Of a stretch of DNA of 64,000 nucleotides, positions 1-64,000 are shown piece after piece. Origin of the DNA: Pseudomonas sp. PSE14 (lineage in GTDB: Bacteria > Pseudomonadota > Gammaproteobacteria > Pseudomonadales > Pseudomonadaceae); NCBI RefSeq assembly GCF_029203285.1, contig NZ_CP115669.1, forward strand, positions 2,666,001-2,730,000, in the 5' to 3' direction. Position numbers and translations under genes: made by a program. Each line of letters opens with the position of its first letter. Within the stretch, counting starts at the first letter, position 1. A model generated the notes under the pieces. That model worked only from the letters and a program-made list of their open reading frames with translations, had not been told where the DNA came from and did no database searches.

Positions 1-1560
1 AAATATCTGGAATTTCCCGTTAGAGTCGCCTAGGCAAATTCCAGTGTTTTGTATTTCCTTTTTAGATGGGAATTTTTCAGGTATTGATAGTCCGGAGAAG
101 GACTTTATTTCTCTTGAGAAGGCTGCCCAGTTTTTGTTGTTGGGAAATGCATTGCTAATGATCTTGAAAAAGTGGTCGTTTGACTTTATGAATCCTTTTT
201 TTATGAGGGTCTCTTCGGTAAGTGCTTGATCTTTTCCTATGTACAGATCAAGTCGATAAGAGAACTTCATCTTGCGTCTTAATGCTATTTCAAGGAAGTG
301 GTCTATCGCGGCGGTAGACTGAGGGGAAGTCTCATCTACATAGAGTGCAGCAATTGAGCTGGCTGTTGATTTTATTGGTTTCTGGGCGAAATAAATTCCG
401 AATAACCTTTCATCGATGCTCGCAGTGTTGACGCTGATGGCTGGTTTGATAGGGGAGGTTTCAATGATAAGGCTTTTAATAGCTTCTGGTATTTCATAGC
501 TATCGAGGAAGTTTTTTATTTTATCGTTCGCTGGTGATGTGGATATTGAGAAGTCTGAGTTTAGAGGATTGAAGCTCTCTGGGAGTTCATTGTCGCTAAA
601 TGATATTTCATCGGGTGAAAGTATTGAGACGCCGTATTTGTGTTTGATTTCATTGCACGCTCTCAATAGCGCTTTTTCTCGCGTGATGAATCCGTCAATT
701 TTTGCTGAGATGCAATGAGCGAGATGTATTAGATCTGATTCGTCATTTCTTGCTGATCTCCTATTTGATGACCTGGATGGAAATATAATAGTGCGTAGCG
801 AGTCAGCTATTGCGGAAGTGTCGTTTTCGGATTTTATTTCGGGGAAGGCTTGAGCTAGTCTTAGCCCAAGATCGTCAGGGAAGTTTTTCGATTGGCGCTC
901 TAGTTCGTTTTTGAATTCGGGGGTTATGCAAACTGAGAATCCGCCTTGAAAGCCAACTTGCATTATCTTTAGAACTTGCGAATGGCCAATCCTTGCTTTG
1001 CAAATGTCAAGTATAAGATTTAAATCTAGTGCGTATATGGCGCGCCTAAGTACCGGTCCGGTTGGTTGTATTTCTGTTTTCTCGTTATTTAGCCTTCCAA
1101 ATAAATCGTTTTCTTCTAGGGAGTATCCCCTTATGTTTATCGTTCGGTTTTTTGTTTTTCCTCCTTTGACTTGCTTGTATACTGCGAAGCCATTCCTTTC
1201 CCAGAAGTCATTGGCGGGGAGGTCAGATGCTACCTTGGCTGCAATTGAGTGGTAGTTTCTCTCTTTTGCGAAACTTTTTAGTTTGTCGATTAGTTGCTTG
1301 CCAAGTCCATGGCCTTTTGTAGATTTGCAGGCATATACTTGGAAGACTTTTATGGTTGGCATTGTTCCGCCAAACATTAAGTATCCTTTCAGTTCTAGAT
1401 CCTTGTTTACGGCTACCCAGAGTTGTCCTTTAGATGCCATTTGTTCATAAGCTGTTGCCGATAGGAAGCCAAACGAGTTTTTGTTGTTGTCGGCGATTTT
1501 GGAGACTTGCTTTATATAATTCGAAACTTCATCAAAAGTCGTTAAGATTGCATAGTCCAT
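1..1560 (-). CDS. GNAT - PIN-like - GNAT-like fusion protein, partial (C-terminus beyond window)
   Basis: The minus-strand frame is open without a stop from an ATG at 1560 to the left window edge (520 codons seen), so the C-terminus is missing. Residues about 1-150 form a GNAT acetyltransferase: the acetyl-CoA loop reads KSTKGHGLGKQLIDKL and is followed by the usual 'DFWERNGFAVYK' segment. Residues about 175-285 resemble a PIN nuclease: an acidic start (ALDLNLILDI), a central DESDLIHLAHCISAKIDGFI and a final TRE where many PIN domains have TxD. Residues about 370-470 look like a second, more degenerate GNAT (GIYFAQK ... ETLIKKGFIKSNDHFFKI). PIN and GNAT domains both occur in toxin-antitoxin and defence proteins, but the function here is inference. 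Base composition is clearly more AT-rich than the neighbours, which suggests transfer. It is divergent from the Bro-N gene. Confidence 0.75.
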   Translation of the reverse strand, partial: MDYAILTTFDEVSNYIKQVSKIADNNKNSFGFLSATAYEQMASKGQLWVAVNKDLELKGYLMFGGTMPTIKVFQVYACKSTKGHGLGKQLIDKLKSFAKERNYHSIAAKVASDLPANDFWERNGFAVYKQVKGGKTKNRTINIRGYSLEENDLFGRLNNEKTEIQPTGPVLRRAIYALDLNLILDICKARIGHSQVLKIMQVGFQGGFSVCITPEFKNELERQSKNFPDDLGLRLAQAFPEIKSENDTSAIADSLRTIIFPSRSSNRRSARNDESDLIHLAHCISAKIDGFITREKALLRACNEIKHKYGVSILSPDEISFSDNELPESFNPLNSDFSISTSPANDKIKNFLDSYEIPEAIKSLIIETSPIKPAISVNTASIDERLFGIYFAQKPIKSTASSIAALYVDETSPQSTAAIDHFLEIALRRKMKFSYRLDLYIGKDQALTEETLIKKGFIKSNDHFFKIISNAFPNNKNWAAFSREIKSFSGLSIPEKFPSKKEIQNTGICLGDSNGKFQIF

Positions 1561-1748
1561 TGCGGTCTCGACTAGTATTCGGTTGGGGTGCGGTATTGGG
1601 GCGATACTCTCATAGGTGTGTGACTTCTACCATGTTTTCTGCATCAGGGTGCTGCCGTCTTTGGTAGGCCATTTCCCAAACCCCGATCTAACATGAATTG
1701 ATGTTGTGGACATCTTGACCATCATATCTCTACCCCCTAACCTCCCGA
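1561..1748. other. Intergenic region upstream of the GNAT-PIN gene
   Basis: The stretch between the GNAT-PIN start and the structured leader of the Bro-N gene carries no convincing gene. It is AT-richer toward 1690-1730, where a promoter for the plus-strand leader could lie (for example TTGATG at 1698 followed by an AT-rich hexamer near 1722), but I cannot fix one with confidence. Confidence 0.4.
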
Positions 1749-1750
1749 CG

Positions 1751-1771
1751 CCCCTGTGAAAACGACAGGGG
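1751..1771 (+). promoter_or_regulatory. Leader hairpin 5' of the C4-like element
   Basis: CCCCTGT at 1751-1757 pairs perfectly with ACAGGGG at 1765-1771 around a 7-base loop. It is the first hairpin of the leader and sits directly before the first target-like module. It may stabilise or terminate the leader transcript. There is no T-run after it, so it is not a classical terminator. Confidence 0.5.
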
Positions 1772-1772
1772 G

Positions 1773-1800
1773 CGGGTTTGGCGACCCGGAACAATCATTC
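1773..1800 (+). promoter_or_regulatory. C4 target-like module 1
   Basis: A hairpin CGGGT-TTGGCG-ACCCG (1773-1788) exposes the loop TTGGCG and is followed by CAATCAT (1792-1798). Both pieces are complementary to the antisense core (CGCCAA at 1910-1915 and ATGATTG at 1897-1903). Together with module 2 it forms the duplicated target arrangement expected of a C4 antisense system. Confidence 0.6.
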
Positions 1801-1822
1801 GCGTGACCTGCGCTGAATAGCC

Positions 1823-1918
1823 CTGCGCCGTAGCTCTACGGACGCAGTGATTTGCTATGGCGGGCCGCGTGGGGAGACCTTCGGGTCTGCCGGGTGATGA
1901 TTGCCGGTTCGCCAACCC
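1823..1918 (+). ncRNA. C4-like antisense RNA core
   Basis: Three perfect hairpins lie in order: a CCGTAG/CTACGG stem inside a larger CTGCG...CGCAG stem (1823-1847), AGACC-TTCG-GGTCT with a UUCG-type tetraloop (1875-1888), and GGTT-CGCC-AACC (1906-1917). Between the last two is TGATGATTG (1895-1903). The two single-stranded parts, TGATGATTG and CGCCAA, are complementary in the right order to the modules at 1773-1800 and 1940-1980. In phages P1 and P4 the C4 RNA is cut from the leader of an antirepressor transcript and shuts off that transcript's expression by such bipartite pairing. The same layout here, just upstream of a Bro-N gene, makes a C4-type role likely. Processing is not visible from sequence. 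Confidence 0.65.
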
Positions 1919-1939
1919 TGCGCGGTTCCGCCACCCCAT

Positions 1940-1980
1940 CCGTTTGGCGACGGTGAGGTGGTGTCCATAAACAATCATCA
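1940..1980 (+). promoter_or_regulatory. C4 target-like module 2, next to the Bro-N start
   Basis: A second hairpin, CCGT-TTGGCG-ACGG (1940-1953), again shows TTGGCG in its loop, and CAATCATCA (1972-1980) is the exact reverse complement of TGATGATTG at 1895-1903. The second element overlaps the presumed ribosome-binding region (AAGG near 1979-1982), so pairing would cover translation initiation of the gene starting at 1993. Confidence 0.6.
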
Positions 1981-1992
1981 AGGTCTGCACTC

Positions 1993-2466
1993 ATGGACGA
2001 CATCTACATCCCCACCGTTTTCCAGCGCTACAACCGTTCCCTGCGCGGCGTGTTGATCGACAACCAGCCCTGGTTGGTCGCCCGCGAGCTGGGGTATCTG
2101 ATCCGCGAGCGGGTCGAGTCTTATGTTCTTCGTCTGGATGATGATCTGTTTCGCGAGGCGCGCCTGGTGACGGGCAGCGGCGAGGAGGTCGTGCTGCTGG
2201 TGAGCGACTATGGCGCCTTCCATGTGCTGAACCGCTTTCGCGATCCGGAGCATCGGGAGTTGCGCAAGTGGATTACCGGGTATGTGTTGCCGGTGCTGCG
2301 GGATCAGGGGTTGATGGCGGCTTGCAGTCCGAAGCGGATGCAGGCGAAGGGGGAAGGGCGGCCGATTGCGGTGCTGGATTGGCAGGGGGAGTTGTGGGTG
2401 CCGATGGGGGAGGTGCCGAGGTTGATGCGGGAAGAGCGGCGCGGGCGGTGGTGGCGGCGGGAGTAA
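1993..2466 (+). CDS. Bro-N domain protein (phage antirepressor-like)
   Basis: The 157-residue product is mostly one Bro-N domain (about residues 5-105): 'YIPTVFQRYNRSLRGVL', 'PWLVARELGYLI', 'LRLDDDLF', 'LVSDYGAFHVLNRF' and 'HRELRKWITGYVLPVLRDQG' are the family's typical strands and helices. Bro-N is a DNA-binding domain common in phage antirepressors and widely scattered in Pseudomonas chromosomes. The tail after residue 110 (ending in RRGRWWRRE) is short and basic, with no recognisable second domain. No other phage gene is visible nearby, so this is probably a prophage remnant or domesticated regulator. Expression is probably controlled by the C4-like leader immediately upstream. Confidence 0.8.
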   Translation: MDDIYIPTVFQRYNRSLRGVLIDNQPWLVARELGYLIRERVESYVLRLDDDLFREARLVTGSGEEVVLLVSDYGAFHVLNRFRDPEHRELRKWITGYVLPVLRDQGLMAACSPKRMQAKGEGRPIAVLDWQGELWVPMGEVPRLMREERRGRWWRRE

Positions 2467-2487
2467 TGGCGGGTGCGGAGTGGGGCG

Positions 2488-2512
2488 GGTTCGCGAGCAA
2501 GCTCGCTCCTAC
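2488..2512. repeat. REP palindrome, single copy
   Basis: GGTTCGCGAGCAAGCTCGCTCC plus a terminal TAC: one arm of the REP family seen as inverted pairs elsewhere in the window (8445, 12019, 14508, 43080, 48350). It lies 21 bases after the Bro-N stop. Confidence 0.85.
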
Positions 2513-2550
2513 GAAGAGCGGTGCTGCCGTGGGGAGTTCGGAGTTGGGGT

Positions 2551-2588
2551 TGCCCTCACCCCAGCCCTCTCCCGGAGGGAGAGGGGGC
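2551..2588. repeat. CCCTCACCCC / CTCTCCCGGAGGGAGAG palindromic repeat
   Basis: A second repeat family: a CCCTCACCCC lead followed by a hairpin CCCTCTCCC-GGAGGGAGAGG. The same unit recurs as an inverted pair at 39729-39849. It sits between the Bro-N gene and gapN, convergent to both, and could act as a transcription barrier. Confidence 0.7.
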
Positions 2589-2635
2589 CGATTGGCGTGG
2601 GGTTCGGGGTTGGCGTCAGCCGGTGGGTGGGCTGA

Positions 2636-4261
2636 TCAGAAGATGTAGTCCGTGGTCAGGAAGTTGGAGTCGCGGTCGCGGATGATCTGGCTGATCAGTT
2701 CCTTGTTTGCGTCGGTGAAACGGGTGGCGACCAGGGTGCGGATGGAGAAGGTGCGCAGGGCGTCGTGCACGGAGAGGGTGCCTTCGGCGGAGTTCTTGCG
2801 GCCGTTGAAGGGGTAGCTGTCCGGGCCGCGCTGGCACTGGGCGTTGATGTTGATGCGGCCGACCTGGTTGACGAAGGCGTCCACCAGCGGGCCGATCTGC
2901 TCCGGGTTGTCGCCGAACAGGCTGAGCTGCTGGCCGTAGTCGGACTGCAGCACGTAGTCGATCACTTCATCCAGCTCGCGGTAGGGCACCACGGGCACCA
3001 GCGGGCCGAACTGTTCTTCGTGGTAAAGGCGCATGTCCGGGCTGACCGGGCTGAGCAGCGCCGGGTAGAAGAAGCTTTCGCGGCTTTCGCCACCGCCGGG
3101 GTTGATGACCTGGGCGCCCTTGGCCAGCGCGTCCTGCAGCAGGCCACTGAGGAAGTCGACCTTGCCCGGCTCGGGCAGTGGCGTCAGCGCTACGCCCGGT
3201 TCCCAGGGCATGCCGGGTTTGAGTTCGGCGAGCTTGGCGCTGAATTTGTCGAGGAAGCGGGGCAGCACGTCTTCGTGGACGAAGAGAATTTTCAGCGCGG
3301 TGCAGCGCTGGCCGTTGAAGGAGAGGGCGCCGGTGATGGCTTCGCTGACGGCGTTGTCCAGGTCGACGCTGGGCAGGACGATGCCGGGGTTCTTGGCGTC
3401 CAGGCCGAGGGCGGCGCGCAGGCGGTGCGGGCGCGGGTGGAGCTTCTTCAGGTCGGCGGCGCCGGAGTGGGTGCCGATGAAGGCGAAGACGTCGACCTTG
3501 CCGCTGGCCATGAGCGCGCTGACGGTCTCGCGGCCGCGCCCGTAGATGACGTTGATGACGCCCGGCGGGAAGCTGTCGCGGAAGGCTTCGAGCAGTGGGC
3601 GGATGAGCAGCACGCCGAATTTGGCGGGCTTGAAGACCACGGTGTTGCCCATGATCAGCGCCGGGATCAGGGTGGTGAAGGTTTCGTTCAGCGGGTAGTT
3701 GTACGGGCCCATGCACAGCGCCACGCCCAGCGGCACGCGGCGGATCTGCCCGAGGGTGCCCTGTTCCAGCTCGAAGCGGCTGGAGCGGCGGTCCAGCTCC
3801 TTGAGCGCCTCGATGGTGTCGACGATGTAGTCGCAGGTGCGGTCGAACTCTTTCTCCGAGTCCTTGAGGTTCTTGCCGATCTCCCACATGAGCAGCTTGA
3901 CCACGGCGGTGCGCTGTTCGCGCATGCGGGCGAGGAAGCGTTCGACGTGGGCGATGCGCTCGGCCACGCGCAGGTTGGGCCACAGGCCCTGGCCGTTGTC
4001 GTAGGCGGCGACGGCGGCGTCCAGCGCGGCGAGGGCGGCGTCGGCATCCAGCAGCGGGGTGCTGCCGAGGATGACCTGTTCGTCACCTTGTTCGGTGGCG
4101 AGGAAGATCGGGCTGCGCACCGGGGCGAGCGGGCCGTCCCAGCGGAGCAACTGGCCGTTGACCAGGTATTCGCGCTGCTCGACGGGGGCGTCGGGGCGCC
4201 AGGTTTCAGGGATGTCGGCGAGGCAGGGGAAGAGGCGGTCGAGTTTGTTGTTGTCAGGCAT
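2636..4261 (-). CDS. gapN: NADP-dependent glyceraldehyde-3-phosphate dehydrogenase-like aldehyde dehydrogenase
   Basis: A 541-residue ALDH-superfamily enzyme. Visible features are the substrate/NAD segment GPYNYPLNETF (catalytic Asn), 'GNTVVFKPAKFG' (cofactor lysine), 'FIGTHSGA' and the catalytic cysteine in SFNGQRCTALK. In place of the usual ELGGKNP the sequence reads GLDAKNP, so the normal general-base glutamate is not at its expected place. Gene order (gntR, gntK, gntT, then this) matches the P. aeruginosa gluconate locus, whose corresponding gene is annotated as GapN. Oxidising glyceraldehyde-3-phosphate directly to 3-phosphoglycerate would suit Entner-Doudoroff flux from gluconate. Substrate is inferred from context. 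It is followed by the 2551 repeat. Confidence 0.75.
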   Translation of the reverse strand: MPDNNKLDRLFPCLADIPETWRPDAPVEQREYLVNGQLLRWDGPLAPVRSPIFLATEQGDEQVILGSTPLLDADAALAALDAAVAAYDNGQGLWPNLRVAERIAHVERFLARMREQRTAVVKLLMWEIGKNLKDSEKEFDRTCDYIVDTIEALKELDRRSSRFELEQGTLGQIRRVPLGVALCMGPYNYPLNETFTTLIPALIMGNTVVFKPAKFGVLLIRPLLEAFRDSFPPGVINVIYGRGRETVSALMASGKVDVFAFIGTHSGAADLKKLHPRPHRLRAALGLDAKNPGIVLPSVDLDNAVSEAITGALSFNGQRCTALKILFVHEDVLPRFLDKFSAKLAELKPGMPWEPGVALTPLPEPGKVDFLSGLLQDALAKGAQVINPGGGESRESFFYPALLSPVSPDMRLYHEEQFGPLVPVVPYRELDEVIDYVLQSDYGQQLSLFGDNPEQIGPLVDAFVNQVGRININAQCQRGPDSYPFNGRKNSAEGTLSVHDALRTFSIRTLVATRFTDANKELISQIIRDRDSNFLTTDYIF

Positions 4262-4368
4262 GACTCATCCTTCGGAAACGGTGGGCGACTGGTCTGTTTT
4301 AGTCCGTGATTGTGCTTAGGTAAATCGATTCAGCAAGCGATGCGACGAGTGGCCGGGTGGTTGCTTTG

Positions 4369-4495
4369 GTAGGGCGCATAACGCTCCGCGTTATGCGCCG
4401 ATTGACTGTGGTTTCAGGGCACTGCGAACCCACCGTCGAAGCGACGGGCAGGCAAGGTGAATCGGCGTACAACCGCGAACGGTTGTACGCCCTAC
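4369..4495. repeat. 127-bp dispersed repeat bounded by GTAGGGCG hairpins, copy 1
   Basis: It starts GTAGGGCGCATAACG, whose hairpin partner CGTTATGCGCC follows, and ends with the hairpin GGCGTACAACC / GGTTGTACGCCCTAC. Between them lies 'TGTGGTTTCAGGGC'. A second copy in the same arrangement is at 44989-45116, with different bases in the first stem (GTATAACG / CGTTATAC) but preserved pairing. The end of this copy holds the stop codon of the small gene at 4492-4632. Confidence 0.75.
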
Positions 4496-4632
4496 GGGTG
4501 CGACGGGGCGGGGTTTGGCGCGGGGACCGGTTGCAGCAGTTCCTGCTGCTCGGCGTAGCGGGCGCGGATGTCGAAGTCGCGGGGCCAGGTGGGTTGCGCG
4601 GGTTGGGCTTGCGGAGTTGCGGAGGAAGTCAT
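4492..4632 (-). CDS. Small hypothetical protein (46 aa)
   Basis: ATG at 4632 is preceded by GAGGT nine bases upstream, a good ribosome-binding site, and encodes a 46-residue proline- and glutamine-rich peptide with a central 'WPRDFDIRARYAEQQELLQP'. No domain is recognised. The TAG stop lies inside the terminal palindrome of the 127-bp repeat (the GTAG of GTAGGGCG). It sits between gntT and gapN on the same strand and might be co-transcribed. A longer in-frame start at 4701 exists but has no comparable ribosome-binding site. Confidence 0.4.
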   Translation of the reverse strand: MTSSATPQAQPAQPTWPRDFDIRARYAEQQELLQPVPAPNPAPSHP

Positions 4633-4740
4633 GGGCGATACCTCGTTGCAGGAAGCCGGTAGGGCGGATGAGCCTTCGGAGTCATCCGCCGGTTGTTTCA
4701 TGACCGGGCTGCGGCGGTGGCGCGCGCAACCCGGTTGGGT

Positions 4741-6093
4741 TCAGACGAACAGCGACAGCAGCAGGATGAAGCCCAGGCCGACCACCGAGAGGATGGTTTC
4801 CATGGCGGTCCAGGTCTTGAAGGTTTCCATCACGCTCATGTTGAAGTACTGCTTCACCAGCCAGAAGCCGGCGTCGTTGACGTGGGAGAGGATCAGCGAA
4901 CCCGCGCCGGTGGCCAGCACCAGCAGTTCGCGGTTGACGCCGGGGATCAGGTTGATCACCGGTACCACGATGCCCGCGCCGGTGATGGTGGCGACGGTGG
5001 CGGAACCGGTGGCGATGCGGATCACCGCGGCCACCAGCCAGGCCAGGAGGATCGGCGAGATCTGCGCCTGCACGGCCATGTGGCCGATCACGTCGCCCAC
5101 GCCACTGGCCACCAGCATCTGTTTGAAGCCGCCGCCGGCGCCGATGATCATCACGATGGCGGCGGTGGGCGCGAGGCTGTGGTCGAGCAGCTTGAGGATC
5201 TTCTTCGAGTCGAAGCCGCGGGCGTAGCCGAAGGTGTAGAGCGACAGCAGCAGGGCCAGGAGCAGGGCGGTGATCGGGTGGCCGATCATGTCCAGCCAGG
5301 CGCGGACGACGTGGCCGTCGGCGAGCATGACGTCGGCGAAGGTCTTCAGCAGCATCAGGAACACCGGCAGCAGCACGGTGAACAGGGTGACGCCGAAGCT
5401 CGGCAGGTCGCTGGTGTCCGGCTCATGGGCGATCTGCGCCACCAGCTCCTCGTTGGGTTGGCCGGGGATCACCTTGGAAATCCACGCGCCGAAGATCGGG
5501 CCGGCGATGGCGGCGGTGGGCAGGGCGACCAGCAGGCCGTAGAAGATGGTCTTGCCGATGTCCGCGCCGAACACGCCGATGGCCAGCAGCGGGCCCGGGT
5601 GCGGCGGCACCAGGCCGTGCACGGCGGAGAGGCCGGCGAGCAGCGGGATGCCGATCTTGATCAGCGACACGCCGCTGCGGCGGGCCACGATGAACACCAG
5701 CGGAACCAGCAGGATGAAGCCGATCTCGAAGAACAGCGGGATGCCGACGAGGAAGGCGGCGAGCATCATCGCCCAGTGCACGCGCTGCTTGCCGAAGGCC
5801 TGGATCAGGGTGCGGGCGATCTGATCGGCGCCGCCGGACTCGGCCATCATCTTCCCGAGCATGGTGCCTAGGGCGAGGATGATGCCGACGAAGCCGAGCA
5901 CGCTGCCGAAGCCGTCCTGGAAGGATTTGACGATGGTCGCCACGGGCATGCCGGAGGTCAGGCCGAGGAAGCCGGCGGCGATGATCAGGGCAATGAAGGG
6001 GTGAATCTTCAGGCGCGTGATCAGCAGGATCAGGCCGATGATGGTGACTACCGCATCCAGCAGCAGATAGGTGTCGTGGGACATGCCGAGCAT
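4741..6093 (-). CDS. gntT: Gluconate permease, GntP/GntT family
   Basis: A 450-residue, very hydrophobic protein with about a dozen membrane segments, typical length for the GntP family of gluconate:H+ symporters. Recognisable stretches are 'LVPPHPGPLLAIGVFGADIG', 'NDAGFWLVKQYFNMS' and 'MGVAT'-like glycine-rich helices near 'RIATGSATVATITGAG'. It imports D-gluconate across the inner membrane. The start at 6093 has a GGAGAG ribosome-binding site. A GntR-type operator lies at 6150-6167, between it and gntK, so it has its own regulated promoter or shares read-through from gntK. Confidence 0.9.
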   Translation of the reverse strand: MLGMSHDTYLLLDAVVTIIGLILLITRLKIHPFIALIIAAGFLGLTSGMPVATIVKSFQDGFGSVLGFVGIILALGTMLGKMMAESGGADQIARTLIQAFGKQRVHWAMMLAAFLVGIPLFFEIGFILLVPLVFIVARRSGVSLIKIGIPLLAGLSAVHGLVPPHPGPLLAIGVFGADIGKTIFYGLLVALPTAAIAGPIFGAWISKVIPGQPNEELVAQIAHEPDTSDLPSFGVTLFTVLLPVFLMLLKTFADVMLADGHVVRAWLDMIGHPITALLLALLLSLYTFGYARGFDSKKILKLLDHSLAPTAAIVMIIGAGGGFKQMLVASGVGDVIGHMAVQAQISPILLAWLVAAVIRIATGSATVATITGAGIVVPVINLIPGVNRELLVLATGAGSLILSHVNDAGFWLVKQYFNMSVMETFKTWTAMETILSVVGLGFILLLSLFV

Positions 6094-6149
6094 GGGGCTC
6101 TCCTGTTGTTGTCGTTTTGCCGGAGCGGCTTTTCTTCTTCAGTTAATCG

Positions 6150-6167
6150 AGATAGCGCTATCTTTGA
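6150..6167 (-). promoter_or_regulatory. GntR operator O1 (gntT)
   Basis: AGATAGCGCTATCTTTGA. On the minus strand it reads TCAAAGATAGCGCT, one base off the pattern AC-N-AAG-N-TAGCGCT known for the Pseudomonas gluconate repressor. It is 57 bases upstream of the gntT start. Confidence 0.8.
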
Positions 6168-6185
6168 CGGGCAGGCGCTATCGGC

Positions 6186-6707
6186 TCAGTCGTGGGAGTG
6201 CTGACGCCACCAGAGGTGTGCAGCTTCGGCCAGTTCTTCCAGCGGGCGGGTGGCGTCCAGACGCAGGGTCAGCGGTTCGCTCACCGGTGGTTCGAGGGCG
6301 GCGAACTGGCTGTCGATCAGGCTGGCCGGCATGAAGTGGCCGGGGCGGGTAGCGACGCGCTTCGCGGCGGTTTCCGGGGTGAGTTCCAGGAACACCACGC
6401 CCAGGCCGGGCACGGCGCGACGCAGGCGTTCACGGTAGATGAGCTTGAGCGCGGAGCAGGTGAGCACGGGGCGCTGCCCGGCAGCGATGGCTTTCTGCAG
6501 CTCGGCGGCGAGGGTGTCGAGCCAGCCGGCGCGGTCCTCGTCGGTCAGCGGGATGCCGGCGCTCATCTTCTGGATATTGGCTTCGGGGTGGAAGGAGTCG
6601 CCTTCGATGGCGAACGCGCCGCTGCGCAGGCACAGGGCCTCGCTGACGCTGGACTTGCCGCATCCGGCGACACCCATGATGAGTACGGCATCGATGGCGG
6701 GGAGCAT
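6186..6707 (-). CDS. gntK: Gluconokinase
   Basis: A 173-residue P-loop kinase: Walker A GVAGCGKSS at about residues 12-20, then 'EGDSFHPEANIQKMSAGIPL', 'DEDRAGWLDTL', 'CSALKLIYRERLR' and 'RPGHFMPASLIDSQF', all hallmark segments of bacterial gluconokinase. It converts D-gluconate plus ATP to 6-phosphogluconate, feeding the Entner-Doudoroff pathway. I place the start at 6707 because the P-loop then begins at the usual distance from the N-terminus. An upstream in-frame extension to 6785 would run through operator O2 (6725-6742), which argues against it. The gene is divergent from gntR. Confidence 0.92.
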   Translation of the reverse strand: MLPAIDAVLIMGVAGCGKSSVSEALCLRSGAFAIEGDSFHPEANIQKMSAGIPLTDEDRAGWLDTLAAELQKAIAAGQRPVLTCSALKLIYRERLRRAVPGLGVVFLELTPETAAKRVATRPGHFMPASLIDSQFAALEPPVSEPLTLRLDATRPLEELAEAAHLWWRQHSHD

Positions 6708-6724
6708 GCAGGGCCTCGGCGTTG

Positions 6725-6742
6725 AGACAGCGCTATCTTTGT
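6725..6742 (-). promoter_or_regulatory. GntR operator O2 (gntK)
   Basis: On the minus strand the site reads ACAAAGATAGCGCT, a full match to AC-N-AAG-N-TAGCGCT. It lies 18 bases upstream of the gntK start, where bound repressor would block transcription. Confidence 0.85.
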
Positions 6743-6888
6743 TGGGTGTAACGAAAAGCATTGGCTGCCTCCGTATTCTTGTCATTCTAGTCGGTCTGTT
6801 CTGGCGGCTTCGGCCTGCTTGATGGCAAGCAAGGGGCCGGCGGGCGAGGGACCGGTGGGGCCGGTCTCAGGCAATTGCCCTGGTCGCG

Positions 6889-6906
6889 AGACAGCGCTAC
6901 CTTAGT
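6889..6906 (-). promoter_or_regulatory. GntR operator O3 (gntR autoregulation)
   Basis: The minus strand reads ACTAAGGTAGCGCT, a full match to AC-N-AAG-N-TAGCGCT, ending 30 bases before the gntR start. This implies that the repressor also controls its own gene. Confidence 0.82.
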
Positions 6907-6935
6907 GCCTCGATTTTTGTTTGGCAAGCTGCCCG

Positions 6936-7979
6936 ATGACCGCTCAGAACAAAGACAAGAAGAACGACAGAAGCTCCCGCACCACCGGCAGACCCACCCT
7001 CGACGAGGTTGCGCGCCGCGCGGGCGTCAGCCCCATCACCGCCTCGCGCGCCCTGCGCGGGGTGAGCACGGTGGCCGAGGAACTGGCGCAGAAGGTCCGA
7101 CAGGCGGCCAGCGAACTGGGCTACGTGGCCAATCCCGCCGCCCGTGCGCTGGCTTCCAAACAGAGCCCCAATGTCGTGGTGCTGGTACCGTCGCTGGCCA
7201 ACCAGTTGTTCATCGAGACCCTGGAAGCCATCCATGCCGTGATGCATCCGCGCGGCCTGGAAGTGCTGATCGGCAACTATCACTACTCCCGCGATGAAGA
7301 AGAGAACCTGCTGCGCAACTACCTCGCCTACCAGCCGCGCGGCCTGCTGCTGACCGGCTTCGACCGCACCGAGAGCGCGCGGCGGATGATCGAGGCCAGC
7401 GGTGTGCCGGCGGTCTACATGATGGACCTGGACCCCGGCGCCGGCCTGCATTGCGTGGGCTTCTCGCAGATTCGCGCGGGGGAGGCGGCGGCGAAGCACC
7501 TGCTCAAGAGTGGGCGCAAGCGGCTGGCCTATATCGGCGCGCAGCTGGACCAGCGCACGTTGCTGCGGGGCGAGGGGTACCGTCGCGCGTTGCAGCAGGC
7601 GGGCGTCTATGACCCGGCGCTGGAGGTGCTGACGCCGCGTCCGTCGTCGGTTGGTCTGGGCGGCGAGCTGTTCCGCCAGTTGCTGGCCAGCCAGCCGCAG
7701 GTGGAAGGCATCTTCTTCGGCAACGACGACCTGGCCCAGGGCGCGTTGCTGGAAGCCATGCGCCATGGCATTCGCATCCCCGAACAGGTGGCGGTGCTGG
7801 GCTTCAACGACCTGCCCAGTTCGGAATTCATGGTGCCTCGGTTGTCGAGCATCCGCACGCCGCGCAAGGCCATCGGGACACATGCGGCGGAGCGACTGCT
7901 GGACCTGATCAACGACAAGCCGGTGAGCGCGCCGGTGATGGACCTGGGGTTCGAGTTGATGGTGCGGGAGAGTAGTTGA
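6936..7979 (+). CDS. gntR: LacI-family repressor of gluconate genes
   Basis: A 347-residue LacI/GalR regulator: helix-turn-helix 'RPTLDEVARRAGVSPITASR' with hinge 'GYVANPAARALAS', then a periplasmic-binding-like sensor domain ending in 'RLLDLINDKPV'. It represses gluconate uptake and phosphorylation until gluconate or 6-phosphogluconate binds. The ATG at 6936 is preferred to an upstream TTG at 6921, which would be very close to operator O3. The gene is divergent from gntK, with operators O2 and O3 between them. Confidence 0.92.
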   Translation: MTAQNKDKKNDRSSRTTGRPTLDEVARRAGVSPITASRALRGVSTVAEELAQKVRQAASELGYVANPAARALASKQSPNVVVLVPSLANQLFIETLEAIHAVMHPRGLEVLIGNYHYSRDEEENLLRNYLAYQPRGLLLTGFDRTESARRMIEASGVPAVYMMDLDPGAGLHCVGFSQIRAGEAAAKHLLKSGRKRLAYIGAQLDQRTLLRGEGYRRALQQAGVYDPALEVLTPRPSSVGLGGELFRQLLASQPQVEGIFFGNDDLAQGALLEAMRHGIRIPEQVAVLGFNDLPSSEFMVPRLSSIRTPRKAIGTHAAERLLDLINDKPVSAPVMDLGFELMVRESS

Positions 7980-8051
7980 GACCAGAGATTCATTCTGGCG
8001 TTTGGCTAGAATCAGTGCTTCAACGTCACGCCCGGATATCAAGGAAGGATA

Positions 8052-8429
8052 ATGGCGGCTGATAATTTTCTGGCGAAGGTGGTGCTTCTGGTCCTGGCAC
8101 CGGCAGTGGTTCATGCACTGGGTATTGGTCTGCAGAACAATGTGAATCAGGGATATGGGGACGAGTCGTTCGTCCGCAATTACCTGTTCATGGCGGCTCC
8201 GCATCTTCTGATGGTGTGCCTGGCCGCGGTATCGATATTGCGCAGAGGCACGCTGCTGCAGACTTTGGTTGGCCTGAACCTCGTCCTCGTTTCATTCACG
8301 ATCTATGTCCATTGGCACGTCCCCTCGCGGGAGACGGGCCTGGCCTGGGTGCTGTACTACCCGCTCTGCGCCCTGTTCCTTGTGGCGTACGGGATCTTCA
8401 AGTTCGCAGTCGGCCGCCGCAGTGCGTAG
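8052..8429 (+). CDS. Hypothetical four-helix membrane protein
   Basis: A 125-residue protein with about four hydrophobic segments (near residues 7-25, 43-62, 68-88 and 98-118) and no recognised motif. The AAGGAAGG ribosome-binding site just before the ATG is excellent, so the gene is probably real. It stands alone, downstream of gntR and convergent with fahA, with a REP pair after its stop. Function unknown. Confidence 0.7.
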   Translation: MAADNFLAKVVLLVLAPAVVHALGIGLQNNVNQGYGDESFVRNYLFMAAPHLLMVCLAAVSILRRGTLLQTLVGLNLVLVSFTIYVHWHVPSRETGLAWVLYYPLCALFLVAYGIFKFAVGRRSA

Positions 8430-8444
8430 CGTTGGCTGTGCATT

Positions 8445-8522
8445 GTAGGAGCGAGCTTGCTCGCGAACCGCCCAGCTACAGAGTCGTCGGCTAGCACTGT
8501 TCGCGAGCAAGCTCGCTCCTAC
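8445..8522. repeat. REP inverted pair
   Basis: GTAGGAGCGAGCTTGCTCGC on the left and its reverse complement on the right, separated by about 30 bases, between two convergent genes. Each arm can itself fold (GAGCGAGC-TT-GCTCGC). Confidence 0.9.
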
Positions 8523-8536
8523 GAAAAGCAAAGCGA

Positions 8537-9841
8537 TCAATGCGCCGGCAGAATCCGCCCACGGCATTCGCCGAAGCCGATCGACGGGTAGCCGTCGCGG
8601 CGGCAGCGGGCGCGCAGGATGATTTCGTCGCCGTCTTCGAGGAAGCGGCGCTCCTCGCCATTGCTCAGCACCACGGGCTGTTTGCCGCCGGTAGTCAGTT
8701 CCAGCAGGCTGCCGAAGCTGTCCGGGGTTTCGCCGGAGAGGGTGCCGGAGCCGAACAGGTCGCCCGGTTGCAGGCGGCAGCCGTTGACGCTGTGGTGGGC
8801 GACCATCTGCGCCACGGTCCAGTACATGTTCAGCGTGTTGCTCAGGGCGATGCGTTCCGGCGCCTGGTGCTCGTGGCGCATGCGCGAGGTGAGCAGCAGC
8901 ACTTCCAGTTCGATGTCCAGCGCGCCGTGCTGCTGGTCGGCCTCGTCATAGAGGTACGGCAGCGGCTGCGGGTCGCCTTCCGGGCGGGCCGGCTGGGCGG
9001 TGCGGAAGGGTTCCAGCGCTTCGGCGGTGACCACCCAGGGCGAGATGCTGGTGGCGAAGCTCTTGGACAGGAAGGGGCCCAGCGGCTGGTATTCCCAGGC
9101 CTGCACGTCGCGCGCGGACCAGTCGTTGAGCAGGCAGAAGCCGGCGATATGCCCGGCGGCGCCGGAAATCGGGATGGCCTTGCCCTGTTCGTTGCCCTGG
9201 CCGATCCAGATGCCCAGTTCCAGCTCCAGGTCCATGCGCGCGCAGGGGCCGAATACCGGCACGTCGAGCCCGGCGGGCAGGGTCTGGCCGTTGGGGCGGC
9301 GCACTTCGGTGCCGGAGGGCACGATGGTGGAGGCGCGGCCGTGGTAGCCGATGGGCACGTACTTGTAGTTGGGCAGCAGCGGATTGTCCGGGCGGAACAG
9401 CTTGCCGACGTTCTTGGCGTGGTGGATGCCGACGTAGAAGTCGGTGTAGTCGCCCACCTGGGCCGGCAGGTGCAGGCGGCACGCGGCCTGGGGCTTGAGC
9501 AGCGCGGCGCCGAGGTGCTCCATGCGCTTCTGCTCGCTGCTGCCTTCGCTGAGCAGGTGGATCAGCGCATCGCGCAGGGTGCGGCGGGCGGTGGGGCCTG
9601 CGGCGAAGAAGGCGTTGAGGCTGTCGCCGCTGGCGACCAGCGCGGCCTGGTGGGCGGCGCCGTGGAAGAGGCCGGCTTCGCAGGCGGTCTTCAGGTCGAA
9701 GATGTAGTCGCCGATGGCGACGCCGCCTCGCGCCGAGTCACCCGGTGGGCTGAACACGCCCAGGGGCAGGTTCTGCAGGGGGAAGTCCGGGTGGCCGTTG
9801 GCCGATTCGATCCAGCTTTTTGCGTTGTGGGAGACGCTCAT
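8537..9841 (-). CDS. fahA: Fumarylacetoacetase
   Basis: A 434-residue FAA-hydrolase. The N-terminal SH3-like part carries 'LPLGVFSPPGD' and 'GDYIFDL'. The catalytic part shows 'YTDFYVGIHHAKNVGKLFRP', 'PIGYHGRAS', the metal-binding 'RMDLELELGIWIG' and 'NDWSARDVQAWEYQPLGPFL'. It splits fumarylacetoacetate into fumarate and acetoacetate, the last step of tyrosine/homogentisate degradation. Start ATG 9841 lies one base after the hmgA stop, so translation is probably coupled. A maleylacetoacetate isomerase gene (maiA), usually next in Pseudomonas, does not follow: the next item is a REP pair and an opposite-strand gene. Confidence 0.93.
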   Translation of the reverse strand: MSVSHNAKSWIESANGHPDFPLQNLPLGVFSPPGDSARGGVAIGDYIFDLKTACEAGLFHGAAHQAALVASGDSLNAFFAAGPTARRTLRDALIHLLSEGSSEQKRMEHLGAALLKPQAACRLHLPAQVGDYTDFYVGIHHAKNVGKLFRPDNPLLPNYKYVPIGYHGRASTIVPSGTEVRRPNGQTLPAGLDVPVFGPCARMDLELELGIWIGQGNEQGKAIPISGAAGHIAGFCLLNDWSARDVQAWEYQPLGPFLSKSFATSISPWVVTAEALEPFRTAQPARPEGDPQPLPYLYDEADQQHGALDIELEVLLLTSRMRHEHQAPERIALSNTLNMYWTVAQMVAHHSVNGCRLQPGDLFGSGTLSGETPDSFGSLLELTTGGKQPVVLSNGEERRFLEDGDEIILRARCRRDGYPSIGFGECRGRILPAH

Positions 9842-9842
9842 T

Positions 9843-11141
9843 TCATTGCTCCGAAGAGGGGGCGAAGGTCTTCTGCATGCCGCTCCAGCAGGCATCATAG
9901 TCGCGCTGCAGTTGCGGACAATCGAGGGCGAAGCGGCTGGGGCGCAGCACGCGGCCGGTCTCGAACATGAAGGCCATGGTGTGATCGATCTTGTGCGGTT
10001 TCAGGTCGGCGGCGATGGCCTGCCGGGTGGTGGCGTTGTCCGGACCGTGGGCGCTCATGCAGTTGTGCAGCGAGGCGCCGCCGGGGACGAAGCCGTCGGC
10101 CTTGGCGTCGTACACGCCCTGGATCAGACCCATGAATTCGTTCATCAGGTTGCGGTGGAACCACGGCGGACGGAAGGTGCTCTCGGCCACCATCCAGCGC
10201 GGCGGGAAGATCACGAAGTCCATGTTGGCCATGCCGTGGGTGTCGCTGGGCGAGGTGAGCACGGTGAAGATGGACGGGTCGGGGTGGTCGAAGCTCACCG
10301 TGCCGATGGTGTTGAAGCGGCGCAGGTCGTACTTGTAGGGCACGTTGTTGCCGTGCCAGGCGACCACGTCCAGCGGCGAATGGTCGAGGGTGGTGGCCCA
10401 GAGTTCGCCGAGGAATTTCTGCACCAGTTGCACCGGGCCTTCGACGTCCTCGTAATGCGCCACCGGGGTGAGGAAGTCGCGCGGGTTGGCCAGGCCGTTG
10501 CTGCCGATGGGACCGAGGTCGGGCAGGCGCAGGGCGGCGCCGTGGTTCTCCGCCACGTAGCCGGCGGCGGACGCTTCCAGCAGCTCGACGCGGAAGCGCA
10601 TGCCGCGCGGGATCACGGAGATCTCCAGCGGTTCGACTTCCAATACGCCCAGTTCGGTGACCAGTCGCAGGCGGCCGGCTTGCGGCACGATCAGCAGCTC
10701 GCCATCGGCGTTGAAGAAGGCCCGGCTCATGGAGCGGTTCGCGCGGTAGGCATAGACGCTGACGCCGCTGGTGGCGTCGGCCTCGGCGTTGGCGGCCATG
10801 CATAGCAGGCCGTCGACGAAGTCGGTAGGCTCCTGCGGCATCTCGAAACTGTTCCAGCGCAGGCGATTGGGCGTGACCGGGCCCAGGGCTGTGCCGGTGA
10901 TCTGCCGTTCCAGGCGCTCGTAGCGCGGGTGCGCGGCGGACGGACGGATGCGGTACAGCCAGGTGCGCCGGGCCTCGCTGCGCTGGACGGTGAAGGCGGT
11001 GCCCGAGAGCAGTTCGGCGTAGAGGCCGTAGGGGACGTGCTGCGGTGAGTTCTGCCCGACGGGCAATGCGTTGGGCAGGGCCTCGCTGGCGAATTCGTTG
11101 CCGAATCCGGACAGGTAGGCCGGGGCGCGGGAGGCAGTCAT
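9843..11141 (-). CDS. hmgA: Homogentisate 1,2-dioxygenase
   Basis: A 432-residue enzyme. The opening '[19 protein letters not shown]' is diagnostic. The iron ligands are visible in '[16 protein letters not shown]' (His and Glu) and '[10 protein letters not shown]' (His). It opens the homogentisate ring with O2 to give maleylacetoacetate, using non-haem Fe(II) in the cytoplasm. It is the first gene of an hmgA-fahA operon and divergent from the IclR regulator, with a palindromic operator in the shared promoter region. Confidence 0.95.
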
Positions 11142-11161
11142 GGTGGTTTCACTCTTTTTAT

Positions 11162-11188
11162 CGTAATTGAATTACGATTAACGTAATT
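11162..11188. promoter_or_regulatory. Probable HmgR operator
   Basis: The perfect inverted repeat CGTAATT-G-AATTACG (11162-11176) is followed by a further half site CGTAATT (11182-11188). It lies between divergent hmgA and hmgR, where the IclR-type repressor of this pathway is known to act in Pseudomonas. Confidence 0.75.
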
Positions 11189-11231
11189 TCATGTTGGCAG
11201 GCCGTCAAGCCCACCAGGGAGTCCCTTTAAG

Positions 11232-11972
11232 TTGAAGACCCAGAACGAACCGCAAGAGTCCGCCCCGACGAAGGGCAAGAAGGTGCAGTCCGCCGAGGTC
11301 GGCACCGAGATCCTCAAGGCCCTGGCGGACCTGGCGCCGAGCACCTCGCTCAAGCGCCTGGGCGAGTACCTGGAGATGCCGGCGGCCAAGGTTCATCGTT
11401 ATCTGCAGGCGCTGATCGCCAGCGGTTTCGCCGAGCAGGACCCGGTCACCAACCATTACGGGCTGGGGCGCGAGGCGCTCTACGTGGGCCTGGCGGCGAT
11501 CCGCCGGCTGGACGTGGTGAAGGTCGCCAGTCCCGCGCTGGCCGAGCTGCGCGACAACCTGGGGCAGACCTGCTTCCTGGCCATCTGGGGCAGCCACGGG
11601 CCCACCGTGGTGCAGGTGGAGCCGGCGCAGGGGATGGTCACCCTGGTGACGCAAGTGGGGTCGGTGCTGCCGGTGCACGGGTCGTCCACCGGGCTGGTGT
11701 TCGCGGCGTTCCGGCCGGGGCTGGAGGAGGGCGCGGACCGGGGCGTGCTGGAAAGTATTCGTGCCGAGGGGCTGCATTCGATTCACGGGCTGCTGATGCC
11801 GGGGGTGAATGCGCTGTCGGTGCCGCTGTTCGCCACCGGACGAGAGCTGGCGGGGGTGATTACGGTGGTAGGGTCGGAGGCGAGTTTTTCGGCCGACGCC
11901 CATGGCGAGGCGGCGCGGGTGTTGCTGGCGGCGGCGCGGGAGATCAGTTTGCGTATGGGTGGGACGGTTTAG
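11232..11972 (+). CDS. hmgR: IclR-family regulator of homogentisate catabolism
   Basis: A 246-residue IclR protein: winged helix 'SLKRLGEYLEMPAAKVHRYLQAL' at about residues 37-60, then the effector domain with 'GLGREALYVGLAAI', 'GQTCFLAIWG' and 'LPVHGSSTGLVF'. It is expected to repress hmgA-fahA until homogentisate binds. The best start is a TTG at 11232 behind a GGGAG sequence. No nearer ATG keeps the N-terminus intact, so the exact start is uncertain. It is divergent from hmgA. Confidence 0.85.
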   Translation: MKTQNEPQESAPTKGKKVQSAEVGTEILKALADLAPSTSLKRLGEYLEMPAAKVHRYLQALIASGFAEQDPVTNHYGLGREALYVGLAAIRRLDVVKVASPALAELRDNLGQTCFLAIWGSHGPTVVQVEPAQGMVTLVTQVGSVLPVHGSSTGLVFAAFRPGLEEGADRGVLESIRAEGLHSIHGLLMPGVNALSVPLFATGRELAGVITVVGSEASFSADAHGEAARVLLAAAREISLRMGGTV

Positions 11973-12018
11973 CGGTTTGGAATCCCGCTGCTCGGATTTG
12001 CGATGCGAACGGTTTTTT

Positions 12019-12084
12019 GTAGGAGCGAGCTTGCTCGCGAACCAACCCCGCTGCGAAGCCGTTCGCGAGCAAGCTCGCTCCTAC
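12019..12084. repeat. REP inverted pair
   Basis: Two REP arms in opposite orientation separated by a short spacer, between convergent hmgR and dhcR. The right arm ends three bases before the dhcR stop codon. Confidence 0.9.
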
Positions 12085-12086
12085 AG

Positions 12087-12986
12087 TTACCGCTCCATCC
12101 CCGCCCAATCCGTGCCCTGCACCAGCACATCGCTCAGCGCCTGCGCCGCGCTGGAGAGCTTGTGCTCCGCCAGGCAGAACAGCCCGACACGCCGCTCGAT
12201 GCAGGGTTCGTCGAGGGCCACGCAACGCGCACCCAGTTCCTCCATCTGCTGCCGGCACAGGCGCGGTACGGCGCTCACCCCCAAGCCTTCCGCGACCATC
12301 CGGCCAACCGTTACCAACTGATGGCTTTCGAACGCAACCGGCAAGCGCCCGTGGCGCGAGGCCAGTTTGTCTTCCAGGAGCAAACGCACGGCCGACGGGC
12401 GTTGCAGGGTGATGAAGGGGGCTTCCAGCAATTGATCCCAGGTGACCTGGCTGCATTGCGCCAAGGGCGAATCCGCCGGCAGCACGGCGACGAAACGGTC
12501 GGTGTAGAAGGGCGTGAACACCAGGCCGTCGAGGCTGTCCGGTTCCAGGGCAATACCCAGTTCGACGCGGCGATTGCGCACCATCTCCAGCACCTGCTCG
12601 TTGATCACGTCGTGCACGGCCACGTTCACTTTCGGGTGGCGGTCGCGGAAGGTGCGCAGCACGGCGGGCAGCAGGTTGCCGGCGAAGGAGGGCATGGCGG
12701 CGATGGAGACCTTGCCCAGTTGCAGGGTGAAGTGCTGGCGCATCAGTTCTTCGGCGTTGTCCCAGTCCGCCAGCAGGCGACGGGCCAGCGGCAGCAGCGT
12801 CTCGCCTTCGGGCGTCAGCGCCACGCTGCGGGTGGTGCGCACCAGCAGCTGGCCGCCGAGGGATTCCTCCAGGCTCTTGATCGCCAGGCTCAGCGCCGGC
12901 TGTGACAGGTGCAGGCGCTCGCAGGCCTGGGCGAAGCTGAGGCTCTGGGCGACGGCGAGGAAGGCGCGCAGTTGCTTGACTGTCAT
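12087..12986 (-). CDS. dhcR: LysR-family regulator of dehydrocarnitine genes
   Basis: A 299-residue LysR protein with the N-terminal helix-turn-helix 'FLAVAQSLSFAQACERLHLS' and 'LSLAIKSLEESLGGQLLVR', followed by the periplasmic-binding-like effector domain. It is divergent from dhcA by 125 bases, and the gene order regulator-dhcA-dhcB-atoB-transporter matches P. aeruginosa, where the regulator activates dehydrocarnitine CoA-transferase genes. ATG 12986 gives the standard MTVKQL start. The possible inverted site ATTGAT / ATCAAT at 12985-13011 lies at the right place for autoregulation. Confidence 0.8.
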   Translation of the reverse strand: MTVKQLRAFLAVAQSLSFAQACERLHLSQPALSLAIKSLEESLGGQLLVRTTRSVALTPEGETLLPLARRLLADWDNAEELMRQHFTLQLGKVSIAAMPSFAGNLLPAVLRTFRDRHPKVNVAVHDVINEQVLEMVRNRRVELGIALEPDSLDGLVFTPFYTDRFVAVLPADSPLAQCSQVTWDQLLEAPFITLQRPSAVRLLLEDKLASRHGRLPVAFESHQLVTVGRMVAEGLGVSAVPRLCRQQMEELGARCVALDEPCIERRVGLFCLAEHKLSSAAQALSDVLVQGTDWAGMER

Positions 12987-13111
12987 TGATAAGTAAACCG
13001 GATTAATCAATTGGAAAAACAAACTTAACAAATCAGTCTGCGCCGGTGAAGCTGCAACCGCTCTCTGACCGGCTGGTCGGATACCCCAAATAAGAAAGAG
13101 GCAGCAGCAAC

Positions 13112-13810
13112 ATGGCAGGACTCGACAAGCGTGTAGGCAGTTACGAGGAAGCCCTGGCCGGGCTCACCGACGATATGACGGTGGTGGCTGGTGGTTTCGG
13201 CATCTGCGGCATCCCGGAAAACCTCATCGCGCAGATTCGCAAGATGGGCGTGAAGGGCCTGACGGTGGTCTCCAACAATTGCGGCATCGACGGCTTCGGC
13301 CTCGGTGTGCTGCTGGAGGACCGCCAGATCCGCAAGATGATCGCGTCCTACGTTGGCGAGAACGCGCTGTTCGAACAGCAGCTGCTGTCCGGTGAACTGG
13401 AGGTCGAACTGACCCCGCAGGGCACCCTGGCGGAAAAACTCCGCGCTGGCGGCGCCGGCATCCCGGCCTTCTTCACTGCCACCGGCTACGGCACCCCGGT
13501 TGCCGAAGGCAAGGAAGTGCGCGAGTTCGAAGGCCGCCACTACGTGATGGAGCGCGCCATTACCGGCGACTTCGCCATCGTCAAGGGCTGGAAGGCCGAC
13601 CATTACGGCAACGTCATCTACCGCCACACCGCGCAGAACTTCAATCCGGTAGTCGCCACCGCGGGCCGCATCACAGTGGTCGAGGTGGAGGAGATCGTCG
13701 AGCCGGGCGAACTGGACCCGACCCAGATCCACACCCCCGGCATCTACGTCGACCGCATCATCCAAGGCACCTTCGAGAAGCGCATCGAAAAGCGCACCGT
13801 TCGTTCCTGA
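13112..13810 (+). CDS. dhcA: 3-oxoacid (dehydrocarnitine) CoA-transferase subunit A
   Basis: A 232-residue CoA-transferase family I alpha subunit, with the CoA-binding glycine motif '[16 protein letters not shown]' near the N-terminus and '[11 protein letters not shown]', 'YVGEN' and '[10 protein letters not shown]' further on. With DhcB it moves CoA between a donor thioester and a 3-oxo acid such as 3-dehydrocarnitine or acetoacetate. AGAGG precedes the ATG. The DhcA name rests on synteny; the sequence alone would equally fit SCOT-type succinyl/acetyl-CoA:acetoacetate transferase. Confidence 0.88.
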
Positions 13811-13836
13811 GCCCACCGGACAAGAGAGACAAGAAG

Positions 13837-14493
13837 ATGGCATTGACCCGCGAACAAATGGCTCAGCGCGTGGCGCGCGAGCTGCAGGACGGCTTCTACG
13901 TGAACCTGGGCATCGGCATTCCGACCCTGGTCGCCAACTACGTGCCCGAGGGCATGGAAGTGATGCTGCAATCGGAGAACGGCCTGCTCGGCATGGGCGC
14001 GTTCCCCACTGAAGACGAAGTGGACGCGGATATGATCAACGCCGGCAAGCAGACCGTCACCGCCGTGAAAGGCGCGTCGATCTTCTCCTCCGCCGAATCC
14101 TTCGCGATGATCCGCGGCGGCCACGTCGACCTCACCGTGCTGGGCGCCTTCGAAGTGGACGTGCAGGGCAACATCGCCTCCTGGATGATCCCCGGCAAGC
14201 TGGTGAAGGGCATGGGCGGCGCCATGGACCTGGTGGCCGGCGCGGACAACATCATCGTCACCATGACCCACGCCTCCAAGGACGGCGAGTCCAAGCTGCT
14301 GGAGCGCTGCTCGCTGCCGCTGACCGGCGCCGGCTGCATCCGCAAGGTGCTCACCGATCTGGCCTACCTGGAAATCGAGGACGGCGCCTTCATCCTGCGC
14401 GAGACCGCGCCGGGCGTGAGCATCGCCGAGATCGCCGAAAAGACCGCCGGCCGCCTGATCGTGCCGGACGATGTGAAGGAAATGACTTTCTGA
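13837..14493 (+). CDS. dhcB: 3-oxoacid (dehydrocarnitine) CoA-transferase subunit B
   Basis: A 218-residue beta subunit. The catalytic glutamate is in 'VMLQSENGLLGMGAFP'. Other family segments are 'GFYVNLGIGIPTLVANY', 'RGGHVDLTVLGAFEVD' and 'GKLVKGMGGAMDL'. It forms the heterotetramer with DhcA. The genes are 26 bases apart with a GAGAG-type ribosome-binding site between them. A REP pair follows before atoB. Confidence 0.9.
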   Translation: MALTREQMAQRVARELQDGFYVNLGIGIPTLVANYVPEGMEVMLQSENGLLGMGAFPTEDEVDADMINAGKQTVTAVKGASIFSSAESFAMIRGGHVDLTVLGAFEVDVQGNIASWMIPGKLVKGMGGAMDLVAGADNIIVTMTHASKDGESKLLERCSLPLTGAGCIRKVLTDLAYLEIEDGAFILRETAPGVSIAEIAEKTAGRLIVPDDVKEMTF

Positions 14494-14507
14494 CTCACTG
14501 ATACCCT

Positions 14508-14579
14508 GTAGGAGCGAGCTTGCTCGCGAACGCTCTGGCTTGGGTGCCTCAGTCGGTTCGCGAGCAAGCTCGCTCCTAC
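14508..14579. repeat. REP inverted pair inside the dhcB-atoB gap
   Basis: A complete REP pair fills most of the 113 bases between two same-direction genes that are normally one operon. It may stabilise the upstream mRNA or lower atoB expression. Confidence 0.9.
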
Positions 14580-14606
14580 AAAGTCCGACCGCCCCGGAGA
14601 ATTCAG

Positions 14607-15788
14607 ATGCAAGACGTCGTAATTGTTGCCGCCACCCGTACCGCCATTGGCGCCTTCCAGGGCAGCCTGGCGAACATTCCCGCCCATGAGCTGGGCAGCC
14701 TGGTCATCCGCTCGCTGCTTGAGCGCAGCGGCGTGAAGCCCGAGCAGATCGACGAAGTGATCCTCGGCCAGGTGCTCACCGCTGGCGCCGGGCAGAACCC
14801 CGCTCGCCAGGCTTCCATCGGCGCCGGACTGCCGGTGGAAGTGCCGGCCATGACCATCAACAAGCTCTGCGGCTCGGGCCTGAAATCGCTGTTCCTCGGC
14901 GTCCAGGCCATCCGCTGCGGCGACGCCGACGTGGTGATCGCCGGCGGCCAGGAAAGCATGAGCCTTGCACCCTACGTGCTGCCCAAGGCCCGTACCGGCC
15001 TGCGCATGGGGCACGCCGAGCTGCAGGACACCCTGCTGCGCGACGGCCTGGTCGACGCCTTCAACGACTACCACATGGGCATCACCGCCGAGAACCTGGC
15101 GGAAAAGTTCGGTATCAGCCGTGAGGCGCAGGACGCCTTCGCCGCGCAATCCCAGCTGAAAGCCGCCGCCGCCATCGAAGCCGGTCGCTTCAAGGACGAG
15201 ATCACCCCGGTGCTGATTCCGCAGCGCAAGGGCGACCCGCTGTCCTTCGACACCGACGAGCAGCCGCGCGCCGGCACCACCGCCGAGTCCCTGGCCAAGC
15301 TCAAGCCGGCGTTCAAGAAGGACGGCACCGTCACCGCCGGCAACGCCTCCACCCTTAACGACGGCGCCGCCGCCGTGCTGCTGATGAGCGCCGAGCGCGC
15401 ACGCAGTCTGAACCTCCCGGTCCTGGCACGCATCCAAGCCTATGCGAGCAGCGGTGTCGATCCGTCGATCATGGGCATCGCCCCGGTCACCGCCACCCGT
15501 CGTTGCCTGGAAAAGGCCGGCTGGTCGCTGGACGAGGTCGAGCTGATCGAAGCCAACGAGGCCTTCGCCGCCCAGGCGCTGTCGGTCGGCAAGGAGCTGG
15601 GCTGGAACGCCGAGAAGGTCAACGTCAACGGCGGCGCCGTCGCCCTGGGCCACCCCATCGGTGCCTCGGGCTGCCGCGTGCTGGTGACGCTGCTCCACGA
15701 AATGCTGCGCCGCGATGCCAGGAAAGGTCTGGCGACCCTGTGCATCGGTGGCGGCCAGGGTGTCGCCCTGGCACTGGCGCGCGACTGA
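14607..15788 (+). CDS. atoB: Acetyl-CoA acetyltransferase (thiolase)
   Basis: A 393-residue thiolase: nucleophilic cysteine in '[11 protein letters not shown]', then '[17 protein letters not shown]' and '[10 protein letters not shown]' with the second active-site cysteine. It cleaves acetoacetyl-CoA to two acetyl-CoA, completing use of the CoA-transferase product. The ATG at 14607 follows GGAGA. An in-frame start further upstream (14520) would translate the REP and is rejected. The terminator at 15939-15970 comes after the gene. Confidence 0.93.
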
Positions 15789-15938
15789 CGGCCGCGCGCA
15801 ACGCGTTATTGGCGAGTTCCGGGCCTGGTTCCCCGACCGGCCCGGTCAGCGTGATGGGAGGTGGCGACACCGACAGACGGCATCACGGTTGAACGGGCCA
15901 GGCGATGTTCCCCGGCATCCGCCAAGGTCCTTGCGTCA

Positions 15939-15970
15939 CCGCCCGGCCCCACGCAGGCCGGGCGGTTTTT
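15939..15970 (+). terminator. Rho-independent terminator after atoB
   Basis: A perfect 10-bp stem CCGCCCGGCC / GGCCGGGCGG with a 7-base loop followed by TTTTT. It separates the dhcA-dhcB-atoB unit from the transporter gene 71 bases downstream. Confidence 0.85.
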
Positions 15971-16041
15971 CATTCCAGAACGGGCATGTCACAAGCGCCC
16001 TTCGACGATGGACCATTACAAGAACAACGAGGTAGACCCTT

Positions 16042-17481
16042 ATGAATTCCCACGTGCACACCTCCGGCACGGCCTTGCAGGACAGCCGCTCCGCGCGCTT
16101 CGCCATGGCCTGTTCCAACTGGGCCGAGCGCTGGTTCCCCGACTCCTGGGTGTTCGCGGCCCTCGCGGTGCTGATCGTCAGCGTCGCCGCCCTGGCCATG
16201 GGGGCGCCGGCCACTGCCACGGCCAAGGCCTTCGGCGATGGCTTCTGGAGCCTGATTCCCTTTACCATGCAGATGGCCTTCGTGGTCATCGGTGGCTATG
16301 TGGTGGCCAGCTCCGGCCCCGCCTCCCGACTCATCGACCTGTTCGCCCGCGTGCCGAAGAACGGCCGCTCGGCGGTGGCCTGGGTCGCGCTGATCTCCAT
16401 GACTGCATCGCTGCTCAACTGGGGCCTGTCCCTGGTATTCGGCGGCCTGCTGGTACGCGCCCTGGCGCGCCGCGAAGACCTGAAGATGGACTACCGCGCC
16501 GCCGGCGCCGCTGCCTACCTGGGTCTGGGCGCCGTATGGGCGTTGGGGCTGTCGTCCTCCGCCGCGCAGCTGCAGGCCAACCCGGCCAGCCTGCCGCCGT
16601 CGATCCTGGCGATCACCGGCGTCATCCCATTCACCGAGACCATCTTCCTCTGGCAGTCGGGCGTGATGTTGCTGGCCCTGGTGCTGGTATCGCTGGTCAT
16701 CGCCTACATGACCGCTCCCGGCGCCAGCAGCGCCCGTGACGCCAAGGCCTGCGGCGTGGACGTCAGCTTCGCGGCGCCGAGCACGCCCAAGCCGAGCCGC
16801 CCGGGCGAGTGGCTGGAGCACAGCCCGCTGTTGATCCTGCTGCTGGTGGCGCTGGCTGCCGGTTGGCTGGTCAACGAGTTCAGCACCAAGCCGGCGATCC
16901 TGGCGATTTCCGGCCTGAACACCTACAACCTGCTGTTCATCATGGTTGGCGCGCTGCTGCACTGGCGCCCGCGCAGCTTCCTCGACGCCGTGGCCCGCGC
17001 CGTGCCGACCACCACCGGGGTGCTGATCCAGTTCCCGCTGTACGGCTCCATCGCGGCGATCCTCACCACCGTGAAAGGCGGCGACGGCTCGACCCTGGCG
17101 CACCACATCTCCACCTTCTTCGTGCAGATCGCCTCCCACGACACCTATGCGCTGCTGATGGGCGTGTACTCCGCCGTGCTGGGTTTCTTCATCCCTTCCG
17201 GCGGTGGCAAGTGGATCATCGAGGCGCCCTATGTGATGCAGGTGGCCAATGACCTGCAGTTCCACCTGGGCTGGGCGGTGCAGATCTACAACGCCGCCGA
17301 GGCGCTGCCGAACCTGATCAACCCGTTCTACATGCTGCCGCTGCTGGGCGTACTGGGCCTGAAGGCGCGCGACCTGATCGGGTTCAGCTTCGTGCAGTTG
17401 CTGGTTCACGTGCCGCTGGTGCTGTTCCTGCTCTGGGCGCTGGGCACCACCCTGCAATACCTGCCACCGGTACAGCCGTAG
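16042..17481 (+). CDS. atoE: Short-chain fatty acid transporter, AtoE family
   Basis: A 479-residue integral membrane protein with many hydrophobic helices. It begins with the family's 'ARFAMACSNWAERWFPDSW' stretch and contains 'MTASLLNWGLSLVFGGLL', 'GVLIQFPLYGSIAAIL' and 'FIPSGGGKWIIEAPYVM'. It is likely to import short-chain acids such as acetoacetate or butyrate. GAGG lies 9 bases before the ATG. Although it follows atoB, a strong terminator lies between, so it probably also has its own promoter. Confidence 0.87.
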   Translation: MNSHVHTSGTALQDSRSARFAMACSNWAERWFPDSWVFAALAVLIVSVAALAMGAPATATAKAFGDGFWSLIPFTMQMAFVVIGGYVVASSGPASRLIDLFARVPKNGRSAVAWVALISMTASLLNWGLSLVFGGLLVRALARREDLKMDYRAAGAAAYLGLGAVWALGLSSSAAQLQANPASLPPSILAITGVIPFTETIFLWQSGVMLLALVLVSLVIAYMTAPGASSARDAKACGVDVSFAAPSTPKPSRPGEWLEHSPLLILLLVALAAGWLVNEFSTKPAILAISGLNTYNLLFIMVGALLHWRPRSFLDAVARAVPTTTGVLIQFPLYGSIAAILTTVKGGDGSTLAHHISTFFVQIASHDTYALLMGVYSAVLGFFIPSGGGKWIIEAPYVMQVANDLQFHLGWAVQIYNAAEALPNLINPFYMLPLLGVLGLKARDLIGFSFVQLLVHVPLVLFLLWALGTTLQYLPPVQP

Positions 17482-17507
17482 CCACGCGCTCGGCGCTGGG
17501 GACGGCG

Positions 17508-17540
17508 AGCCCGGATGTCTTTTGGCATTCGGGCTTTTTT
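17508..17540 (+). terminator. Rho-independent terminator after atoE
   Basis: AGCCCGGATG pairs with CATTCGGGCT (one G-T pair), followed by a run of Ts, 27 bases after the atoE stop. Confidence 0.85.
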
Positions 17541-17667
17541 ATGGGGGATGCTTTGGTATATGGCCAAGCTCGATCAGGGCGATGCGGCGGGCGAGGCGGG
17601 GTGTTATGTAATGGAGAGCTTGAGCGATCGGTAGGAGCGGACTTTGTCCGCGATGCTTTTGCTTTTC

Positions 17668-18035
17668 GTAGGGCGAATAATGCCTAAGGCGTTATCCGCC
17701 GTCTTGTTCGGTGTTTCCGCGCCGCTTCGGCGTGTGTTGATGTATTTGGTTTCGCCCCCTCGGGCGACCTACTTTGCCAAACGACGCAAAGTAGGCAAAA
17801 GTCTCTGCCCCTGCATCCGGTTTTTCGCTTAGGCGAAAAATTCCCTCGCTCCATCGAAGTTTCAGGGGCACGCGTCGACGGGCCATCCCTGGCCCAACGA
17901 CGCTCTCGCGGCATCCATGCCGCTCAACCCCTGAAACTCCGATTCCACTCGGCCTCCTGAAGGGGCGCTCCGGAGTGCGCGGATGTTTCTCTGGAAGTCC
18001 TCAATAGCCAGAGCCAATGCGGGGGCACGGCGCCC
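17668..18035 (+). repeat. Structured dispersed repeat, copy A
   Basis: It starts with the GTAGGGCGAATAA hairpin, then has a hairpin CTACTTTGC / GCAAAGTAG, a TTTTTCGC / GGCGAAAAA hairpin, and a branched fold (17858-17938) whose outer stem AGTTTCAGGGG / CCCCTGAAACT encloses two arms: GCGTCG..GGGCCA / TGGCCC..CGACGC and GCGGCA / TGCCGC. It ends near CCAGAG. Copies B (47871) and C (53801) are close relatives in the same orientation; D and E are diverged reverse copies. Confidence 0.85.
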
Positions 18036-18116
18036 GTAGGAGCGGACCTTGTCCGCGAAAGCCATCGCGGCGAAATCCGCGCTGACAGGGCAGCACCCGG
18101 GTTTGTCGCCAACCTG

Positions 18117-18175
18117 TAGGAGCGAGCTTGCTCGCGAACCACGGCTAATCGCGGACGGAGTCCGCTCCTACAAGA
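18117..18175. repeat. Hybrid pair of two REP types
   Basis: GTAGGAGCGAGCTTGCTCGC faces a reverse GCGGACGGAGTCCGCTCCTAC. The two arms belong to different REP subtypes but share GTAGGAGCG ends, which suggests that the ends rather than the loops define the unit. Confidence 0.75.
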
Positions 18176-18218
18176 GCCACATGTATCCGTAGGAGCGGAC
18201 TCCGTCCGCGATGCTCTT

Positions 18219-18704
18219 GTAGGGCGAATAACGCGCAGCGTTATCCGCCGTGATGGGTTTCGCTTCGCTCTACGCCATCCTACGAAGCACACCCACAGTC
18301 CCCGGCGCGCGCAGAGTCCCGTCAGGAGGCCGAGTGGAGGTATTGCGCAGAGGGGCGAGTGGGATGGATGCCGCGAGACGACTAGGCGTCCCCGCTAAGA
18401 GGGCCAGGGATGTCCCTTCTACGCCGCCCCTCGGAGCAATGCCGGAGCGAGGGAAACGGAGCGAAGCGAAGTAACAGCCGAAGGCTGGCCCGAAGGGTGA
18501 GCGAAGCGAATCAGTCCGGCGAAGCCGGACCCGGATGCCGGGACGAGCCTTCTTGGTTACTTCTTTGGGGGGCGGCCTTCCGACGTTTGAAAGCAGTAAC
18601 TCGCCCGAGGGGGGCGAAACAAGAAATATCCGAGCACGCCGAAGCGGCGCAGGAACACCCAACCCTAAAACGGCAGATAACGCCAGAGGCTTTATACGCC
18701 CTAC
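18219..18704 (-). repeat. Structured dispersed repeat, copy D (diverged, reverse)
   Basis: Read on the minus strand it has the same order of parts as copy A: CGCCGCTTCGGCG, CGCCCCCCTCGGGCG, a hairpin GTTACT..CTTT / AAAG..AGTAAC, a GTCCGGCTTCGCCGGAC hairpin, an outer stem GAGGGGC / GCCCCTC, GCGGCATCCAT, and CTCCACTCGGCCTCCTGA. It is longer than the other copies, with extra hairpins and insertions, and is bounded by GTAGGGCG-type ends on both sides. Confidence 0.75.
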
Positions 18705-18735
18705 GTTCCCGCTCATGCCCTGCGTAGGAGCCGAC

Positions 18736-20835
18736 CTAGAACCCACTCTCCCGCAACGCCACCGCCAGCAGCCGGGTAACACCTTCCCCCAGCCAACTGC
18801 GCCGCGCTCCATCGATCTGCAGGTGCCCCCGCGTCTCGTGCAGGTTCGGCGGAGCCGCATCGAGCTTCACCAGCACATGGAACAGCGCCGGGTTGGGCAC
18901 CAGCGCCTCGCCCTGGGCGTTGACGTTCAGCGGGCCGCCGTAACGCGAGGCGAGCATCGGTTGCTCCAGCTGGCTGACGCGGGTGGTGCCGATCAGCACT
19001 ACCTGGCCGTCGATGGCGCTCGGTACGCCTTCGGGGTAGAAGCGCACATGGCCGCCGTCGGTGAGGCGCTGCACCTCGTCCTGCTTGACGTAGGCGTCCA
19101 CCAGCCAGGAACTCGGGTCGACCAGCACGCCGATGGGCTCGCGGGTGTTGATCCACTGGCCGGCCTTCCATTCCGGGTTCACGTCCATCCAGCGGCCGTC
19201 GAAGGGTGCCTGCAGCGTGAGGCGGGCCATCTCGTTGCGGGCGGCGCGGGCTTGCTGGTATTCGACGCCCAGGCGCTGGCGGGTGACGGCTTCCTCGGAG
19301 AGCCCCGACGGGTCGGCGAGCATGCCGGCCAGACGGCCTTCGTAGCCTCGGATGCTGGCCTCGCTGCCGCGTACCTTGGCGGCAATGTCGGGCTCCTCCA
19401 TCACCGCCAGGGTCTCGCCCCTGGTTACTGCGCCGCCGGGGCGCACGTGGCGCAGCAGCGCAGGGAAGGGCGCGTAGACGTGCAACTGCTGCGCCGCGCG
19501 GGCCACGCCCATGGCGTGCACCTGGGTACGCCAGGGCACCGCGAGCAGGAGCAGCACCGCGGCGAGAATCCCCAGGAACACCACCTTGCGCCGCGACTTC
19601 ACTTCCGCGCGGCGCTCCCACCAGACCTTGAGTTCGCGCCACACGGGCTGAACGATGAACCAGCTGATTTCCACGGCGAACAGGAAGATCCCCAGCAGTT
19701 TGAAGAAGAAGTAGTAGACCGCCACGGCGATGCCGAGGAACAGCAGCAGGCGATAGACCCAGGTACCGAAGGCGAAGGCCACCAGCAGGCGGCGCTTGCC
19801 GGTGGGGAAGTGCTCCGGCCAGGGCTCGTCCAGCCCCAGCAGGTTGCGTCGCAGCGCGGTGCGGGCCAGGGCGCCGGCGCGTTCGTGCAGGTTGGGGAAG
19901 TCCAGCAGGTCGGAGAAGATGAAGTAGCCGTCGAAGCGCATGAACGGGCTGGCGTTCAGCGCCAGGGACAGCGCCCAGCTGGTGGTGGCGAGGTACAGCA
20001 GGGCATTGCGCAGCGGACCCGGATCGGCCAGCGCCCAGCCCAGCGTCGACAGTCCGGCCAGGCCCAGCTCGGTGACGATCCCCGCGCTGGCGATCGCCAG
20101 GCGCTGGCGGTTGCTGCGCAGCTTCCAGCTTTCCCCGGTGTCGGTGTAGAGCATCGGCCACATCACCACGAAGGCGACGCCCATGTGCGCCACCTTCAAT
20201 CCCAGCCGCGTCGCCACCAGGGCATGGCCCATCTCGTGCAGCGTCTTGGCCACCACCAGGGCGGCGGCGAAGCTGAGCAGGCCTTCGAAGGAGAAGGACT
20301 CCACCACGTCATGGGTGAAGGTGTCCCACTGGTGCGCCACCAGCACGATGCCGGCCAGGCTCAGGAGCAGCACCAGCAGCGCCACGTAGCGGTTGAACAG
20401 CCAGTCCAGGCTGCCGGCGATGGCGCGCAGGAAGCGCTGCGGGCGGATCAGCGGAATGCGGAAGAACAGGTAGTGGTGCAGCCACCACTTCCAGGTGGTC
20501 CACTGGTTGCCTTCGCTGCGGGCCTGCAGGCGTGCCAGGGCTTCGGGGCCCGAGCGCAGCAGTTGGTGGTGTTCGAGGAACTGGCGAAAGTCCAGCACCT
20601 GTTCGGCGTCGGGGTTGAGCGCGGTCTGCTCGGCGATCTGCTCGCTGATCTGCCGGGGTGTCTGCTCCCAGCGCAGCAGGCATTCGAACTCCAGCCAGCC
20701 GATGCGGTAGAAGCGGTTGAGCACGCTGTCCTGGATCACCCATACCGGCTCGCCGTCCGGGCCGGGGGCGGCTTCGGACAGGCGCAGGTCGTCGCGCAGC
20801 GGCGGGGTGGGCAGGTCTTCGACGGCGACGTCCAT
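18736..20835 (-). CDS. PqqD-like / M50 site-2 protease / HlyD fusion, membrane component of adhesin exporter
   Basis: A 699-residue protein. Residues about 20-100 resemble a PqqD-type wHTH domain ('VLNRFYRIGWLEFECLLRW ... ISEQIAEQT'). About 145-430 is a multi-pass M50 metalloprotease with H200-E-M-G-H204 and 'NASPFMRFDG' (D302) as third zinc ligand, so the active site looks complete. After a further helix near residue 405, about 430-690 is a HlyD-like periplasmic adaptor with 'YAPFPALLRHVRPGGAVTRGETLAVME'. Its start at 20835 overlaps the stop of the upstream gene (TGATG). It is the last gene of the five-gene block. I infer an inner-membrane export or processing unit for the giant surface protein. 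Confidence 0.78.
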   Translation of the reverse strand: MDVAVEDLPTPPLRDDLRLSEAAPGPDGEPVWVIQDSVLNRFYRIGWLEFECLLRWEQTPRQISEQIAEQTALNPDAEQVLDFRQFLEHHQLLRSGPEALARLQARSEGNQWTTWKWWLHHYLFFRIPLIRPQRFLRAIAGSLDWLFNRYVALLVLLLSLAGIVLVAHQWDTFTHDVVESFSFEGLLSFAAALVVAKTLHEMGHALVATRLGLKVAHMGVAFVVMWPMLYTDTGESWKLRSNRQRLAIASAGIVTELGLAGLSTLGWALADPGPLRNALLYLATTSWALSLALNASPFMRFDGYFIFSDLLDFPNLHERAGALARTALRRNLLGLDEPWPEHFPTGKRRLLVAFAFGTWVYRLLLFLGIAVAVYYFFFKLLGIFLFAVEISWFIVQPVWRELKVWWERRAEVKSRRKVVFLGILAAVLLLLAVPWRTQVHAMGVARAAQQLHVYAPFPALLRHVRPGGAVTRGETLAVMEEPDIAAKVRGSEASIRGYEGRLAGMLADPSGLSEEAVTRQRLGVEYQQARAARNEMARLTLQAPFDGRWMDVNPEWKAGQWINTREPIGVLVDPSSWLVDAYVKQDEVQRLTDGGHVRFYPEGVPSAIDGQVVLIGTTRVSQLEQPMLASRYGGPLNVNAQGEALVPNPALFHVLVKLDAAPPNLHETRGHLQIDGARRSWLGEGVTRLLAVALRESGF

Positions 20836-22175
20836 CACCAGCCCGTCCAGGCGCGCAGCGAGGCCAGCGGCCGGCGCAGCAGGTAGTAGCCGAGCACCAC
20901 GCGCTCGCCATAGAGCTTGGCCGTGCCGTGCAGGCCGAGGCGGGCGTGGGGCGGGGCGTTCTCGACGCTGGCCAGCAGACGGTAGGAGGCCACGCCTTCG
21001 TCGCTGGGCTTGGCCTGGTAGCTGGTTTCGAGGATGGCCCCGTGCAGCGGGTCGAGGGGGTAGGCGGTGAGGAACAGCGCGACTTTCGCCCCCGGCTCCA
21101 GGGCGATGGCGTCGGCCACCGGCAGCTGGATGCGCATGCCCGGTTCGCTCGGGTCGGCCACCTGGAGGATGCGTTCGCCGGTGACCACCGGCTTGCCCAG
21201 CCAGTCGTTGGGGTCGCTGTACACGGCGACGCCGGCGCGCGGCGAGAGCACCCGGGTGCGCGCCAGTTGTGCCTGCACGGCGGCCAGTTCGGCGCGGCGC
21301 TGGCGGGCGCGGCCATCGAGCACGGTCAGTTCGCTCTTGCTCTGCGGGTTGTCGAAGGCGCGCTGGCTGGCGGCCAGGAGTTCGGCGTCGGCTACCGCGA
21401 CTTCCTTGGCCAGCACGTCGGCGCGGCTGCGCAGGGTGGTTTCGTCGAGTTCGAACAAGGGCGTGCCGACGTCCACCGGCTGGTTGGGCCGCACCAGCAT
21501 CCGGGCGATCACCCCGTCGATGGGCGAGCTGATTGCCTGGGCGTTGCGCGAGACCACCTCGGCCGGCGCCAGGGCGGTCTGCCGTACCGGGACCAGCAGC
21601 AGCGCGCCGAGGGCGAGCGCGCCGATGAGCAGCTGGCGCTTGCTCGGCCGCCAGAAGCGCAGACGCGGGCGTGGACCGAAGGCGGCCCAGGCGTGCGCCC
21701 AGGTCTGCCAGATGCCTTGCAGCAGCGGTTGCAGGTTGCGCGCGGGGGCTTCGTCGAGGAGGAACAGCACCAGCCCCTGGCGTTGCCCGGCGCGGTCGTG
21801 CAGTGGCACGCACCAGAGCCCGGCGGGCCACCACTCGGCCCAGCCTTCGGCGATGTCCGGCGGCGGGTCGAGGGCCTCGCGGGCGAGCCAGGCCGGCGCG
21901 GCGTCGGGCAGTTGCGCGGCGATCCACTGGCTGGCGCGTTCCAGCCAGACCAGGTAGGGCGAGTCTTCCGTGGGCTTGGCCAGGCCGGAGACGGCCAGCA
22001 ACTCGTTGCGCGTGTCGTGGCAGGCGAACACCAGTGCCTGGTGGAAGCGCAGCAGCGGGAACAGATCGTTGGCGATGCTGAACGCCAGGGCGTTCAGCGA
22101 GTCGGCCGCCAGCGCCCGGTCGCGTACGTTGGCCAGGCTCAGCAGCAGCTGGGGTGGAGGCAGCAGCTCACTCAT
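20835..22175 (-). CDS. HlyD-family membrane fusion protein with GAF-like N-terminus
   Basis: A 446-residue protein. Residues 1-165 are soluble and GAF-like in pattern ('ADSLNALAFSIANDLFPLLRF', 'GLWCVPLHDRAGQRQGLVLF'). One transmembrane helix lies at about 181-197. The remainder is a HlyD-type adaptor with a lipoyl-like half motif 'SSPIDGVIARMLVRPNQPVD' and a coiled-coil stretch about 245-310. An N-terminal sensor-like domain in the cytoplasm is unusual for an adaptor. ATG 22175 overlaps the preceding stop by 8 bases, which indicates translational coupling. Confidence 0.75.
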   Translation of the reverse strand: MSELLPPPQLLLSLANVRDRALAADSLNALAFSIANDLFPLLRFHQALVFACHDTRNELLAVSGLAKPTEDSPYLVWLERASQWIAAQLPDAAPAWLAREALDPPPDIAEGWAEWWPAGLWCVPLHDRAGQRQGLVLFLLDEAPARNLQPLLQGIWQTWAHAWAAFGPRPRLRFWRPSKRQLLIGALALGALLLVPVRQTALAPAEVVSRNAQAISSPIDGVIARMLVRPNQPVDVGTPLFELDETTLRSRADVLAKEVAVADAELLAASQRAFDNPQSKSELTVLDGRARQRRAELAAVQAQLARTRVLSPRAGVAVYSDPNDWLGKPVVTGERILQVADPSEPGMRIQLPVADAIALEPGAKVALFLTAYPLDPLHGAILETSYQAKPSDEGVASYRLLASVENAPPHARLGLHGTAKLYGERVVLGYYLLRRPLASLRAWTGW

Positions 22176-22950
22176 GGCTTTCGGGGAAGCGCGCGACCCC
22201 ACTCATGCCGGCGATCAGTTCGGGGTAGCTGGCATCCAGCTTGGCCTCCAGTTCCACGGTCTGCGCTACGGCGTCGACCCGCGCGTTGATCGCGCTGACC
22301 TTGGCCGGGTAGAGCTTGCCGGTTTCGTGGATGTCCACCTGCAGCGGCATGCCCGGTTGCAGGCGCGGCAGCAGGGAGGAGGGCACGTTGAGGCGGACCT
22401 TCAGGGCGCCGTCGCTGACCAGGTCGAACAGCGGCGTGCCGGCGGAGACGGTCTGGTACGGCTTGACGTAGACCTTGGCGATGCGCCCGGAGAAGGGCGC
22501 GTCGACCAGGCAGTAGCCGGCCTGGGCGCGGGCCAGGGTGAGGGCGCCATCGGCCTTTTCCACCTCGGTGTTGGCCATGGCCACTTCCAGATCGCCCACG
22601 GCGTCGAGCTTGCGCAGGTTGCGCTTGGCCGCGAGGTTGGCGCGGGCCATGTTCAGCTCGGCGGCGGCGACCTTGGCGCGGGCGTTCACTTCGGTGCAGC
22701 CCAGCTGGGCGAGCTGCGCGTCCTTGGCAACCTTCTCGCCGAGGCTGGCCTTGAGCGCGCCGAGGGTGCCGTTCATCTGCGCGGAGAGGGTGGTTTCCAG
22801 GTCGGAGACCAGCAGCACGCGGATCGCCCCCGGATCGTTGTCCGGGGTCGTCGGCAGGGTGGCGCTGGCGTCGGCAGCCAGAGCCGGCTGCAGGAACATC
22901 AGGCAGAGCGGGAGGAACAGGTACGACGATTTACTGCGCAGGTGCGGCAT
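22168..22950 (-). CDS. Periplasmic adaptor (HlyD/RND-MFP type) with signal peptide
   Basis: A 260-residue protein with a signal peptide (hydrophobic core 'YLFLPLCLMFLQPALA', likely cut after ALA). The mature part has a short coiled coil with 'LSAQMNGTLGALKASLGEKV' and 'VDAPFSGRIAKVYVKPYQTV', the lipoyl-domain signature of membrane fusion proteins. ATG 22950 lies 20 bases inside the end of the TolC-like gene. It probably bridges the inner-membrane parts and the TolC-like channel. Confidence 0.8.
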   Translation of the reverse strand: MPHLRSKSSYLFLPLCLMFLQPALAADASATLPTTPDNDPGAIRVLLVSDLETTLSAQMNGTLGALKASLGEKVAKDAQLAQLGCTEVNARAKVAAAELNMARANLAAKRNLRKLDAVGDLEVAMANTEVEKADGALTLARAQAGYCLVDAPFSGRIAKVYVKPYQTVSAGTPLFDLVSDGALKVRLNVPSSLLPRLQPGMPLQVDIHETGKLYPAKVSAINARVDAVAQTVELEAKLDASYPELIAGMSGVARFPESHE

Positions 22951-24481
22951 TGGCGCTTCCTTCCTGACTACCAAGGCCACTGCTGGCCAGAAGGTTGGTG
23001 CTGGATTGCTGTTCGAGGGTGCGCTGGATTTCCCGTGCGAGGGTCTTCACGTCGTGGTTCTCGATTTCCTTGGGCATCACTTCGAAGCCCACCGAGTTGT
23101 ACAGCCGGCCCCAGGCGGCCTGGGCGTCGGAGTAGGCGGCCTCCCGTTGGTAGCGCGAGAGCAGGTAGCGGCCTTCGGCGCGGATCAGCTCCAGCTCGCT
23201 GCCCAGGGCGGCGCCACGGGCGGACTGGGCGTAGTCGAGCAGGCTCTTGTCAACCCGCAGGCTTTCGTCGGCGAATTCCACCTCCTGGCGCGCCAGTTGG
23301 TAGCGCAGCAGGCCGACGCGGACCTGGGTGAGGATGGCCATGGACAGCGCGGTGCGGCGCATGTCGTCGGTCTTCTCCTGGCTCTCCTCGGCGGCCTTGA
23401 TGTCCGGGTACTGCAGCAGGCGCAGCAGGTTCATCGAAACCTGGACGCCGGTCTGGTTCCAGTCGTTGTTGTAGAGGTACTTGTTGGAGTCGTACTCGTA
23501 GCCGTAGTTGAAGCTGATGTTGGGCCACAGCTGCGCCTTGGCGATCTTCAGATCGTTCATGTCGACGCGCTTGCGGTACCACTCTTCCATGATCTCCGGG
23601 CGGTGCTCCAGGGACAGGCGCTCCAGCTGGTCGGTGTTGTTGGTCACCAGCGGCAGCGGCTGCTCGCTGACGTCGGCGAGCACCATCTTGGTGTTGGGCG
23701 GCAGCGACATCAGGGCGGCCAGTTCGGCGCGGGCGAACTCCAGGTCCTGGCGGCGCACGGTGAGCATGTACACCGAGTCGAGCAGGGCGCGCTGGTAGGC
23801 GAGGATATCCTGGCGCGGCAGCAGGCCCTTGCCCTCGGCCTCGCGGGCGGAGGTCAGGGCGCGGTGGGTGCGCATCAGCAGGCCGTCCACTTCCGGCAGC
23901 AGGCGCTGGGCGCCCAGGGCGCGCCAGTAGGCGTTGCGCACGTCCTGCAGGACGTTCTGCGCGACCTTCTCGCGGCGCTCTTCGGCCATCAGCATCTGGT
24001 CGTTCTTCTGCTGGGTGCGGTAGTAGGCGACGCCGAAGTCCAGCAGGCTCCACGACAGGCCGAGGCTGTACAGCGTGCGGTAGCGTTCCTCGGAGGTGGA
24101 GGGCCGCAAGCTGACCTGGCGGTCCTCGATGCCGATGGAGGTGCCGCCTGAGTCATTGTTGCGCCCGGCGTAGCCGGCGGAGGCCACCACGCGCGGCAGC
24201 ATCTCGTGACTGGTGACGTCGCGCAGGTCGGAGGCCAGCGCGCTTTCCAGCAGCTTGAGGCGATAGTCGAGGTTGTATTTCAACGCGCGCGCCGAGGCTT
24301 CGTAGAAGGTGATCGGCCCGTTCACCGGCTCCTGTTCCTTGTACATCCGCGCCTGGTCTTCGATGACCCGCTGGCGCATCTCGTCCTGGGTGTAGGGCTT
24401 GGGCTCGAACTGCGAGCAGGCGGCCAGCAGTACGGTACTGGCGATCGTGGCGCTCAGGCATTTCAGGGCGTATGCGGGCAT
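22931..24481 (-). CDS. TolC-family outer membrane lipoprotein
   Basis: A 516-residue outer membrane efflux protein. The N-terminus has a lipobox LAAC (Cys 22) after a hydrophobic stretch, so it is a lipoprotein. The body has the two long alpha-helical hairpin repeats typical of TolC ('SARALKYNLDYRLKLLESAL', 'QDILAYQRALLDSVYMLTV', 'QVRVGLLRYQLARQEVEFAD'). I take ATG 24481 because AAGGA lies 8 bases upstream and the signal length is then normal. An alternative ATG at 24523 overlaps the adhesin stop. It should form the exit duct for the giant protein. Confidence 0.85.
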   Translation of the reverse strand: MPAYALKCLSATIASTVLLAACSQFEPKPYTQDEMRQRVIEDQARMYKEQEPVNGPITFYEASARALKYNLDYRLKLLESALASDLRDVTSHEMLPRVVASAGYAGRNNDSGGTSIGIEDRQVSLRPSTSEERYRTLYSLGLSWSLLDFGVAYYRTQQKNDQMLMAEERREKVAQNVLQDVRNAYWRALGAQRLLPEVDGLLMRTHRALTSAREAEGKGLLPRQDILAYQRALLDSVYMLTVRRQDLEFARAELAALMSLPPNTKMVLADVSEQPLPLVTNNTDQLERLSLEHRPEIMEEWYRKRVDMNDLKIAKAQLWPNISFNYGYEYDSNKYLYNNDWNQTGVQVSMNLLRLLQYPDIKAAEESQEKTDDMRRTALSMAILTQVRVGLLRYQLARQEVEFADESLRVDKSLLDYAQSARGAALGSELELIRAEGRYLLSRYQREAAYSDAQAAWGRLYNSVGFEVMPKEIENHDVKTLAREIQRTLEQQSSTNLLASSGLGSQEGSANAAPAQ

Positions 24482-24519
24482 GTTCAGTCCTTGGTCCTTC
24501 CGTGATTTTTGCGTACGCA

Positions 24520-27500
24520 TCATGGGTTGCCGCTCCGGCGCTGGGCGGCGTCGCGCAGCTGGGCTCGGAAGCCCCGTGCGGTCTGCGCGGTCTTGTCGGA
24601 TTTGGCCACCATGTCGCCGGGCAGGGGCGCCCACAGCGACGGATCGGGGAGCAGGCCGTCGGCGCTCAGGCTTGTGACGCCATGGCGGCCCTCCACCCAG
24701 CGCTTGTCCAGGTCGCTGGCGCGCCGGCTTTCTCCCACGGCGCGGGCGACGAACTGGCCCTTGACCTGGCCGAGCTGGGCGCCGATGGATTGGCTCTCGA
24801 TTTCCGGCGTGGCGAAGATATCGATGTTGCTGCCGTCAGCGCCCCAGGCGGACAGCGACAGGTTGTGGTCGATGCGCTCCACCACCGGTTGCACGAAGAT
24901 CGCCGGGTCGAAGCCCAATGGCGGCTCGTGCGGGCGACCGTCCTCGGCGAAGAGGCCGACATAGGGGCCCGGCGGGATGTAGGGCGTCGAGATGTCGAGG
25001 GTAATGGTCAGCTGCGCCTGATCGGTGAGCCCGGTCAGGTCGCTGATGGTGTAGGTGAAGTAGTCCTTGAGGACTTGCCCGAGGCCGGCGGCGGCCAGCA
25101 CTTCGCGGTTGCTCAGGTCGATGGTGTAGGTGTAGCTGCCATCGGCATTGAGCACGAGGGTGCCATAGCGGCCGGCGATGGGCTGGCCGACGACACCGGC
25201 GGTGCCGCTGCCGTTTTCCTCGCCGGTACGGATGCCGGTGACGGTGAGCTGGTCGCCGCCATCGACGTCGCTGTCGTTGGGCAGCACGTTGCCGGTCGCC
25301 TGCGGCGCGGGAGTTTCGTCGCTGGCGAAGTTGTTGTCGTCGCGCGCGGTCGGGTTGTCGTCTGCGCCCCGCACGGTCACGGTCAGGCGCGCTTCCGAGG
25401 TGGCTCCGGCAGTGTCGTGCATGCGGTAGGTGAAGACTTCCGTGAGGGTTTCGCCTGCCGTGCGCAGAGCCTGCACGGTAGGGTTGTCGTTGTCCACCCG
25501 GTACTCGAAGCTGCCGTCGGCGTTGATCACCAGCTTGCCGTACAGGCCCTGCAGCATGCTGCCGGCGGCGACCGTGGCGCCATTCTGGCTGGTGTAGTGC
25601 ACGACGCTCTTTGTCTCGCCGTACTGCACGCCGTCGACGTCGGTGTCGTTGTCCAGCACGTTGCCGCGCGGATCGATCCCCGGAGTGCCGTTGTTCACGC
25701 CGCCAGCCTCGACGGCGATCGCGGTGTCGTCGTTGGCGATTGGGGTGTCGTTGCGCCCGTCGATGGTGATGGTCAGCAGACCGGGAGTGGCGCCGCCCCA
25801 GATGTCGGCACCCAGGTAGGTGAATCTGTCCTGGATAATCTGGCCGCTGGCGCGCAGGGCTTCGACTTCGGGCAGGGAGTTGTCCAGCTGATAGCTCCAG
25901 CTGCCGTCATCGTTCAGCGTCAGGGTTCCGTACTGGCCGCGCAGGCTCTGGCCGGGCGCGCTGGCATCGGCAGGCAGCGGGCGGTCTCCGGTCCAGAACG
26001 ACACCACGTACATCACATCCTGGGGAATCGTGGTGATGGTGTCCGGGTCGGTATCGTTGGCCAGCACGTTGCCGGAGGGATTGCTGCCCGGCGCGTTGTT
26101 ATGCAGGCCACCGTCCTCCACGGCGGTGCCGAAGTCCGGCTCCGTCACGGGCGGGTCGTTGCGTCCGCGAATGAGAATGATGAGGGTGGCCTGATCGTTG
26201 AGGTTGCCGTCATCGGTGACCTGGTAGGTGAACTCCTCAATGGCGAAGGCCAGCGGCCCGAGGGAGACGATAGTGGGGTTGGTGCTGTCGACGAAGTACT
26301 GGTAGCGGCCGTCGGCGTTGATCACCAGGGTGCCGAAGGCGCCCTGGATGGTCTGCGGGATGCCCGGCACCACCGGAACCGTGTTCACCTGCGAGCCTTC
26401 CGGCCCCTTGGCGATGGCGGTGACGACCAGGTGATCGCCGGCATCGACGTCGGTATCGGCGCCGATGCCGGCGAAAATCCCGGTCAGACCGGCGATGACG
26501 TTGCCGGTGGGGTTGCGCCCGCCACTACCGTCGAGGTTGGCCACGGCGTAGTTGATGTCGTCGTTGGCCACCGGGGCGTCGTAGCGGCCCTCGATGGTGA
26601 TGGTCAGTTGGGCGATGGAGGTGGCTCCATCGGTGTCGTGCATGCGGTAGGTGAAGACTTCCACCAGGCTGTCGCCGAGCTTCAGCGCCTGCACCGCGGC
26701 GAGGCTGTCATTCACTGTGTAGGTGTAGGTGCCGTTGGCATTGAGCACCAAAGTGCCGTAGGCGCCGGCCACCACGCCACCGCTGGTGCTCAGGTCGACC
26801 AGTGCGCCGCCGGCATTGCGGTCGCCGAGGCGCGCAGCGTCGACCACCTTGGTTTCGCCATAAGCTGCGCCGTCCACGTCGAGATCGTTGGGCAGTACAT
26901 TGCCGGCAGCGGGGGCGCCGGGGGTGGTGTTGAGTGTGCCGCCGGCTTCGATGGCGCGGCCCGTATCGTCCTGGGCGATGGGGATATCGTTCTGCCCATG
27001 GACGATGACGGTGAAGGTGCGGGTGATGGACTTGCCGTTGCCGTCGCTGACGGTATAGGTGAAGACCTCTGTGAGAGTGTCGTTATAGGTACGCAGGGAC
27101 TGCACGGCCGGGTCGAGGTTATTGACCACGAAGCGGTAGCTGCCATCGGCGTTGAGCAGCAGCACGCCATGGTTGCCGGCCAGGTCTGCGCCCACGGTGC
27201 CGTTGGCACCGGTGGGGCTGACCACGGCGGTGATGGTGAGGACATCGCCGTCCGGATCGGTGTAGGAGCCGCGGACGCTGCCCGTCGGGTCCAGCCCCGG
27301 GACGTTGTTGAGCAGGCCGCCGGCTTCGGTCGCATGGACCACCACCGGCTGCACGATGGGTGGATCATTCACGCCGGTCACGGTGATCACCAGTTGCGCC
27401 TGGTCGGTCAGGCCGCCGGAGTCGTGGATGCGGTAGGTGAAGACCACATCCAGGGTCTGGTTGGCGGTCAGCGCACGGATGGCCGGATCGGCGCTGTTGA

Positions 27501-30500
27501 CCACGAAGAGATAGGTGCCGTCGGCGCTGAGGGTGAGCTGGCCGAAGTTGCCGCTGATGATCGTACCGTTGGCCAGCCGGGCCACGGTGCCGCTGATGGA
27601 TCCTGGCACGCCGTCGTTGACGTTGTTGGGGATGAAGGTGCCGGCGCTTTCCAGGCCGCTGCGCACGCCATCCACTTTCAACTTGGAGGCCGTGGGCTGG
27701 TCGAGGTTGTCGACATCGGTATCGGCACCGACCCCGCCGAGCCCCCCGGTGATCACGTTGCCACTGGCGTTGACTGGAGCCGGGCTGTTGTCGCTGGCGC
27801 CGGCGGTGGCGGTGTTGTGATCGTCCACCGCCACCGGCGCGTCGTTGGCGCCTTGGATGGTAATGGTCAGGGTGGCAATGGCGCTCAGGCCGCCCTTGTC
27901 GGTGACCTGGTAGGTGAATCGTTCGGGCAGGGTCTGGCCGGGTGAAAGCGCCTGCACCACGGGGTTGCTGTTGTCCACAACGTAGCGGTAGGAGCCGTCA
28001 GCATTGATGGTCAGGGTGCCGTAGAGGACCTGCAGGGTTGCCGGCGCGCCTGGCGCCACCGGGAAGATGCTTCCGCCGCCGATGCCGTCGTAGCGCACCA
28101 GGCTGACGGCCTTGGTCTCGCCGTAGGTCGTGGAGTCCACGTCGCTGTCGTTGAGCAGCACGTTGCCGATGGCGTCCGAGCCGGGGCTGCCGTTGTTGGT
28201 GCCACCGGCTTCGACGGCGGTACCCGCGTCGTTGCGCGCAACCGGAGTGTCGTTGGCGCCGTGGATGTCGATGGTGAGGGACGTGGAACTGCTCAGCCCG
28301 CCGGTGTCGGTGACGAAGTAGCCGAAGGATTCGCGCAGTACGTCGCCCGCGCTGCGTAGCGCCTGGACCGCGGCGTTGGTGTTGTCGACCACGTACTGGA
28401 AGCCGCCCGTGGCCGTGATGTACAGCGTGCCGTAGCGGCCAGCGAGGGGGGTTACGCCTGTAGCCGCCACCGTCGTGGATCCACCGATGGAGTTCTCCAC
28501 GCGGGTGACCCTCAGTACGTCGCCGTTGGTGGCGATGTCCACGTCGGTATCGTTATCCAGCACGTTGCCGGTGGGGTCGACGCCGGGGTCGGCATTGTTC
28601 AGGCCGCCGGCCTCCACCGCGACGGCGAGGTCGGGATGGGCGATGGGCGCATCATTCACCGGGTCGATGATGATGTTCATTTCATCGGTATCGCTCAATG
28701 CATCAGCAGGGTTCTGTCCGGGGATGCCATCCCCGCTCGTGGGATGGTCGCCGAAGTTGCCCTGGTCATTGGTCACCATTTTCAGCGTTTCGGTGTTACG
28801 GAAAGTGTTGAAGTCCTGGTTGCCCTTGTAATAGAGCTGGCCGAGCAGCACGTTGATCTGGGCGAGAGTGCCACGCAGCACCAGGGTGTTGCTGGCGCCG
28901 GTCGGAGGGGACGCGTCGGGCGCAGGCGTGGTGGCGCTGGTCCAGAGTACGCCGTGGAGCACCGAGAGGGTGACGGTGAGTTCGCCGTTGCCCGCGTCCA
29001 CGTCGCTGATGGCCAGGCCGCCGATGTGCAGCACGGTGTCTTCCTGGCCATGTTGCGGGGCGAAGGTGTTCACCGGAGCTTCGTTGAGGTGCACGTAGCC
29101 GAAGTTCGCCTGGCCGGTCGGGCCGTCGCTGGCAGTGCCGCCATCGAGGGTCAGTTGGACCCGGTTGAAGGTGTTGCCGGCTCCGTCGGTATCGATGCGA
29201 ACCTTGAGTGTGTTGCCCGGATCACCGGCCACCGGGTTGCTGACCTGCGCCGCGACGTCCACTCGGTACAGGCCGCTGGGCAGGATGCTGAATACATACT
29301 GGCCGTTGGCATCGGTGGTGGTGGTCGCCAGTTGCGCGTCGTCGCTCGTGCCGAACAGGCCGTCCGCGCCGGCCCAGGTAAGGGTGACGGTCTGACCGGC
29401 CAGGCCGGGGCCGTCCGGCGTCGTGCTGCTGGTGGCCGAGCCGGTGTCGTCCCAGAGGGTACCGCGCACCACGCCGAAGGCGATGCCGACACTCTTCACG
29501 TAGTTGTTCAGCACGCTGTCATCCGGCCCCGGTCCATCCTGCCCGGTCCGCTCGCCGGTGGCGGTGCTGGCCGTGCCGACCGCCGAATCGCCCCAGCCGG
29601 TGAAACTCTGCGGCAGGCTGGTCCAGGTCAGCACCGCGGAACTGGCGGCATTGTTGGCGATGGGAGTGTCCGGCACGGTGACGCTGTAGCGGAAGCTGAC
29701 CTTGTCGCCGACGTTGAGTGACGCGAAGTCCACGCCGATGCCGTTGGCCGGGTTGGAGTCGATGTTCAGCGTCAGGCCGGCAAGGGTCGCTGCGCCACCG
29801 GGAAGGAAATCGCCCAGGCCATAGGTCACGGTGGTACCGGCGGCCGTGGTGATAGTGAGGCTGATGAACTGGTAGCCGCTACCGTTGGGCAGCTTGTCCT
29901 GCAGGTGGACATCGTAGGCGGTCACGTTGCCGTTCTGCTGGAAGCCGACTTCCAGCGTGGCATTGGTGGTGTTGTCAGCGTTCAGGGTCAGGCCGACCAC
30001 CGACTTGGTGGGATCACTGAAACCGGGTTCCACCACCTTCTCGAAGATCGTGTCGCTCTTGCCGCGGTCGACGCCGCCATTCAGGCCGACATGCTCGAAC
30101 GCGGTCATCCCGAGCGCCGGGGCGGTGCTCTGATTGCTGGTGACGTTGGCGACGCGCACGTTGAATTCCAGGATCACGCCTTCGATGTCGCCGTCGTTCA
30201 CCTCGGTGTTGGTCAGGTTGCCCAGGCTGAAGGTGATGGTCTGGCTACCGTTGGCGTTGGTTACGATCTGCAGCCGGCCGCTGTTGACGTTGAATACGCC
30301 GGTGGGCTTGTCGCCGGAGAGGTCGGGGCGGATCGGTAGCGATACATCGCTGTTCTGGTTGCCGAACATGGTTAGCGAGCCGCTGCTGATCAGGTTGGTG
30401 GCGTCCGTGGTGAGGCCGCCGCCGGTGGAGCCCAGCGCAATGAGGATGTTGTTGAGGTCGGCGGGAATGAACTCGAGCCCGGGGGCCAGTTCGATGCGGA

Positions 30501-33500
30501 TCTGGTAGTTCGGGTTGTCGCCGGTGGGGACGACGACCGCCACGCGGTAGCGGATGATCTCGCCGACCACCACAGTTTCCTGCAGGCCCGAAGTATCGGT
30601 GGTGCCCGATGAGTTGGTCGCCGGCGGCGTGGCATCGACCCCACCGACGCGGGACACCTGGATGCCATTGGTGACCGGGATCAGCAGCGAGTTGGCCACG
30701 CGGTAGTCGTTGAGCACCCCGGAGTTGAGCACGCCGTCATCGCCGCCGCGCTCGCCGGCCTGGGTATCGGTGACATTGCTGGTGCCATCGAGGCTGGTCC
30801 AGCGCACCACGACGTTGTTCGGGATAACCGCCTGGCCAGCCGCCGTGGCGTTCACCACGCCCGACAGGGTAATGACGATATTGCCGCCATTGGCGATATC
30901 GATGTTGGCGCCGTTGGCGGTGACCAGCTGGCCATTCTGGATGATGAAGTCCACGCCGCCGTTATTGGTGGCGCCGCCGTTGTAGACCGTGCCGGTGATC
31001 ACGATGTTGTCCATCTGCGTGGGCAGTATGTTCAGCAGGCTGAGATCGAAGGCATTGGTGCCGGACGTGTTGCTGATGGTGATGGTGAAGGTGACCGTGT
31101 CGCCTTCGTCGAAGCCGCCGTAGGTGGGCGTGGAAGTGACTTGCTGGCTCACTGTCAGGGTGGGCTCGACGATGGTCACCGAGGGCTGCTGCGGGCTGGC
31201 GACCGTGCGGTCCACGGCCGTGGCGCCGTTGGGCGTATCGCCATCGGGGTCGCTGTAGGTCAGCTGCGCGCCGTTGTTCAGGGTGACGCCCTGCTGGTTG
31301 CCCTGCACGTTGCTCGCCACCAGCACCAGGCGGATGACGAAGGCATTGTTGCCGACGTTGTTGTCGGCGTTGGCGCCGGCGGCACTGAACACCAGTTGCA
31401 GATCGACACCATCGCTGCCGTCGGGAGAAGACGGAACAACGGTGACGGTACCGTTGAAATTGTCTGTGAGCGCGAGGCTGAACGGCTCCCCGTTAATGGA
31501 GGCCCTATTGACGATGACCTGGTAGCCCGCTCCGTTGAAAGCCGTGGTATCCAGGCGCAGGCCCGGTGGGATCAGGTCGGAAAGACGCAGGTTGGCGGTG
31601 GAGCCTTCAGGCAGGGTGACGACAATGTCATAGGTCATCTTCTCGCCGATCACCAGGTTACTGTCGGTGGTGTGGCTGGCGCTGGAGTCGTCGGCGGTCA
31701 GGCTGCCGTCCTTGTAGACCTTGGTGATGGTCGGCGCGGCGACCTGCTGGTTGGCCAGGTCGACCAGGTCGGTGGGGGTGAAGTCCTGGCCGCCGTTGAC
31801 GCTCGCATAGTTGGTCAGTGCGGCGCTGCTCTGCAGGCTGCTCGACGCGAGGATGGCGTTGTTTACCGTGGCATCGTAGGTGATCACCACCAGGTTGCGG
31901 CCGGCAGCATCGTTGCCGTCGGCGGCGTTGGCGCGGCCGGCGAGGAAGGTCGCCTGGCCGTTGGCATCGAGGAAGGTGATGGTGTTGCCGCTGACGCTGT
32001 AATCCACCCCGGCAGTCAGCTTTGTACCGTCGCCCCGGTAGATCTGCAGGTTGGCCAGGCTCAGGCTGCCGCCGACGAAGGTTACGCCGGCGGGCAGGTT
32101 AATGCTCGTGGTGACATCGTAGGCGCCGCCACCGCCAGTGTTCTTGATCGCGGTGGCCAGGCGCAGGGTATCGCCGCCATCGATGCCGCTGACGTTGCCG
32201 TCGACCGCGGCGAGATCGGTGATGCTGCCGTTGAACGGCCTGGTGCCGGTCTGGTCGGTCGGGAGCCAGTTACCAGTGGTTCCGGTGACGGTTCCGTTGC
32301 TGCTGGAGACCACACCGTGCTTGATATCCAGCACTGGTTCGGCGACCGACTCGATGACCGCCACGTCCGATGAGATCAGTACTGTCTTGTCGATGGTGGT
32401 GGTCTGGCTGGACTGTGCCAGCACATCCAGCTCGCGCTGGTCGGCGAAGGGCTGGTCGCCTACGCGCATGGTGAACTGCACCTGCACCCGGCCGCCGTTC
32501 AGGCCGCCGGAAACATAGTTGCCGAAGTTGAAAATGATCGAGTTGCCCGGGCCGGTGCGTACGCTGTCGGGCACATCGCCGATGTTGTTGCCGGCGCCGA
32601 AGGTCCATTGGCCCACGCCGGTACCCTGGGTCCAGTCGGTGACCTGCGAGGCGAGGAGCGGCAGGGGCAGGTAGGCGGTGAGGGTGAAGTTCTCGTAGTC
32701 GGCCACCAGCAGGTCATAGGTGATCGTGAAGGTCACCACGTCGCCGGGGCGCAGCTCGCCGTTGCCCGGCGGGGCGCCGCCGTTCACCTGGGTGAGCTGG
32801 ATGTCGATGTTGGACGTCTTGATGGTGCTGGTGGTGCTGGAGCCGTCGGTCTGCTCGCCGCCGATGTTCAGCGAGTCGCGCAGCACGGTGGCGTCCACCA
32901 GCGCATTGTTGCTGACGCTGTCGCCTTCGTTGAGCTGGTCGTGGGGCGGGTGGTCGGAGGTGTAGGTGGTGTCGATGGTCGCGTCATAGATGATGGACAT
33001 CCGCGTGGCGCCTTCCTGGGCGTCGCCGTCCCACTGGTCACCGAACAGCGCATAGAGCCCCGGCCCCTGGATGGCGGCGGCAATGGACTGGGCGATGTCG
33101 AAGACCAGCGTGGTGCTGCCGTCGGCGTTCACCGTGGCGGTGTAGATCACTGGGATGACCTGCGACGCGCCGTGCTGCTGGATGACGATGCTCGGCGGGT
33201 TGGTGGCGGAGAAGGTCTGGCCGTCGCTGAGCTGGTCGGTGACGGTGAAGCTGCCCTGGCCGAGGATGTTCTTGCCGAAGGCGTAGAAGTCGGAGATGGC
33301 CACGTCCATGGTGTAGCGCAGGGTGTCGCCGGGTGTGATGCCGGTGGTGCCGACGTCGTTCTGCAGGTTCACCGTCTTGAGCAGGGTGATGGATTTGGCG
33401 ACGAAGGTGACACCCGCGCCGTTGCCGGTGACGGTGAAGGGGTAGCCGTCCGGGTCGCTCGGGCGATCACGCACGTCCAGCGGGTTCCAGTCGCCGCTCA

Positions 33501-35214
33501 CGGTGGCGGTACCGAAGGTGATGGTGCGTGGATTGCCCGTGGCAGGGTCGAGCACCGGTCGCCCGGCGGCGTCGATCTCCGGCACGTAGAAACCGACCGT
33601 GGTGGTGCTGGCTGCGCTCAGGGTGTCGTAGTGGATGCTGTAGCTGGCGACGAAGACGTTGGGGTTGTTCAGTGCCGCGGCGATCAGCGTCGGGTTGGTC
33701 AGCACGGTGCCGTCGTGCAGGGTGATGGAGGTCAGGGTGCCGCCGGCTCCAGGCGTGATGGAGCTGACATGGACCTGGTCGGGCACCGTCTGGGTGACCG
33801 TCACGTTGGTCAGGGTCTGGCCGGGCGCCGGGGTCACGGTGACCGTCTCGGTGCGCGTGAAGTTCGGACCGGTGACGGTCTCGCCCTCGGGCATGTCCAC
33901 CGTCTGGGTGACCGATAGCAGGGTCGGGGTGACCACGAAGCTGTGCAGTGCGGCTTCCACCAGGCTCGGGTCCTGCGTGGGGTTGTTCAGCGAGTCGTTG
34001 CCGTACTCGAAACCGCCGCGGGCGTTGATGGTGAGGTTCGGCGCACCGTCGGAGTAGATGGTGTCGGCCAGGTTGCTCAGTTGCGCGGTGACCTGGATGT
34101 CGATGGCCGGCTGGCCACTGGTGACGCTGCCATAGGGCAGTTGCAGCACGATCATCTGGTCGCCGGGCTTCATGCCTACGCTGGCGGCGTTGATCACCAG
34201 CGCATTGCCATTGGCGTCCTTGGCGAATGGATGGGTGGCATTGCCGTTGGCGTCGAAGATGACAGGGGTGAACCTCACCACCTGGCCCAGGTAGGTGGCG
34301 GAAACGAAGGTGGCGCCATCATTGCCGTCACGGCCGGTGGCCGGCATGAACAGGTCGATGTAGGGGGCATAGCCGACCTGGGTGGACGGGTTGCTGAAGA
34401 TCACGTCGAAGGTGAAGGTATCGCCCAGGCGCACCGTCGAGCCGCCGCTGCCCATGGCTACAGTGGGGCTGGCATTGGCCAGCAGGCCCTGGAAGTCCGT
34501 CAGGGTGTCCGCGCCCAGGGCGATGGCCTTGTCCAGGTCGCCGTTGCGCACTTCCAGGTTCCAGTCACCCCCCGCGCTGCTGGCCCCGGTGGCATTGCTG
34601 GAGGCGCCGACGTCGGCTCCGGTCCAGCGGGCCAGCTCGTTGACCAGGGCCTGGCCGGCGCTGCCGGCGCCCACGTCGCAGCCGTAGAGCTGGATGTCCG
34701 CGCCGGGGCTGAGTTCGCTGCGCCAGGCGCTCAGGCGTTCGCCGAGCTGGTCGACGGTCTGCGCGGTGAAGGTCTGGTTGCCCAGGGTGAACTGGCCGGT
34801 GGCGCCATGGGAGAAGACCTGGATGGAGTCCACCTGGCCCAGTTGCGCCAGGGCATTGCTGATGGCGGCGATGGCGTCCTGTCCGGCGTCGACCACCAGC
34901 GCCGTGCTGCCAACCGGTAGGTTGGCCGCCAGTTGATCGCGGTTTTCCAGGCGGGCATCGATCACCACCAGGTTGCGCGGGGCCGGCGCGGGCGCTGCGG
35001 CCTGGGCGCGAGCCTCCACGGCGGTGGCGGGCGGGGTGCTGTCTTTGGCTTCGGTGGCCTGGGAGTCGTGGTGCTGCTGGTCGACCGCCGCCGCGGCGGC
35101 GCCGTCGAAGAGAATTCGCTGCTCCAGTGCCAGAGCGTGGGTGTGGGGGCGAAGAAGGAATGCGGCGCGCGCCTTGCCCTGATTATCCATTTCAGTACCC
35201 ATCGGATCGGTCAT
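24520..35214 (-). CDS. Giant LEPR-XLL / DUF4347 / VCBS-repeat surface protein (3564 aa)
   Basis: Residues 24-40 hold an LEPR-XLL-type motif (LEQRILFDGA), an N-terminal signature of very large exported proteins. Residues about 81-245 are DUF4347, with SHG (H136) and YGC (C179). About 250-1900 are DUF11-like beta repeats ('GDTVTFTITISNTSGTNAFD' and relatives). About 1910-2030 is an SdrD-B-like domain ('VRGTLWDDTG ... LFGTSDDAQLATTTTDANGQ'). About 2040-2180 is cadherin-like. About 2185-3415 are nine VCBS repeats, each opening with an NDxP-type motif and containing 'G-N-V-L-x-N-D-x-D-V-D'. The last ~145 residues carry no RTX nonapeptides. It is probably a secreted or cell-surface adhesin for biofilm or surface attachment. 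It heads the five-gene export block, all on one strand with overlaps or very short gaps. Confidence 0.85.
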   Translation of the reverse strand: MTDPMGTEMDNQGKARAAFLLRPHTHALALEQRILFDGAAAAAVDQQHHDSQATEAKDSTPPATAVEARAQAAAPAPAPRNLVVIDARLENRDQLAANLPVGSTALVVDAGQDAIAAISNALAQLGQVDSIQVFSHGATGQFTLGNQTFTAQTVDQLGERLSAWRSELSPGADIQLYGCDVGAGSAGQALVNELARWTGADVGASSNATGASSAGGDWNLEVRNGDLDKAIALGADTLTDFQGLLANASPTVAMGSGGSTVRLGDTFTFDVIFSNPSTQVGYAPYIDLFMPATGRDGNDGATFVSATYLGQVVRFTPVIFDANGNATHPFAKDANGNALVINAASVGMKPGDQMIVLQLPYGSVTSGQPAIDIQVTAQLSNLADTIYSDGAPNLTINARGGFEYGNDSLNNPTQDPSLVEAALHSFVVTPTLLSVTQTVDMPEGETVTGPNFTRTETVTVTPAPGQTLTNVTVTQTVPDQVHVSSITPGAGGTLTSITLHDGTVLTNPTLIAAALNNPNVFVASYSIHYDTLSAASTTTVGFYVPEIDAAGRPVLDPATGNPRTITFGTATVSGDWNPLDVRDRPSDPDGYPFTVTGNGAGVTFVAKSITLLKTVNLQNDVGTTGITPGDTLRYTMDVAISDFYAFGKNILGQGSFTVTDQLSDGQTFSATNPPSIVIQQHGASQVIPVIYTATVNADGSTTLVFDIAQSIAAAIQGPGLYALFGDQWDGDAQEGATRMSIIYDATIDTTYTSDHPPHDQLNEGDSVSNNALVDATVLRDSLNIGGEQTDGSSTTSTIKTSNIDIQLTQVNGGAPPGNGELRPGDVVTFTITYDLLVADYENFTLTAYLPLPLLASQVTDWTQGTGVGQWTFGAGNNIGDVPDSVRTGPGNSIIFNFGNYVSGGLNGGRVQVQFTMRVGDQPFADQRELDVLAQSSQTTTIDKTVLISSDVAVIESVAEPVLDIKHGVVSSSNGTVTGTTGNWLPTDQTGTRPFNGSITDLAAVDGNVSGIDGGDTLRLATAIKNTGGGGAYDVTTSINLPAGVTFVGGSLSLANLQIYRGDGTKLTAGVDYSVSGNTITFLDANGQATFLAGRANAADGNDAAGRNLVVITYDATVNNAILASSSLQSSAALTNYASVNGGQDFTPTDLVDLANQQVAAPTITKVYKDGSLTADDSSASHTTDSNLVIGEKMTYDIVVTLPEGSTANLRLSDLIPPGLRLDTTAFNGAGYQVIVNRASINGEPFSLALTDNFNGTVTVVPSSPDGSDGVDLQLVFSAAGANADNNVGNNAFVIRLVLVASNVQGNQQGVTLNNGAQLTYSDPDGDTPNGATAVDRTVASPQQPSVTIVEPTLTVSQQVTSTPTYGGFDEGDTVTFTITISNTSGTNAFDLSLLNILPTQMDNIVITGTVYNGGATNNGGVDFIIQNGQLVTANGANIDIANGGNIVITLSGVVNATAAGQAVIPNNVVVRWTSLDGTSNVTDTQAGERGGDDGVLNSGVLNDYRVANSLLIPVTNGIQVSRVGGVDATPPATNSSGTTDTSGLQETVVVGEIIRYRVAVVVPTGDNPNYQIRIELAPGLEFIPADLNNILIALGSTGGGLTTDATNLISSGSLTMFGNQNSDVSLPIRPDLSGDKPTGVFNVNSGRLQIVTNANGSQTITFSLGNLTNTEVNDGDIEGVILEFNVRVANVTSNQSTAPALGMTAFEHVGLNGGVDRGKSDTIFEKVVEPGFSDPTKSVVGLTLNADNTTNATLEVGFQQNGNVTAYDVHLQDKLPNGSGYQFISLTITTAAGTTVTYGLGDFLPGGAATLAGLTLNIDSNPANGIGVDFASLNVGDKVSFRYSVTVPDTPIANNAASSAVLTWTSLPQSFTGWGDSAVGTASTATGERTGQDGPGPDDSVLNNYVKSVGIAFGVVRGTLWDDTGSATSSTTPDGPGLAGQTVTLTWAGADGLFGTSDDAQLATTTTDANGQYVFSILPSGLYRVDVAAQVSNPVAGDPGNTLKVRIDTDGAGNTFNRVQLTLDGGTASDGPTGQANFGYVHLNEAPVNTFAPQHGQEDTVLHIGGLAISDVDAGNGELTVTLSVLHGVLWTSATTPAPDASPPTGASNTLVLRGTLAQINVLLGQLYYKGNQDFNTFRNTETLKMVTNDQGNFGDHPTSGDGIPGQNPADALSDTDEMNIIIDPVNDAPIAHPDLAVAVEAGGLNNADPGVDPTGNVLDNDTDVDIATNGDVLRVTRVENSIGGSTTVAATGVTPLAGRYGTLYITATGGFQYVVDNTNAAVQALRSAGDVLRESFGYFVTDTGGLSSSTSLTIDIHGANDTPVARNDAGTAVEAGGTNNGSPGSDAIGNVLLNDSDVDSTTYGETKAVSLVRYDGIGGGSIFPVAPGAPATLQVLYGTLTINADGSYRYVVDNSNPVVQALSPGQTLPERFTYQVTDKGGLSAIATLTITIQGANDAPVAVDDHNTATAGASDNSPAPVNASGNVITGGLGGVGADTDVDNLDQPTASKLKVDGVRSGLESAGTFIPNNVNDGVPGSISGTVARLANGTIISGNFGQLTLSADGTYLFVVNSADPAIRALTANQTLDVVFTYRIHDSGGLTDQAQLVITVTGVNDPPIVQPVVVHATEAGGLLNNVPGLDPTGSVRGSYTDPDGDVLTITAVVSPTGANGTVGADLAGNHGVLLLNADGSYRFVVNNLDPAVQSLRTYNDTLTEVFTYTVSDGNGKSITRTFTVIVHGQNDIPIAQDDTGRAIEAGGTLNTTPGAPAAGNVLPNDLDVDGAAYGETKVVDAARLGDRNAGGALVDLSTSGGVVAGAYGTLVLNANGTYTYTVNDSLAAVQALKLGDSLVEVFTYRMHDTDGATSIAQLTITIEGRYDAPVANDDINYAVANLDGSGGRNPTGNVIAGLTGIFAGIGADTDVDAGDHLVVTAIAKGPEGSQVNTVPVVPGIPQTIQGAFGTLVINADGRYQYFVDSTNPTIVSLGPLAFAIEEFTYQVTDDGNLNDQATLIILIRGRNDPPVTEPDFGTAVEDGGLHNNAPGSNPSGNVLANDTDPDTITTIPQDVMYVVSFWTGDRPLPADASAPGQSLRGQYGTLTLNDDGSWSYQLDNSLPEVEALRASGQIIQDRFTYLGADIWGGATPGLLTITIDGRNDTPIANDDTAIAVEAGGVNNGTPGIDPRGNVLDNDTDVDGVQYGETKSVVHYTSQNGATVAAGSMLQGLYGKLVINADGSFEYRVDNDNPTVQALRTAGETLTEVFTYRMHDTAGATSEARLTVTVRGADDNPTARDDNNFASDETPAPQATGNVLPNDSDVDGGDQLTVTGIRTGEENGSGTAGVVGQPIAGRYGTLVLNADGSYTYTIDLSNREVLAAAGLGQVLKDYFTYTISDLTGLTDQAQLTITLDISTPYIPPGPYVGLFAEDGRPHEPPLGFDPAIFVQPVVERIDHNLSLSAWGADGSNIDIFATPEIESQSIGAQLGQVKGQFVARAVGESRRASDLDKRWVEGRHGVTSLSADGLLPDPSLWAPLPGDMVAKSDKTAQTARGFRAQLRDAAQRRSGNP

Positions 35215-35481
35215 TGATCACGGCTTGGAACGCAATCTCAAGCACATACGAGCGGAAAGCTTAGCCACAGATTCTCGATAGCGAATAGGAATATGCGTGT
35301 GCATTTCGCGACATTCGGATAGTCAGTTTCTGACTGATCAGACAAACGGATGGGATGAAGCGCTGCGCCGGGTTCCCGCTTTCCAGCCAATTCCCGAATG
35401 GCTACGCTTGCGCTTCAGGGAGCGGCCAACGTCCCAGTGAACAAGAGGCAGGCCGAATTCAGGGCAAGGGGAGAGCGGGGA
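35215..35481. promoter_or_regulatory. Divergent promoter region between adhesin and mscS
   Basis: This is the only upstream space available to the adhesin block. It contains the hairpin GTCAG-TTT-CTGAC (35322-35334) directly followed by the palindrome CTGATCAG (35333-35340), a possible operator. No clear -35/-10 pair could be fixed by eye. Confidence 0.45.
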
Positions 35482-37113
35482 ATGCGTTACGCGATGTTGC
35501 TGTTGTGTGCACTGGTGATCTGGCCGCTGGCGGGATTGGCCGATGCACCGGTGGGCGATGCCGGAAGTGCGAGCAGTGAACTGGCGCCGGTCGAACTGAA
35601 GATCGAGAACCGCGTGGTCATGACCTTTCGCGGCACCTTGCTTGGCGAAACCCCGGAGGTACGGGCGCGCCGGGCAAAGTTGGCCATCGAGGACGCCTTG
35701 CAGGGCGGCGGCGAGCTGAAGGTCAACATCGATCCGATCCAGAACAGCTACATCGTGCTGCTGGGTTACAGCCGCGCCTTCATCGTCACGCCGCAGGATG
35801 TCGATCCGCCGGGCGGCTCGGTGCGCGTCGCGGCGGAGCAGGCGGCGGACAACCTGCGCCGCGTGGTGACCGAGAGCGGCCAGGCGCGCAACCTGCGCTT
35901 CCTGCTCATGGCGGCGGGCTATTCGGCGCTGGCCACGGTGATCTACCTCCTGCTGCTGCGCGGCGTCAGCGTCGGGCGGCGCTGGCTGTTCGGCCGCCTG
36001 CCGGGCCTGATGAGCCGGCACAAGCAGTGGCTCAAGCTCGGACATACGCCGCTGTTCGACATGCAGTACCTCTACTACCTGTTCGGCCGCCTGGTCTGGC
36101 TGGTCTACTGGGTGGTGGTGTTCCTGCTCAGCTACCAGTGGCTGAGCTTCGTGCTGTCGCAATTTCCCTACACCCGGCCGTGGGGCGAGAGCCTCAACGT
36201 GCACTTGATCGACCTGGCGCGCTACCTGCTCAACGGCATTCTCGACGCCATGCCGGGGCTGGCGGTGGCGCTGTGCATCGTGCTGATCGCGCGGGCCATC
36301 AGCAGCTTTGCCCGGCGCCTGCTGCAACGCCTGGCGCGCCCCGGCACCCTGGGCTGGCTGACCGAGGAAACGCTGCAGCCGACCACCCGGCTGACCTCCC
36401 TGGCGATCTGGCTGTTCGCCCTGGTGATGGCCTACCCCTACCTGCCGGGCTCGGGCACCGAAGCCTTCAAGGGCGTCTCGGTGCTGATCGGCCTGATGAT
36501 CTCCCTTGGCGCCTCCAGCGTGGTCGGCCAGGCCGCCGCCGGGTTGATCCTCACCTACTCGCGGACCCTGCGCGCCGGGGAGTTCGTGCGCGTCGGCGAA
36601 CATGAGGGCACGGTGACCGAGGTCGGCATGTTCAACACCACCATCCGCACCGGCCTGGGCGAGGTGCTGACCCTGCCCAACTCGATGATCACCGGCTCCG
36701 TGACCAAGAACTACTCGCGCATCGTCCAGGGCCAGGGCTATGTGGTGGATACCGTGGTGACCATCGGCTACGACACGCCGTGGCGCCAGGTGGAGGCCAT
36801 GCTGATCGAAGCGGCGCGGCGTACCGAGGGTATCCTCGAAAAGCCGGCGCCCCACGTCTTCCAGACCGCGCTGTCGGACTTCTACCCCGAGTACCGCCTG
36901 GTGGCCCAGGCCATCCCCAGCGAGCCACGGCCCCGCGCGGAGCTGCTGAGCGTGCTGCACGCCAACATCCAGGACGTGTTCAACGAATACGGCGTGCAGA
37001 TCATGTCGCCGCACTATCTGGGCGATCCGCAGCAGTCCAAGTGGGTGCCCAGGGAGCAGTGGTACAGCGCGCCGGCACGCCCGCCGGCCGACGACGTGTC
37101 GCGAAATGAATAG
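35482..37113 (+). CDS. MscS-family mechanosensitive channel
   Basis: A 543-residue protein with a signal peptide (MRYAMLLLCALVIWPLAGLA), a periplasmic N-terminal domain to about residue 135, about four or five membrane segments, then the MscS pore helix and beta domain 'LIGLMISLGASSVVGQAAAG ... LPNSMITGSVTKNYSR' and an alpha/beta C-terminal part. It is expected to release solutes on hypo-osmotic shock. ATG 35482 is chosen because it gives the signal peptide and has GAGAG/GGGG upstream. It is divergent from the adhesin and convergent with the next gene, with only 15 bases between stops. Confidence 0.85.
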   Translation: MRYAMLLLCALVIWPLAGLADAPVGDAGSASSELAPVELKIENRVVMTFRGTLLGETPEVRARRAKLAIEDALQGGGELKVNIDPIQNSYIVLLGYSRAFIVTPQDVDPPGGSVRVAAEQAADNLRRVVTESGQARNLRFLLMAAGYSALATVIYLLLLRGVSVGRRWLFGRLPGLMSRHKQWLKLGHTPLFDMQYLYYLFGRLVWLVYWVVVFLLSYQWLSFVLSQFPYTRPWGESLNVHLIDLARYLLNGILDAMPGLAVALCIVLIARAISSFARRLLQRLARPGTLGWLTEETLQPTTRLTSLAIWLFALVMAYPYLPGSGTEAFKGVSVLIGLMISLGASSVVGQAAAGLILTYSRTLRAGEFVRVGEHEGTVTEVGMFNTTIRTGLGEVLTLPNSMITGSVTKNYSRIVQGQGYVVDTVVTIGYDTPWRQVEAMLIEAARRTEGILEKPAPHVFQTALSDFYPEYRLVAQAIPSEPRPRAELLSVLHANIQDVFNEYGVQIMSPHYLGDPQQSKWVPREQWYSAPARPPADDVSRNE

Positions 37114-37128
37114 TGCGGCGGAGGCGAC

Positions 37129-37419
37129 TCAATCGGCGCTGCGGCTCTCGAATGCCAGGCCCAGCGCCAGGTCGCCACAGCCCAGACGGCCCAGCCACTG
37201 CTGGGCTTTCGGACCGGACAAGTGCGCCTCCAGCTCGGCCTGGCTGGCCCAGCGGGTCTGCACCTGCCAGCGGTCGCTCCCCAGGGGTTTCAGTTCGCCG
37301 GACTGGCAGCCGGGCTGCTGGCGAACCTGATCCAGCAGCTCGCCCAGGTAGGCGCCCAGTGCAGAGGCCTGGCCGGGGAGTGCCTGGACACGAACGATGG
37401 CAATGGCGGACGGGGACAT
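37129..37419 (-). CDS. Antibiotic biosynthesis monooxygenase (ABM) domain protein
   Basis: A 96-residue small alpha+beta barrel protein: 'AIAIVRVQALPGQASALGAY', 'QQPGCQSGELKPL' and 'WASQAELEAHL' follow the ABM/quinol monooxygenase pattern. Such proteins oxidise or bind quinone-like molecules, but many have no known substrate. ATG 37419 follows GGAG at good distance. It appears to be a single-gene unit. Confidence 0.75.
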   Translation of the reverse strand: MSPSAIAIVRVQALPGQASALGAYLGELLDQVRQQPGCQSGELKPLGSDRWQVQTRWASQAELEAHLSGPKAQQWLGRLGCGDLALGLAFESRSAD

Positions 37420-37452
37420 GGCGAGGCTCCTTTCTGCAGGGTGGGCGGCCAT

Positions 37453-37661
37453 TGGGCGCTGGTGCCGGGCGGCGGTAAAGGCCGGAACCGGCTTTCAAAG
37501 TCGACGCTGAAAGGTTAAGCGCCCTGCATCGTCGGCTGAACCGCCAATTCCGGGGAAAACCGCCGGGCCAATCCGTTACGTCGATTCGTCCGCTGAGAGC
37601 CTTTATAGGATGGGTATCGCTGCGCTCCACGCCATCCTACGTAGCAGATGTAGATCGCGTG
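37453..37661. other. Intergenic region with a GTAGGATGGCG-type palindrome
   Basis: It contains an imperfect palindrome around 37608-37642 (AGGATGGGTATCGCTGCG ... CGCCATCCTACG). The same unit ends structured repeats D and E (18252-18285, 54271-54303), so it is a third REP-like family. Nothing else is recognised here. Confidence 0.55.
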
Positions 37662-39095
37662 TCAGCCCAACTGCTGCAACAGGTCTCGCACCTTGTCCAG
37701 CGCCGGGTCGATGTCCAGGGTGTCGATGGCGCCGAAGCCCAGCAGCAGCCCGTCGCGCATCGGCGCCTGGTCGTAGAAGGGCGCCAGGCCATAGAGGCCG
37801 ACCTCGACCTTGCGCGCCAGCTCCATCAACAGCGGCACGTTGGTCGGTTGGCGCAGCAGCGCGGTGAGGTGGAAGCCGGCCACCGTGGGCACCGCTTCCA
37901 GCCAGGGCGACAGGTCACCATCCAGCCGGGCCAGGATGCGCTCGCGGCGGCCGGCGTAGATGCCGTGGCAGCGGCGGATGTGCTTGAGCAGGTAGCCCTC
38001 GGCCATGAACTTGGCCAGCGCCCATTGCGGCAGGGTCGAGCTGTGCCAGTCGGAAATCTGCCGGGCGCGCACCACCGCCGGCAACAGCGTGGGCGGGAGG
38101 ATCAGGTAGCCCAGGCGCAGCTCCGGCAGCAGCACCTTGGAGAAGGTGCCGATATAGGCCACCACGCCGTGCTGGTCGAGGCTCTGCAGGGCATCGGTGG
38201 GGCGCCCTTCGTAGCGGAATTCGCTGTCGTAGTCATCCTCGATCACCAGTGCGCCCAGCTCGACGGCCCGCGCCAGCAGCGCCTCGCGGCGCGCCGGGCT
38301 CATCGGCATGCCCAGTGGGAACTGGTGCGAGGGCGTGGTGTAGATCATCCGCGTGCCGTCGGGAATCCGCTCCACCCGCAGGCCCTCGGCGTCCACCGGC
38401 ACGCTCACCACCTCGGCGCCGAGCATGCGGAACAGCAGTCGCGCCGGTGGGTAGCCGGGGTCTTCCATGGCGACCTTGTCGCCGGGACGCAGCATCACCC
38501 GCGCCAGCAGGTCCAGCGCCTGCTGCGCGCCGTTGCAGACCATCACGTCGTCGAGCTGGCAGTTCACCCCGCGCGCATAGGCGATGTGCCGGGCGATGCC
38601 GTCGCGCAGCGGAGCAATGCCCTCGGGGCGGCTGTAGTGGCCGCGCGGCGTGTTCATCTGGCGCATCGCGTAGTTCACGCAGCGCCGCCATTCCTCCTGG
38701 GGAAACTGCAGCTGGGTAGTTGCGCCGCCGATGAAGTCGGCCCGCGCCGTGCCCTCGGCGCCGGGGTGGCTCAGGCGCGTATCGAGGTTGGCCCAGTGGT
38801 CGATGTTGGCCTGGCTGGCGAAGCGGAAGTTTTCCTGGCGCCGGTCGTTGCGGGGTATCCGTGTGTTGACGAAGGTGCCGCTGCCGACCTTGCCCACCAG
38901 CAGGCCCTCGTAGGTGAGCTGCGCGTAGGTGTCGGAAATGGTCTTGCGCGAGATGCCCAGTTGCTCCGCCAGCAGGCGGCTGGGCGGCAGCCGGGTGCCG
39001 GCGGCGAGGCGGCCGGAGTCGATGGCCTCGCGCAGTTGGCGATAGAGTTGCCCGGCCAGGTCTTTCTGGCCGTGGATGATCAGATGAAGCTCCAA
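37662..39095 (-). CDS. MocR/PdxR-type GntR regulator with aminotransferase domain
   Basis: A 477-residue protein. Its N-terminal GntR winged helix has 'GTRLPPSRLLAEQLGISRKT' and 'YAQLTYEGLLVGKVGSGTFV'. Residues about 110-470 form a fold-type I aminotransferase domain with the PLP lysine in 'GTFSKVLLPELRLGY' and 'EDDYDSEFRYEG'. MocR regulators use PLP as effector or cofactor; the target here is unknown. No ATG fits. A TTG at 39095 has GGAG seven bases upstream and places the winged helix at the usual distance. It is divergent from the AhpD-like gene, its likely target. Confidence 0.82.
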   Translation of the reverse strand: MELHLIIHGQKDLAGQLYRQLREAIDSGRLAAGTRLPPSRLLAEQLGISRKTISDTYAQLTYEGLLVGKVGSGTFVNTRIPRNDRRQENFRFASQANIDHWANLDTRLSHPGAEGTARADFIGGATTQLQFPQEEWRRCVNYAMRQMNTPRGHYSRPEGIAPLRDGIARHIAYARGVNCQLDDVMVCNGAQQALDLLARVMLRPGDKVAMEDPGYPPARLLFRMLGAEVVSVPVDAEGLRVERIPDGTRMIYTTPSHQFPLGMPMSPARREALLARAVELGALVIEDDYDSEFRYEGRPTDALQSLDQHGVVAYIGTFSKVLLPELRLGYLILPPTLLPAVVRARQISDWHSSTLPQWALAKFMAEGYLLKHIRRCHGIYAGRRERILARLDGDLSPWLEAVPTVAGFHLTALLRQPTNVPLLMELARKVEVGLYGLAPFYDQAPMRDGLLLGFGAIDTLDIDPALDKVRDLLQQLG

Positions 39096-39245
39096 AGCGG
39101 GCTCCGGCAGGCTTGGCAGAGCAGGAAGAGTAGCGCCGGGCGGATTGGCCGGTGAAGTTGCGTGAGGAATTTTCCGCGAATTGGCCACCGGCCGGGCGCC
39201 CGCTGCCGCGCACAATGGGGCTGTCCCATCCCCGAGGAAAGCGCC

Positions 39246-39686
39246 ATGCAGCCGCGCCTGGATTACTACACCGCATCGCCCGAGGCCCTGAAGGCGGTAC
39301 TGGCCCTGGAGGCCGCGATCTTCGAGCTGTCCGTCGAGCGGCCCTTGCTGGAGCTGGTGCGCCTGCGCGTGTCGCAGGTGAACAACTGTGCCTTCTGCGC
39401 CGACATGCACGCGATGGAAGCCCGGCGCGCCGGGGAGACGGAGCGACGGCTGTTCGCCGTCAGCGTCTGGCGCGAATCGCCGTTCTTCACCGAGCGCGAA
39501 CGGGCGGCGCTGGACTGGTGCGAGGCGGTGACGCTGCTGTCCGAATCGAAGGTGCCGGACGCGGTGTTCCAGCACGCGCGGGAACAGTTCAGCGAACGCG
39601 AGTTGGTGGACCTCACGGTGGCGATCGGGGCGATCAACGTGTGGAATCGGCTGGGGGTGTCCTTCCGCCAGCTGCCGCCAGTCTGA
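39246..39686 (+). CDS. AhpD-like carboxymuconolactone decarboxylase family protein
   Basis: A 146-residue protein of the peroxidase-related AhpD fold, with the redox motif 'NNCAFCADMH' (CxxC plus His) and 'RERAALDWCEAVTLL', 'LTVAIGAINVWNRLGV'. It probably reduces peroxides or protects against oxidative stress. It is divergent from the MocR regulator, a pairing common in Pseudomonas, so MocR may control it. Confidence 0.85.
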   Translation: MQPRLDYYTASPEALKAVLALEAAIFELSVERPLLELVRLRVSQVNNCAFCADMHAMEARRAGETERRLFAVSVWRESPFFTERERAALDWCEAVTLLSESKVPDAVFQHAREQFSERELVDLTVAIGAINVWNRLGVSFRQLPPV

Positions 39687-39728
39687 AGCAATCAGGCGGG
39701 ACAGCCATGGCGCGAAAGCACATAAGGG

Positions 39729-39849
39729 CCCCTCACCCTAACCCTCTCCCGCAAGCGAGAGAGGGGACCGTTCGGTGGAGGATGAAACTTCAGCGTCAGC
39801 CGGTACGGTCGGCTCCCTCTCCCTGAGGGAGAGGGCTGGGGTGAGGGGG
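39729..39849. repeat. Inverted pair of CCCTCACCC / CCCTCTCCC repeats
   Basis: Left unit: CCCTCACCC then CCCTCTCCCgcaaGCGAGAGAGG. Right unit: CCCTCTCCCtgaGGGAGAGGG then CTGGGGTGAGGG. They face each other across about 45 bases between two convergent genes. The single unit at 2551-2588 is the same family. Confidence 0.8.
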
Positions 39850-39887
39850 ATACGCAGGCACGATCTTGCCCGTGGAAACCGTTGCTC

Positions 39888-41045
39888 TTACACCGTCCGG
39901 CAGAGGGTCGTCGCCCGCCGCAACGGCAGGCAGCACAGCGCACCTACCAGCAAGGCCCCGGCAGCGGTGCCCAAGGCCGGGATGAAACTGCCGGTCAGGC
40001 CGTGCAGGCCGCTGGCAACGAGAGGCCCGACGATCTGCCCGACGCCATACAACGCGGTCATCGCCGCCAGCATGTTGAAGCGCACCTGGCTGGCCGCCGC
40101 GCGGGCCGCCGGCATGGCGATGGTCACGGTGCCCATGAAGCTGCCGCCCACCAGCACCGCGCTGCCCAGGTAAAGAACGGCCGACTCACCCAGCGCCGGC
40201 AGCATCACGCCCAGCGCCTGCACCAGCAGGTTGAGCGCCAGCGCGCGGCGGCTGCCGAGCTTCAGGTGCAAGCGGTGCCAGAGGAAGCACGACGGCGCCG
40301 CACCCAGTCCGAACGCTGCCCAGACCTGCAGCGGGTCGATGGCGCCGAGGCTGCTCTTCATCAGCAGCGGCAGGTAGGTGGCGGTGATGATGTAGCCGAA
40401 GCCCGCCAGCCCGTAGACCAGCAGGATGATCGGCGCGCCGATCTGCGGCGACAGGCCTTCGGGGGACGCGGCATGCCGCGCGGTGGTAGGGGCCGAGTGC
40501 TGCAGCGCCGGCACGGCCAGCAGTGCCAGCAGCAGTCCGGCCACTGCCAGCACGCACCAGATCGCCGCGCTGCCCAGGCCGAAGGCGTTGCCGGCGACGA
40601 TCAGCTCCGCCGAGACGAGGATGCCGATACCCACGCCCGCAAACATCATCGGCGCGCCGTGGGTTTCGCCCATGCATTGCAGCAGCCATTGCGCCGCGCC
40701 GACCAGCGCCATGGCGCTGAGCACGCCGGCCAGCAGGCGTACGCCAATGGCGAACCCGGTCGGCGCCGGAATGGCCATCGCGGCCAGGGCGACCAATGTA
40801 CCGGCCAGGGCCAGTACGCTGATGCGCGCGGCATGGCGCTCATGGCTGCGCGCCAGGAGCAGGGCGCCGAGCAGGTAACCGGCGTAGTTCGCCGAGGCGG
40901 CCAGCGACCCGCCGGTGACACTGAGCAGGCCGTCGCGCACCATCAGCGGATAAAGGCCGGTGAAGGCGAAGCGGCCGAAGCCCATCCCTACGGCGAGGAT
41001 CAGCGCCGCCGAGAATGCGGCGGGCAGGCGGCGCGAGGCGTTCAC
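39888..41045 (-). CDS. MFS transporter, YbfB/YjiJ family
   Basis: A 385-residue transporter with about 12 helices. The family's '[20 protein letters not shown]' opens the protein, followed by '[15 protein letters not shown]' and '[16 protein letters not shown]'. The substrate is unknown. The start is a GTG at 41045, preceded by GGAGG. It overlaps the stop of the LysR gene by three bases (GTGA), so the two are translationally coupled. Confidence 0.82.
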
Positions 41046-41914
41046 GGACGGGCCTCCAGGGTTTCCCGCAAGCGCCGGAAGGCGCCGGTGGCGTAGCCGT
41101 CGCGCCAGATCAGCAGGGTGTCCACTTCCAACATCGACACAACCTGCAGGTTCGGCGTTTCCCGTTGCAGTTCCAGTACCGAGCGCGGCAGCACGCCGAT
41201 GCAGGAGCCGGCGTTCACGCAGGCGAGGATGCCGTGATAGGAGCCTACTTCCTGCACCGCCAGCGGCGCGCCTTTCAACCAGCGCTCGGCCAGCAGGCGA
41301 TAGGTGCAACCTCGGGTGAAGCCAGCGAGGGTGCGGATTTGCACATCTTCAGGCTTGCTTACCGGCGGGTGGTTGCCGGGCAGCACCAGCAGCAGTTCCT
41401 CGCGGAATACCGGTGCGGCGCGCAGGCCTCGCTCCAGCGCCGCCTCGAAACCGGGTTCGGCGCGCAGGATGTCGGGGTGGGCGATCAGCGCGCAGTCGAG
41501 CTGGCGGTTCAGTACCTCGTCCAGCAGCTTCTGGCTGTGGCCGGTGCCGACCCGCAGTTCCACCTCGGGATAGTCGCGATGGAAGCGCGCCAGGGGCTCG
41601 GGCAGGCGGCTGGCGGCAGTGGCCTCCATGCTGCCCAGGCGCAGGCTGCCGCTGGCGTTGTCCGGGTGCAGCGACTGGCGCGCCTCGGCGGCCAGGGCCA
41701 GCAGTTGTTCGGCGTAGACCAGGAACTCGCGGCCCTGGTCGGTCAGCGTCATGCGCTTGCCGTCGCGCAGGAACAGCGCCGCGCCGAGGTCGTCCTCGAG
41801 CTGGCGGATACGCGTGGTGACGTTCGACTGCACCCGTTGCAGGCGGGCGGCGGCGCGGGTGACGCTCTGTTCCTCGGCCACGCAACGGAAGATTTCCAGG
41901 CTGGAGAGATCCAT
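41042..41914 (-). CDS. LysR-family regulator
   Basis: A 290-residue LysR protein with N-terminal helix-turn-helix '[20 protein letters not shown]' and an effector-binding domain containing '[14 protein letters not shown]'. It is co-transcribed with the MFS transporter and divergent from the nitronate monooxygenase gene, so it may regulate either. ATG 41914 gives the canonical start [13 protein letters not shown] two codons earlier is possible. Confidence 0.82.
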
Positions 41915-42012
41915 GATCAATCTTTAGTAGAGAATGTGTTGCGACAAATATTCTCTCCGTGAGATGGTAAGTCAAGCGGCGATACTGCCGGATCGACGAC
42001 GAGGACCCCGTC

Positions 42013-43083
42013 ATGCGCATTACCGAACTGCTCGGCATCCAGCACCCCATCATCCAGGCGCCCATGGTCGGCGTATCCACGCCGGCACTGGCGGCGGCGG
42101 TGTCCAATGCCGGCGGCCTGGGCTCCATCGGCCTGGGGGCGAGCAACGCCACCCAGGCCCGCGCATTGCTGGAGCAGACCCGCGCGCTCACCGACAAGCC
42201 GCTGAACCTCAACCTGTTCTGCCACCGCCCGGCCCAGGCCGATCCGGCGCGGGAATCCGCCTGGCTGGAGCACCTGCGTCCGCTGTTCGCCGAGTTCGAT
42301 GCGCAGCCGCCGCAGCGAATCACCGAGATCTACCGCAGCTTTCTGGAGGACCCGGAAATGCTGGAGTTCCTCATCGACGCGCGCCCGGCTGTGGTCAGCT
42401 TCCACTTCGGTCTGCCGCCGCAGGGCTGGATCGACCGTCTGAAGGCCGCCGGCGTCCGCCTGCTGGCCAGCGCCACCTGCCTGGAGGAAGGCCGCGCCAT
42501 CGCGGCGGCTGGCCTCGATGCCATCGTCGCCCAGGGCTATGAAGCGGGCGGCCATCGCGGCGTGTTCGAGCCGGAGAGGGACGCGCGCATTGGCACCTTC
42601 GCACTGGTGCGTACCTTGTCGGAGAAGGTCGATCTGCCGGTGATCGCAGCGGGCGGGATCATGGATGGGCAGGGTATGCGCGCGGTGTTCGAACTGGGTG
42701 CCGAAGCGGTGCAACTGGGCACCGCCTTCATCCTGGCGCCGGAGTCCTCGGCCAATGCCGCCTACCGCGCGGCGCTGCGCAGTGAGCGGGCGGAGCGTAC
42801 CGAGGTGACGGCAGCCATTTCCGGTCGGGCGGCGCGCGGGATGGTGAACCGGCTGTTCACCGACGTCGGTAGCGCGGATGCGCCGACACTGCCGGATTAT
42901 CCGATCACCTACGATGCAGCCAAGGCGCTGACGGCCGCGGCCACCGCCAAGGGCAACACCGACTTCGCCGTGCAATGGGCCGGGCAGGGCGCGCCTCTGG
43001 CGCGGGAAATGCCGGCGGCGGAACTGGTGAGAACTCTCATGGCCGAGTTCCGTGTCGGTCCTGGCACTGGTGCCGGCCTGTAG
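42013..43083 (+). CDS. Nitronate monooxygenase (2-nitropropane dioxygenase family)
   Basis: A 356-residue FMN-dependent TIM barrel: '[20 protein letters not shown]' at the N-terminus, 'GSIGLGASN', '[14 protein letters not shown]' with the catalytic-base histidine region, and '[12 protein letters not shown]' with '[12 protein letters not shown]'. It oxidises toxic nitronates such as propionate 3-nitronate. The TAG stop at 43081-43083 is formed by the first bases of a REP (GTAGGAGCG). Confidence 0.87.
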
Positions 43084-43156
43084 GAGCGAGCTTGCTCGCG
43101 AACGGATTTCCCGATCACGCCAGCGTCAAGCGGTTCGCGAGCAAGCTCGCTCCTAC
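43080..43156. repeat. REP inverted pair overlapping a stop codon
   Basis: A complete REP pair. Its first bases, GTAG, contain the stop codon of the nitronate monooxygenase gene. The downstream gene is convergent. Confidence 0.9.
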
Positions 43157-43182
43157 AAAAGCGTTGGCTATGAGCGGCTGAA

Positions 43183-44076
43183 TCAGCGGGCACTGACGGC
43201 GCCTGCGGGCTTCTCCCGTGGCCGCCAGAGCTCGGCCAGCAGCACCCCGGCCAGGGTCAGGGCGCCGCCGACCAGGTGGTAGCTGGTCAGCCGCTCGCCC
43301 AGTACCACGGCGGCGATGGCGGCGGTCAGCACCGGCAGCAGGTTGAAGAACAGCGACATGCGGCTCGGCCCCATGCGCGCCACGCCCTGCATCCAGGACA
43401 GCGCGCCGACGATCGAGGCGAACAGGGCGGCATAGAGCACCAGCGGCAGGTTGGCGGCGTTCAGCCCCTGGTGCGGCGAAGCCAGGTAGAGCGGCAGCAG
43501 CGCGAGGATCGCCACCAGTACCTGCAGGTAGAGCATCACCAGCGGTGGCAGCGGCAGGGCCCACTTCTTCAGCAGCACGCCATAAACGCCGTAGGCGAGG
43601 GTGGCGACGATCATCATGCCGTCGCCCAGGTTCACACCGTGGCTGAGCAACTGGTGCGGGTTGCCCTGGGTGATCACCAGTAGCACGCCGGCCAGCGAGA
43701 CCAGGGCGCCGAGCAGCGCCGCGACACTCATCCGGTGGCCCAGCAGCAGGGCGGCGAGAGCCAGGGACATCAACGGCATCAGCGACAGGATGATGCCCAT
43801 GTTGGTCGCCGAGGTCAGTGCGGCGGCGTAGTAGGCCAGGCATTGGTAGACCGCCATGCCGAGCAGGCCGAGGGTGACGATCTTCCAGAGGTTGGCGCGG
43901 ATCGTCGGCCAGTGTGCAAGGGTGGCGCGCAGCAGGAAGGGCGTCAGCAGCAGGCCGGCCAGCAACCAGCGAAAGAAACCAATCTCCGCTGGGGCGATCT
44001 GCCCCACGGCGAGCTTGTTGACGACGGTATTGCCGGACCAGATGACCACGGCCAGCAGGGGGAACAGGTAATTCAT
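43183..44076 (-). CDS. EamA-family (DMT) transporter
   Basis: A 297-residue protein with ten predicted helices in two EamA halves ('VIWSGNTVVNKLAVGQIAPAE ... FFRWLLAG' and 'GDGMMIVATLAYGVYGVLLKKW ... GERLTSYHLVGGALTLAGVLL'). It is a small-metabolite exporter of unknown substrate. It is divergent from an AraC regulator, the usual partnership for such exporters. The ATG at 44076 excludes an N-terminal extension that would run through the operator region. Confidence 0.85.
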   Translation of the reverse strand: MNYLFPLLAVVIWSGNTVVNKLAVGQIAPAEIGFFRWLLAGLLLTPFLLRATLAHWPTIRANLWKIVTLGLLGMAVYQCLAYYAAALTSATNMGIILSLMPLMSLALAALLLGHRMSVAALLGALVSLAGVLLVITQGNPHQLLSHGVNLGDGMMIVATLAYGVYGVLLKKWALPLPPLVMLYLQVLVAILALLPLYLASPHQGLNAANLPLVLYAALFASIVGALSWMQGVARMGPSRMSLFFNLLPVLTAAIAAVVLGERLTSYHLVGGALTLAGVLLAELWRPREKPAGAVSAR

Positions 44077-44105
44077 GGTGGAACGCTTCCGGGGATAACG
44101 GTGCG

Positions 44106-44171
44106 TATTGTCCGCCCGTCCGAATCGAGACGTATAATGAAATTCGGACAATCCACCCCGGCATTCGGACA
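44106..44171 (+). promoter_or_regulatory. araC promoter with repeated ATTCGGACA sites
   Basis: A perfect TATAAT at 44133-44138 has TTGTCC at 44108-44113 as a possible -35. ATTCGGACA occurs at 44142-44150 and 44163-44171, and in inverted form (GTCCGAAT) at 44118-44125. The repeats flank the -10 and are likely binding sites of the AraC-type regulator. The last copy overlaps the araC start codon. Confidence 0.6.
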
Positions 44172-44968
44172 TGACCCGCGCACTCTTGCTCCCGCTTCCC
44201 GGCATCGACCGGCTGCCCGCCGATCTCTACTTCCGCTACGACGAGTTCGACGCCGGCACCCACTCGCCCAGCCATCGCCATGCCTGGGGCCAGCTCAACT
44301 ACGCCTCCCACGGCGTGATGGAACTGGAGGTGGACGGCCAGCGCTTCCTCTCGCCGCCGCAGTACGCCGTATGGGTGCCGCCGGGGCGGGAGCACAGCTG
44401 CTACAACCGCCAGGCCATCGTCTACCGCTCGCTCTACGTGTCCACCGAGCTGTCGCGCAAATTGCCGGCGTCGCCCTGCACCCTGGCGATCAGCGACATC
44501 CTCAAGGCCATCCTTTCCGACTTTGCCGCGCGCCAGGTGAATATCCCGCAAAGTGACGCGGACCGCCGTCTGGCGGAAGTGGTGATTGACCAGTTGCAGG
44601 CGGCGCAGCCCCACGACGACTACTTGCCCTACGCCAGTGGCGGTGCGCTGGGCGAGGTGCTGGCCGCCCTGCAGGCCGAGCCCGGCGACAACCGCACGCT
44701 GGCCCAGTGGGCCGAACACGTGCACAGCACCGAGCGGACCCTGGCGCGGGCCTGCCAGCGGGAGCTGGGGATGTCTTTCGGGGAGTGGCGCCAGCGCCTG
44801 CGGTTTCTCGCCGCGATCGAGGCACTGGCATCGGGGGAAGGGGTGCAGCAGATCGCCTTCAACCTGGGCTACAGCAGCCCGTCGGCGTTCATCGCGATGT
44901 TCCGCCGGCTCTCCGGCACCACGCCGGAACAATACCGCGCGACCTTCCGCGCGCTGGAGCAGGCGTGA
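44171..44968 (+). CDS. AraC-family regulator
   Basis: A 265-residue protein with a cupin sensor domain ('SPSHRHAWGQLNYASHGVME', 'YAVWVPPGREHSCYN') and a C-terminal pair of helix-turn-helix motifs ('TLAQWAEHVHSTERTLARA', 'GVQQIAFNLGYSSPSAFIAM'). It is divergent from the EamA exporter and probably activates it in response to the exported compound. The ATG overlaps an ATTCGGACA repeat, so autoregulation is likely. Confidence 0.85.
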   Translation: MTRALLLPLPGIDRLPADLYFRYDEFDAGTHSPSHRHAWGQLNYASHGVMELEVDGQRFLSPPQYAVWVPPGREHSCYNRQAIVYRSLYVSTELSRKLPASPCTLAISDILKAILSDFAARQVNIPQSDADRRLAEVVIDQLQAAQPHDDYLPYASGGALGEVLAALQAEPGDNRTLAQWAEHVHSTERTLARACQRELGMSFGEWRQRLRFLAAIEALASGEGVQQIAFNLGYSSPSAFIAMFRRLSGTTPEQYRATFRALEQA

Positions 44969-44988
44969 GGGGCTGAGCGCGCCTACAC

Positions 44989-45116
44989 GTAGGGCGTATA
45001 ACGTTCGACGTTATACGCCGTTTGACCGTGGTTTCAGGGCGCTCCGGACCCCGGTCCCGAAGGCGCCTGTAATGCAGGCGTACCGGCGTACAACCGCGAA
45101 CGGTTGTACGCCCTAC
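44989..45116. repeat. 127-bp dispersed repeat, copy 2
   Basis: It has the same layout as 4369-4495: GTAGGGCGTATAACG / CGTTATACGCC hairpin, TGGTTTCAGGGC centre and a terminal GGCGTACAACC / GGTTGTACGCC hairpin. Stem bases differ from copy 1 but remain paired. It ends four bases before the lysA stop. Confidence 0.75.
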
Positions 45117-45120
45117 GGGA

Positions 45121-46365
45121 TCAGCCCAGGTTTTCTTCCAGGGCCAGCAGTTCTTCCACGCGCTGGCGACGGCGGATCAGCCTGGCATCGGCACCTTCCA
45201 GCAGCACCTCGGCGATCAGCGGACGACTGTTGTAGTTCGACGACATGGAGGCGCCGTACGCGCCGGTGTCGTGGATCAGCAGCAGGTCGCCAACCTGGGC
45301 GCGCGGCAGCGCGCGGGGGATGACCACGCCGCCATCGCCCTGGGTGAACACGTCGCCGGACTCGCAAAGCGGGCCGGCCACTACGGTGTCGATCACCTCG
45401 CGGCTGGCGGCGTCGCCGGCCAGCACGCTGATGCCGTGGTAGCTGCCGTACATGGACGGGCGCATCAGCTCGTTGAAGCCGGCGTCCACCAGCACGAAGT
45501 GGTTGCGGCCGGCGTCCTTGGTGGCACGCACTTCGCTGAGCAGGCAACCGGCCTGGGCGACCAGGTAGCGGCCCGGCTCGATTTCCAGGTGCAGCCTGTG
45601 GCCGACCACGCCTTCTGCGGCCTTGCGGGCGTTGTCCCAGAGCTGGAAGTAATGCGCGGTGTCCACTTCCGGATCGCCGTCACGGTAGGGGATGGACAGG
45701 CCGCCGCCAGCGGAAATCCCGGACAGGTCATGGCCGGCGTCCTTCACCAGGCGCACCAGGCCGAGCATGGCCTCGCCGACCTGGGCCAGGTGGCCGTAGT
45801 CGACGCCCGAGCCGATGTGCATGTGCAGGCCCACCAGGCGCAGGCCGCGCTCGCGGATCACGTCCAGGGCGGCGTGCAGGTCGCTGTGCCAGATACCGTG
45901 CTTGGAGTGCTCGCCGCCGGTGTTGGTCTTGTTGCTGTGGCCGTGGCCGAAACCGGGGTTGATACGCAGCCAGACCGGGTGGCCGGGGGCAACTTCGCCC
46001 AGCTGGCGGAGCATGTCGATGGAACCGGCGTTCACCGGGATGCCGTGCTCGACCACGGTTTCCAGGGTGGCGCGGTCCAGCAGGTCGGCGGTGAAGACGA
46101 TCTCGGATTCATCCTCGCGGCACGAATAGCCGGCGGCCAGGGCGCGCAGCAGTTCGCCCTGGGACACGGCGTCGACCTTCACGCCCTGTTCGCGCATCAG
46201 GCGCAGGATGTGCAGGTTCGAGCAGGCCTTCTGGGCGAAGCGGATGATGTCGAAGCTCTTCAGGCGCTCGATCTGGCCGCGGATGGTGGCGGCGTCGTAG
46301 ACCCACAGCGGGGTGCCGAATTTAAGGGCGAGCTGTTCGGCGCGGGGCAGGGCGAGGAAGGGCAT
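45121..46365 (-). CDS. lysA: Diaminopimelate decarboxylase
   Basis: A 414-residue PLP enzyme of the alanine-racemase fold: PLP lysine in 'RFAQKACSN', 'RINPGFGHGHSNKTNTGGEH' and 'LHMHIGSGVDY', 'SAGGGLSIPYR', and the catalytic 'GPLCESGDVF' segment. It converts meso-diaminopimelate to L-lysine. Its sequence type resembles enterobacterial LysA, which is partnered by a LysR activator; a LysR gene lies just upstream, but on the same strand rather than divergent. Confidence 0.9.
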   Translation of the reverse strand: MPFLALPRAEQLALKFGTPLWVYDAATIRGQIERLKSFDIIRFAQKACSNLHILRLMREQGVKVDAVSQGELLRALAAGYSCREDESEIVFTADLLDRATLETVVEHGIPVNAGSIDMLRQLGEVAPGHPVWLRINPGFGHGHSNKTNTGGEHSKHGIWHSDLHAALDVIRERGLRLVGLHMHIGSGVDYGHLAQVGEAMLGLVRLVKDAGHDLSGISAGGGLSIPYRDGDPEVDTAHYFQLWDNARKAAEGVVGHRLHLEIEPGRYLVAQAGCLLSEVRATKDAGRNHFVLVDAGFNELMRPSMYGSYHGISVLAGDAASREVIDTVVAGPLCESGDVFTQGDGGVVIPRALPRAQVGDLLLIHDTGAYGASMSSNYNSRPLIAEVLLEGADARLIRRRQRVEELLALEENLG

Positions 46366-46444
46366 GAATGAGCTCCGAAGGTAGATGGCGCTAGTCTACC
46401 GGGCGTTTCGAAGATCAGATAATGCTGCTTTTTGCTTTATTCAT

Positions 46445-47380
46445 TCAAATTGGATATAGGATGCAGTCCACGCCAGCCTCGCGCAGGCGGGCGACCAGTA
46501 GCGCAGCTTCCTCCCGCAGCGCCTCCACGAAGCGTTCGCGCAACGGCGTGGCCGGGCGGTAAAGCGGCTTCACCAGGTTGACCTGGAAGGGCAGCGAGAA
46601 CGCCAGCGGGCGCAGCTGGATGCCCTGGCCCTGGAACATCAGCGCGGTGATCGGGTTGACCACGGCCACGCCCAGCCCGGCACGCACCATGCTGCACACG
46701 GACACGGCACTGTGAGTTTCCACCTGCATCTGCCGTTGCACGCCGGCCGCGAGGAACACGTTGTCGATCAGGTGCCGGTAGTGATCGCCCGGCGCCAGGC
46801 TGACGAAGGGTTGGCCGGCGAAGTCCTCCGCCTGCAGACGCTGGCGGGCCAGCAGCGGGTGGCTGTCCGGAAGGATGCACACCTCGTCCACCGCCAGCAG
46901 CCGCTGCAACTCGGTGCCGCGCGGCGCTTCCTCGTTCTCGATCAGGCCGATGTCGTGACGCTGGGCGCTGAGCTGTTCTTCCAGATAGGGGGATTCCAGC
47001 GCCGCCACTTCCAGGCTGATCGCCGGGTTGCCCAGGGTGAAGCGCTTGCAGGCTTCCGGCAGCAGAGCCTGGGACAGCGCCGGCAGACAGCCGATGGAGA
47101 ACTTGCCCTCGGCGAACTGCCCCAGGCTCCCGGCGAAGGCGACGATGCGGTCCAGCCCGGTGAAGGAGCGCTCCACCTCTTCGAACAGCATCAACGCCCG
47201 CGCCGTCGGCGCCAGCCGCCCGCGCTCGCGCAGGAACAGCTCGAAACCGATCAACTGCTCCAGTCGCGCCAGCTCGCGGCTGACCGTGGGCTGGCTGGTA
47301 TGCAGGAACGCCGCCGCGCGGGTGACGCTGCCGGTGGTCATGACCGCGCGGAAGACTTCGATGTGGCGGAGGGTGATCAT
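46445..47380 (-). CDS. LysR-family regulator next to lysA
   Basis: A 311-residue LysR protein: 'ITLRHIEVFRAVMTTGSVTR', 'AAAFLHTSQPTVSRELARLE', then an effector domain with 'GCLPALSQALLPEA' and 'HSAVSVCSMVRAGLGVAVVN'. The N-terminal sequence resembles the activator of lysine biosynthesis in enterobacteria, so control of lysA is plausible. It lies 79 bases upstream of lysA on the same strand. ATG 47380 is chosen as the canonical LysR start. Confidence 0.8.
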   Translation of the reverse strand: MITLRHIEVFRAVMTTGSVTRAAAFLHTSQPTVSRELARLEQLIGFELFLRERGRLAPTARALMLFEEVERSFTGLDRIVAFAGSLGQFAEGKFSIGCLPALSQALLPEACKRFTLGNPAISLEVAALESPYLEEQLSAQRHDIGLIENEEAPRGTELQRLLAVDEVCILPDSHPLLARQRLQAEDFAGQPFVSLAPGDHYRHLIDNVFLAAGVQRQMQVETHSAVSVCSMVRAGLGVAVVNPITALMFQGQGIQLRPLAFSLPFQVNLVKPLYRPATPLRERFVEALREEAALLVARLREAGVDCILYPI

Positions 47381-47532
47381 GGGGCTGGCCGAAGGGGAGA
47401 TAGCGGGAGGGTAAGGGGCGCGGGCTCTGCGGGCAAATTCTGATGTCTTGAGGGCCATTGCCTTCAGACCCTTCCTGACAAGATCGGCATCACGCTATAG
47501 CATTGCGCCACTATTTTGTGGGTGGACGCAGG

Positions 47533-47862
47533 ATGCGCAAGGTTCTGGTTTGGTTGATGGGGATGGCGCTGGTGGTCGTCACGACGCTGGCGGTGGCGGG
47601 CAATACGCCTTGCTCCGGCAGCAAGGGTGGCATCGCCCGCTGCCAGGGCGAGCTCTTCCTGTGCAACGATGGCTCCATCAGTGGCTCGAAGAAGAGTTGC
47701 CCGGCCTATCTGGGTGGAGGCAGTTCCACCGCGCCTTCACTTCAACGCTTCTCTGCCGATGATGGTTCCTGCTCCTGCAGTAGCGGCACCTTCTGCACCG
47801 GCCCGCGCGGTGGGGTTTATTGCCTGACGCCCAGTGGCAACAAGAGCTATCGGCGGAAATAG
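47533..47862 (+). CDS. Secreted Cys-rich protein, YdcA-like with PBCV-adaptor-like tail
   Basis: A 109-residue protein with a signal peptide (core 'VWLMGMALVVVTTLAVA'). The mature part has eight cysteines: an N-terminal 'CSGSKGGIARC ... CNDGSISGSKKSC' block typical of small YdcA-type secreted proteins, and a C-terminal 'CTGPRGGVYCLTPSGNKSYR' block that resembles the PBCV basic adaptor pattern. Function unknown; probably periplasmic and disulfide-bonded. Structured repeat copy B follows directly. Confidence 0.7.
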   Translation: MRKVLVWLMGMALVVVTTLAVAGNTPCSGSKGGIARCQGELFLCNDGSISGSKKSCPAYLGGGSSTAPSLQRFSADDGSCSCSSGTFCTGPRGGVYCLTPSGNKSYRRK

Positions 47863-47870
47863 TCATGGAG

Positions 47871-48240
<370 letters not shown>

Positions 48241-48514
48241 GGTGCGTATGCTTTCGTAGGAGAGATGGGGGGCGCCTAGCCCTTGTCCGCGAAATCCATC
48301 GCGGCGAAATTCGTGCTGACAGGGACGCGCCTGGGTTTATCGCCCACCTGTAGGAGCGAGCTTGCTCGCGAACCGCCCAACACCGATGCGGCCGGAAAAT
48401 CTGTTCGCGAGCAAGCTCCTACGAAAAGCAGCCGGCACACAACCCGTAGGGCGCATAACGCGCAACGCTATCCGCCGTGATGGGGGCTGCGAGATTCGTT
48501 TCGCGTAGCTGTTC
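48241..48514. other. Gap with REP remnants before dnaE2
   Basis: No gene seen. It contains GTAGGAGAGATGGGG..CCTAGCCCTTGTCCGCG (a REP with its loop replaced, also at 54165-54200), a stretch matching 18060-18117, and a REP pair at 48350-48422 whose right arm has lost TCGC. A GTAGGGCGCATAACG-type palindrome follows at about 48444-48477. Confidence 0.65.
48350..48422. repeat. REP inverted pair, right arm shortened
   Basis: The left arm is complete. The right arm reads TTCGCGAGCAAGCTCCTAC, lacking the TCGC needed for full symmetry. It lies between repeat copy B and dnaE2. Confidence 0.85.
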
Positions 48515-51500
48515 TCAGTGGAAATCCCGACTCCGCACATCCAGCCCCTCCAGCAACTCGCTCAAATCCGTCAGCCGCCCGGCGATCACATGGCAAACGC
48601 CGTCCTTGGCTTCCAGGGTGCCGTCCACCTGCATCAGACGGGCGCTGAGGAAGGGGCGGCGCTGGCGTTCGGCGAGGTCGCGCCAGACGATCACGTTGAT
48701 CATGCCGAACTCGTCTTCCAGGGTGATGAAGGTGACGCCGCTGGCGGTGCCGGGTCTCTGTCGGCCGACGACGAGGCCGGCGACACGTACCGGGCGCTCG
48801 GTCTCCAGGCGGGCGAGATCGCGTGAACTACGGCAGCGGCGGGCCCTGAGCGCGCCGCGCAGCAGGGCCAGCGGGTGCGGGCCGAGGGTGGTGCCCAGGG
48901 TCTCGTAGTCGGTGAGCAGGTCTTCGCCACGGCTGGGCAGCGGCAGGCTGACCGGCGCTTCCTCGGTGACCTGGCCGGCAAACAGCGGCAGTTGCGGCTC
49001 GACTCCGGCAATCGCCCAGCGCGCCTTGTGCCGGTGGCCCGCGAGGCCGCGCAGGGCGCCAGCATCGGCCAGCTGTTCGCGGGCGCGGCCGTCGAGATTG
49101 GCGCGAAGGCAGAGGTCGGCGACATCGCGGAACGGCTGCTGTGCGCGGGCTTGTACCAGGGCCCCGGCTGCCTCTTCACGCAGTCCGCGCACCATGCGCA
49201 GACCCAGGCGGATCGCCGGCTGGCGTCCGGGGATGGGCTCCAGAGTGCAGTCCCAGTGGCTGTGGCGCACGTCCACCGGGCGGGTTTCCAGGCCGTGGCG
49301 GCGGGCGTCCTGTAAAAGCTGGTCGGGGCTGTAGAAGCCCATGGGCCAGCTGTTGATCAGGGCGCAGGTGAAGGCCGCCGGCTCATGGCATTTCAGCCAG
49401 CTGCTGGCATAGGTGAGCAGGGCGAAGCTGGCGGCGTGGGATTCGGGGAAGCCGTAGCTGCCGAAGCCCTTGATCTGCTCGAAGATGCGCGCGATGTACT
49501 CCTGTTCGTAGCCCCTGGCGGTCATGCGCTCGAACAGCTTTTTGCGGTGCGGCTCCAGCCCGCCGTGGCGCTTCCAGGCGGCCATGGAGCGACGCAGCTG
49601 GTCGGCTTCGCCAGGCGTGTATTCGGCGGCAATCACCGCCAACTCCATCACCTGTTCCTGGAACAGCGGCACGCCAAGGGTGCGCTCGAACACCGGCTTG
49701 AGTTCCTCGGAGGGATAGTCGACCTCTTCTTCCTCGTTCCGTCGCCGCAGATAGGGATGCACCATGTCGCCCTGGATCGGGCCGGGGCGGACGATGGCCA
49801 CTTCGATCACCAGGTCGTAGAACTTCTTGGGCTTGAGGCGCGGCAGCATGGCCATCTGCGCGCGGGATTCGATCTGGAACACGCCAATGGTGTCGGCGCG
49901 GCTGATCATTTCATAGGTCTTGGCGCACTCCTGCGGCAGTGTGGCGAGGGTCCATTGCTTGCCGCGATAGTCAGCGATCAGGTCGAAGCAGCGGCGCAGG
50001 GCGCTGAGCATGCCGAGGGCGAGCACGTCTACCTTGAGCAGGCCGACGGCGTCGAGATCGTCCTTGTCCCACTGGATCAGGGTGCGCTCGGGCATCGCGG
50101 CATTCTCCACCGGCACCAGGGTTTCCAGCGGTTGCTGGGAGATGACGAAGCCGCCGGGGTGCTGTGACAGGTGGCGGGGAAAGCCGACCAGTTGCGAGGT
50201 CAGGGCGAGGACACGGCGCAGGATCGGACTCTCCGGGTCGAAACCGGCTTCCACCAGCCGTTCCGAGGATGGCGGCTTGTCGCTCCAGCGGCCGCAGCAG
50301 GCAGCCAGCGCGCCCACCTGGTCGGGCGGCAGGCCGAGGGCCTTGGCGATATCGCGGATCGCGCCGGCGCTGTGATAGGTGCTGACCACGGCGGTCAGCG
50401 CGGCGCGCGAACGGCCGTAGCGGCGGAATATGTACTGGATGACTTCCTCACGGCGCTCGTGTTCGAAGTCGACGTCGATGTCCGGCGGCTCGTTGCGTTC
50501 GCGGGAGATGAAGCGCTCGAACAGCAGCTTGGCCTTGGATGGGTCCAACTCGGTGATGCCGAGGGCGAAGCAGACCACCGAGTTGGCTGCTGAACCTCGC
50601 CCTTGGCAGAGGATTCCTTCTTTACGCGCAAAGGCGACGATGTCGTGGACGGTGAGGAAGTAGCTGTCGTATTCCAGCTCGGCGATCAGGGCGAGTTCAT
50701 CTTCGACGCGCTTGCGGACTTCGGCATCGGCGCCGTCCTTCCATCGCTGCAGAATGCCTTCCTCGGTCTTCTCCCGCAGCCAAGTGGTGGGCGTGTGGCC
50801 TTCGGGCACCAGCTCGCGCGGGTAGTGGTAATCCAGATCATCGAGATCGAAGGTGCAGCGCCCGGCAATCTTCACCGTCTCCTCCAGCAACTCGGCGGGG
50901 TAGATCGACGCCAGCGCCTCCCGCGGGCGCAGATGGCGTTCGCCGTTGGGATAGAGATACTGCCCGGCCTCGGGCACCGGCAGGTGCTGGCGGATGGCGG
51001 TCATGCAGTCCTGTAGGGCGCGGCGGCCGCGGGCATGCATATGCACGTCGCCGCAGGCCACGGCGGGGATGCCCAGGCGTACGGCCTGTTCCAGCAGGCG
51101 GCGCAGTTTGCCGGCGTCGTCCGGCCCCTTGTGCAACTCGACGCCGAGCCACAGGCGTTCAGGAAACAGCTCCCGTAGCCAGCGGCCGTCGTTGTCTCCG
51201 TCGTCTCGCGGCAGCCAGATCGCCAGCAGGTGGTCGAGGTTGCCGTCGAAGTCCGCGCGCACCAGGCGATAGCTGCCTTTCTCCGCGCGGCGGCGGGCGT
51301 GGGTGAGCAGGCGGCAGAGGTTCTCGTAGCCGCTCAGGTTCTCCGCCAGCAGCACCAGCTTCGGGCCTTGCGAGAGGCTCAGCTCGCTGCCGGTGATCAG
51401 GGGAATCTCGGTTTCTTTCGATGCCTGCCAGGCGCGTACGATGCCAGCGAGGCTGCATTCGTCAGTGATTGCCAGGGCGCGGTAACCCAGCTTCTTCGCC

Positions 51501-51601
51501 CGCGCGAACAGCTCGGCCGCGCTGGAAGCGCCGCGCTGAAAGCTGAAGTTGGACAGGCAGTGCAGCTCGGCGTAGCCGATGCCTTCATCCGGCACGTTCA
51601 T
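48515..51601 (-). CDS. dnaE2: Error-prone DNA polymerase III alpha subunit ImuC
   Basis: A 1028-residue C-family polymerase with an N-terminal PHP domain ('[19 protein letters not shown]'), catalytic aspartates in '[18 protein letters not shown]', '[15 protein letters not shown]', '[17 protein letters not shown]' and a C-terminal OB domain ('[20 protein letters not shown]'). As the polymerase of the ImuABC mutasome it carries out translesion synthesis after DNA damage. The start overlaps the imuB stop (ATGA). The LexA box upstream of imuA should control the whole operon. Confidence 0.93.
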
Positions 51602-53007
51602 GCGAACCAGCCGTGCAGCAGCAGGGGGCCATCGTCGCCTACCGGGCGGAACGCCCAGGCGCGCTGGCCGCTGCGGGTGCGTAACTGGTAGTAGTCACGG
51701 CGGATGTCCTCGCCATCCCACCAGCCGGATTCGATGCGTTCGGGCCCGGCCAGCAAGGTCGGGGCGAACTCGCGCAGTGGCTGCGGTTCCGTCAGCAGCC
51801 AGCCGGGGCGCGGGACGTCGGCGATCGGCAGGCGCGGGGTGGAATGGTCCTGCCAGGCGCGCTCCGGGCGATGCTCGGCGAGGCCGCCCAGGCCGTGCAC
51901 GGCGTCGTCGCCCAACCGTGCGCGCAGGCGTTCGCGCAGTTGCTCCCAGGGCTGCGATTGCTGTGGGCGATCGTCGAAGAGCTCGCGGTGCTGCGGCACG
52001 AAGGGCGGCAGGTCGTCGGCCACCAGGCGCACGCTGTGCACCGGGGCGCGCAGCTGCAGCTGCTCCAGGCGGCCACGGGTCAGTTCGAAGAGCATGGCCG
52101 CCTCGCGTTCAGCGCTGAGCAGGCCGACGGGCATCTGCGAGTCGCTGCCTTCGTGGTGTTCCAGATAGAGGATGAAGCGCTGCACGCCGCTGTCGCGCCC
52201 GGCGAGGAAGGCGGCGAGATCGGCGGTCAGGCGGCGCAGCGGGAACAGCAACGCCTGGGTGGATTCCACGTCGAAGTTCAGTTCGATACGCGATTCGAAG
52301 CGGTCTGGCGGCCGGTAGAACTCTAGGGCCAGCGGGCGCTGGCCGAGCAAGGTGTCGACCTGCCGCAGCACCTGCGGTGGGAAGCGCCGGGCCAGGCTTT
52401 CGCGGGGCAGGGCGAGTAGTTGTTGCAGGCTGCGCAGGCCCATGCGGCCCAGCGAGGTGGCGGCGTCGCGGTCCAGGCCGAGGCGCTCCAGGGGCATCCT
52501 GCCCAGGCACTGACGCAACTGCTCGTTATCGTGAATCGCCAGCCCGTCGTGGCCGTTGGCGAGGATGCGCGCGGCGGCCGGGTTGGGCGCGGCGGTGATG
52601 CGATGGCGGAAGCCCAGGCCGTTCAATTCTTCGCGCAGGCGCGCCTCGAAGCGCGGCCAGGGACCGAACAGTTGCAGGCTGGATTGCACCTCCAACAGCA
52701 GTGCGCGCGGATAGTGCTGGCTGACCTGCGAGCTGAAACCGTAGGCCCAGGCCGCCAGCAGGTTCTGCCAGTGCTCCACTTCGCGCAGGTCGTATTCGGC
52801 GGTGGTGAAATCGCGGCTCAGAGCCTGGGCTGCGGTGAGCGACTGGCCGGGCTTGAGGCCCAGCGCCCGCGCCGCCGGGTTCACCGCCTGCAAGACGCGG
52901 CGCTGGGGCGGACCGGCGAGCAGCGCCAGGGCGGCGTCCGGCTCGGCACGACCGCGCAGTACGCCGTCCATCGCCAGCTGCGGTAGAAGAATACAGGCCC
53001 AGAGCAT
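51598..53007 (-). CDS. imuB: Y-family polymerase-like protein ImuB
   Basis: A 469-residue protein. Its N-terminal palm region resembles DinB, but where active Y-family polymerases have the metal-binding aspartates it reads '[13 protein letters not shown]', so it is probably catalytically dead, as is typical of ImuB. It binds the beta clamp and recruits ImuC and ImuA. A little-finger-like part and a C-terminal '[18 protein letters not shown]' complete it. ATG 53007 is 7 bases after the imuA stop. Confidence 0.9.
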
Positions 53008-53014
53008 GACGGCC

Positions 53015-53629
53015 TCAGTGCCAGGGCAACGGGATGGGCCGCGCCGGCGCCAGGCCGCCCCGGCACTTGAGCACACGCAACTGCGCGGGGGTGGCGTCCA
53101 GCGCCAGGCGCAATGCGGCCGGGGATGGGTTTAGCGCCTCGCGCTGCGAGCGGTAGGCGATGGCCAGGGTCTGCCCGGTTTCGGCGGCCACCTGCAGGCG
53201 GCGCAGGGTGCGGTCGTCGGCCTGCTGCGGCCAGCACAACACGGCGCCGCAGCTGCCCGAACGCAGGCATTGCTCGGTGGCCCAGAGGGCATCGCGGCCG
53301 GAGGCTTTCACGATGGCGAGCTGATCCAGTACAACCCCGGCGCCCTGCCATGCGGCCGGGTAGGGGATGTGGGGTGGGGCCACCAGCACGATGCGTTCGC
53401 CGGCCTTGCTGAGTCGTGCGAGGGTCGGCCAGACCAGTTGCAGTTCGCCGGTGCCTTCCTGGGCCAGGAGGATTTCGCTGAGTGCCGCTTCCGGCCAGCC
53501 GCCGGTGGGCAGGGCTGCGTCCAGCACGGCGTGACCGGTAGGCTGCTGGCTGGGTGGCAGGCCCTGGGGCTGGCCTTTCCAGACCTGGCGCTGATGGAAC
53601 AGGGTATCGAGTGCGACCACACTGCCCAT
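53015..53629 (-). CDS. imuA: ImuA, RecA/SulA-like mutasome component
   Basis: A 204-residue RecA-like fold protein: 'TGHAVLDAALPTGGWPEAAL', 'GTGELQLVWPTLARLSKAGE', 'RIVLVAPPHIPYPAAW'. It is the first gene of imuA-imuB-dnaE2. ATG 53629 fits GGGAGG five bases away better than the GTG one codon earlier. No second lexA gene is present between the LexA box and imuA, unlike some lexA2-imuABC arrangements. Confidence 0.87.
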   Translation of the reverse strand: MGSVVALDTLFHQRQVWKGQPQGLPPSQQPTGHAVLDAALPTGGWPEAALSEILLAQEGTGELQLVWPTLARLSKAGERIVLVAPPHIPYPAAWQGAGVVLDQLAIVKASGRDALWATEQCLRSGSCGAVLCWPQQADDRTLRRLQVAAETGQTLAIAYRSQREALNPSPAALRLALDATPAQLRVLKCRGGLAPARPIPLPWH

Positions 53630-53726
53630 CACGGCCTCCCGGCCGGCGAGCGGCGACGGTCATGTGCCCGACGGGTGGGCCGGGGGAGGAGGATGGGCGG
53701 GTATCGCATGGGGGGCTCGGAAATAA

Positions 53727-53742
53727 CTGTATGGATATACAG
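53727..53742 (-). promoter_or_regulatory. LexA (SOS) box of imuA
   Basis: CTGTATGGATATACAG, a perfect CTGT-N8-ACAG palindrome, ends about 98 bases upstream of imuA. It predicts SOS induction of the imuA-imuB-dnaE2 operon. Confidence 0.88.
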
Positions 53743-54635
53743 TTTATCCAGTGGAATGGTGCCGTCAATGGTGGTTGATCGGGGCGTGGGGGCTTTCCGT
53801 AGGAGTGGAGGACTTTGTCCGCGATGATTTTTGTTTTTGTCTGGGTGTTTCTGCGCCGCTTTGGCATGTGTTGATAGATTTTGTTTCGCCCCCTCGGGCG
53901 ACCTACTTTGCCAAACGACGCAAAGTAGGCAAAGGTCTCTGCCCCATCATCCGGCCCCGGCTTCGCCGGGGTTCCCTCGCTCCATCGAAGTTTCAGGGGC
54001 CCGCGTCGACGGGCCATCCATGGTCCAACGACGCTCTCGCGGCATCCATGCCGCTCAACCCCTGAAACTCCGATTCCACTCGGCCTCCTGAAGGGGCGTT
54101 CCGGTGCGTGCGGAGGTTTCTCTGGAAGTCTTTAAAGCCAGAGCCAGAGCGGAGCTGTGCTCCCGTAGGAGAGACGGGGGCACCTAGCCCTTGTCCGCGA
54201 AGGCTTGCCACAGCACCCACGTTGCAGGATGAACACCTGTAGGGTGAATAGCGCGCAGCGTTATCCGCCGTGATGGGTTTCGCTTCGCTCTACGCCATCC
54301 TACGAAGAGCGATCCAGCATGAAGCAGCCAAAGTTCCAGGCGCGCGCAGAGTCCCGTCAGGAGGCCGAGTGGAGGTATTGCGCAGAGGGGCGAGCGGCAT
54401 GGATGCCGCGAGAGGCGTAGAGGGCCATGGATGGCCCTTCTACGCCGACCCTCGGAGCGATACCGGAAGGAGGGCAGTCTGAGCGAAGCGAAGACCCGGA
54501 TGTCGGGACGAGCCCTTTTGGTTCCTTTTGGGGCTCCAAAAGGGACTCGCCCGAGGGGGCGAAATAAAATCTCGCAGCACACGCGGAAGCGGCGCAGAAC
54601 ACTAAACCCAAAAGCCGCGCGGACAAAGTCCGTTC
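53743..54635. other. Gene-free repeat-rich region
   Basis: No credible gene. It holds a REP remnant (53800-53825), structured repeat copy C (to about 54150), a REP remnant (54165-54200) and structured repeat copy E in reverse (54239-54639). The order forward copy - REPs - reverse copy repeats that seen at 17668-18704. Confidence 0.75.
53801..54150 (+). repeat. Structured dispersed repeat, copy C
   Basis: It shares the CTACTTTGC / GCAAAGTAG hairpin with copy A, but its second hairpin is GGCCCCGGC-TT-CGCCGGGGTT rather than TTTTTCGC / GGCGAAAAA, so the whole stem was replaced with pairing kept. The branched fold is at 53989-54069, with one G-T pair in the GGGCCA / TGGTCC arm. The left end is a REP rather than the GTAGGGCG hairpin. 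Confidence 0.8.
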
Positions 54636-54639
54636 CTAC
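54239..54639 (-). repeat. Structured dispersed repeat, copy E (diverged, reverse)
   Basis: On the minus strand: CGCCGCTTCCGCG, CGCCCCCTCGGGCG, a hairpin CCTTTTGG-AGCC-CCAAAAGG, an arm GCGTAG..GGGCCA / TGGCCC..CTACGC, an arm GCGGCATCCATGCCGC and an outer stem GAGGG / CCCTC. Each stem has different bases from copies A-C but stays paired. Its right end is a REP whose GTAG holds the helicase stop codon. Confidence 0.78.
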
Positions 54640-56951
54640 AACAACAGAAACCCCTGCGGCTCCTTCGGCCTCGGCGGATCGGCCACGAACTTCAGCCGCT
54701 GCGTCTTCCACCAGCTCGGCAGCAACCGCCTCACCGCCGGTTGATTGAAGCGGTCGTCCAGCAGATAGATCACCCCCGAATCCGTCGGCGTACGGATCAC
54801 CCGCCCGGCCGCCTGGACGACCTTCTGCAGGCCGGGGAACAGGTAGGTGTAGTCATAGCCGTCGCCGAACATGCCCTGCATGCGCTGCTTGATCTCCTCG
54901 TTGACCTCGTTCACCTGCGGCAGGCCCAAGGTGGCGATGAAGGCGCCGATCAAGCGATCACCGGGCAGGTCGATGCCTTCGCCGAACGCGCCGCCGAGGA
55001 CGGCGAAGCCGATGCCCTGCGAGTGTGGGGTGAAGCGGTCGAGGAAGGCCTGGCGCTCGATCTCGTTCATGCTCCGCGACTGCACCCAGCGGGGGATGTC
55101 CGGGTGTTCGGCGGCGAAGCGCTCCAGCGCCTGTTGCAGATAGGCGTAACTGCTGAAGAAGGCCAGGTAGTTGCCGGGGCGGGCGCGGAATTGGCGGGCC
55201 ATCAGGGTGCTGATCGGTGCGAGGCTGGCCTCGCGGTGCTGGTAGCGGGTGGAGAGGTTGCTCAGTGCGTGGACTTCCAGCTGCTCGGCGCGGAAGGGCG
55301 ATTCCACCTCGCGCCAGGTGGTGTCTTCCGGCAGGCCGAGCAGGTCCGCGTAATAGTTCGCCGGGTTCAGCGTGGCGGAGAACAGCGTGCTGCTATGCGC
55401 GGCTTCAAAGCGCGGTTCGAGGAAAGGCGCCGGCACCACGTTGCGCAGGCACAGCGTGGACAGTGTGCGCTGGCCACTGCCGTCATGGCGGGTGATGTCG
55501 AACAGCGAGTGCGGCCCGTAGGCCTCGGCCAGCCGGCAGAACAGCATGGCGTCGAGGTAGAAGCGCAGCAGTTCGGCCTCGTTGCCGGTGGGCTGGTCGG
55601 TGAGGTGGTCGGTGATGGCGCTGACGGCCTTCTGCAGCGCGGCGATGAACAGGTCGGGCACCGTCGGGTAGATCTGGTAGTCGACCTCCTGGTCGCGGTG
55701 CATCTGGTTCCAGTGCCGGCCGACGCGCTCCAGCACGCCTTTCAGGCCGGCCGGGGCGACCTTGCGCAGGGCGTTGAACTCGGACTGGTCCAGCTCGGCG
55801 CTGTACATGCCGCGCCCACGCTCGATGAGGTTGTGCGCCTCGTCCACCAGCAGCGTGACCTTCCAGTCGTTGAGCAGGGTGAGGCCGTAGAGCAGGGCGG
55901 TCATGTCGAAGTAGTAGTTGTAGTCGCACACCACCACGTCGGCCCAGCGGCACAGTTCCTGGCTCAGGTAGTAGGGGCAGACCTGGTGCTCCAGCGCTAC
56001 GTCGCGCAAGGCTTCCTGGGTCAGCCAGCGGTGCTTGAGCGCGGCTTCGCGGGCGGCGGGCAGGCGGTCGTAGAAACCCTTGGCCAGCGGGCAGGAGTCG
56101 CCGTGGCAGGGTTTGTCCGGGTGCTCGCAGGCCTTGTCGCGAGCGACGTGTTCCAGCACCCGCAGCGGCTGGCCGGCGTCCTGTTGGCGCAGGGTCGCCA
56201 GGGCGTCGAGGGCCAGGCGCCGGCCCGGCGTCTTGGCGGTGAGGAAGAACAGCCGGTCCAGCTTCTGTCCGGGGAAGGCCTTGAGCTGCGGGAACAGGGT
56301 GCCGAGGGTCTTGCCGATGCCGGTGGTGGCCTGGGCCATCAGCGTCTGGCCGTCGCGGGCGGCGCGGTAGACCGATTCGGCAAGCATGCGTTGGCCCTGG
56401 CGGAAGTCGGCGTAGGGGAAACGCAGCGCTTCCAGGCCCTGGTCGCGCTCGACGCGGTGCGCGCTTTCCTGCTCGGCCCATTGCACGAAGCGGCTGCACT
56501 GCAGCTCGAAGAAGGCGCGCAGGTCCTCGGCGGCGAAGCGCTCGCGGAATACCGTTTCCTTCTGGGTGATGACGTTGAAGTAGACGACGGCCAAGTCGAT
56601 GGCGTCGATCTCCAGCGTCTGGCACAGCAGCCAGCCGTACACCTTCACCTGCGCCCAGTGCAGCAGGCGGTGGTTCTGCGGGATGCGCGCGACGTCGCCG
56701 CGGTGGGTCTTGATCTCTTCCAGCAGGTGGGCGTCCGGGTCGTAGCCGTCGGCGCGGCCGCTGACTACCAGCCCCGGATATTCGCCGCGCAGCGGCAGTT
56801 CGGCGATGTAGCCCAGGCCGCGCCGGGAGACCACCATGGCGTGCCCGGCCATGCCTTCCTGGGCGGTTGGGGCGGGGGTGAAACGCAGGTCGAGGTCACC
56901 TTCCTTGGCGGTGAATTCGCACAGCGCGCGCACGGCGATGGCGTAGCTCAT
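54636..56951 (-). CDS. DinG/XPD-family ATP-dependent helicase with PD-(D/E)XK-like N-terminus
   Basis: A 771-residue superfamily 2 helicase. The N-terminal ~150 residues look like a PD-(D/E)XK nuclease core ('VVSGRADGYDPDAHLLEEIK'). Then come Walker A 'MAQATTGIGKTLGTLF', Fe-S cluster cysteines ('ACEHPDKPCHGDSCPL ... CPYY...LC'), DEAH in 'LLVDEAHNLIERG' and helicase motif VI 'QAAGRVIRT'. It overlaps the FAN1 gene (ATGA), so they form one operon, likely for DNA cross-link repair. The TAG stop lies in the REP at the end of repeat E. Confidence 0.85.
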   Translation of the reverse strand: MSYAIAVRALCEFTAKEGDLDLRFTPAPTAQEGMAGHAMVVSRRGLGYIAELPLRGEYPGLVVSGRADGYDPDAHLLEEIKTHRGDVARIPQNHRLLHWAQVKVYGWLLCQTLEIDAIDLAVVYFNVITQKETVFRERFAAEDLRAFFELQCSRFVQWAEQESAHRVERDQGLEALRFPYADFRQGQRMLAESVYRAARDGQTLMAQATTGIGKTLGTLFPQLKAFPGQKLDRLFFLTAKTPGRRLALDALATLRQQDAGQPLRVLEHVARDKACEHPDKPCHGDSCPLAKGFYDRLPAAREAALKHRWLTQEALRDVALEHQVCPYYLSQELCRWADVVVCDYNYYFDMTALLYGLTLLNDWKVTLLVDEAHNLIERGRGMYSAELDQSEFNALRKVAPAGLKGVLERVGRHWNQMHRDQEVDYQIYPTVPDLFIAALQKAVSAITDHLTDQPTGNEAELLRFYLDAMLFCRLAEAYGPHSLFDITRHDGSGQRTLSTLCLRNVVPAPFLEPRFEAAHSSTLFSATLNPANYYADLLGLPEDTTWREVESPFRAEQLEVHALSNLSTRYQHREASLAPISTLMARQFRARPGNYLAFFSSYAYLQQALERFAAEHPDIPRWVQSRSMNEIERQAFLDRFTPHSQGIGFAVLGGAFGEGIDLPGDRLIGAFIATLGLPQVNEVNEEIKQRMQGMFGDGYDYTYLFPGLQKVVQAAGRVIRTPTDSGVIYLLDDRFNQPAVRRLLPSWWKTQRLKFVADPPRPKEPQGFLLL

Positions 56952-58597
56952 TGGGCCTCTTCCGTCTCGCCCTGCCAGCGCACGTAACAGACTTCCACCG
57001 GCATGCCGTGCTCGGCGCAGAAGGCCAGCCAGCGCTTCTGATTGTCCTGCAGGCGATCACCCGGGCCTTTCACTTCGATCATCCGGTAGCGGGCCTCATC
57101 GGGCCAGAACTGGATCAGGTCGGGCATGCCGGCGCGGTTGGCCTTGGGATCGGCCAGCAGGCGTTCGAACCACAGCTTCAGGTGCGCGGCCGGCAGGCAG
57201 TATAGGGCCTGGTCCAGCAGGTTCTCGTCGAGCAATTCCCAGTGCACGAAGGGTGAGAGGATGCCGAACTTGGCGGCGTAGGTGTCGCGGATCGCCGTCA
57301 GATAGGCGTCGCTGTCCAGCAGCGCCAGGCGCGCGGCGAAGGCTTCAGCACGACGGCTGACGAAGTCGCCGCGGTACAGGTCGCTCGGCCCAGCCTGGAA
57401 GGGGTGGAAGAAGGCGCCGGGCAGCGGGGCGAAGATCACTTCCCAGCAGAGCAGGCCGAACAGGCTGCAGATCAGCGCGTTCTCCACGTAGTGCACCGGT
57501 GCTTCGTCCTCATGGAGTACGGCCTGCACGGCGAACTCGACGTCGACGTCCGGGCGCGGCAGCTCCAGGTCGATGCGCAGCGGCGGCGTCGGTTTGGCGG
57601 TCTTTTCCTTCGGCAGGCCGAGCTGGCGGACCAGCCGAGTCAGCGCGCGCTCCACCAGTTGCAGCTCGCTATCGCTTTCCGGCGCGGCCAGCGCGGCCTG
57701 CACCAGTGCGTGGGCTTCCTCGAAGCGCTGCAGGCGTTCCAGCACGCGGATCTGCCGCTGCCGCGAACCTCCGGCAGCGGTGCGCCGGTACAGCGCTAAT
57801 GCGGCGTCCAGTTCGCCGTCGCGCTCCAGCTGGTAGGCCATGCGGTACAGCAGGCGACCGTGACGCGCTTGCAGGTAGGGATTGTCGCTGCGGAAATCGC
57901 CCAGTTCGGCCAGCAGGTCGGCGATGGGTTCGCCTGTTTCGAAGCGGACGGCGCCGTTCCACAGGTGGATGTAGGCTTCCAGGTCGTCGCGGCGGCGGAA
58001 GGCGCGGGAATCGGCAGTGAAAGGGACGGTTTCGTAGCGGAAGATGCCCAGGTCGGCGAGGACGAACTCGGACCAGTCCTGCTGCAGGTTGCCGAAGAAC
58101 AGCAGGCGCAGGCGGTCGCAAAGCGGCGTCAGTATCAGGGTGTAGAGCTGGTCGAGGTCCGGATACCAGGTTCCGAACGGCTGCACTTGCTCGTGGTAGG
58201 CGTGCAGGTGCTCGTACAGCTCGGCCTTCTTCAGGGTGCTGCGTGGCAGGTCATCGCGGAAGCGGGCGAGCAGTTCGTCCTTGAGCAGCAGTGGCAGCAG
58301 TTCTTCCAGTGCGAGCGGGTAGGTATCGTCCAGCCAGCCCAGTTCCAGGAGTGGCGCGGCGGCCGCGGGAATGTCGCCGATCTCGGCATAGCTCAGCTTG
58401 CCGGCGCGAAAGTGCGGGCCCTTGCGCATGACCAGCCGCACCAGCAGCGCCCGCGACGGCAGCGGCAGCGCGCGGAAATCGGCGATGAACCGGGCTTCCT
58501 CGGCGTCGAGCAGGTCGGCGTAGCGTTCGTCGATCCAGTCGAGGGCGCGGTGGAAGTTGGTCAGGTAGTAGAGGCTGGGGTCGAGCGGCGCAGGCAT
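56948..58597 (-). CDS. FAN1-type structure-specific nuclease (VRR-NUC)
   Basis: A 549-residue protein. The C-terminal VRR-NUC domain has the PD-(D/E)XK residues in 'GMPDLIQFWPDEARYRMIEVK'. Upstream lie a TPR-like helical region ('DAALALYRRTAAGGSRQRQI') and an N-terminal SAP-like region. Bacterial FAN1, known structurally from a Pseudomonas protein, cuts 5' flaps and unhooks interstrand cross-links. The downstream helicase could supply unwinding. A near-consensus LexA box lies 10 bases upstream of the start. Confidence 0.88.
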   Translation of the reverse strand: MPAPLDPSLYYLTNFHRALDWIDERYADLLDAEEARFIADFRALPLPSRALLVRLVMRKGPHFRAGKLSYAEIGDIPAAAAPLLELGWLDDTYPLALEELLPLLLKDELLARFRDDLPRSTLKKAELYEHLHAYHEQVQPFGTWYPDLDQLYTLILTPLCDRLRLLFFGNLQQDWSEFVLADLGIFRYETVPFTADSRAFRRRDDLEAYIHLWNGAVRFETGEPIADLLAELGDFRSDNPYLQARHGRLLYRMAYQLERDGELDAALALYRRTAAGGSRQRQIRVLERLQRFEEAHALVQAALAAPESDSELQLVERALTRLVRQLGLPKEKTAKPTPPLRIDLELPRPDVDVEFAVQAVLHEDEAPVHYVENALICSLFGLLCWEVIFAPLPGAFFHPFQAGPSDLYRGDFVSRRAEAFAARLALLDSDAYLTAIRDTYAAKFGILSPFVHWELLDENLLDQALYCLPAAHLKLWFERLLADPKANRAGMPDLIQFWPDEARYRMIEVKGPGDRLQDNQKRWLAFCAEHGMPVEVCYVRWQGETEEAQ

Positions 58598-58606
58598 TGG
58601 CGGGCA

Positions 58607-58622
58607 CTGGTTTTACATACAG
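58607..58622 (-). promoter_or_regulatory. Near-consensus LexA box upstream of FAN1
   Basis: On the minus strand it reads CTGTATGTAAAACCAG: the first half is a perfect LexA half site, and the second is CCAG instead of ACAG. It sits just upstream of the FAN1-helicase operon, consistent with SOS induction of a cross-link repair pair. Confidence 0.6.
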
Positions 58623-58735
58623 TGCCAAGGATGGCGTGATGGGGGCTTGGCCGCAAGGGTTGTGGCGGCCTTTTATCGGGAGATGCCTTGCGCTGGGTTT
58701 TCAGGATGGCTGTAGGACCGTGCCCGGACGGCGGA

Positions 58736-59674
58736 TCAATCGAGGCGAAACACCAGCGCCTTCAGGCCGCTATCTTCCTCGATATCGGCGAATTCCGGCG
58801 GGTTTTCCAGGCGCTCGACGAAGCGCAGCTGTGGCGCCTCGGCGGCCATGCCCTGGAGGACGAAGTCGACGCCCACCGCCGGGTCATTCACGCAGGCCAG
58901 CACGGTGCCGGCGCCGTCCAGCAGCTCCGGCAGGCGGCGCAGAACGCGGGCGTAGTCCTTGTCGAGGACGAAGCTGCCTTTCTGGAAGCTCGGCGGATCG
59001 ATGATGATCAGGTCGTACGGGCCGGATTTCTTCACCTTGCCCCAGGACTTGAACAGGTCGTGGTCGAGGAAGCTCACCTTGGACAGGTCGTGGCCGTTCA
59101 GGCGGTGGTTGTCGCGGCCTCGGCTCAGCGCGGCGCGGGCCATGTCGAGGTTGACCACCTTCTGCGCGCCGCCGGCAATTGCCGCCACGGAGAAGCCGCA
59201 GGTGTAGGCGAACAGGTTGAGCACGCGCAGACCTTCGGCGTTGGCCTGCACCCATTGGCGGCCGTAGCGCATGTCGAGGAACAGGCCGTTGTTCTGCTTG
59301 CGGCCCAGGTCCAGTTGGTAGCGCAGGCCGTGTTCGGTGATCTGCCAGCCGTCGAAGGCTTCGCCGAACAGCACTTCCATGGTGCTTTCCAGGGTGTAGC
59401 GGTGTTGCAGCATCAGGCTGCGGGCGCCGGTGGCGCGCCAGGTTGCGCCTTGCGCCAGTTCCAGCAGCATCGCCCGCAGCGCCGCCAGTTCGTCCTCGGC
59501 CGGTTCGCGGAACAGCGACACCAGCAGCACGCCTTCCAGCCAGTCGGCGGTCACCTGCTCCAGGCCCGGCCAGCGCCGGCCGCGGCCGTGGAACAGACGG
59601 CGGGTTTCCACGGGGGCGGGGTTCAGGGCGGTGAGCAGTTGCTCGCGCAGGGTGGCGATGGCTTCGGTGTTCAT
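58736..59674 (-). CDS. Class I SAM-dependent methyltransferase, RlmI/RlmK-like
   Basis: A 312-residue Rossmann-fold methyltransferase with SAM motif I 'VLNLFAYTCGFSVAAI', 'VVNLDMARAALSRGRDN' and catalytic motif IV 'IIIDPPSFQKG'. This set is typical of 23S rRNA m5C methyltransferases such as RlmI and the C-terminal domain of RlmKL, and 'KQNNGLFLDMRYGRQW' matches their conserved region. No PUA domain is visible, so it is a shorter relative and the exact target base is unknown. It appears to be expressed independently of its neighbours. Confidence 0.82.
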   Translation of the reverse strand: MNTEAIATLREQLLTALNPAPVETRRLFHGRGRRWPGLEQVTADWLEGVLLVSLFREPAEDELAALRAMLLELAQGATWRATGARSLMLQHRYTLESTMEVLFGEAFDGWQITEHGLRYQLDLGRKQNNGLFLDMRYGRQWVQANAEGLRVLNLFAYTCGFSVAAIAGGAQKVVNLDMARAALSRGRDNHRLNGHDLSKVSFLDHDLFKSWGKVKKSGPYDLIIIDPPSFQKGSFVLDKDYARVLRRLPELLDGAGTVLACVNDPAVGVDFVLQGMAAEAPQLRFVERLENPPEFADIEEDSGLKALVFRLD

Positions 59675-59713
59675 TGTCTGGGTCTTTCCAATCGGGGCGG
59701 CGATTCTACGCGC

Positions 59714-60199
59714 TCAGGCGCCATGGCGCTGCACCCGCAGTTTTTCCTCCGGACGCGGGGCGACGAAGAAACGATTGAGCGCCTCGTAGCCGGCCGGGTC
59801 CAGCGGTGCGGCCAGCGGTGCCAGGGCGTGGCGGGCGAGCAGGCGGTTGCGGCAGGTGTCCGGGTCGATGTCGAGGAAATGCAGGCAGTGCCCGGCGCCG
59901 GCCTGCTGCGCCAGGTCGATCAGCCAGCGGCGGTCAGCCAGGGTGTTGGCGGGGATGTCCAGCACCACGCTGGTGCCGGCGCGCAACAGGCCGACCACGT
60001 GCGGCCCCATGACCTTGCGCACGCGGCGGGCGTAGAGCTGGTAGTCGTCCGGGTTGCTGATGCCCCAGGGGAAGAGCTCGGCCAGCCATTGTTCCTCGGC
60101 CAGCATCACGGTGCCCGGCGCCTCGGCCAATTGCCGCGCCAGGCAGGATTTGCCCGACGCCGCCTTGCCACACAGCAGGTGCAATGTGCCCGTACTCAT
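59714..60199 (-). CDS. P-loop kinase-like ATP-binding protein
   Basis: A 161-residue P-loop protein with Walker A 'LLCGKAASGKSCLARQL' near the N-terminus and 'LDIPANTLADRRWLI' and 'FLDIDPDTCRNRLLARH' as lid and nucleoside-binding parts. It belongs to the small AAA-kinase group that modifies metabolites or antibiotics, but no substrate can be assigned. ATG 60199 overlaps the upstream stop by four bases (ATGA), which shows coupling to the SnoaL-like gene. Confidence 0.72.
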   Translation of the reverse strand: MSTGTLHLLCGKAASGKSCLARQLAEAPGTVMLAEEQWLAELFPWGISNPDDYQLYARRVRKVMGPHVVGLLRAGTSVVLDIPANTLADRRWLIDLAQQAGAGHCLHFLDIDPDTCRNRLLARHALAPLAAPLDPAGYEALNRFFVAPRPEEKLRVQRHGA

Positions 60200-60612
60200 G
60201 TCGTAGCCTCCAACAGGTCGGTACCGTAGGAGTTGTCCACGGCGCAACGCCAGGCGCCGTCGGCTTCGCGGCGGAAGACGTAGGTGGCGCGGCGGGTCAG
60301 CTTGCCGTGGCTGGTGTCCAGCAGGGTTTGCGCGACCACCAGCGCGGTGTCGCCGGTTTCGAGGATTTCCAGGCGGCCCTGGCGCACCCGCAGCTTGTGC
60401 CCGAAGTGTTCGGCGATGGCGGCGAAGGCGCGGCGGATCTGCTCCTTGCCCCGCGCCAGCAGGCCGGGCTTGACCACCAGCAGTGCGTCGTCGGTGTAGA
60501 ACGCCAGCAGCGCGTCGAAATCCTCGCGGCCGATGGCTTCGTCGGCGGCCTGGATGAGCGTTTGCAGGGGGTGCAGATCCTGGGAAAGAGTAGGGGGGAA
60601 TGCCGGTTCCAT
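60196..60612 (-). CDS. SnoaL/NTF2-like domain protein
   Basis: A 138-residue NTF2-fold protein of the DUF4440/SnoaL type: 'LIQAADEAIGREDFDALLAF', 'YTDDALLVVKPG', 'RLEILETGDTALVV', 'RRATYVFRREADGAWRCAVD'. Such proteins range from isomerases and hydrolases to ligand-binding proteins; no activity can be inferred. It is the first gene of a two-gene unit and is preceded by a terminator-like hairpin and a 20-codon leader ORF, suggesting attenuation. Confidence 0.72.
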   Translation of the reverse strand: MEPAFPPTLSQDLHPLQTLIQAADEAIGREDFDALLAFYTDDALLVVKPGLLARGKEQIRRAFAAIAEHFGHKLRVRQGRLEILETGDTALVVAQTLLDTSHGKLTRRATYVFRREADGAWRCAVDNSYGTDLLEATT

Positions 60613-60653
60613 CGGTGTCTCCTGGTCAGGGAACCTCGGACGGCGGGCATTAA

Positions 60654-60676
60654 AAAACCCGCCGGGAGGCGGGTTT
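60654..60676 (-). terminator. Terminator-like hairpin between leader ORF and SnoaL gene
   Basis: On the minus strand: AAACCCGCC-TCCC-GGCGGGTTTTTT, a 9-bp stem followed by Ts. It is between the leader ORF and the SnoaL-like start, so it would stop transcription before the genes unless antiterminated. It could equally end a small RNA. Confidence 0.75.
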
Positions 60677-60695
60677 GGTTGTTCGCTTGAATGCG

Positions 60696-60758
60696 CTAAC
60701 CCACCATCGGAGCGATGGTGGTAATAATCTGCTGGAAGGTGCGGTTGGCGGCATTCAT
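60696..60758 (-). CDS. Possible 20-codon leader peptide
   Basis: ATG 60758 to TAG 60696 encodes 20 residues ending in TFQQIITTIAPMVG, rich in Ile and Thr. Its coding sequence contains a perfect 9-bp hairpin CCACCATCG-GAG-CGATGGTGG (60701-60721), and the stop is 20 bases before the terminator hairpin. This is the geometry of a transcription attenuator. The ribosome-binding site is weak and I do not recognise the peptide, so a non-coding small RNA with this terminator is an alternative. Confidence 0.35.
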   Translation of the reverse strand: MNAANRTFQQIITTIAPMVG

Positions 60759-60884
60759 GGGCTCAGAAGCTAGCAGAAGTTTCATACGTCGCGCCAGCGT
60801 CTTTTTTTGCTGGCGGCATGGCATGATCGCGCCCCGCCGTGGTCAAACCGCCATGCCTATCTCCACGTTGTAGCGGAGCACCCC

Positions 60885-61508
60885 ATGCCATCCCTCATCC
60901 CGACCCGCATCCTGCGCGCCCTGGCGCTGCTCGCCGGGTTGGTCGTGTCCGTCGAAACCCCAGCCGTTACCTGTCCCCAGGGGCAGCGGCAGGTCTGCCT
61001 GGATACCTGCGTCTGCCTGCCGGACCTGGGCGCCGTGCTCGGCCCGGTGATCGCCGACACCCGCAAGATGGCCGGCCAGGCGCTGGGCGTCTGGCTGCAG
61101 CAGTCCCGCGACCAGGCGGAGCAGGGCGGCACCCAGCCGATCCCGCTGGAAATCCGCGCGCAGCTGCAGGCCTATTTCCCCGACGAGGTGCTGATGGCGG
61201 CGCGCTATTCCACCGGCGCGCTGGATGAGCTGAACGCCGCCCAGACCATGATGCAGAACCCCGACACCGAGGCCGTCACCCTGGTGGACGTGATCGTCTT
61301 CCGCCGCGAGGAAGACGCGCAGAAGGACGTCGCCCTCTGGGCCCACGAACTGTGGCACGTGAAGCAGTTCCAGGAGTGGGGCGTACAGGGCTTCGCCAGC
61401 CGCTACAGCGATGACTACGATGCCGTGGAGTCGCCGGCCTACGCGATGCAGCGCAAGGTAGCCAAGGACCTGCGCGACAGCCAGCAGACGGCCGCCGCGC
61501 AGCACTAG
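60885..61508 (+). CDS. Secreted DUF4157-like HExxH protein
   Basis: A 207-residue protein with an N-terminal signal-like hydrophobic segment ('ILRALALLAGLVVSV'), four cysteines at about 30-44, and a metalloprotease-like site H154-E-L-W-H158 followed by E182 in 'AVESPAYAMQ', the layout of a gluzincin and of DUF4157 domains. It is probably periplasmic. Whether it is an active protease is unknown. GGAG lies 8 bases before the ATG. Its TAG stop and the TAG of the convergent gene share the palindrome CTAG. Confidence 0.68.
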   Translation: MPSLIPTRILRALALLAGLVVSVETPAVTCPQGQRQVCLDTCVCLPDLGAVLGPVIADTRKMAGQALGVWLQQSRDQAEQGGTQPIPLEIRAQLQAYFPDEVLMAARYSTGALDELNAAQTMMQNPDTEAVTLVDVIVFRREEDAQKDVALWAHELWHVKQFQEWGVQGFASRYSDDYDAVESPAYAMQRKVAKDLRDSQQTAAAQH

Positions 61509-63004
61509 CGGCTCGCGGACTCCCCGGCGGCGGCTTCCGGCACCGGCGTACCGCCGCCAAGCGCCTTGCACAGGGCGATCAGGGTCAGGCGCAGCTGGGT
61601 ATCGCTGTCCACCAGGTCGCGGCGCGATTGCAGGTAGGCGCGCTGGGCGTCCAGCTCCACCAGGAAGTCGGTCATCCCGCCGGCGTAGCGCGCCTTGGCC
61701 ATGCCATAGGCGATGTCGGCGCTGCGCTGCTTGTCCTGCAACTGGCGGTTGCGCTGGCGTTCGGCGCCGTACTGGCTGAGGCTGTCGTCGACTTCCTGCC
61801 AGGCCTTGAGCACGGTCTGCTGGTAGGCCACGGCGGCTTCCTGCTGTTCCAGCTTGCGCAGGTTGATGCTGGAGCGCCGCCGGCCATTGTCGAAGATCGG
61901 CACGGAGAGGCTCGGGCCGACGCTCCAGGTGCGGCTGCCCCAGTCGCTGATATGGCCGTCCTCGGTGGATTCGAAGCCGAAGCGCGCCCCCAGGCGGATG
62001 GCGGGGTAGAGATCGGCCACGGCCACGCCGATATTGGCCGTGGCGGCATGCAGCTGGGCTTCGGCGGCGCGGATGTCCGGGCGGCGTCGGGCCAGTTCGG
62101 AGGGCAGGCCGAGGCTGAGGTCCGGCGTCTGCGGCTCGGTCTGCGCAACCGGTTTGAGTTCGTCGCGCAGGCTGCCGGGTTCGGCGCCGATCAGCACGCC
62201 GATCTGGTTGATCGCCGCGCTTTCGCTGGCCAGCAGTTGCGGCAGGCGCGAGCGCAGGTCGGCCAGTTGGCTGCGCTGGCGTTCGACGTCGAAGTCGTCC
62301 ACCAGGCCGCCATCGGCGCGCACCTGGATCAGTTGCAGGGTTTCCTCGGTGGCGGCCAGGTCCTGGCGCGTCACCGCAATCTGCTGCTGCACGCCGCGCA
62401 GCTCGAAGTAGGCGCGGGACAGTTCCGCGGCGACGCCCAGGCGCACTTCGTCGAGCATCGCCGCCTGCGCTGCCACGCTGGCGTCGGCGGACTCGATGGA
62501 GCGGCGGATGCGGCCCCACAGGTCCGGCTCCCAGGAGGCGTCGAAGCCGGCCTGGTAGAGGGTGAAGGGCTCGGCGAGAACCTTGCTGATCTGCTCGCTG
62601 TTCGCGCCGGGGGCGATGCGCTGGATCATCAGCGCGTTGGCGCCGTTCTCGCTCATGCGCTGGCGATTGACTGCCGCCGAGGCGTTGACGTCCACGCCGC
62701 GCTGGGACGCCACCATCTGCCGCTGCATGCGGCTCTGGGCGAAGCGCAGCACGGCGGTGTTGAGGTCGGGGCTGGCCTTGTCGGCGCGGCGCTGCAGGTT
62801 GTTCAGCACCGGGTCGTTGAACAGCGTCCACCAGTCCTCGGCGAGTTGGGTGGTGCCGGCGCTGGGCGCAAGCGCCGCTTCGCCGGAGTGGGCGGCCTGC
62901 CAGCTGGCCGGGCTCTTGGTCTGCGGCGTTTCATAGTCAGGGCCGACGGCGCAGCCGCCGAGCAGGATCAGGCAGCAGGCGAGGGGAGTGAGGGAATGTT
63001 TCAT
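61505..63004 (-). CDS. Outer membrane factor of an efflux/export system (OprM/NodT family)
   Basis: A 499-residue outer membrane lipoprotein with lipobox LGGC (Cys 18) followed by AVGPDYETP, the signature start of the NodT/OprM family. It has two TolC repeats with 'AELSRAYFELRGVQQQIAVT' and 'ELARRRPDIRAAEAQLHAAT'. It forms the outer membrane channel for the ABC-2 exporter encoded just upstream, 10 bases away, rather than for the adhesin system, which has its own TolC-like protein. Confidence 0.9.
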   Translation of the reverse strand: MKHSLTPLACCLILLGGCAVGPDYETPQTKSPASWQAAHSGEAALAPSAGTTQLAEDWWTLFNDPVLNNLQRRADKASPDLNTAVLRFAQSRMQRQMVASQRGVDVNASAAVNRQRMSENGANALMIQRIAPGANSEQISKVLAEPFTLYQAGFDASWEPDLWGRIRRSIESADASVAAQAAMLDEVRLGVAAELSRAYFELRGVQQQIAVTRQDLAATEETLQLIQVRADGGLVDDFDVERQRSQLADLRSRLPQLLASESAAINQIGVLIGAEPGSLRDELKPVAQTEPQTPDLSLGLPSELARRRPDIRAAEAQLHAATANIGVAVADLYPAIRLGARFGFESTEDGHISDWGSRTWSVGPSLSVPIFDNGRRRSSINLRKLEQQEAAVAYQQTVLKAWQEVDDSLSQYGAERQRNRQLQDKQRSADIAYGMAKARYAGGMTDFLVELDAQRAYLQSRRDLVDSDTQLRLTLIALCKALGGGTPVPEAAAGESASR

Positions 63005-63014
63005 GGCGTTTCTC

Positions 63015-64000
63015 TCACGTCAGGCGGTGGCGGAACAGCCACGAGGCGAGTGGCAGGGTGACGGCCGCCACCACCAGCATGGGGATGAGGTTGAACGACA
63101 CGCTGGCGAGGCTGGCGCCTTCCAGGTAGACGCGCTGGATCAGGTCGATGCCGAAGCGCAGCGGGTTGGCGTAGGTCACGATCTGCAGGAACTCCGGCAT
63201 GTTGCGCACCGGCGTGGCGAGGCCGGAGAGCAGCGTCAGCGGCATGATCAGCACGAAGGTGTAGAGCATCGCCTGCTGCATGTTCAGCGAGATGGCGGAA
63301 ATCGACATGCCCAGCCCGACGCAGGCGATGGTGAACACCGCCAGCCCGCCGTACAGGTCCAGCAGCGAGCCGGCCATGGGGATGCGGAACCAGAACAGCG
63401 CCATCAGCAGCACCAGGCTGGCCTGGGCCAGGCCGATCAGAGTCGGCGGTATGGCCTTGCCGAGCATGATTTCCAGCGGCGTGTAGGGCGTCACCAGGAG
63501 CTGGTCGAAGGTGCCCTGTTCGCGCTCGCGGGCCACCGAGAGGGCAGTGAGCATCAGCGTCTGCATCATGCTCAGGGTGGCGATCAGCGCCGGGATCAGC
63601 GGCCAGCGGGTTTCCAGGTTGGGGTTGTACCAGGCGCGGCTGACCACGCTCAGCGGTGGTGCCGCCAGGCCCCGGCTGCGGTTGAAGTCGACCACGATGC
63701 TGGCCAGCCCCGCGGCGGCGGAACCGGCGGTGTTGGAGTTGCGCCCGTCGAGGATGACCTGGATCGGTGCCGGGTCGCCCTGGGCCAGGCGGGTCTGGAA
63801 GTCGGAAGGGATGTGCACCACCAGCAGCGCCTTCTGCTCGTCGATCACCGCCTGGATTTCCTCCACCCGCGTGAGGGTCGCCACCCGGTGGAAGATGCCG
63901 CTGCCGTCCAGGCGCGAGGCGAGCTCGCGGGACGCCTCACCGTTGCTGAGGTCGAGCAGGGCGTAGGGCGCGTCGTTGAGGTCGAAGGTTACCGCGTAGC
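63015..64000 (-). CDS. ABC-2 type permease, partial (N-terminus beyond window)
   Basis: The frame is open to the right edge, so the 5' end is missing. About 328 residues are visible: a periplasmic domain ('YAVTFDLNDAPYALLDLSNG', 'VVHIPSDFQTRLAQG', 'VILDGRNSNTAGSAAAGLAS') and the C-terminal helices 'SVAREREQGTFDQLLVTPYT', 'LLSGLATPVRNMPEFLQ' typical of YhhJ/YbhR-like permeases. With the outer membrane factor and, presumably, upstream ATPase and HlyD-type genes it forms a drug or metabolite exporter. Confidence 0.87.
   Translation of the reverse strand, partial: YAVTFDLNDAPYALLDLSNGEASRELASRLDGSGIFHRVATLTRVEEIQAVIDEQKALLVVHIPSDFQTRLAQGDPAPIQVILDGRNSNTAGSAAAGLASIVVDFNRSRGLAAPPLSVVSRAWYNPNLETRWPLIPALIATLSMMQTLMLTALSVAREREQGTFDQLLVTPYTPLEIMLGKAIPPTLIGLAQASLVLLMALFWFRIPMAGSLLDLYGGLAVFTIACVGLGMSISAISLNMQQAMLYTFVLIMPLTLLSGLATPVRNMPEFLQIVTYANPLRFGIDLIQRVYLEGASLASVSFNLIPMLVVAAVTLPLASWLFRHRLT

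Follow-up and report, generated by a model that had tools for sequence, protein, structure and literature searches.

How a surface protein of several thousand residues could leave the cell, when its operon supplies adaptors and an outer membrane channel and no type I ABC ATPase, is the question raised by five genes in the window, by which we mean the whole 64,000-nucleotide stretch of Pseudomonas DNA analysed here, part of a genome of 5.98 Mb in a single contig. The initial annotation had proposed that a membrane-embedded M50 protease replaces the ATPase or processes the signal of the giant protein. On balance, we favour with moderate confidence the notion that the operon serves specifically to export and mature the giant, independently of a type I ATPase; in this view a leader would be bound by an RRE domain and cut by the M50 site, the adaptors and the TolC-type protein providing the conduit. 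The observations behind it are the gene order, the domains, the invariant zinc residues, the predicted RRE fold, the linkage of leader and M50 gene, and several carriers without detectable T1SS ATPases.

Five overlapping genes and their products

The five genes share one strand and overlap as first described (giant and TolC-type gene by 4 bases, TolC-type and HlyD1 by 20, HlyD1 and HlyD2 by 8, HlyD2 and M50 by 1; Table 1). A 1063-aa ORF listed at the M50 gene is the same frame extended upstream of its ATG. An MscS-type channel gene (window 35398-37113) diverges from the giant gene across a 183-base intergenic region. Further along (window 48515-58597) lie DNA polymerase III alpha-type, impB/mucB/samB-family, DEAD_2 helicase and FAN1-like nuclease genes, which apparently serve DNA repair and have no relation to the export operon.

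Table 1. Positions of genes, domains and motifs (window coordinates unless a locus is named)
Feature	Locus	Position	Strand	Details
Giant surface protein gene	window	24520..35214	minus	3564 aa
Leader LEQRILFDGA (residues 30-39)	window	35098..35127	minus	LEPR-XLL variant; NF012209 13.8 bits, in register
DUF4347 domain (residues 82-245)	window	34480..34971	minus	PF14252 161 bits, over cut-off of 24.6
Best of nine cadherin-like/VCBS repeat stretches (residues 3275-3363)	window	25126..25392	minus	PF17803, TIGR01965
C-terminal motif FRAQL (residues 3549-3553)	window	24556..24570	minus	second conserved signature of giants
TolC/OEP-type outer membrane protein gene	window	22931..24523	minus	PF02321 136 bits
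HlyD1 periplasmic adaptor gene	window	22168..22950	minus	PF13437, PF16576; hydropathy
HlyD2 gene	window	20835..22175	minus	predicted GAF fold (residues ~1-168), hydrophobic segment, MacA-like adaptor
RRE-M50-HlyD fusion gene	window	18736..20835	minus	699 aa; ATG at 20835
RRE/PqqD-like domain (residues 9-96)	window	20548..20811	minus	predicted fold
HEMGH zinc motif (residues 200-204)	window	20224..20238	minus	H200, E201, H204 in 60/60 aligned homologues
NASPFMRFDG (residues 294-303)	window	19927..19956	minus	D302 in 60/60 aligned homologues
HlyD/MacA-like adaptor domain (residues ~433-680)	window	18796..19539	minus	HlyD_3 (Pfam on fusion)
Sulfotransferase-family gene	L146	15627-16490		Pfam
Sulfotransferase-family gene	L137	4974-5810		looks alike
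Sulfotransferase-family gene	L149	7738-8574		looks alike
Tail-collar genes	L136	11167-12346		Pfam on one of these
Tail-collar gene	L137	6835-7383		looks alike
Tail-collar gene	L128	2507-3100		looks alike
Tail-collar gene	L148	11306-11851		looks alike

The giant, probably an adhesin, consists of the leader motif, DUF4347, an isopeptide/DUF11-type region and VCBS/cadherin-like repeats, Pfam reporting DUF4347, Cadherin_4 and Big_9. Pfam and NCBIfam scans found no RTX family in it at E 0.01, in agreement with its first description; RTX repeats are usual in type I substrates, not universal. The adhesin model NF045619 (BapA/Bap/LapF) reached 345 bits against 180, a score summed from nine repeat stretches, the best of which spans only profile positions 95-203 of 458, and the model's C-terminal region is also required. 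Within DUF4347, H136 is kept in 75/75 and C179 in 76/76 sequences with a letter at that position; we take them to be possibly a caspase-like His/Cys pair, which would allow self-processing. Because a search of solved structures yielded nothing stronger than a weak match (9qpe_G, itself an entry named DUF4347, E 0.046), the caspase-like nature of the domain is kept as putative. Near the other end of the protein, 72 of 76 giants have the pattern [FL]xxQ[LVIMF] somewhere in their final 60 residues; it matches 8.3% of shuffles and 233 of 2634 windows taken from inside the proteins. The set includes many close relatives, and at a chance rate of about 8% a few of the 72 may be chance matches. Four ORFs that were taken for beta-barrel proteins (L013, L020, L024, L036) had been left out of this count beforehand. 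In one genome (G142:C1:650544-659177) two DUF4347 matches about 8 kb apart seemingly belong to one open frame of 4156 aa.

Both HlyD-like adaptors of the first description were recovered by Pfam as HlyD_3, and hydropathy gives HlyD1 a hydrophobic, signal-peptide-like N-terminus. The supposed TolC-like lipoprotein is an OEP protein by Pfam and has a lipobox-like LAAC near its N-terminus, read by eye. Thus PF13437 and PF02321, the adaptor and channel families of type I systems, exceed their cut-offs in the operon; the scores of the type I models TIGR01843 and TIGR01844 stay under theirs. The GAF-fold domain predicted before the HlyD2 adaptor hints that a small ligand might gate export.

The fusion protein shares 92-94% identity with its counterparts in Pseudomonas nitroreducens and near relatives. 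It scores slightly over the cut-off of the M50 family (PF02163, 31.8 bits against 27.2), and its HExxH and third ligand are present: both motifs that had been called intact are invariant at the positions given in Table 1, D302 being the probable third zinc ligand. The M50 and HlyD parts of the fusion were confirmed by Pfam; its PqqD part goes unrecognised by the models of Pfam and NCBIfam (in Pfam the RRE and GAF regions are blank even at E 10) and is supported by the predicted structure. Indeed, the modelled region adopts the three-strand, three-helix fold of RRE/PqqD domains, which supports the presence of an RRE/PqqD-like domain with putative leader binding. Adaptor proteins filled the Foldseek matches listed for the fusion and HlyD2 models, and the RRE and GAF matches came from a second aligner.

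The leader and its linkage to the M50 gene

Giants of the LEPR-XLL type had been expected to co-occur with M50-HlyD fusions, and they do. Among 193 related genomes, our own included, an M50 match of at least 100 bits was found in 62 of 65 genomes with DUF4347 and 17 of 128 without, and the M50 gene lay within 60 kb of 75 of the 92 DUF4347 hits. N-termini were read for 78 of these 92 hits, and all 61 near an M50 gene carry [LM]ExRxx[FLY][DS], found in 0.05% of shuffled versions of these stretches; this pattern was derived from the same loci in which it was counted, so that the count is not independent, unlike the LEPR-XLL model NF012209, which was made by others (NCBI). The 17 hits away from an M50 gene comprise six with the leader motif, each from a genome that has an M50 gene at another place, two cut at contig ends, one second domain of a motif-bearing ORF, three partial or weak hits (G160, G180, G055) and five clear proteins without the motif (G188, G165, G173, G123, G154); three of these last five genomes have no M50 match at 100 bits.

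The name LEPR-XLL was right in kind for the giant of the window, whose motif LEQRILFDGA lies in the register of known LEPR-XLL proteins; the curated threshold was not reached, at 13.8 bits against 17, and a search of the whole genome with the model at E 0.001 found nothing. Across six N-termini, two giants near M50 genes exceeded this cut-off (G174, locus L141, 35.4 bits; G183, locus L230, 30.2 bits), that of G038 (14.3) fell just under it like the window leader, and two had no match. Flanks were examined in 16 of the 17 M50 genomes without DUF4347 (G177 left out), and four of them hold motif-bearing giants (G053, G090, G094, G183). What the giants have in common is thus the leader rather than DUF4347. 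No giant appears in the flanks examined of four distant M50 carriers (G120, G127, G146, G167), which counts against leader-guided export; for the others, one side ends at a contig end or the start of the giant lies outside the examined stretch.

The favoured mechanism, which is also the simplest, would begin at the N-terminus of the giant, which carries the leader LExRx[ML][FL]DGA. By analogy with RRE domains that bind RiPP leaders, the presumably cytoplasmic RRE-like domain of the M50 protein might bind it, and the M50 site might then cut at or just after it. Through their adaptor domains, the M50 protein, HlyD2 and HlyD1 would connect the inner membrane to the TolC-type channel, and possible candidates for the inner-membrane channel and energy source are the M50 protein itself, a general translocase and the membrane potential. 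Since the fusion has an RRE-like domain and the giant a conserved leader, this idea of recognition is sharper than that of the initial annotation.

The M50 protein might instead be only a leader peptidase, or a release or retention factor, Sec/YidC or another channel carrying the giant across the inner membrane and HlyD/TolC performing the outer step. We regard this as rather unlikely, although a protease site invariant in all 60 homologues would suit it, as would the closest NCBIfam model, that of a daptide maturation protease (NF041824, 165.2 bits, under its cut-off of 300). Moreover, the M50 proteases TglG, TmoG and EpeP act in RiPP maturation, according to PMC10885120. Against it, the window giant lacks a strongly hydrophobic segment at its N-terminus (12-residue maximum 1.4, HlyD1 reaching 2.1). 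The N-terminus is clearly Sec-like in the DUF4347 protein of G165, which lacks both the motif and an M50 neighbour, so that the leader seems to substitute for a Sec signal; the motif-less proteins of G173 and G123 are not separable from the window giant by hydropathy.

Is a type I ATPase needed?

Pfam found no type I ABC ATPase in the operon, and none over the T1SS cut-offs lies within 600 kb of it. Elsewhere in the genome five T1SS ATPases exceed the curated cut-offs, three of LssB type and one each of HlyB and PrtD type; all lie more than 600 kb from the operon, so that supply from another locus is possible in this strain. Ordinary type I secretion with such a shared ATPase was the alternative named in the initial annotation, and a wider sample lends it something: TIGR03375 at E 1e-120 is present in 66 of 79 M50 carriers against 54 of 114 other genomes, an enrichment that genome size or lineage may explain. 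In addition, a Vibrio giant described in PMC10868602 combines an N-terminal LEPR-XLL with C-terminal RTX and serralysin domains; the motif may therefore also sit on type I substrates. However, as a general account this alternative fails on carriers in which no such ATPase was detected, the giant of the window has no RTX repeats, and we judge it improbable.

The number of such carriers depends on the models used. A figure of 13 of 79 M50 carriers without a T1SS ATPase, from TIGR03375 at E 1e-120, was too high: a PrtD-type ATPase exceeds its cut-off in five of them (G033, G055, G063, G159, G160), and an HlyB-type one in none of the 13. LssB-, HlyB- and PrtD-type ATPases alike were undetected in eight of the 79 carriers among the 193 relatives (G038, G042, G053, G083, G131, G133, G135, G174), seven of these genomes being 96-100% complete and G174 89%. 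A further 51 carriers, more distant and new among 88 of 398 genomes, with completeness of 95% or more and contamination of 5% or less, were searched with TIGR03375 alone, and six gave no match at E 1e-96 (G385, G195, G237, G250, G272, G323). This limit was picked so that PrtD-type hits (340-365 bits) count as present; it also catches other exporters, since 7 of 14 control genomes match, and the number that truly have a T1SS ATPase is at most the 45 of 51 with a match. Four of the 14 genomes in which none was detected (G133, G135, G237, G323) have only distant M50 relatives, at 145 to 324 bits, and six (G038, G042, G053, G131, G250, G385) hold all five genes with a leader-bearing giant.

The loci themselves point the same way. 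T1SS ATPases used as queries on 100 related loci (1.94 Mb) gave 7 ABC hits in 5 loci, of differing sizes and places and none conserved, so that a type I ABC ATPase is not a regular part of the cluster in relatives, as the initial proposal implied.

Whether the operon goes as far as a distinct Gram-negative secretion system, in which an RRE-guided M50-HlyD protein would receive and cut the leader of LEPR-leader giants and form the core of their inner-membrane gate without any ABC ATPase, can be answered only tentatively, as a possibility we hold below even odds. The data fit the M50 protein as leader receptor and protease equally well as the M50 protein replacing the ATPase as translocase. There is precedent for M50 proteins that do more than cut, since EpeP is thought both to cleave and to export its epipeptide; its deletion did not fully abolish production (both from PMC10885120). 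The ABC transporter neighbouring EpeP is assigned to immunity in PMC7614699.

Spread of the module and relation to known systems

The order TolC-HlyD1-HlyD2-M50, with gaps under 700 bases, is kept in 70 of 80 module loci from named genomes, which come from alpha-, beta- and gammaproteobacteria. Among the remaining ten, three are cut (L031, L082, L083), two have larger gaps before HlyD1 (L058, L080), and one, from a Rhodocyclaceae MAG (L049), has about 5 kb (4746-10001) between HlyD2 and M50, where elsewhere there is mostly almost none. L067 has HlyD2 and M50, TolC and HlyD1 not being found, and in L075, L077 and L078 the M50 gene precedes the giant, and the stretch examined showed neither HlyD1 nor HlyD2 as a gene of its own. 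In G038 and G063 the order is HlyD1-HlyD2-M50-giant-TolC, and in G053 the giant lies between HlyD1 and HlyD2.

Clustering of ORFs of at least 80 aa from the 100 loci placed HlyD/M50 in 46, the giant in 36 and TolC in 32 of 49 diverse loci, the next real family being a response regulator in 6 of the 49. Clusters spanning 12 and 11 lineages were rejected as opposite-strand shadow ORFs of HlyD and TolC genes. That the exporter serves a small peptide, with the giant gene a chance neighbour, is very improbable: its M50 and RRE parts resemble RiPP machinery, but the giant is linked to it across many genera, gene order varies with company constant, and no recurrent precursor-peptide family appeared among the clustered ORFs.

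Other genes also recur beside DUF4347 giants (Table 1). Sulfotransferase-family genes stand just before them in several genomes, including G123, which has no M50 match, and small proteins with a phage tail-collar domain recur next to them.

Compared with adhesin export of the LapA/LapEBC type, the favoured export module shares a giant repeat protein, HlyD-type adaptors, a TolC-type channel and the lack of a clear Sec signal. It differs in having no ABC ATPase in the cluster, with none detected in several carriers, and in its N-terminal leader, its M50-RRE fusion and a giant without RTX repeats. The epipeptide and daptide proteases (EpeP/YydH; NF041824, NF058609) share the intramembrane M50 core, and all 60 homologues match both models; however, the window protein scores under both curated cut-offs, and here the M50 domain shares a chain with RRE and HlyD domains, and what it is linked to is a giant protein instead of a peptide. 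In contrast to the RRE/PqqD domains of lasso-peptide and other RiPP systems, the one found here is fused to an M50-HlyD membrane protein, and linkage makes the leader its candidate partner. A literature search on the module, its parts and EpeP, covering few subscription journals and not bioRxiv, found no description of the five-gene module, and LEPR-XLL is mentioned in passing in PMC10868602; DUF4347 received a similarly brief mention in a paper that names it. Each part is familiar by itself; what appears to be new is the combination and its link to the leader, and the module is apparently widespread and undescribed.

Of 398 genomes sampled across the phylum, 88 match the M50 profile (E 1e-40), and so do 45 of 212 genera. 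Giant surface proteins may thus commonly travel by this module, whose genes currently carry separate efflux and protease annotations. The orphan LEPR-XLL motif gains a candidate receptor and, if the reading as a distinct secretion system is true, its export machine. Recognition of leaders by RRE domains would no longer be confined to small peptides but reach proteins thousands of residues long, and the question whether an ABC ATPase is always required when a giant protein leaves by tripartite export becomes open to test.
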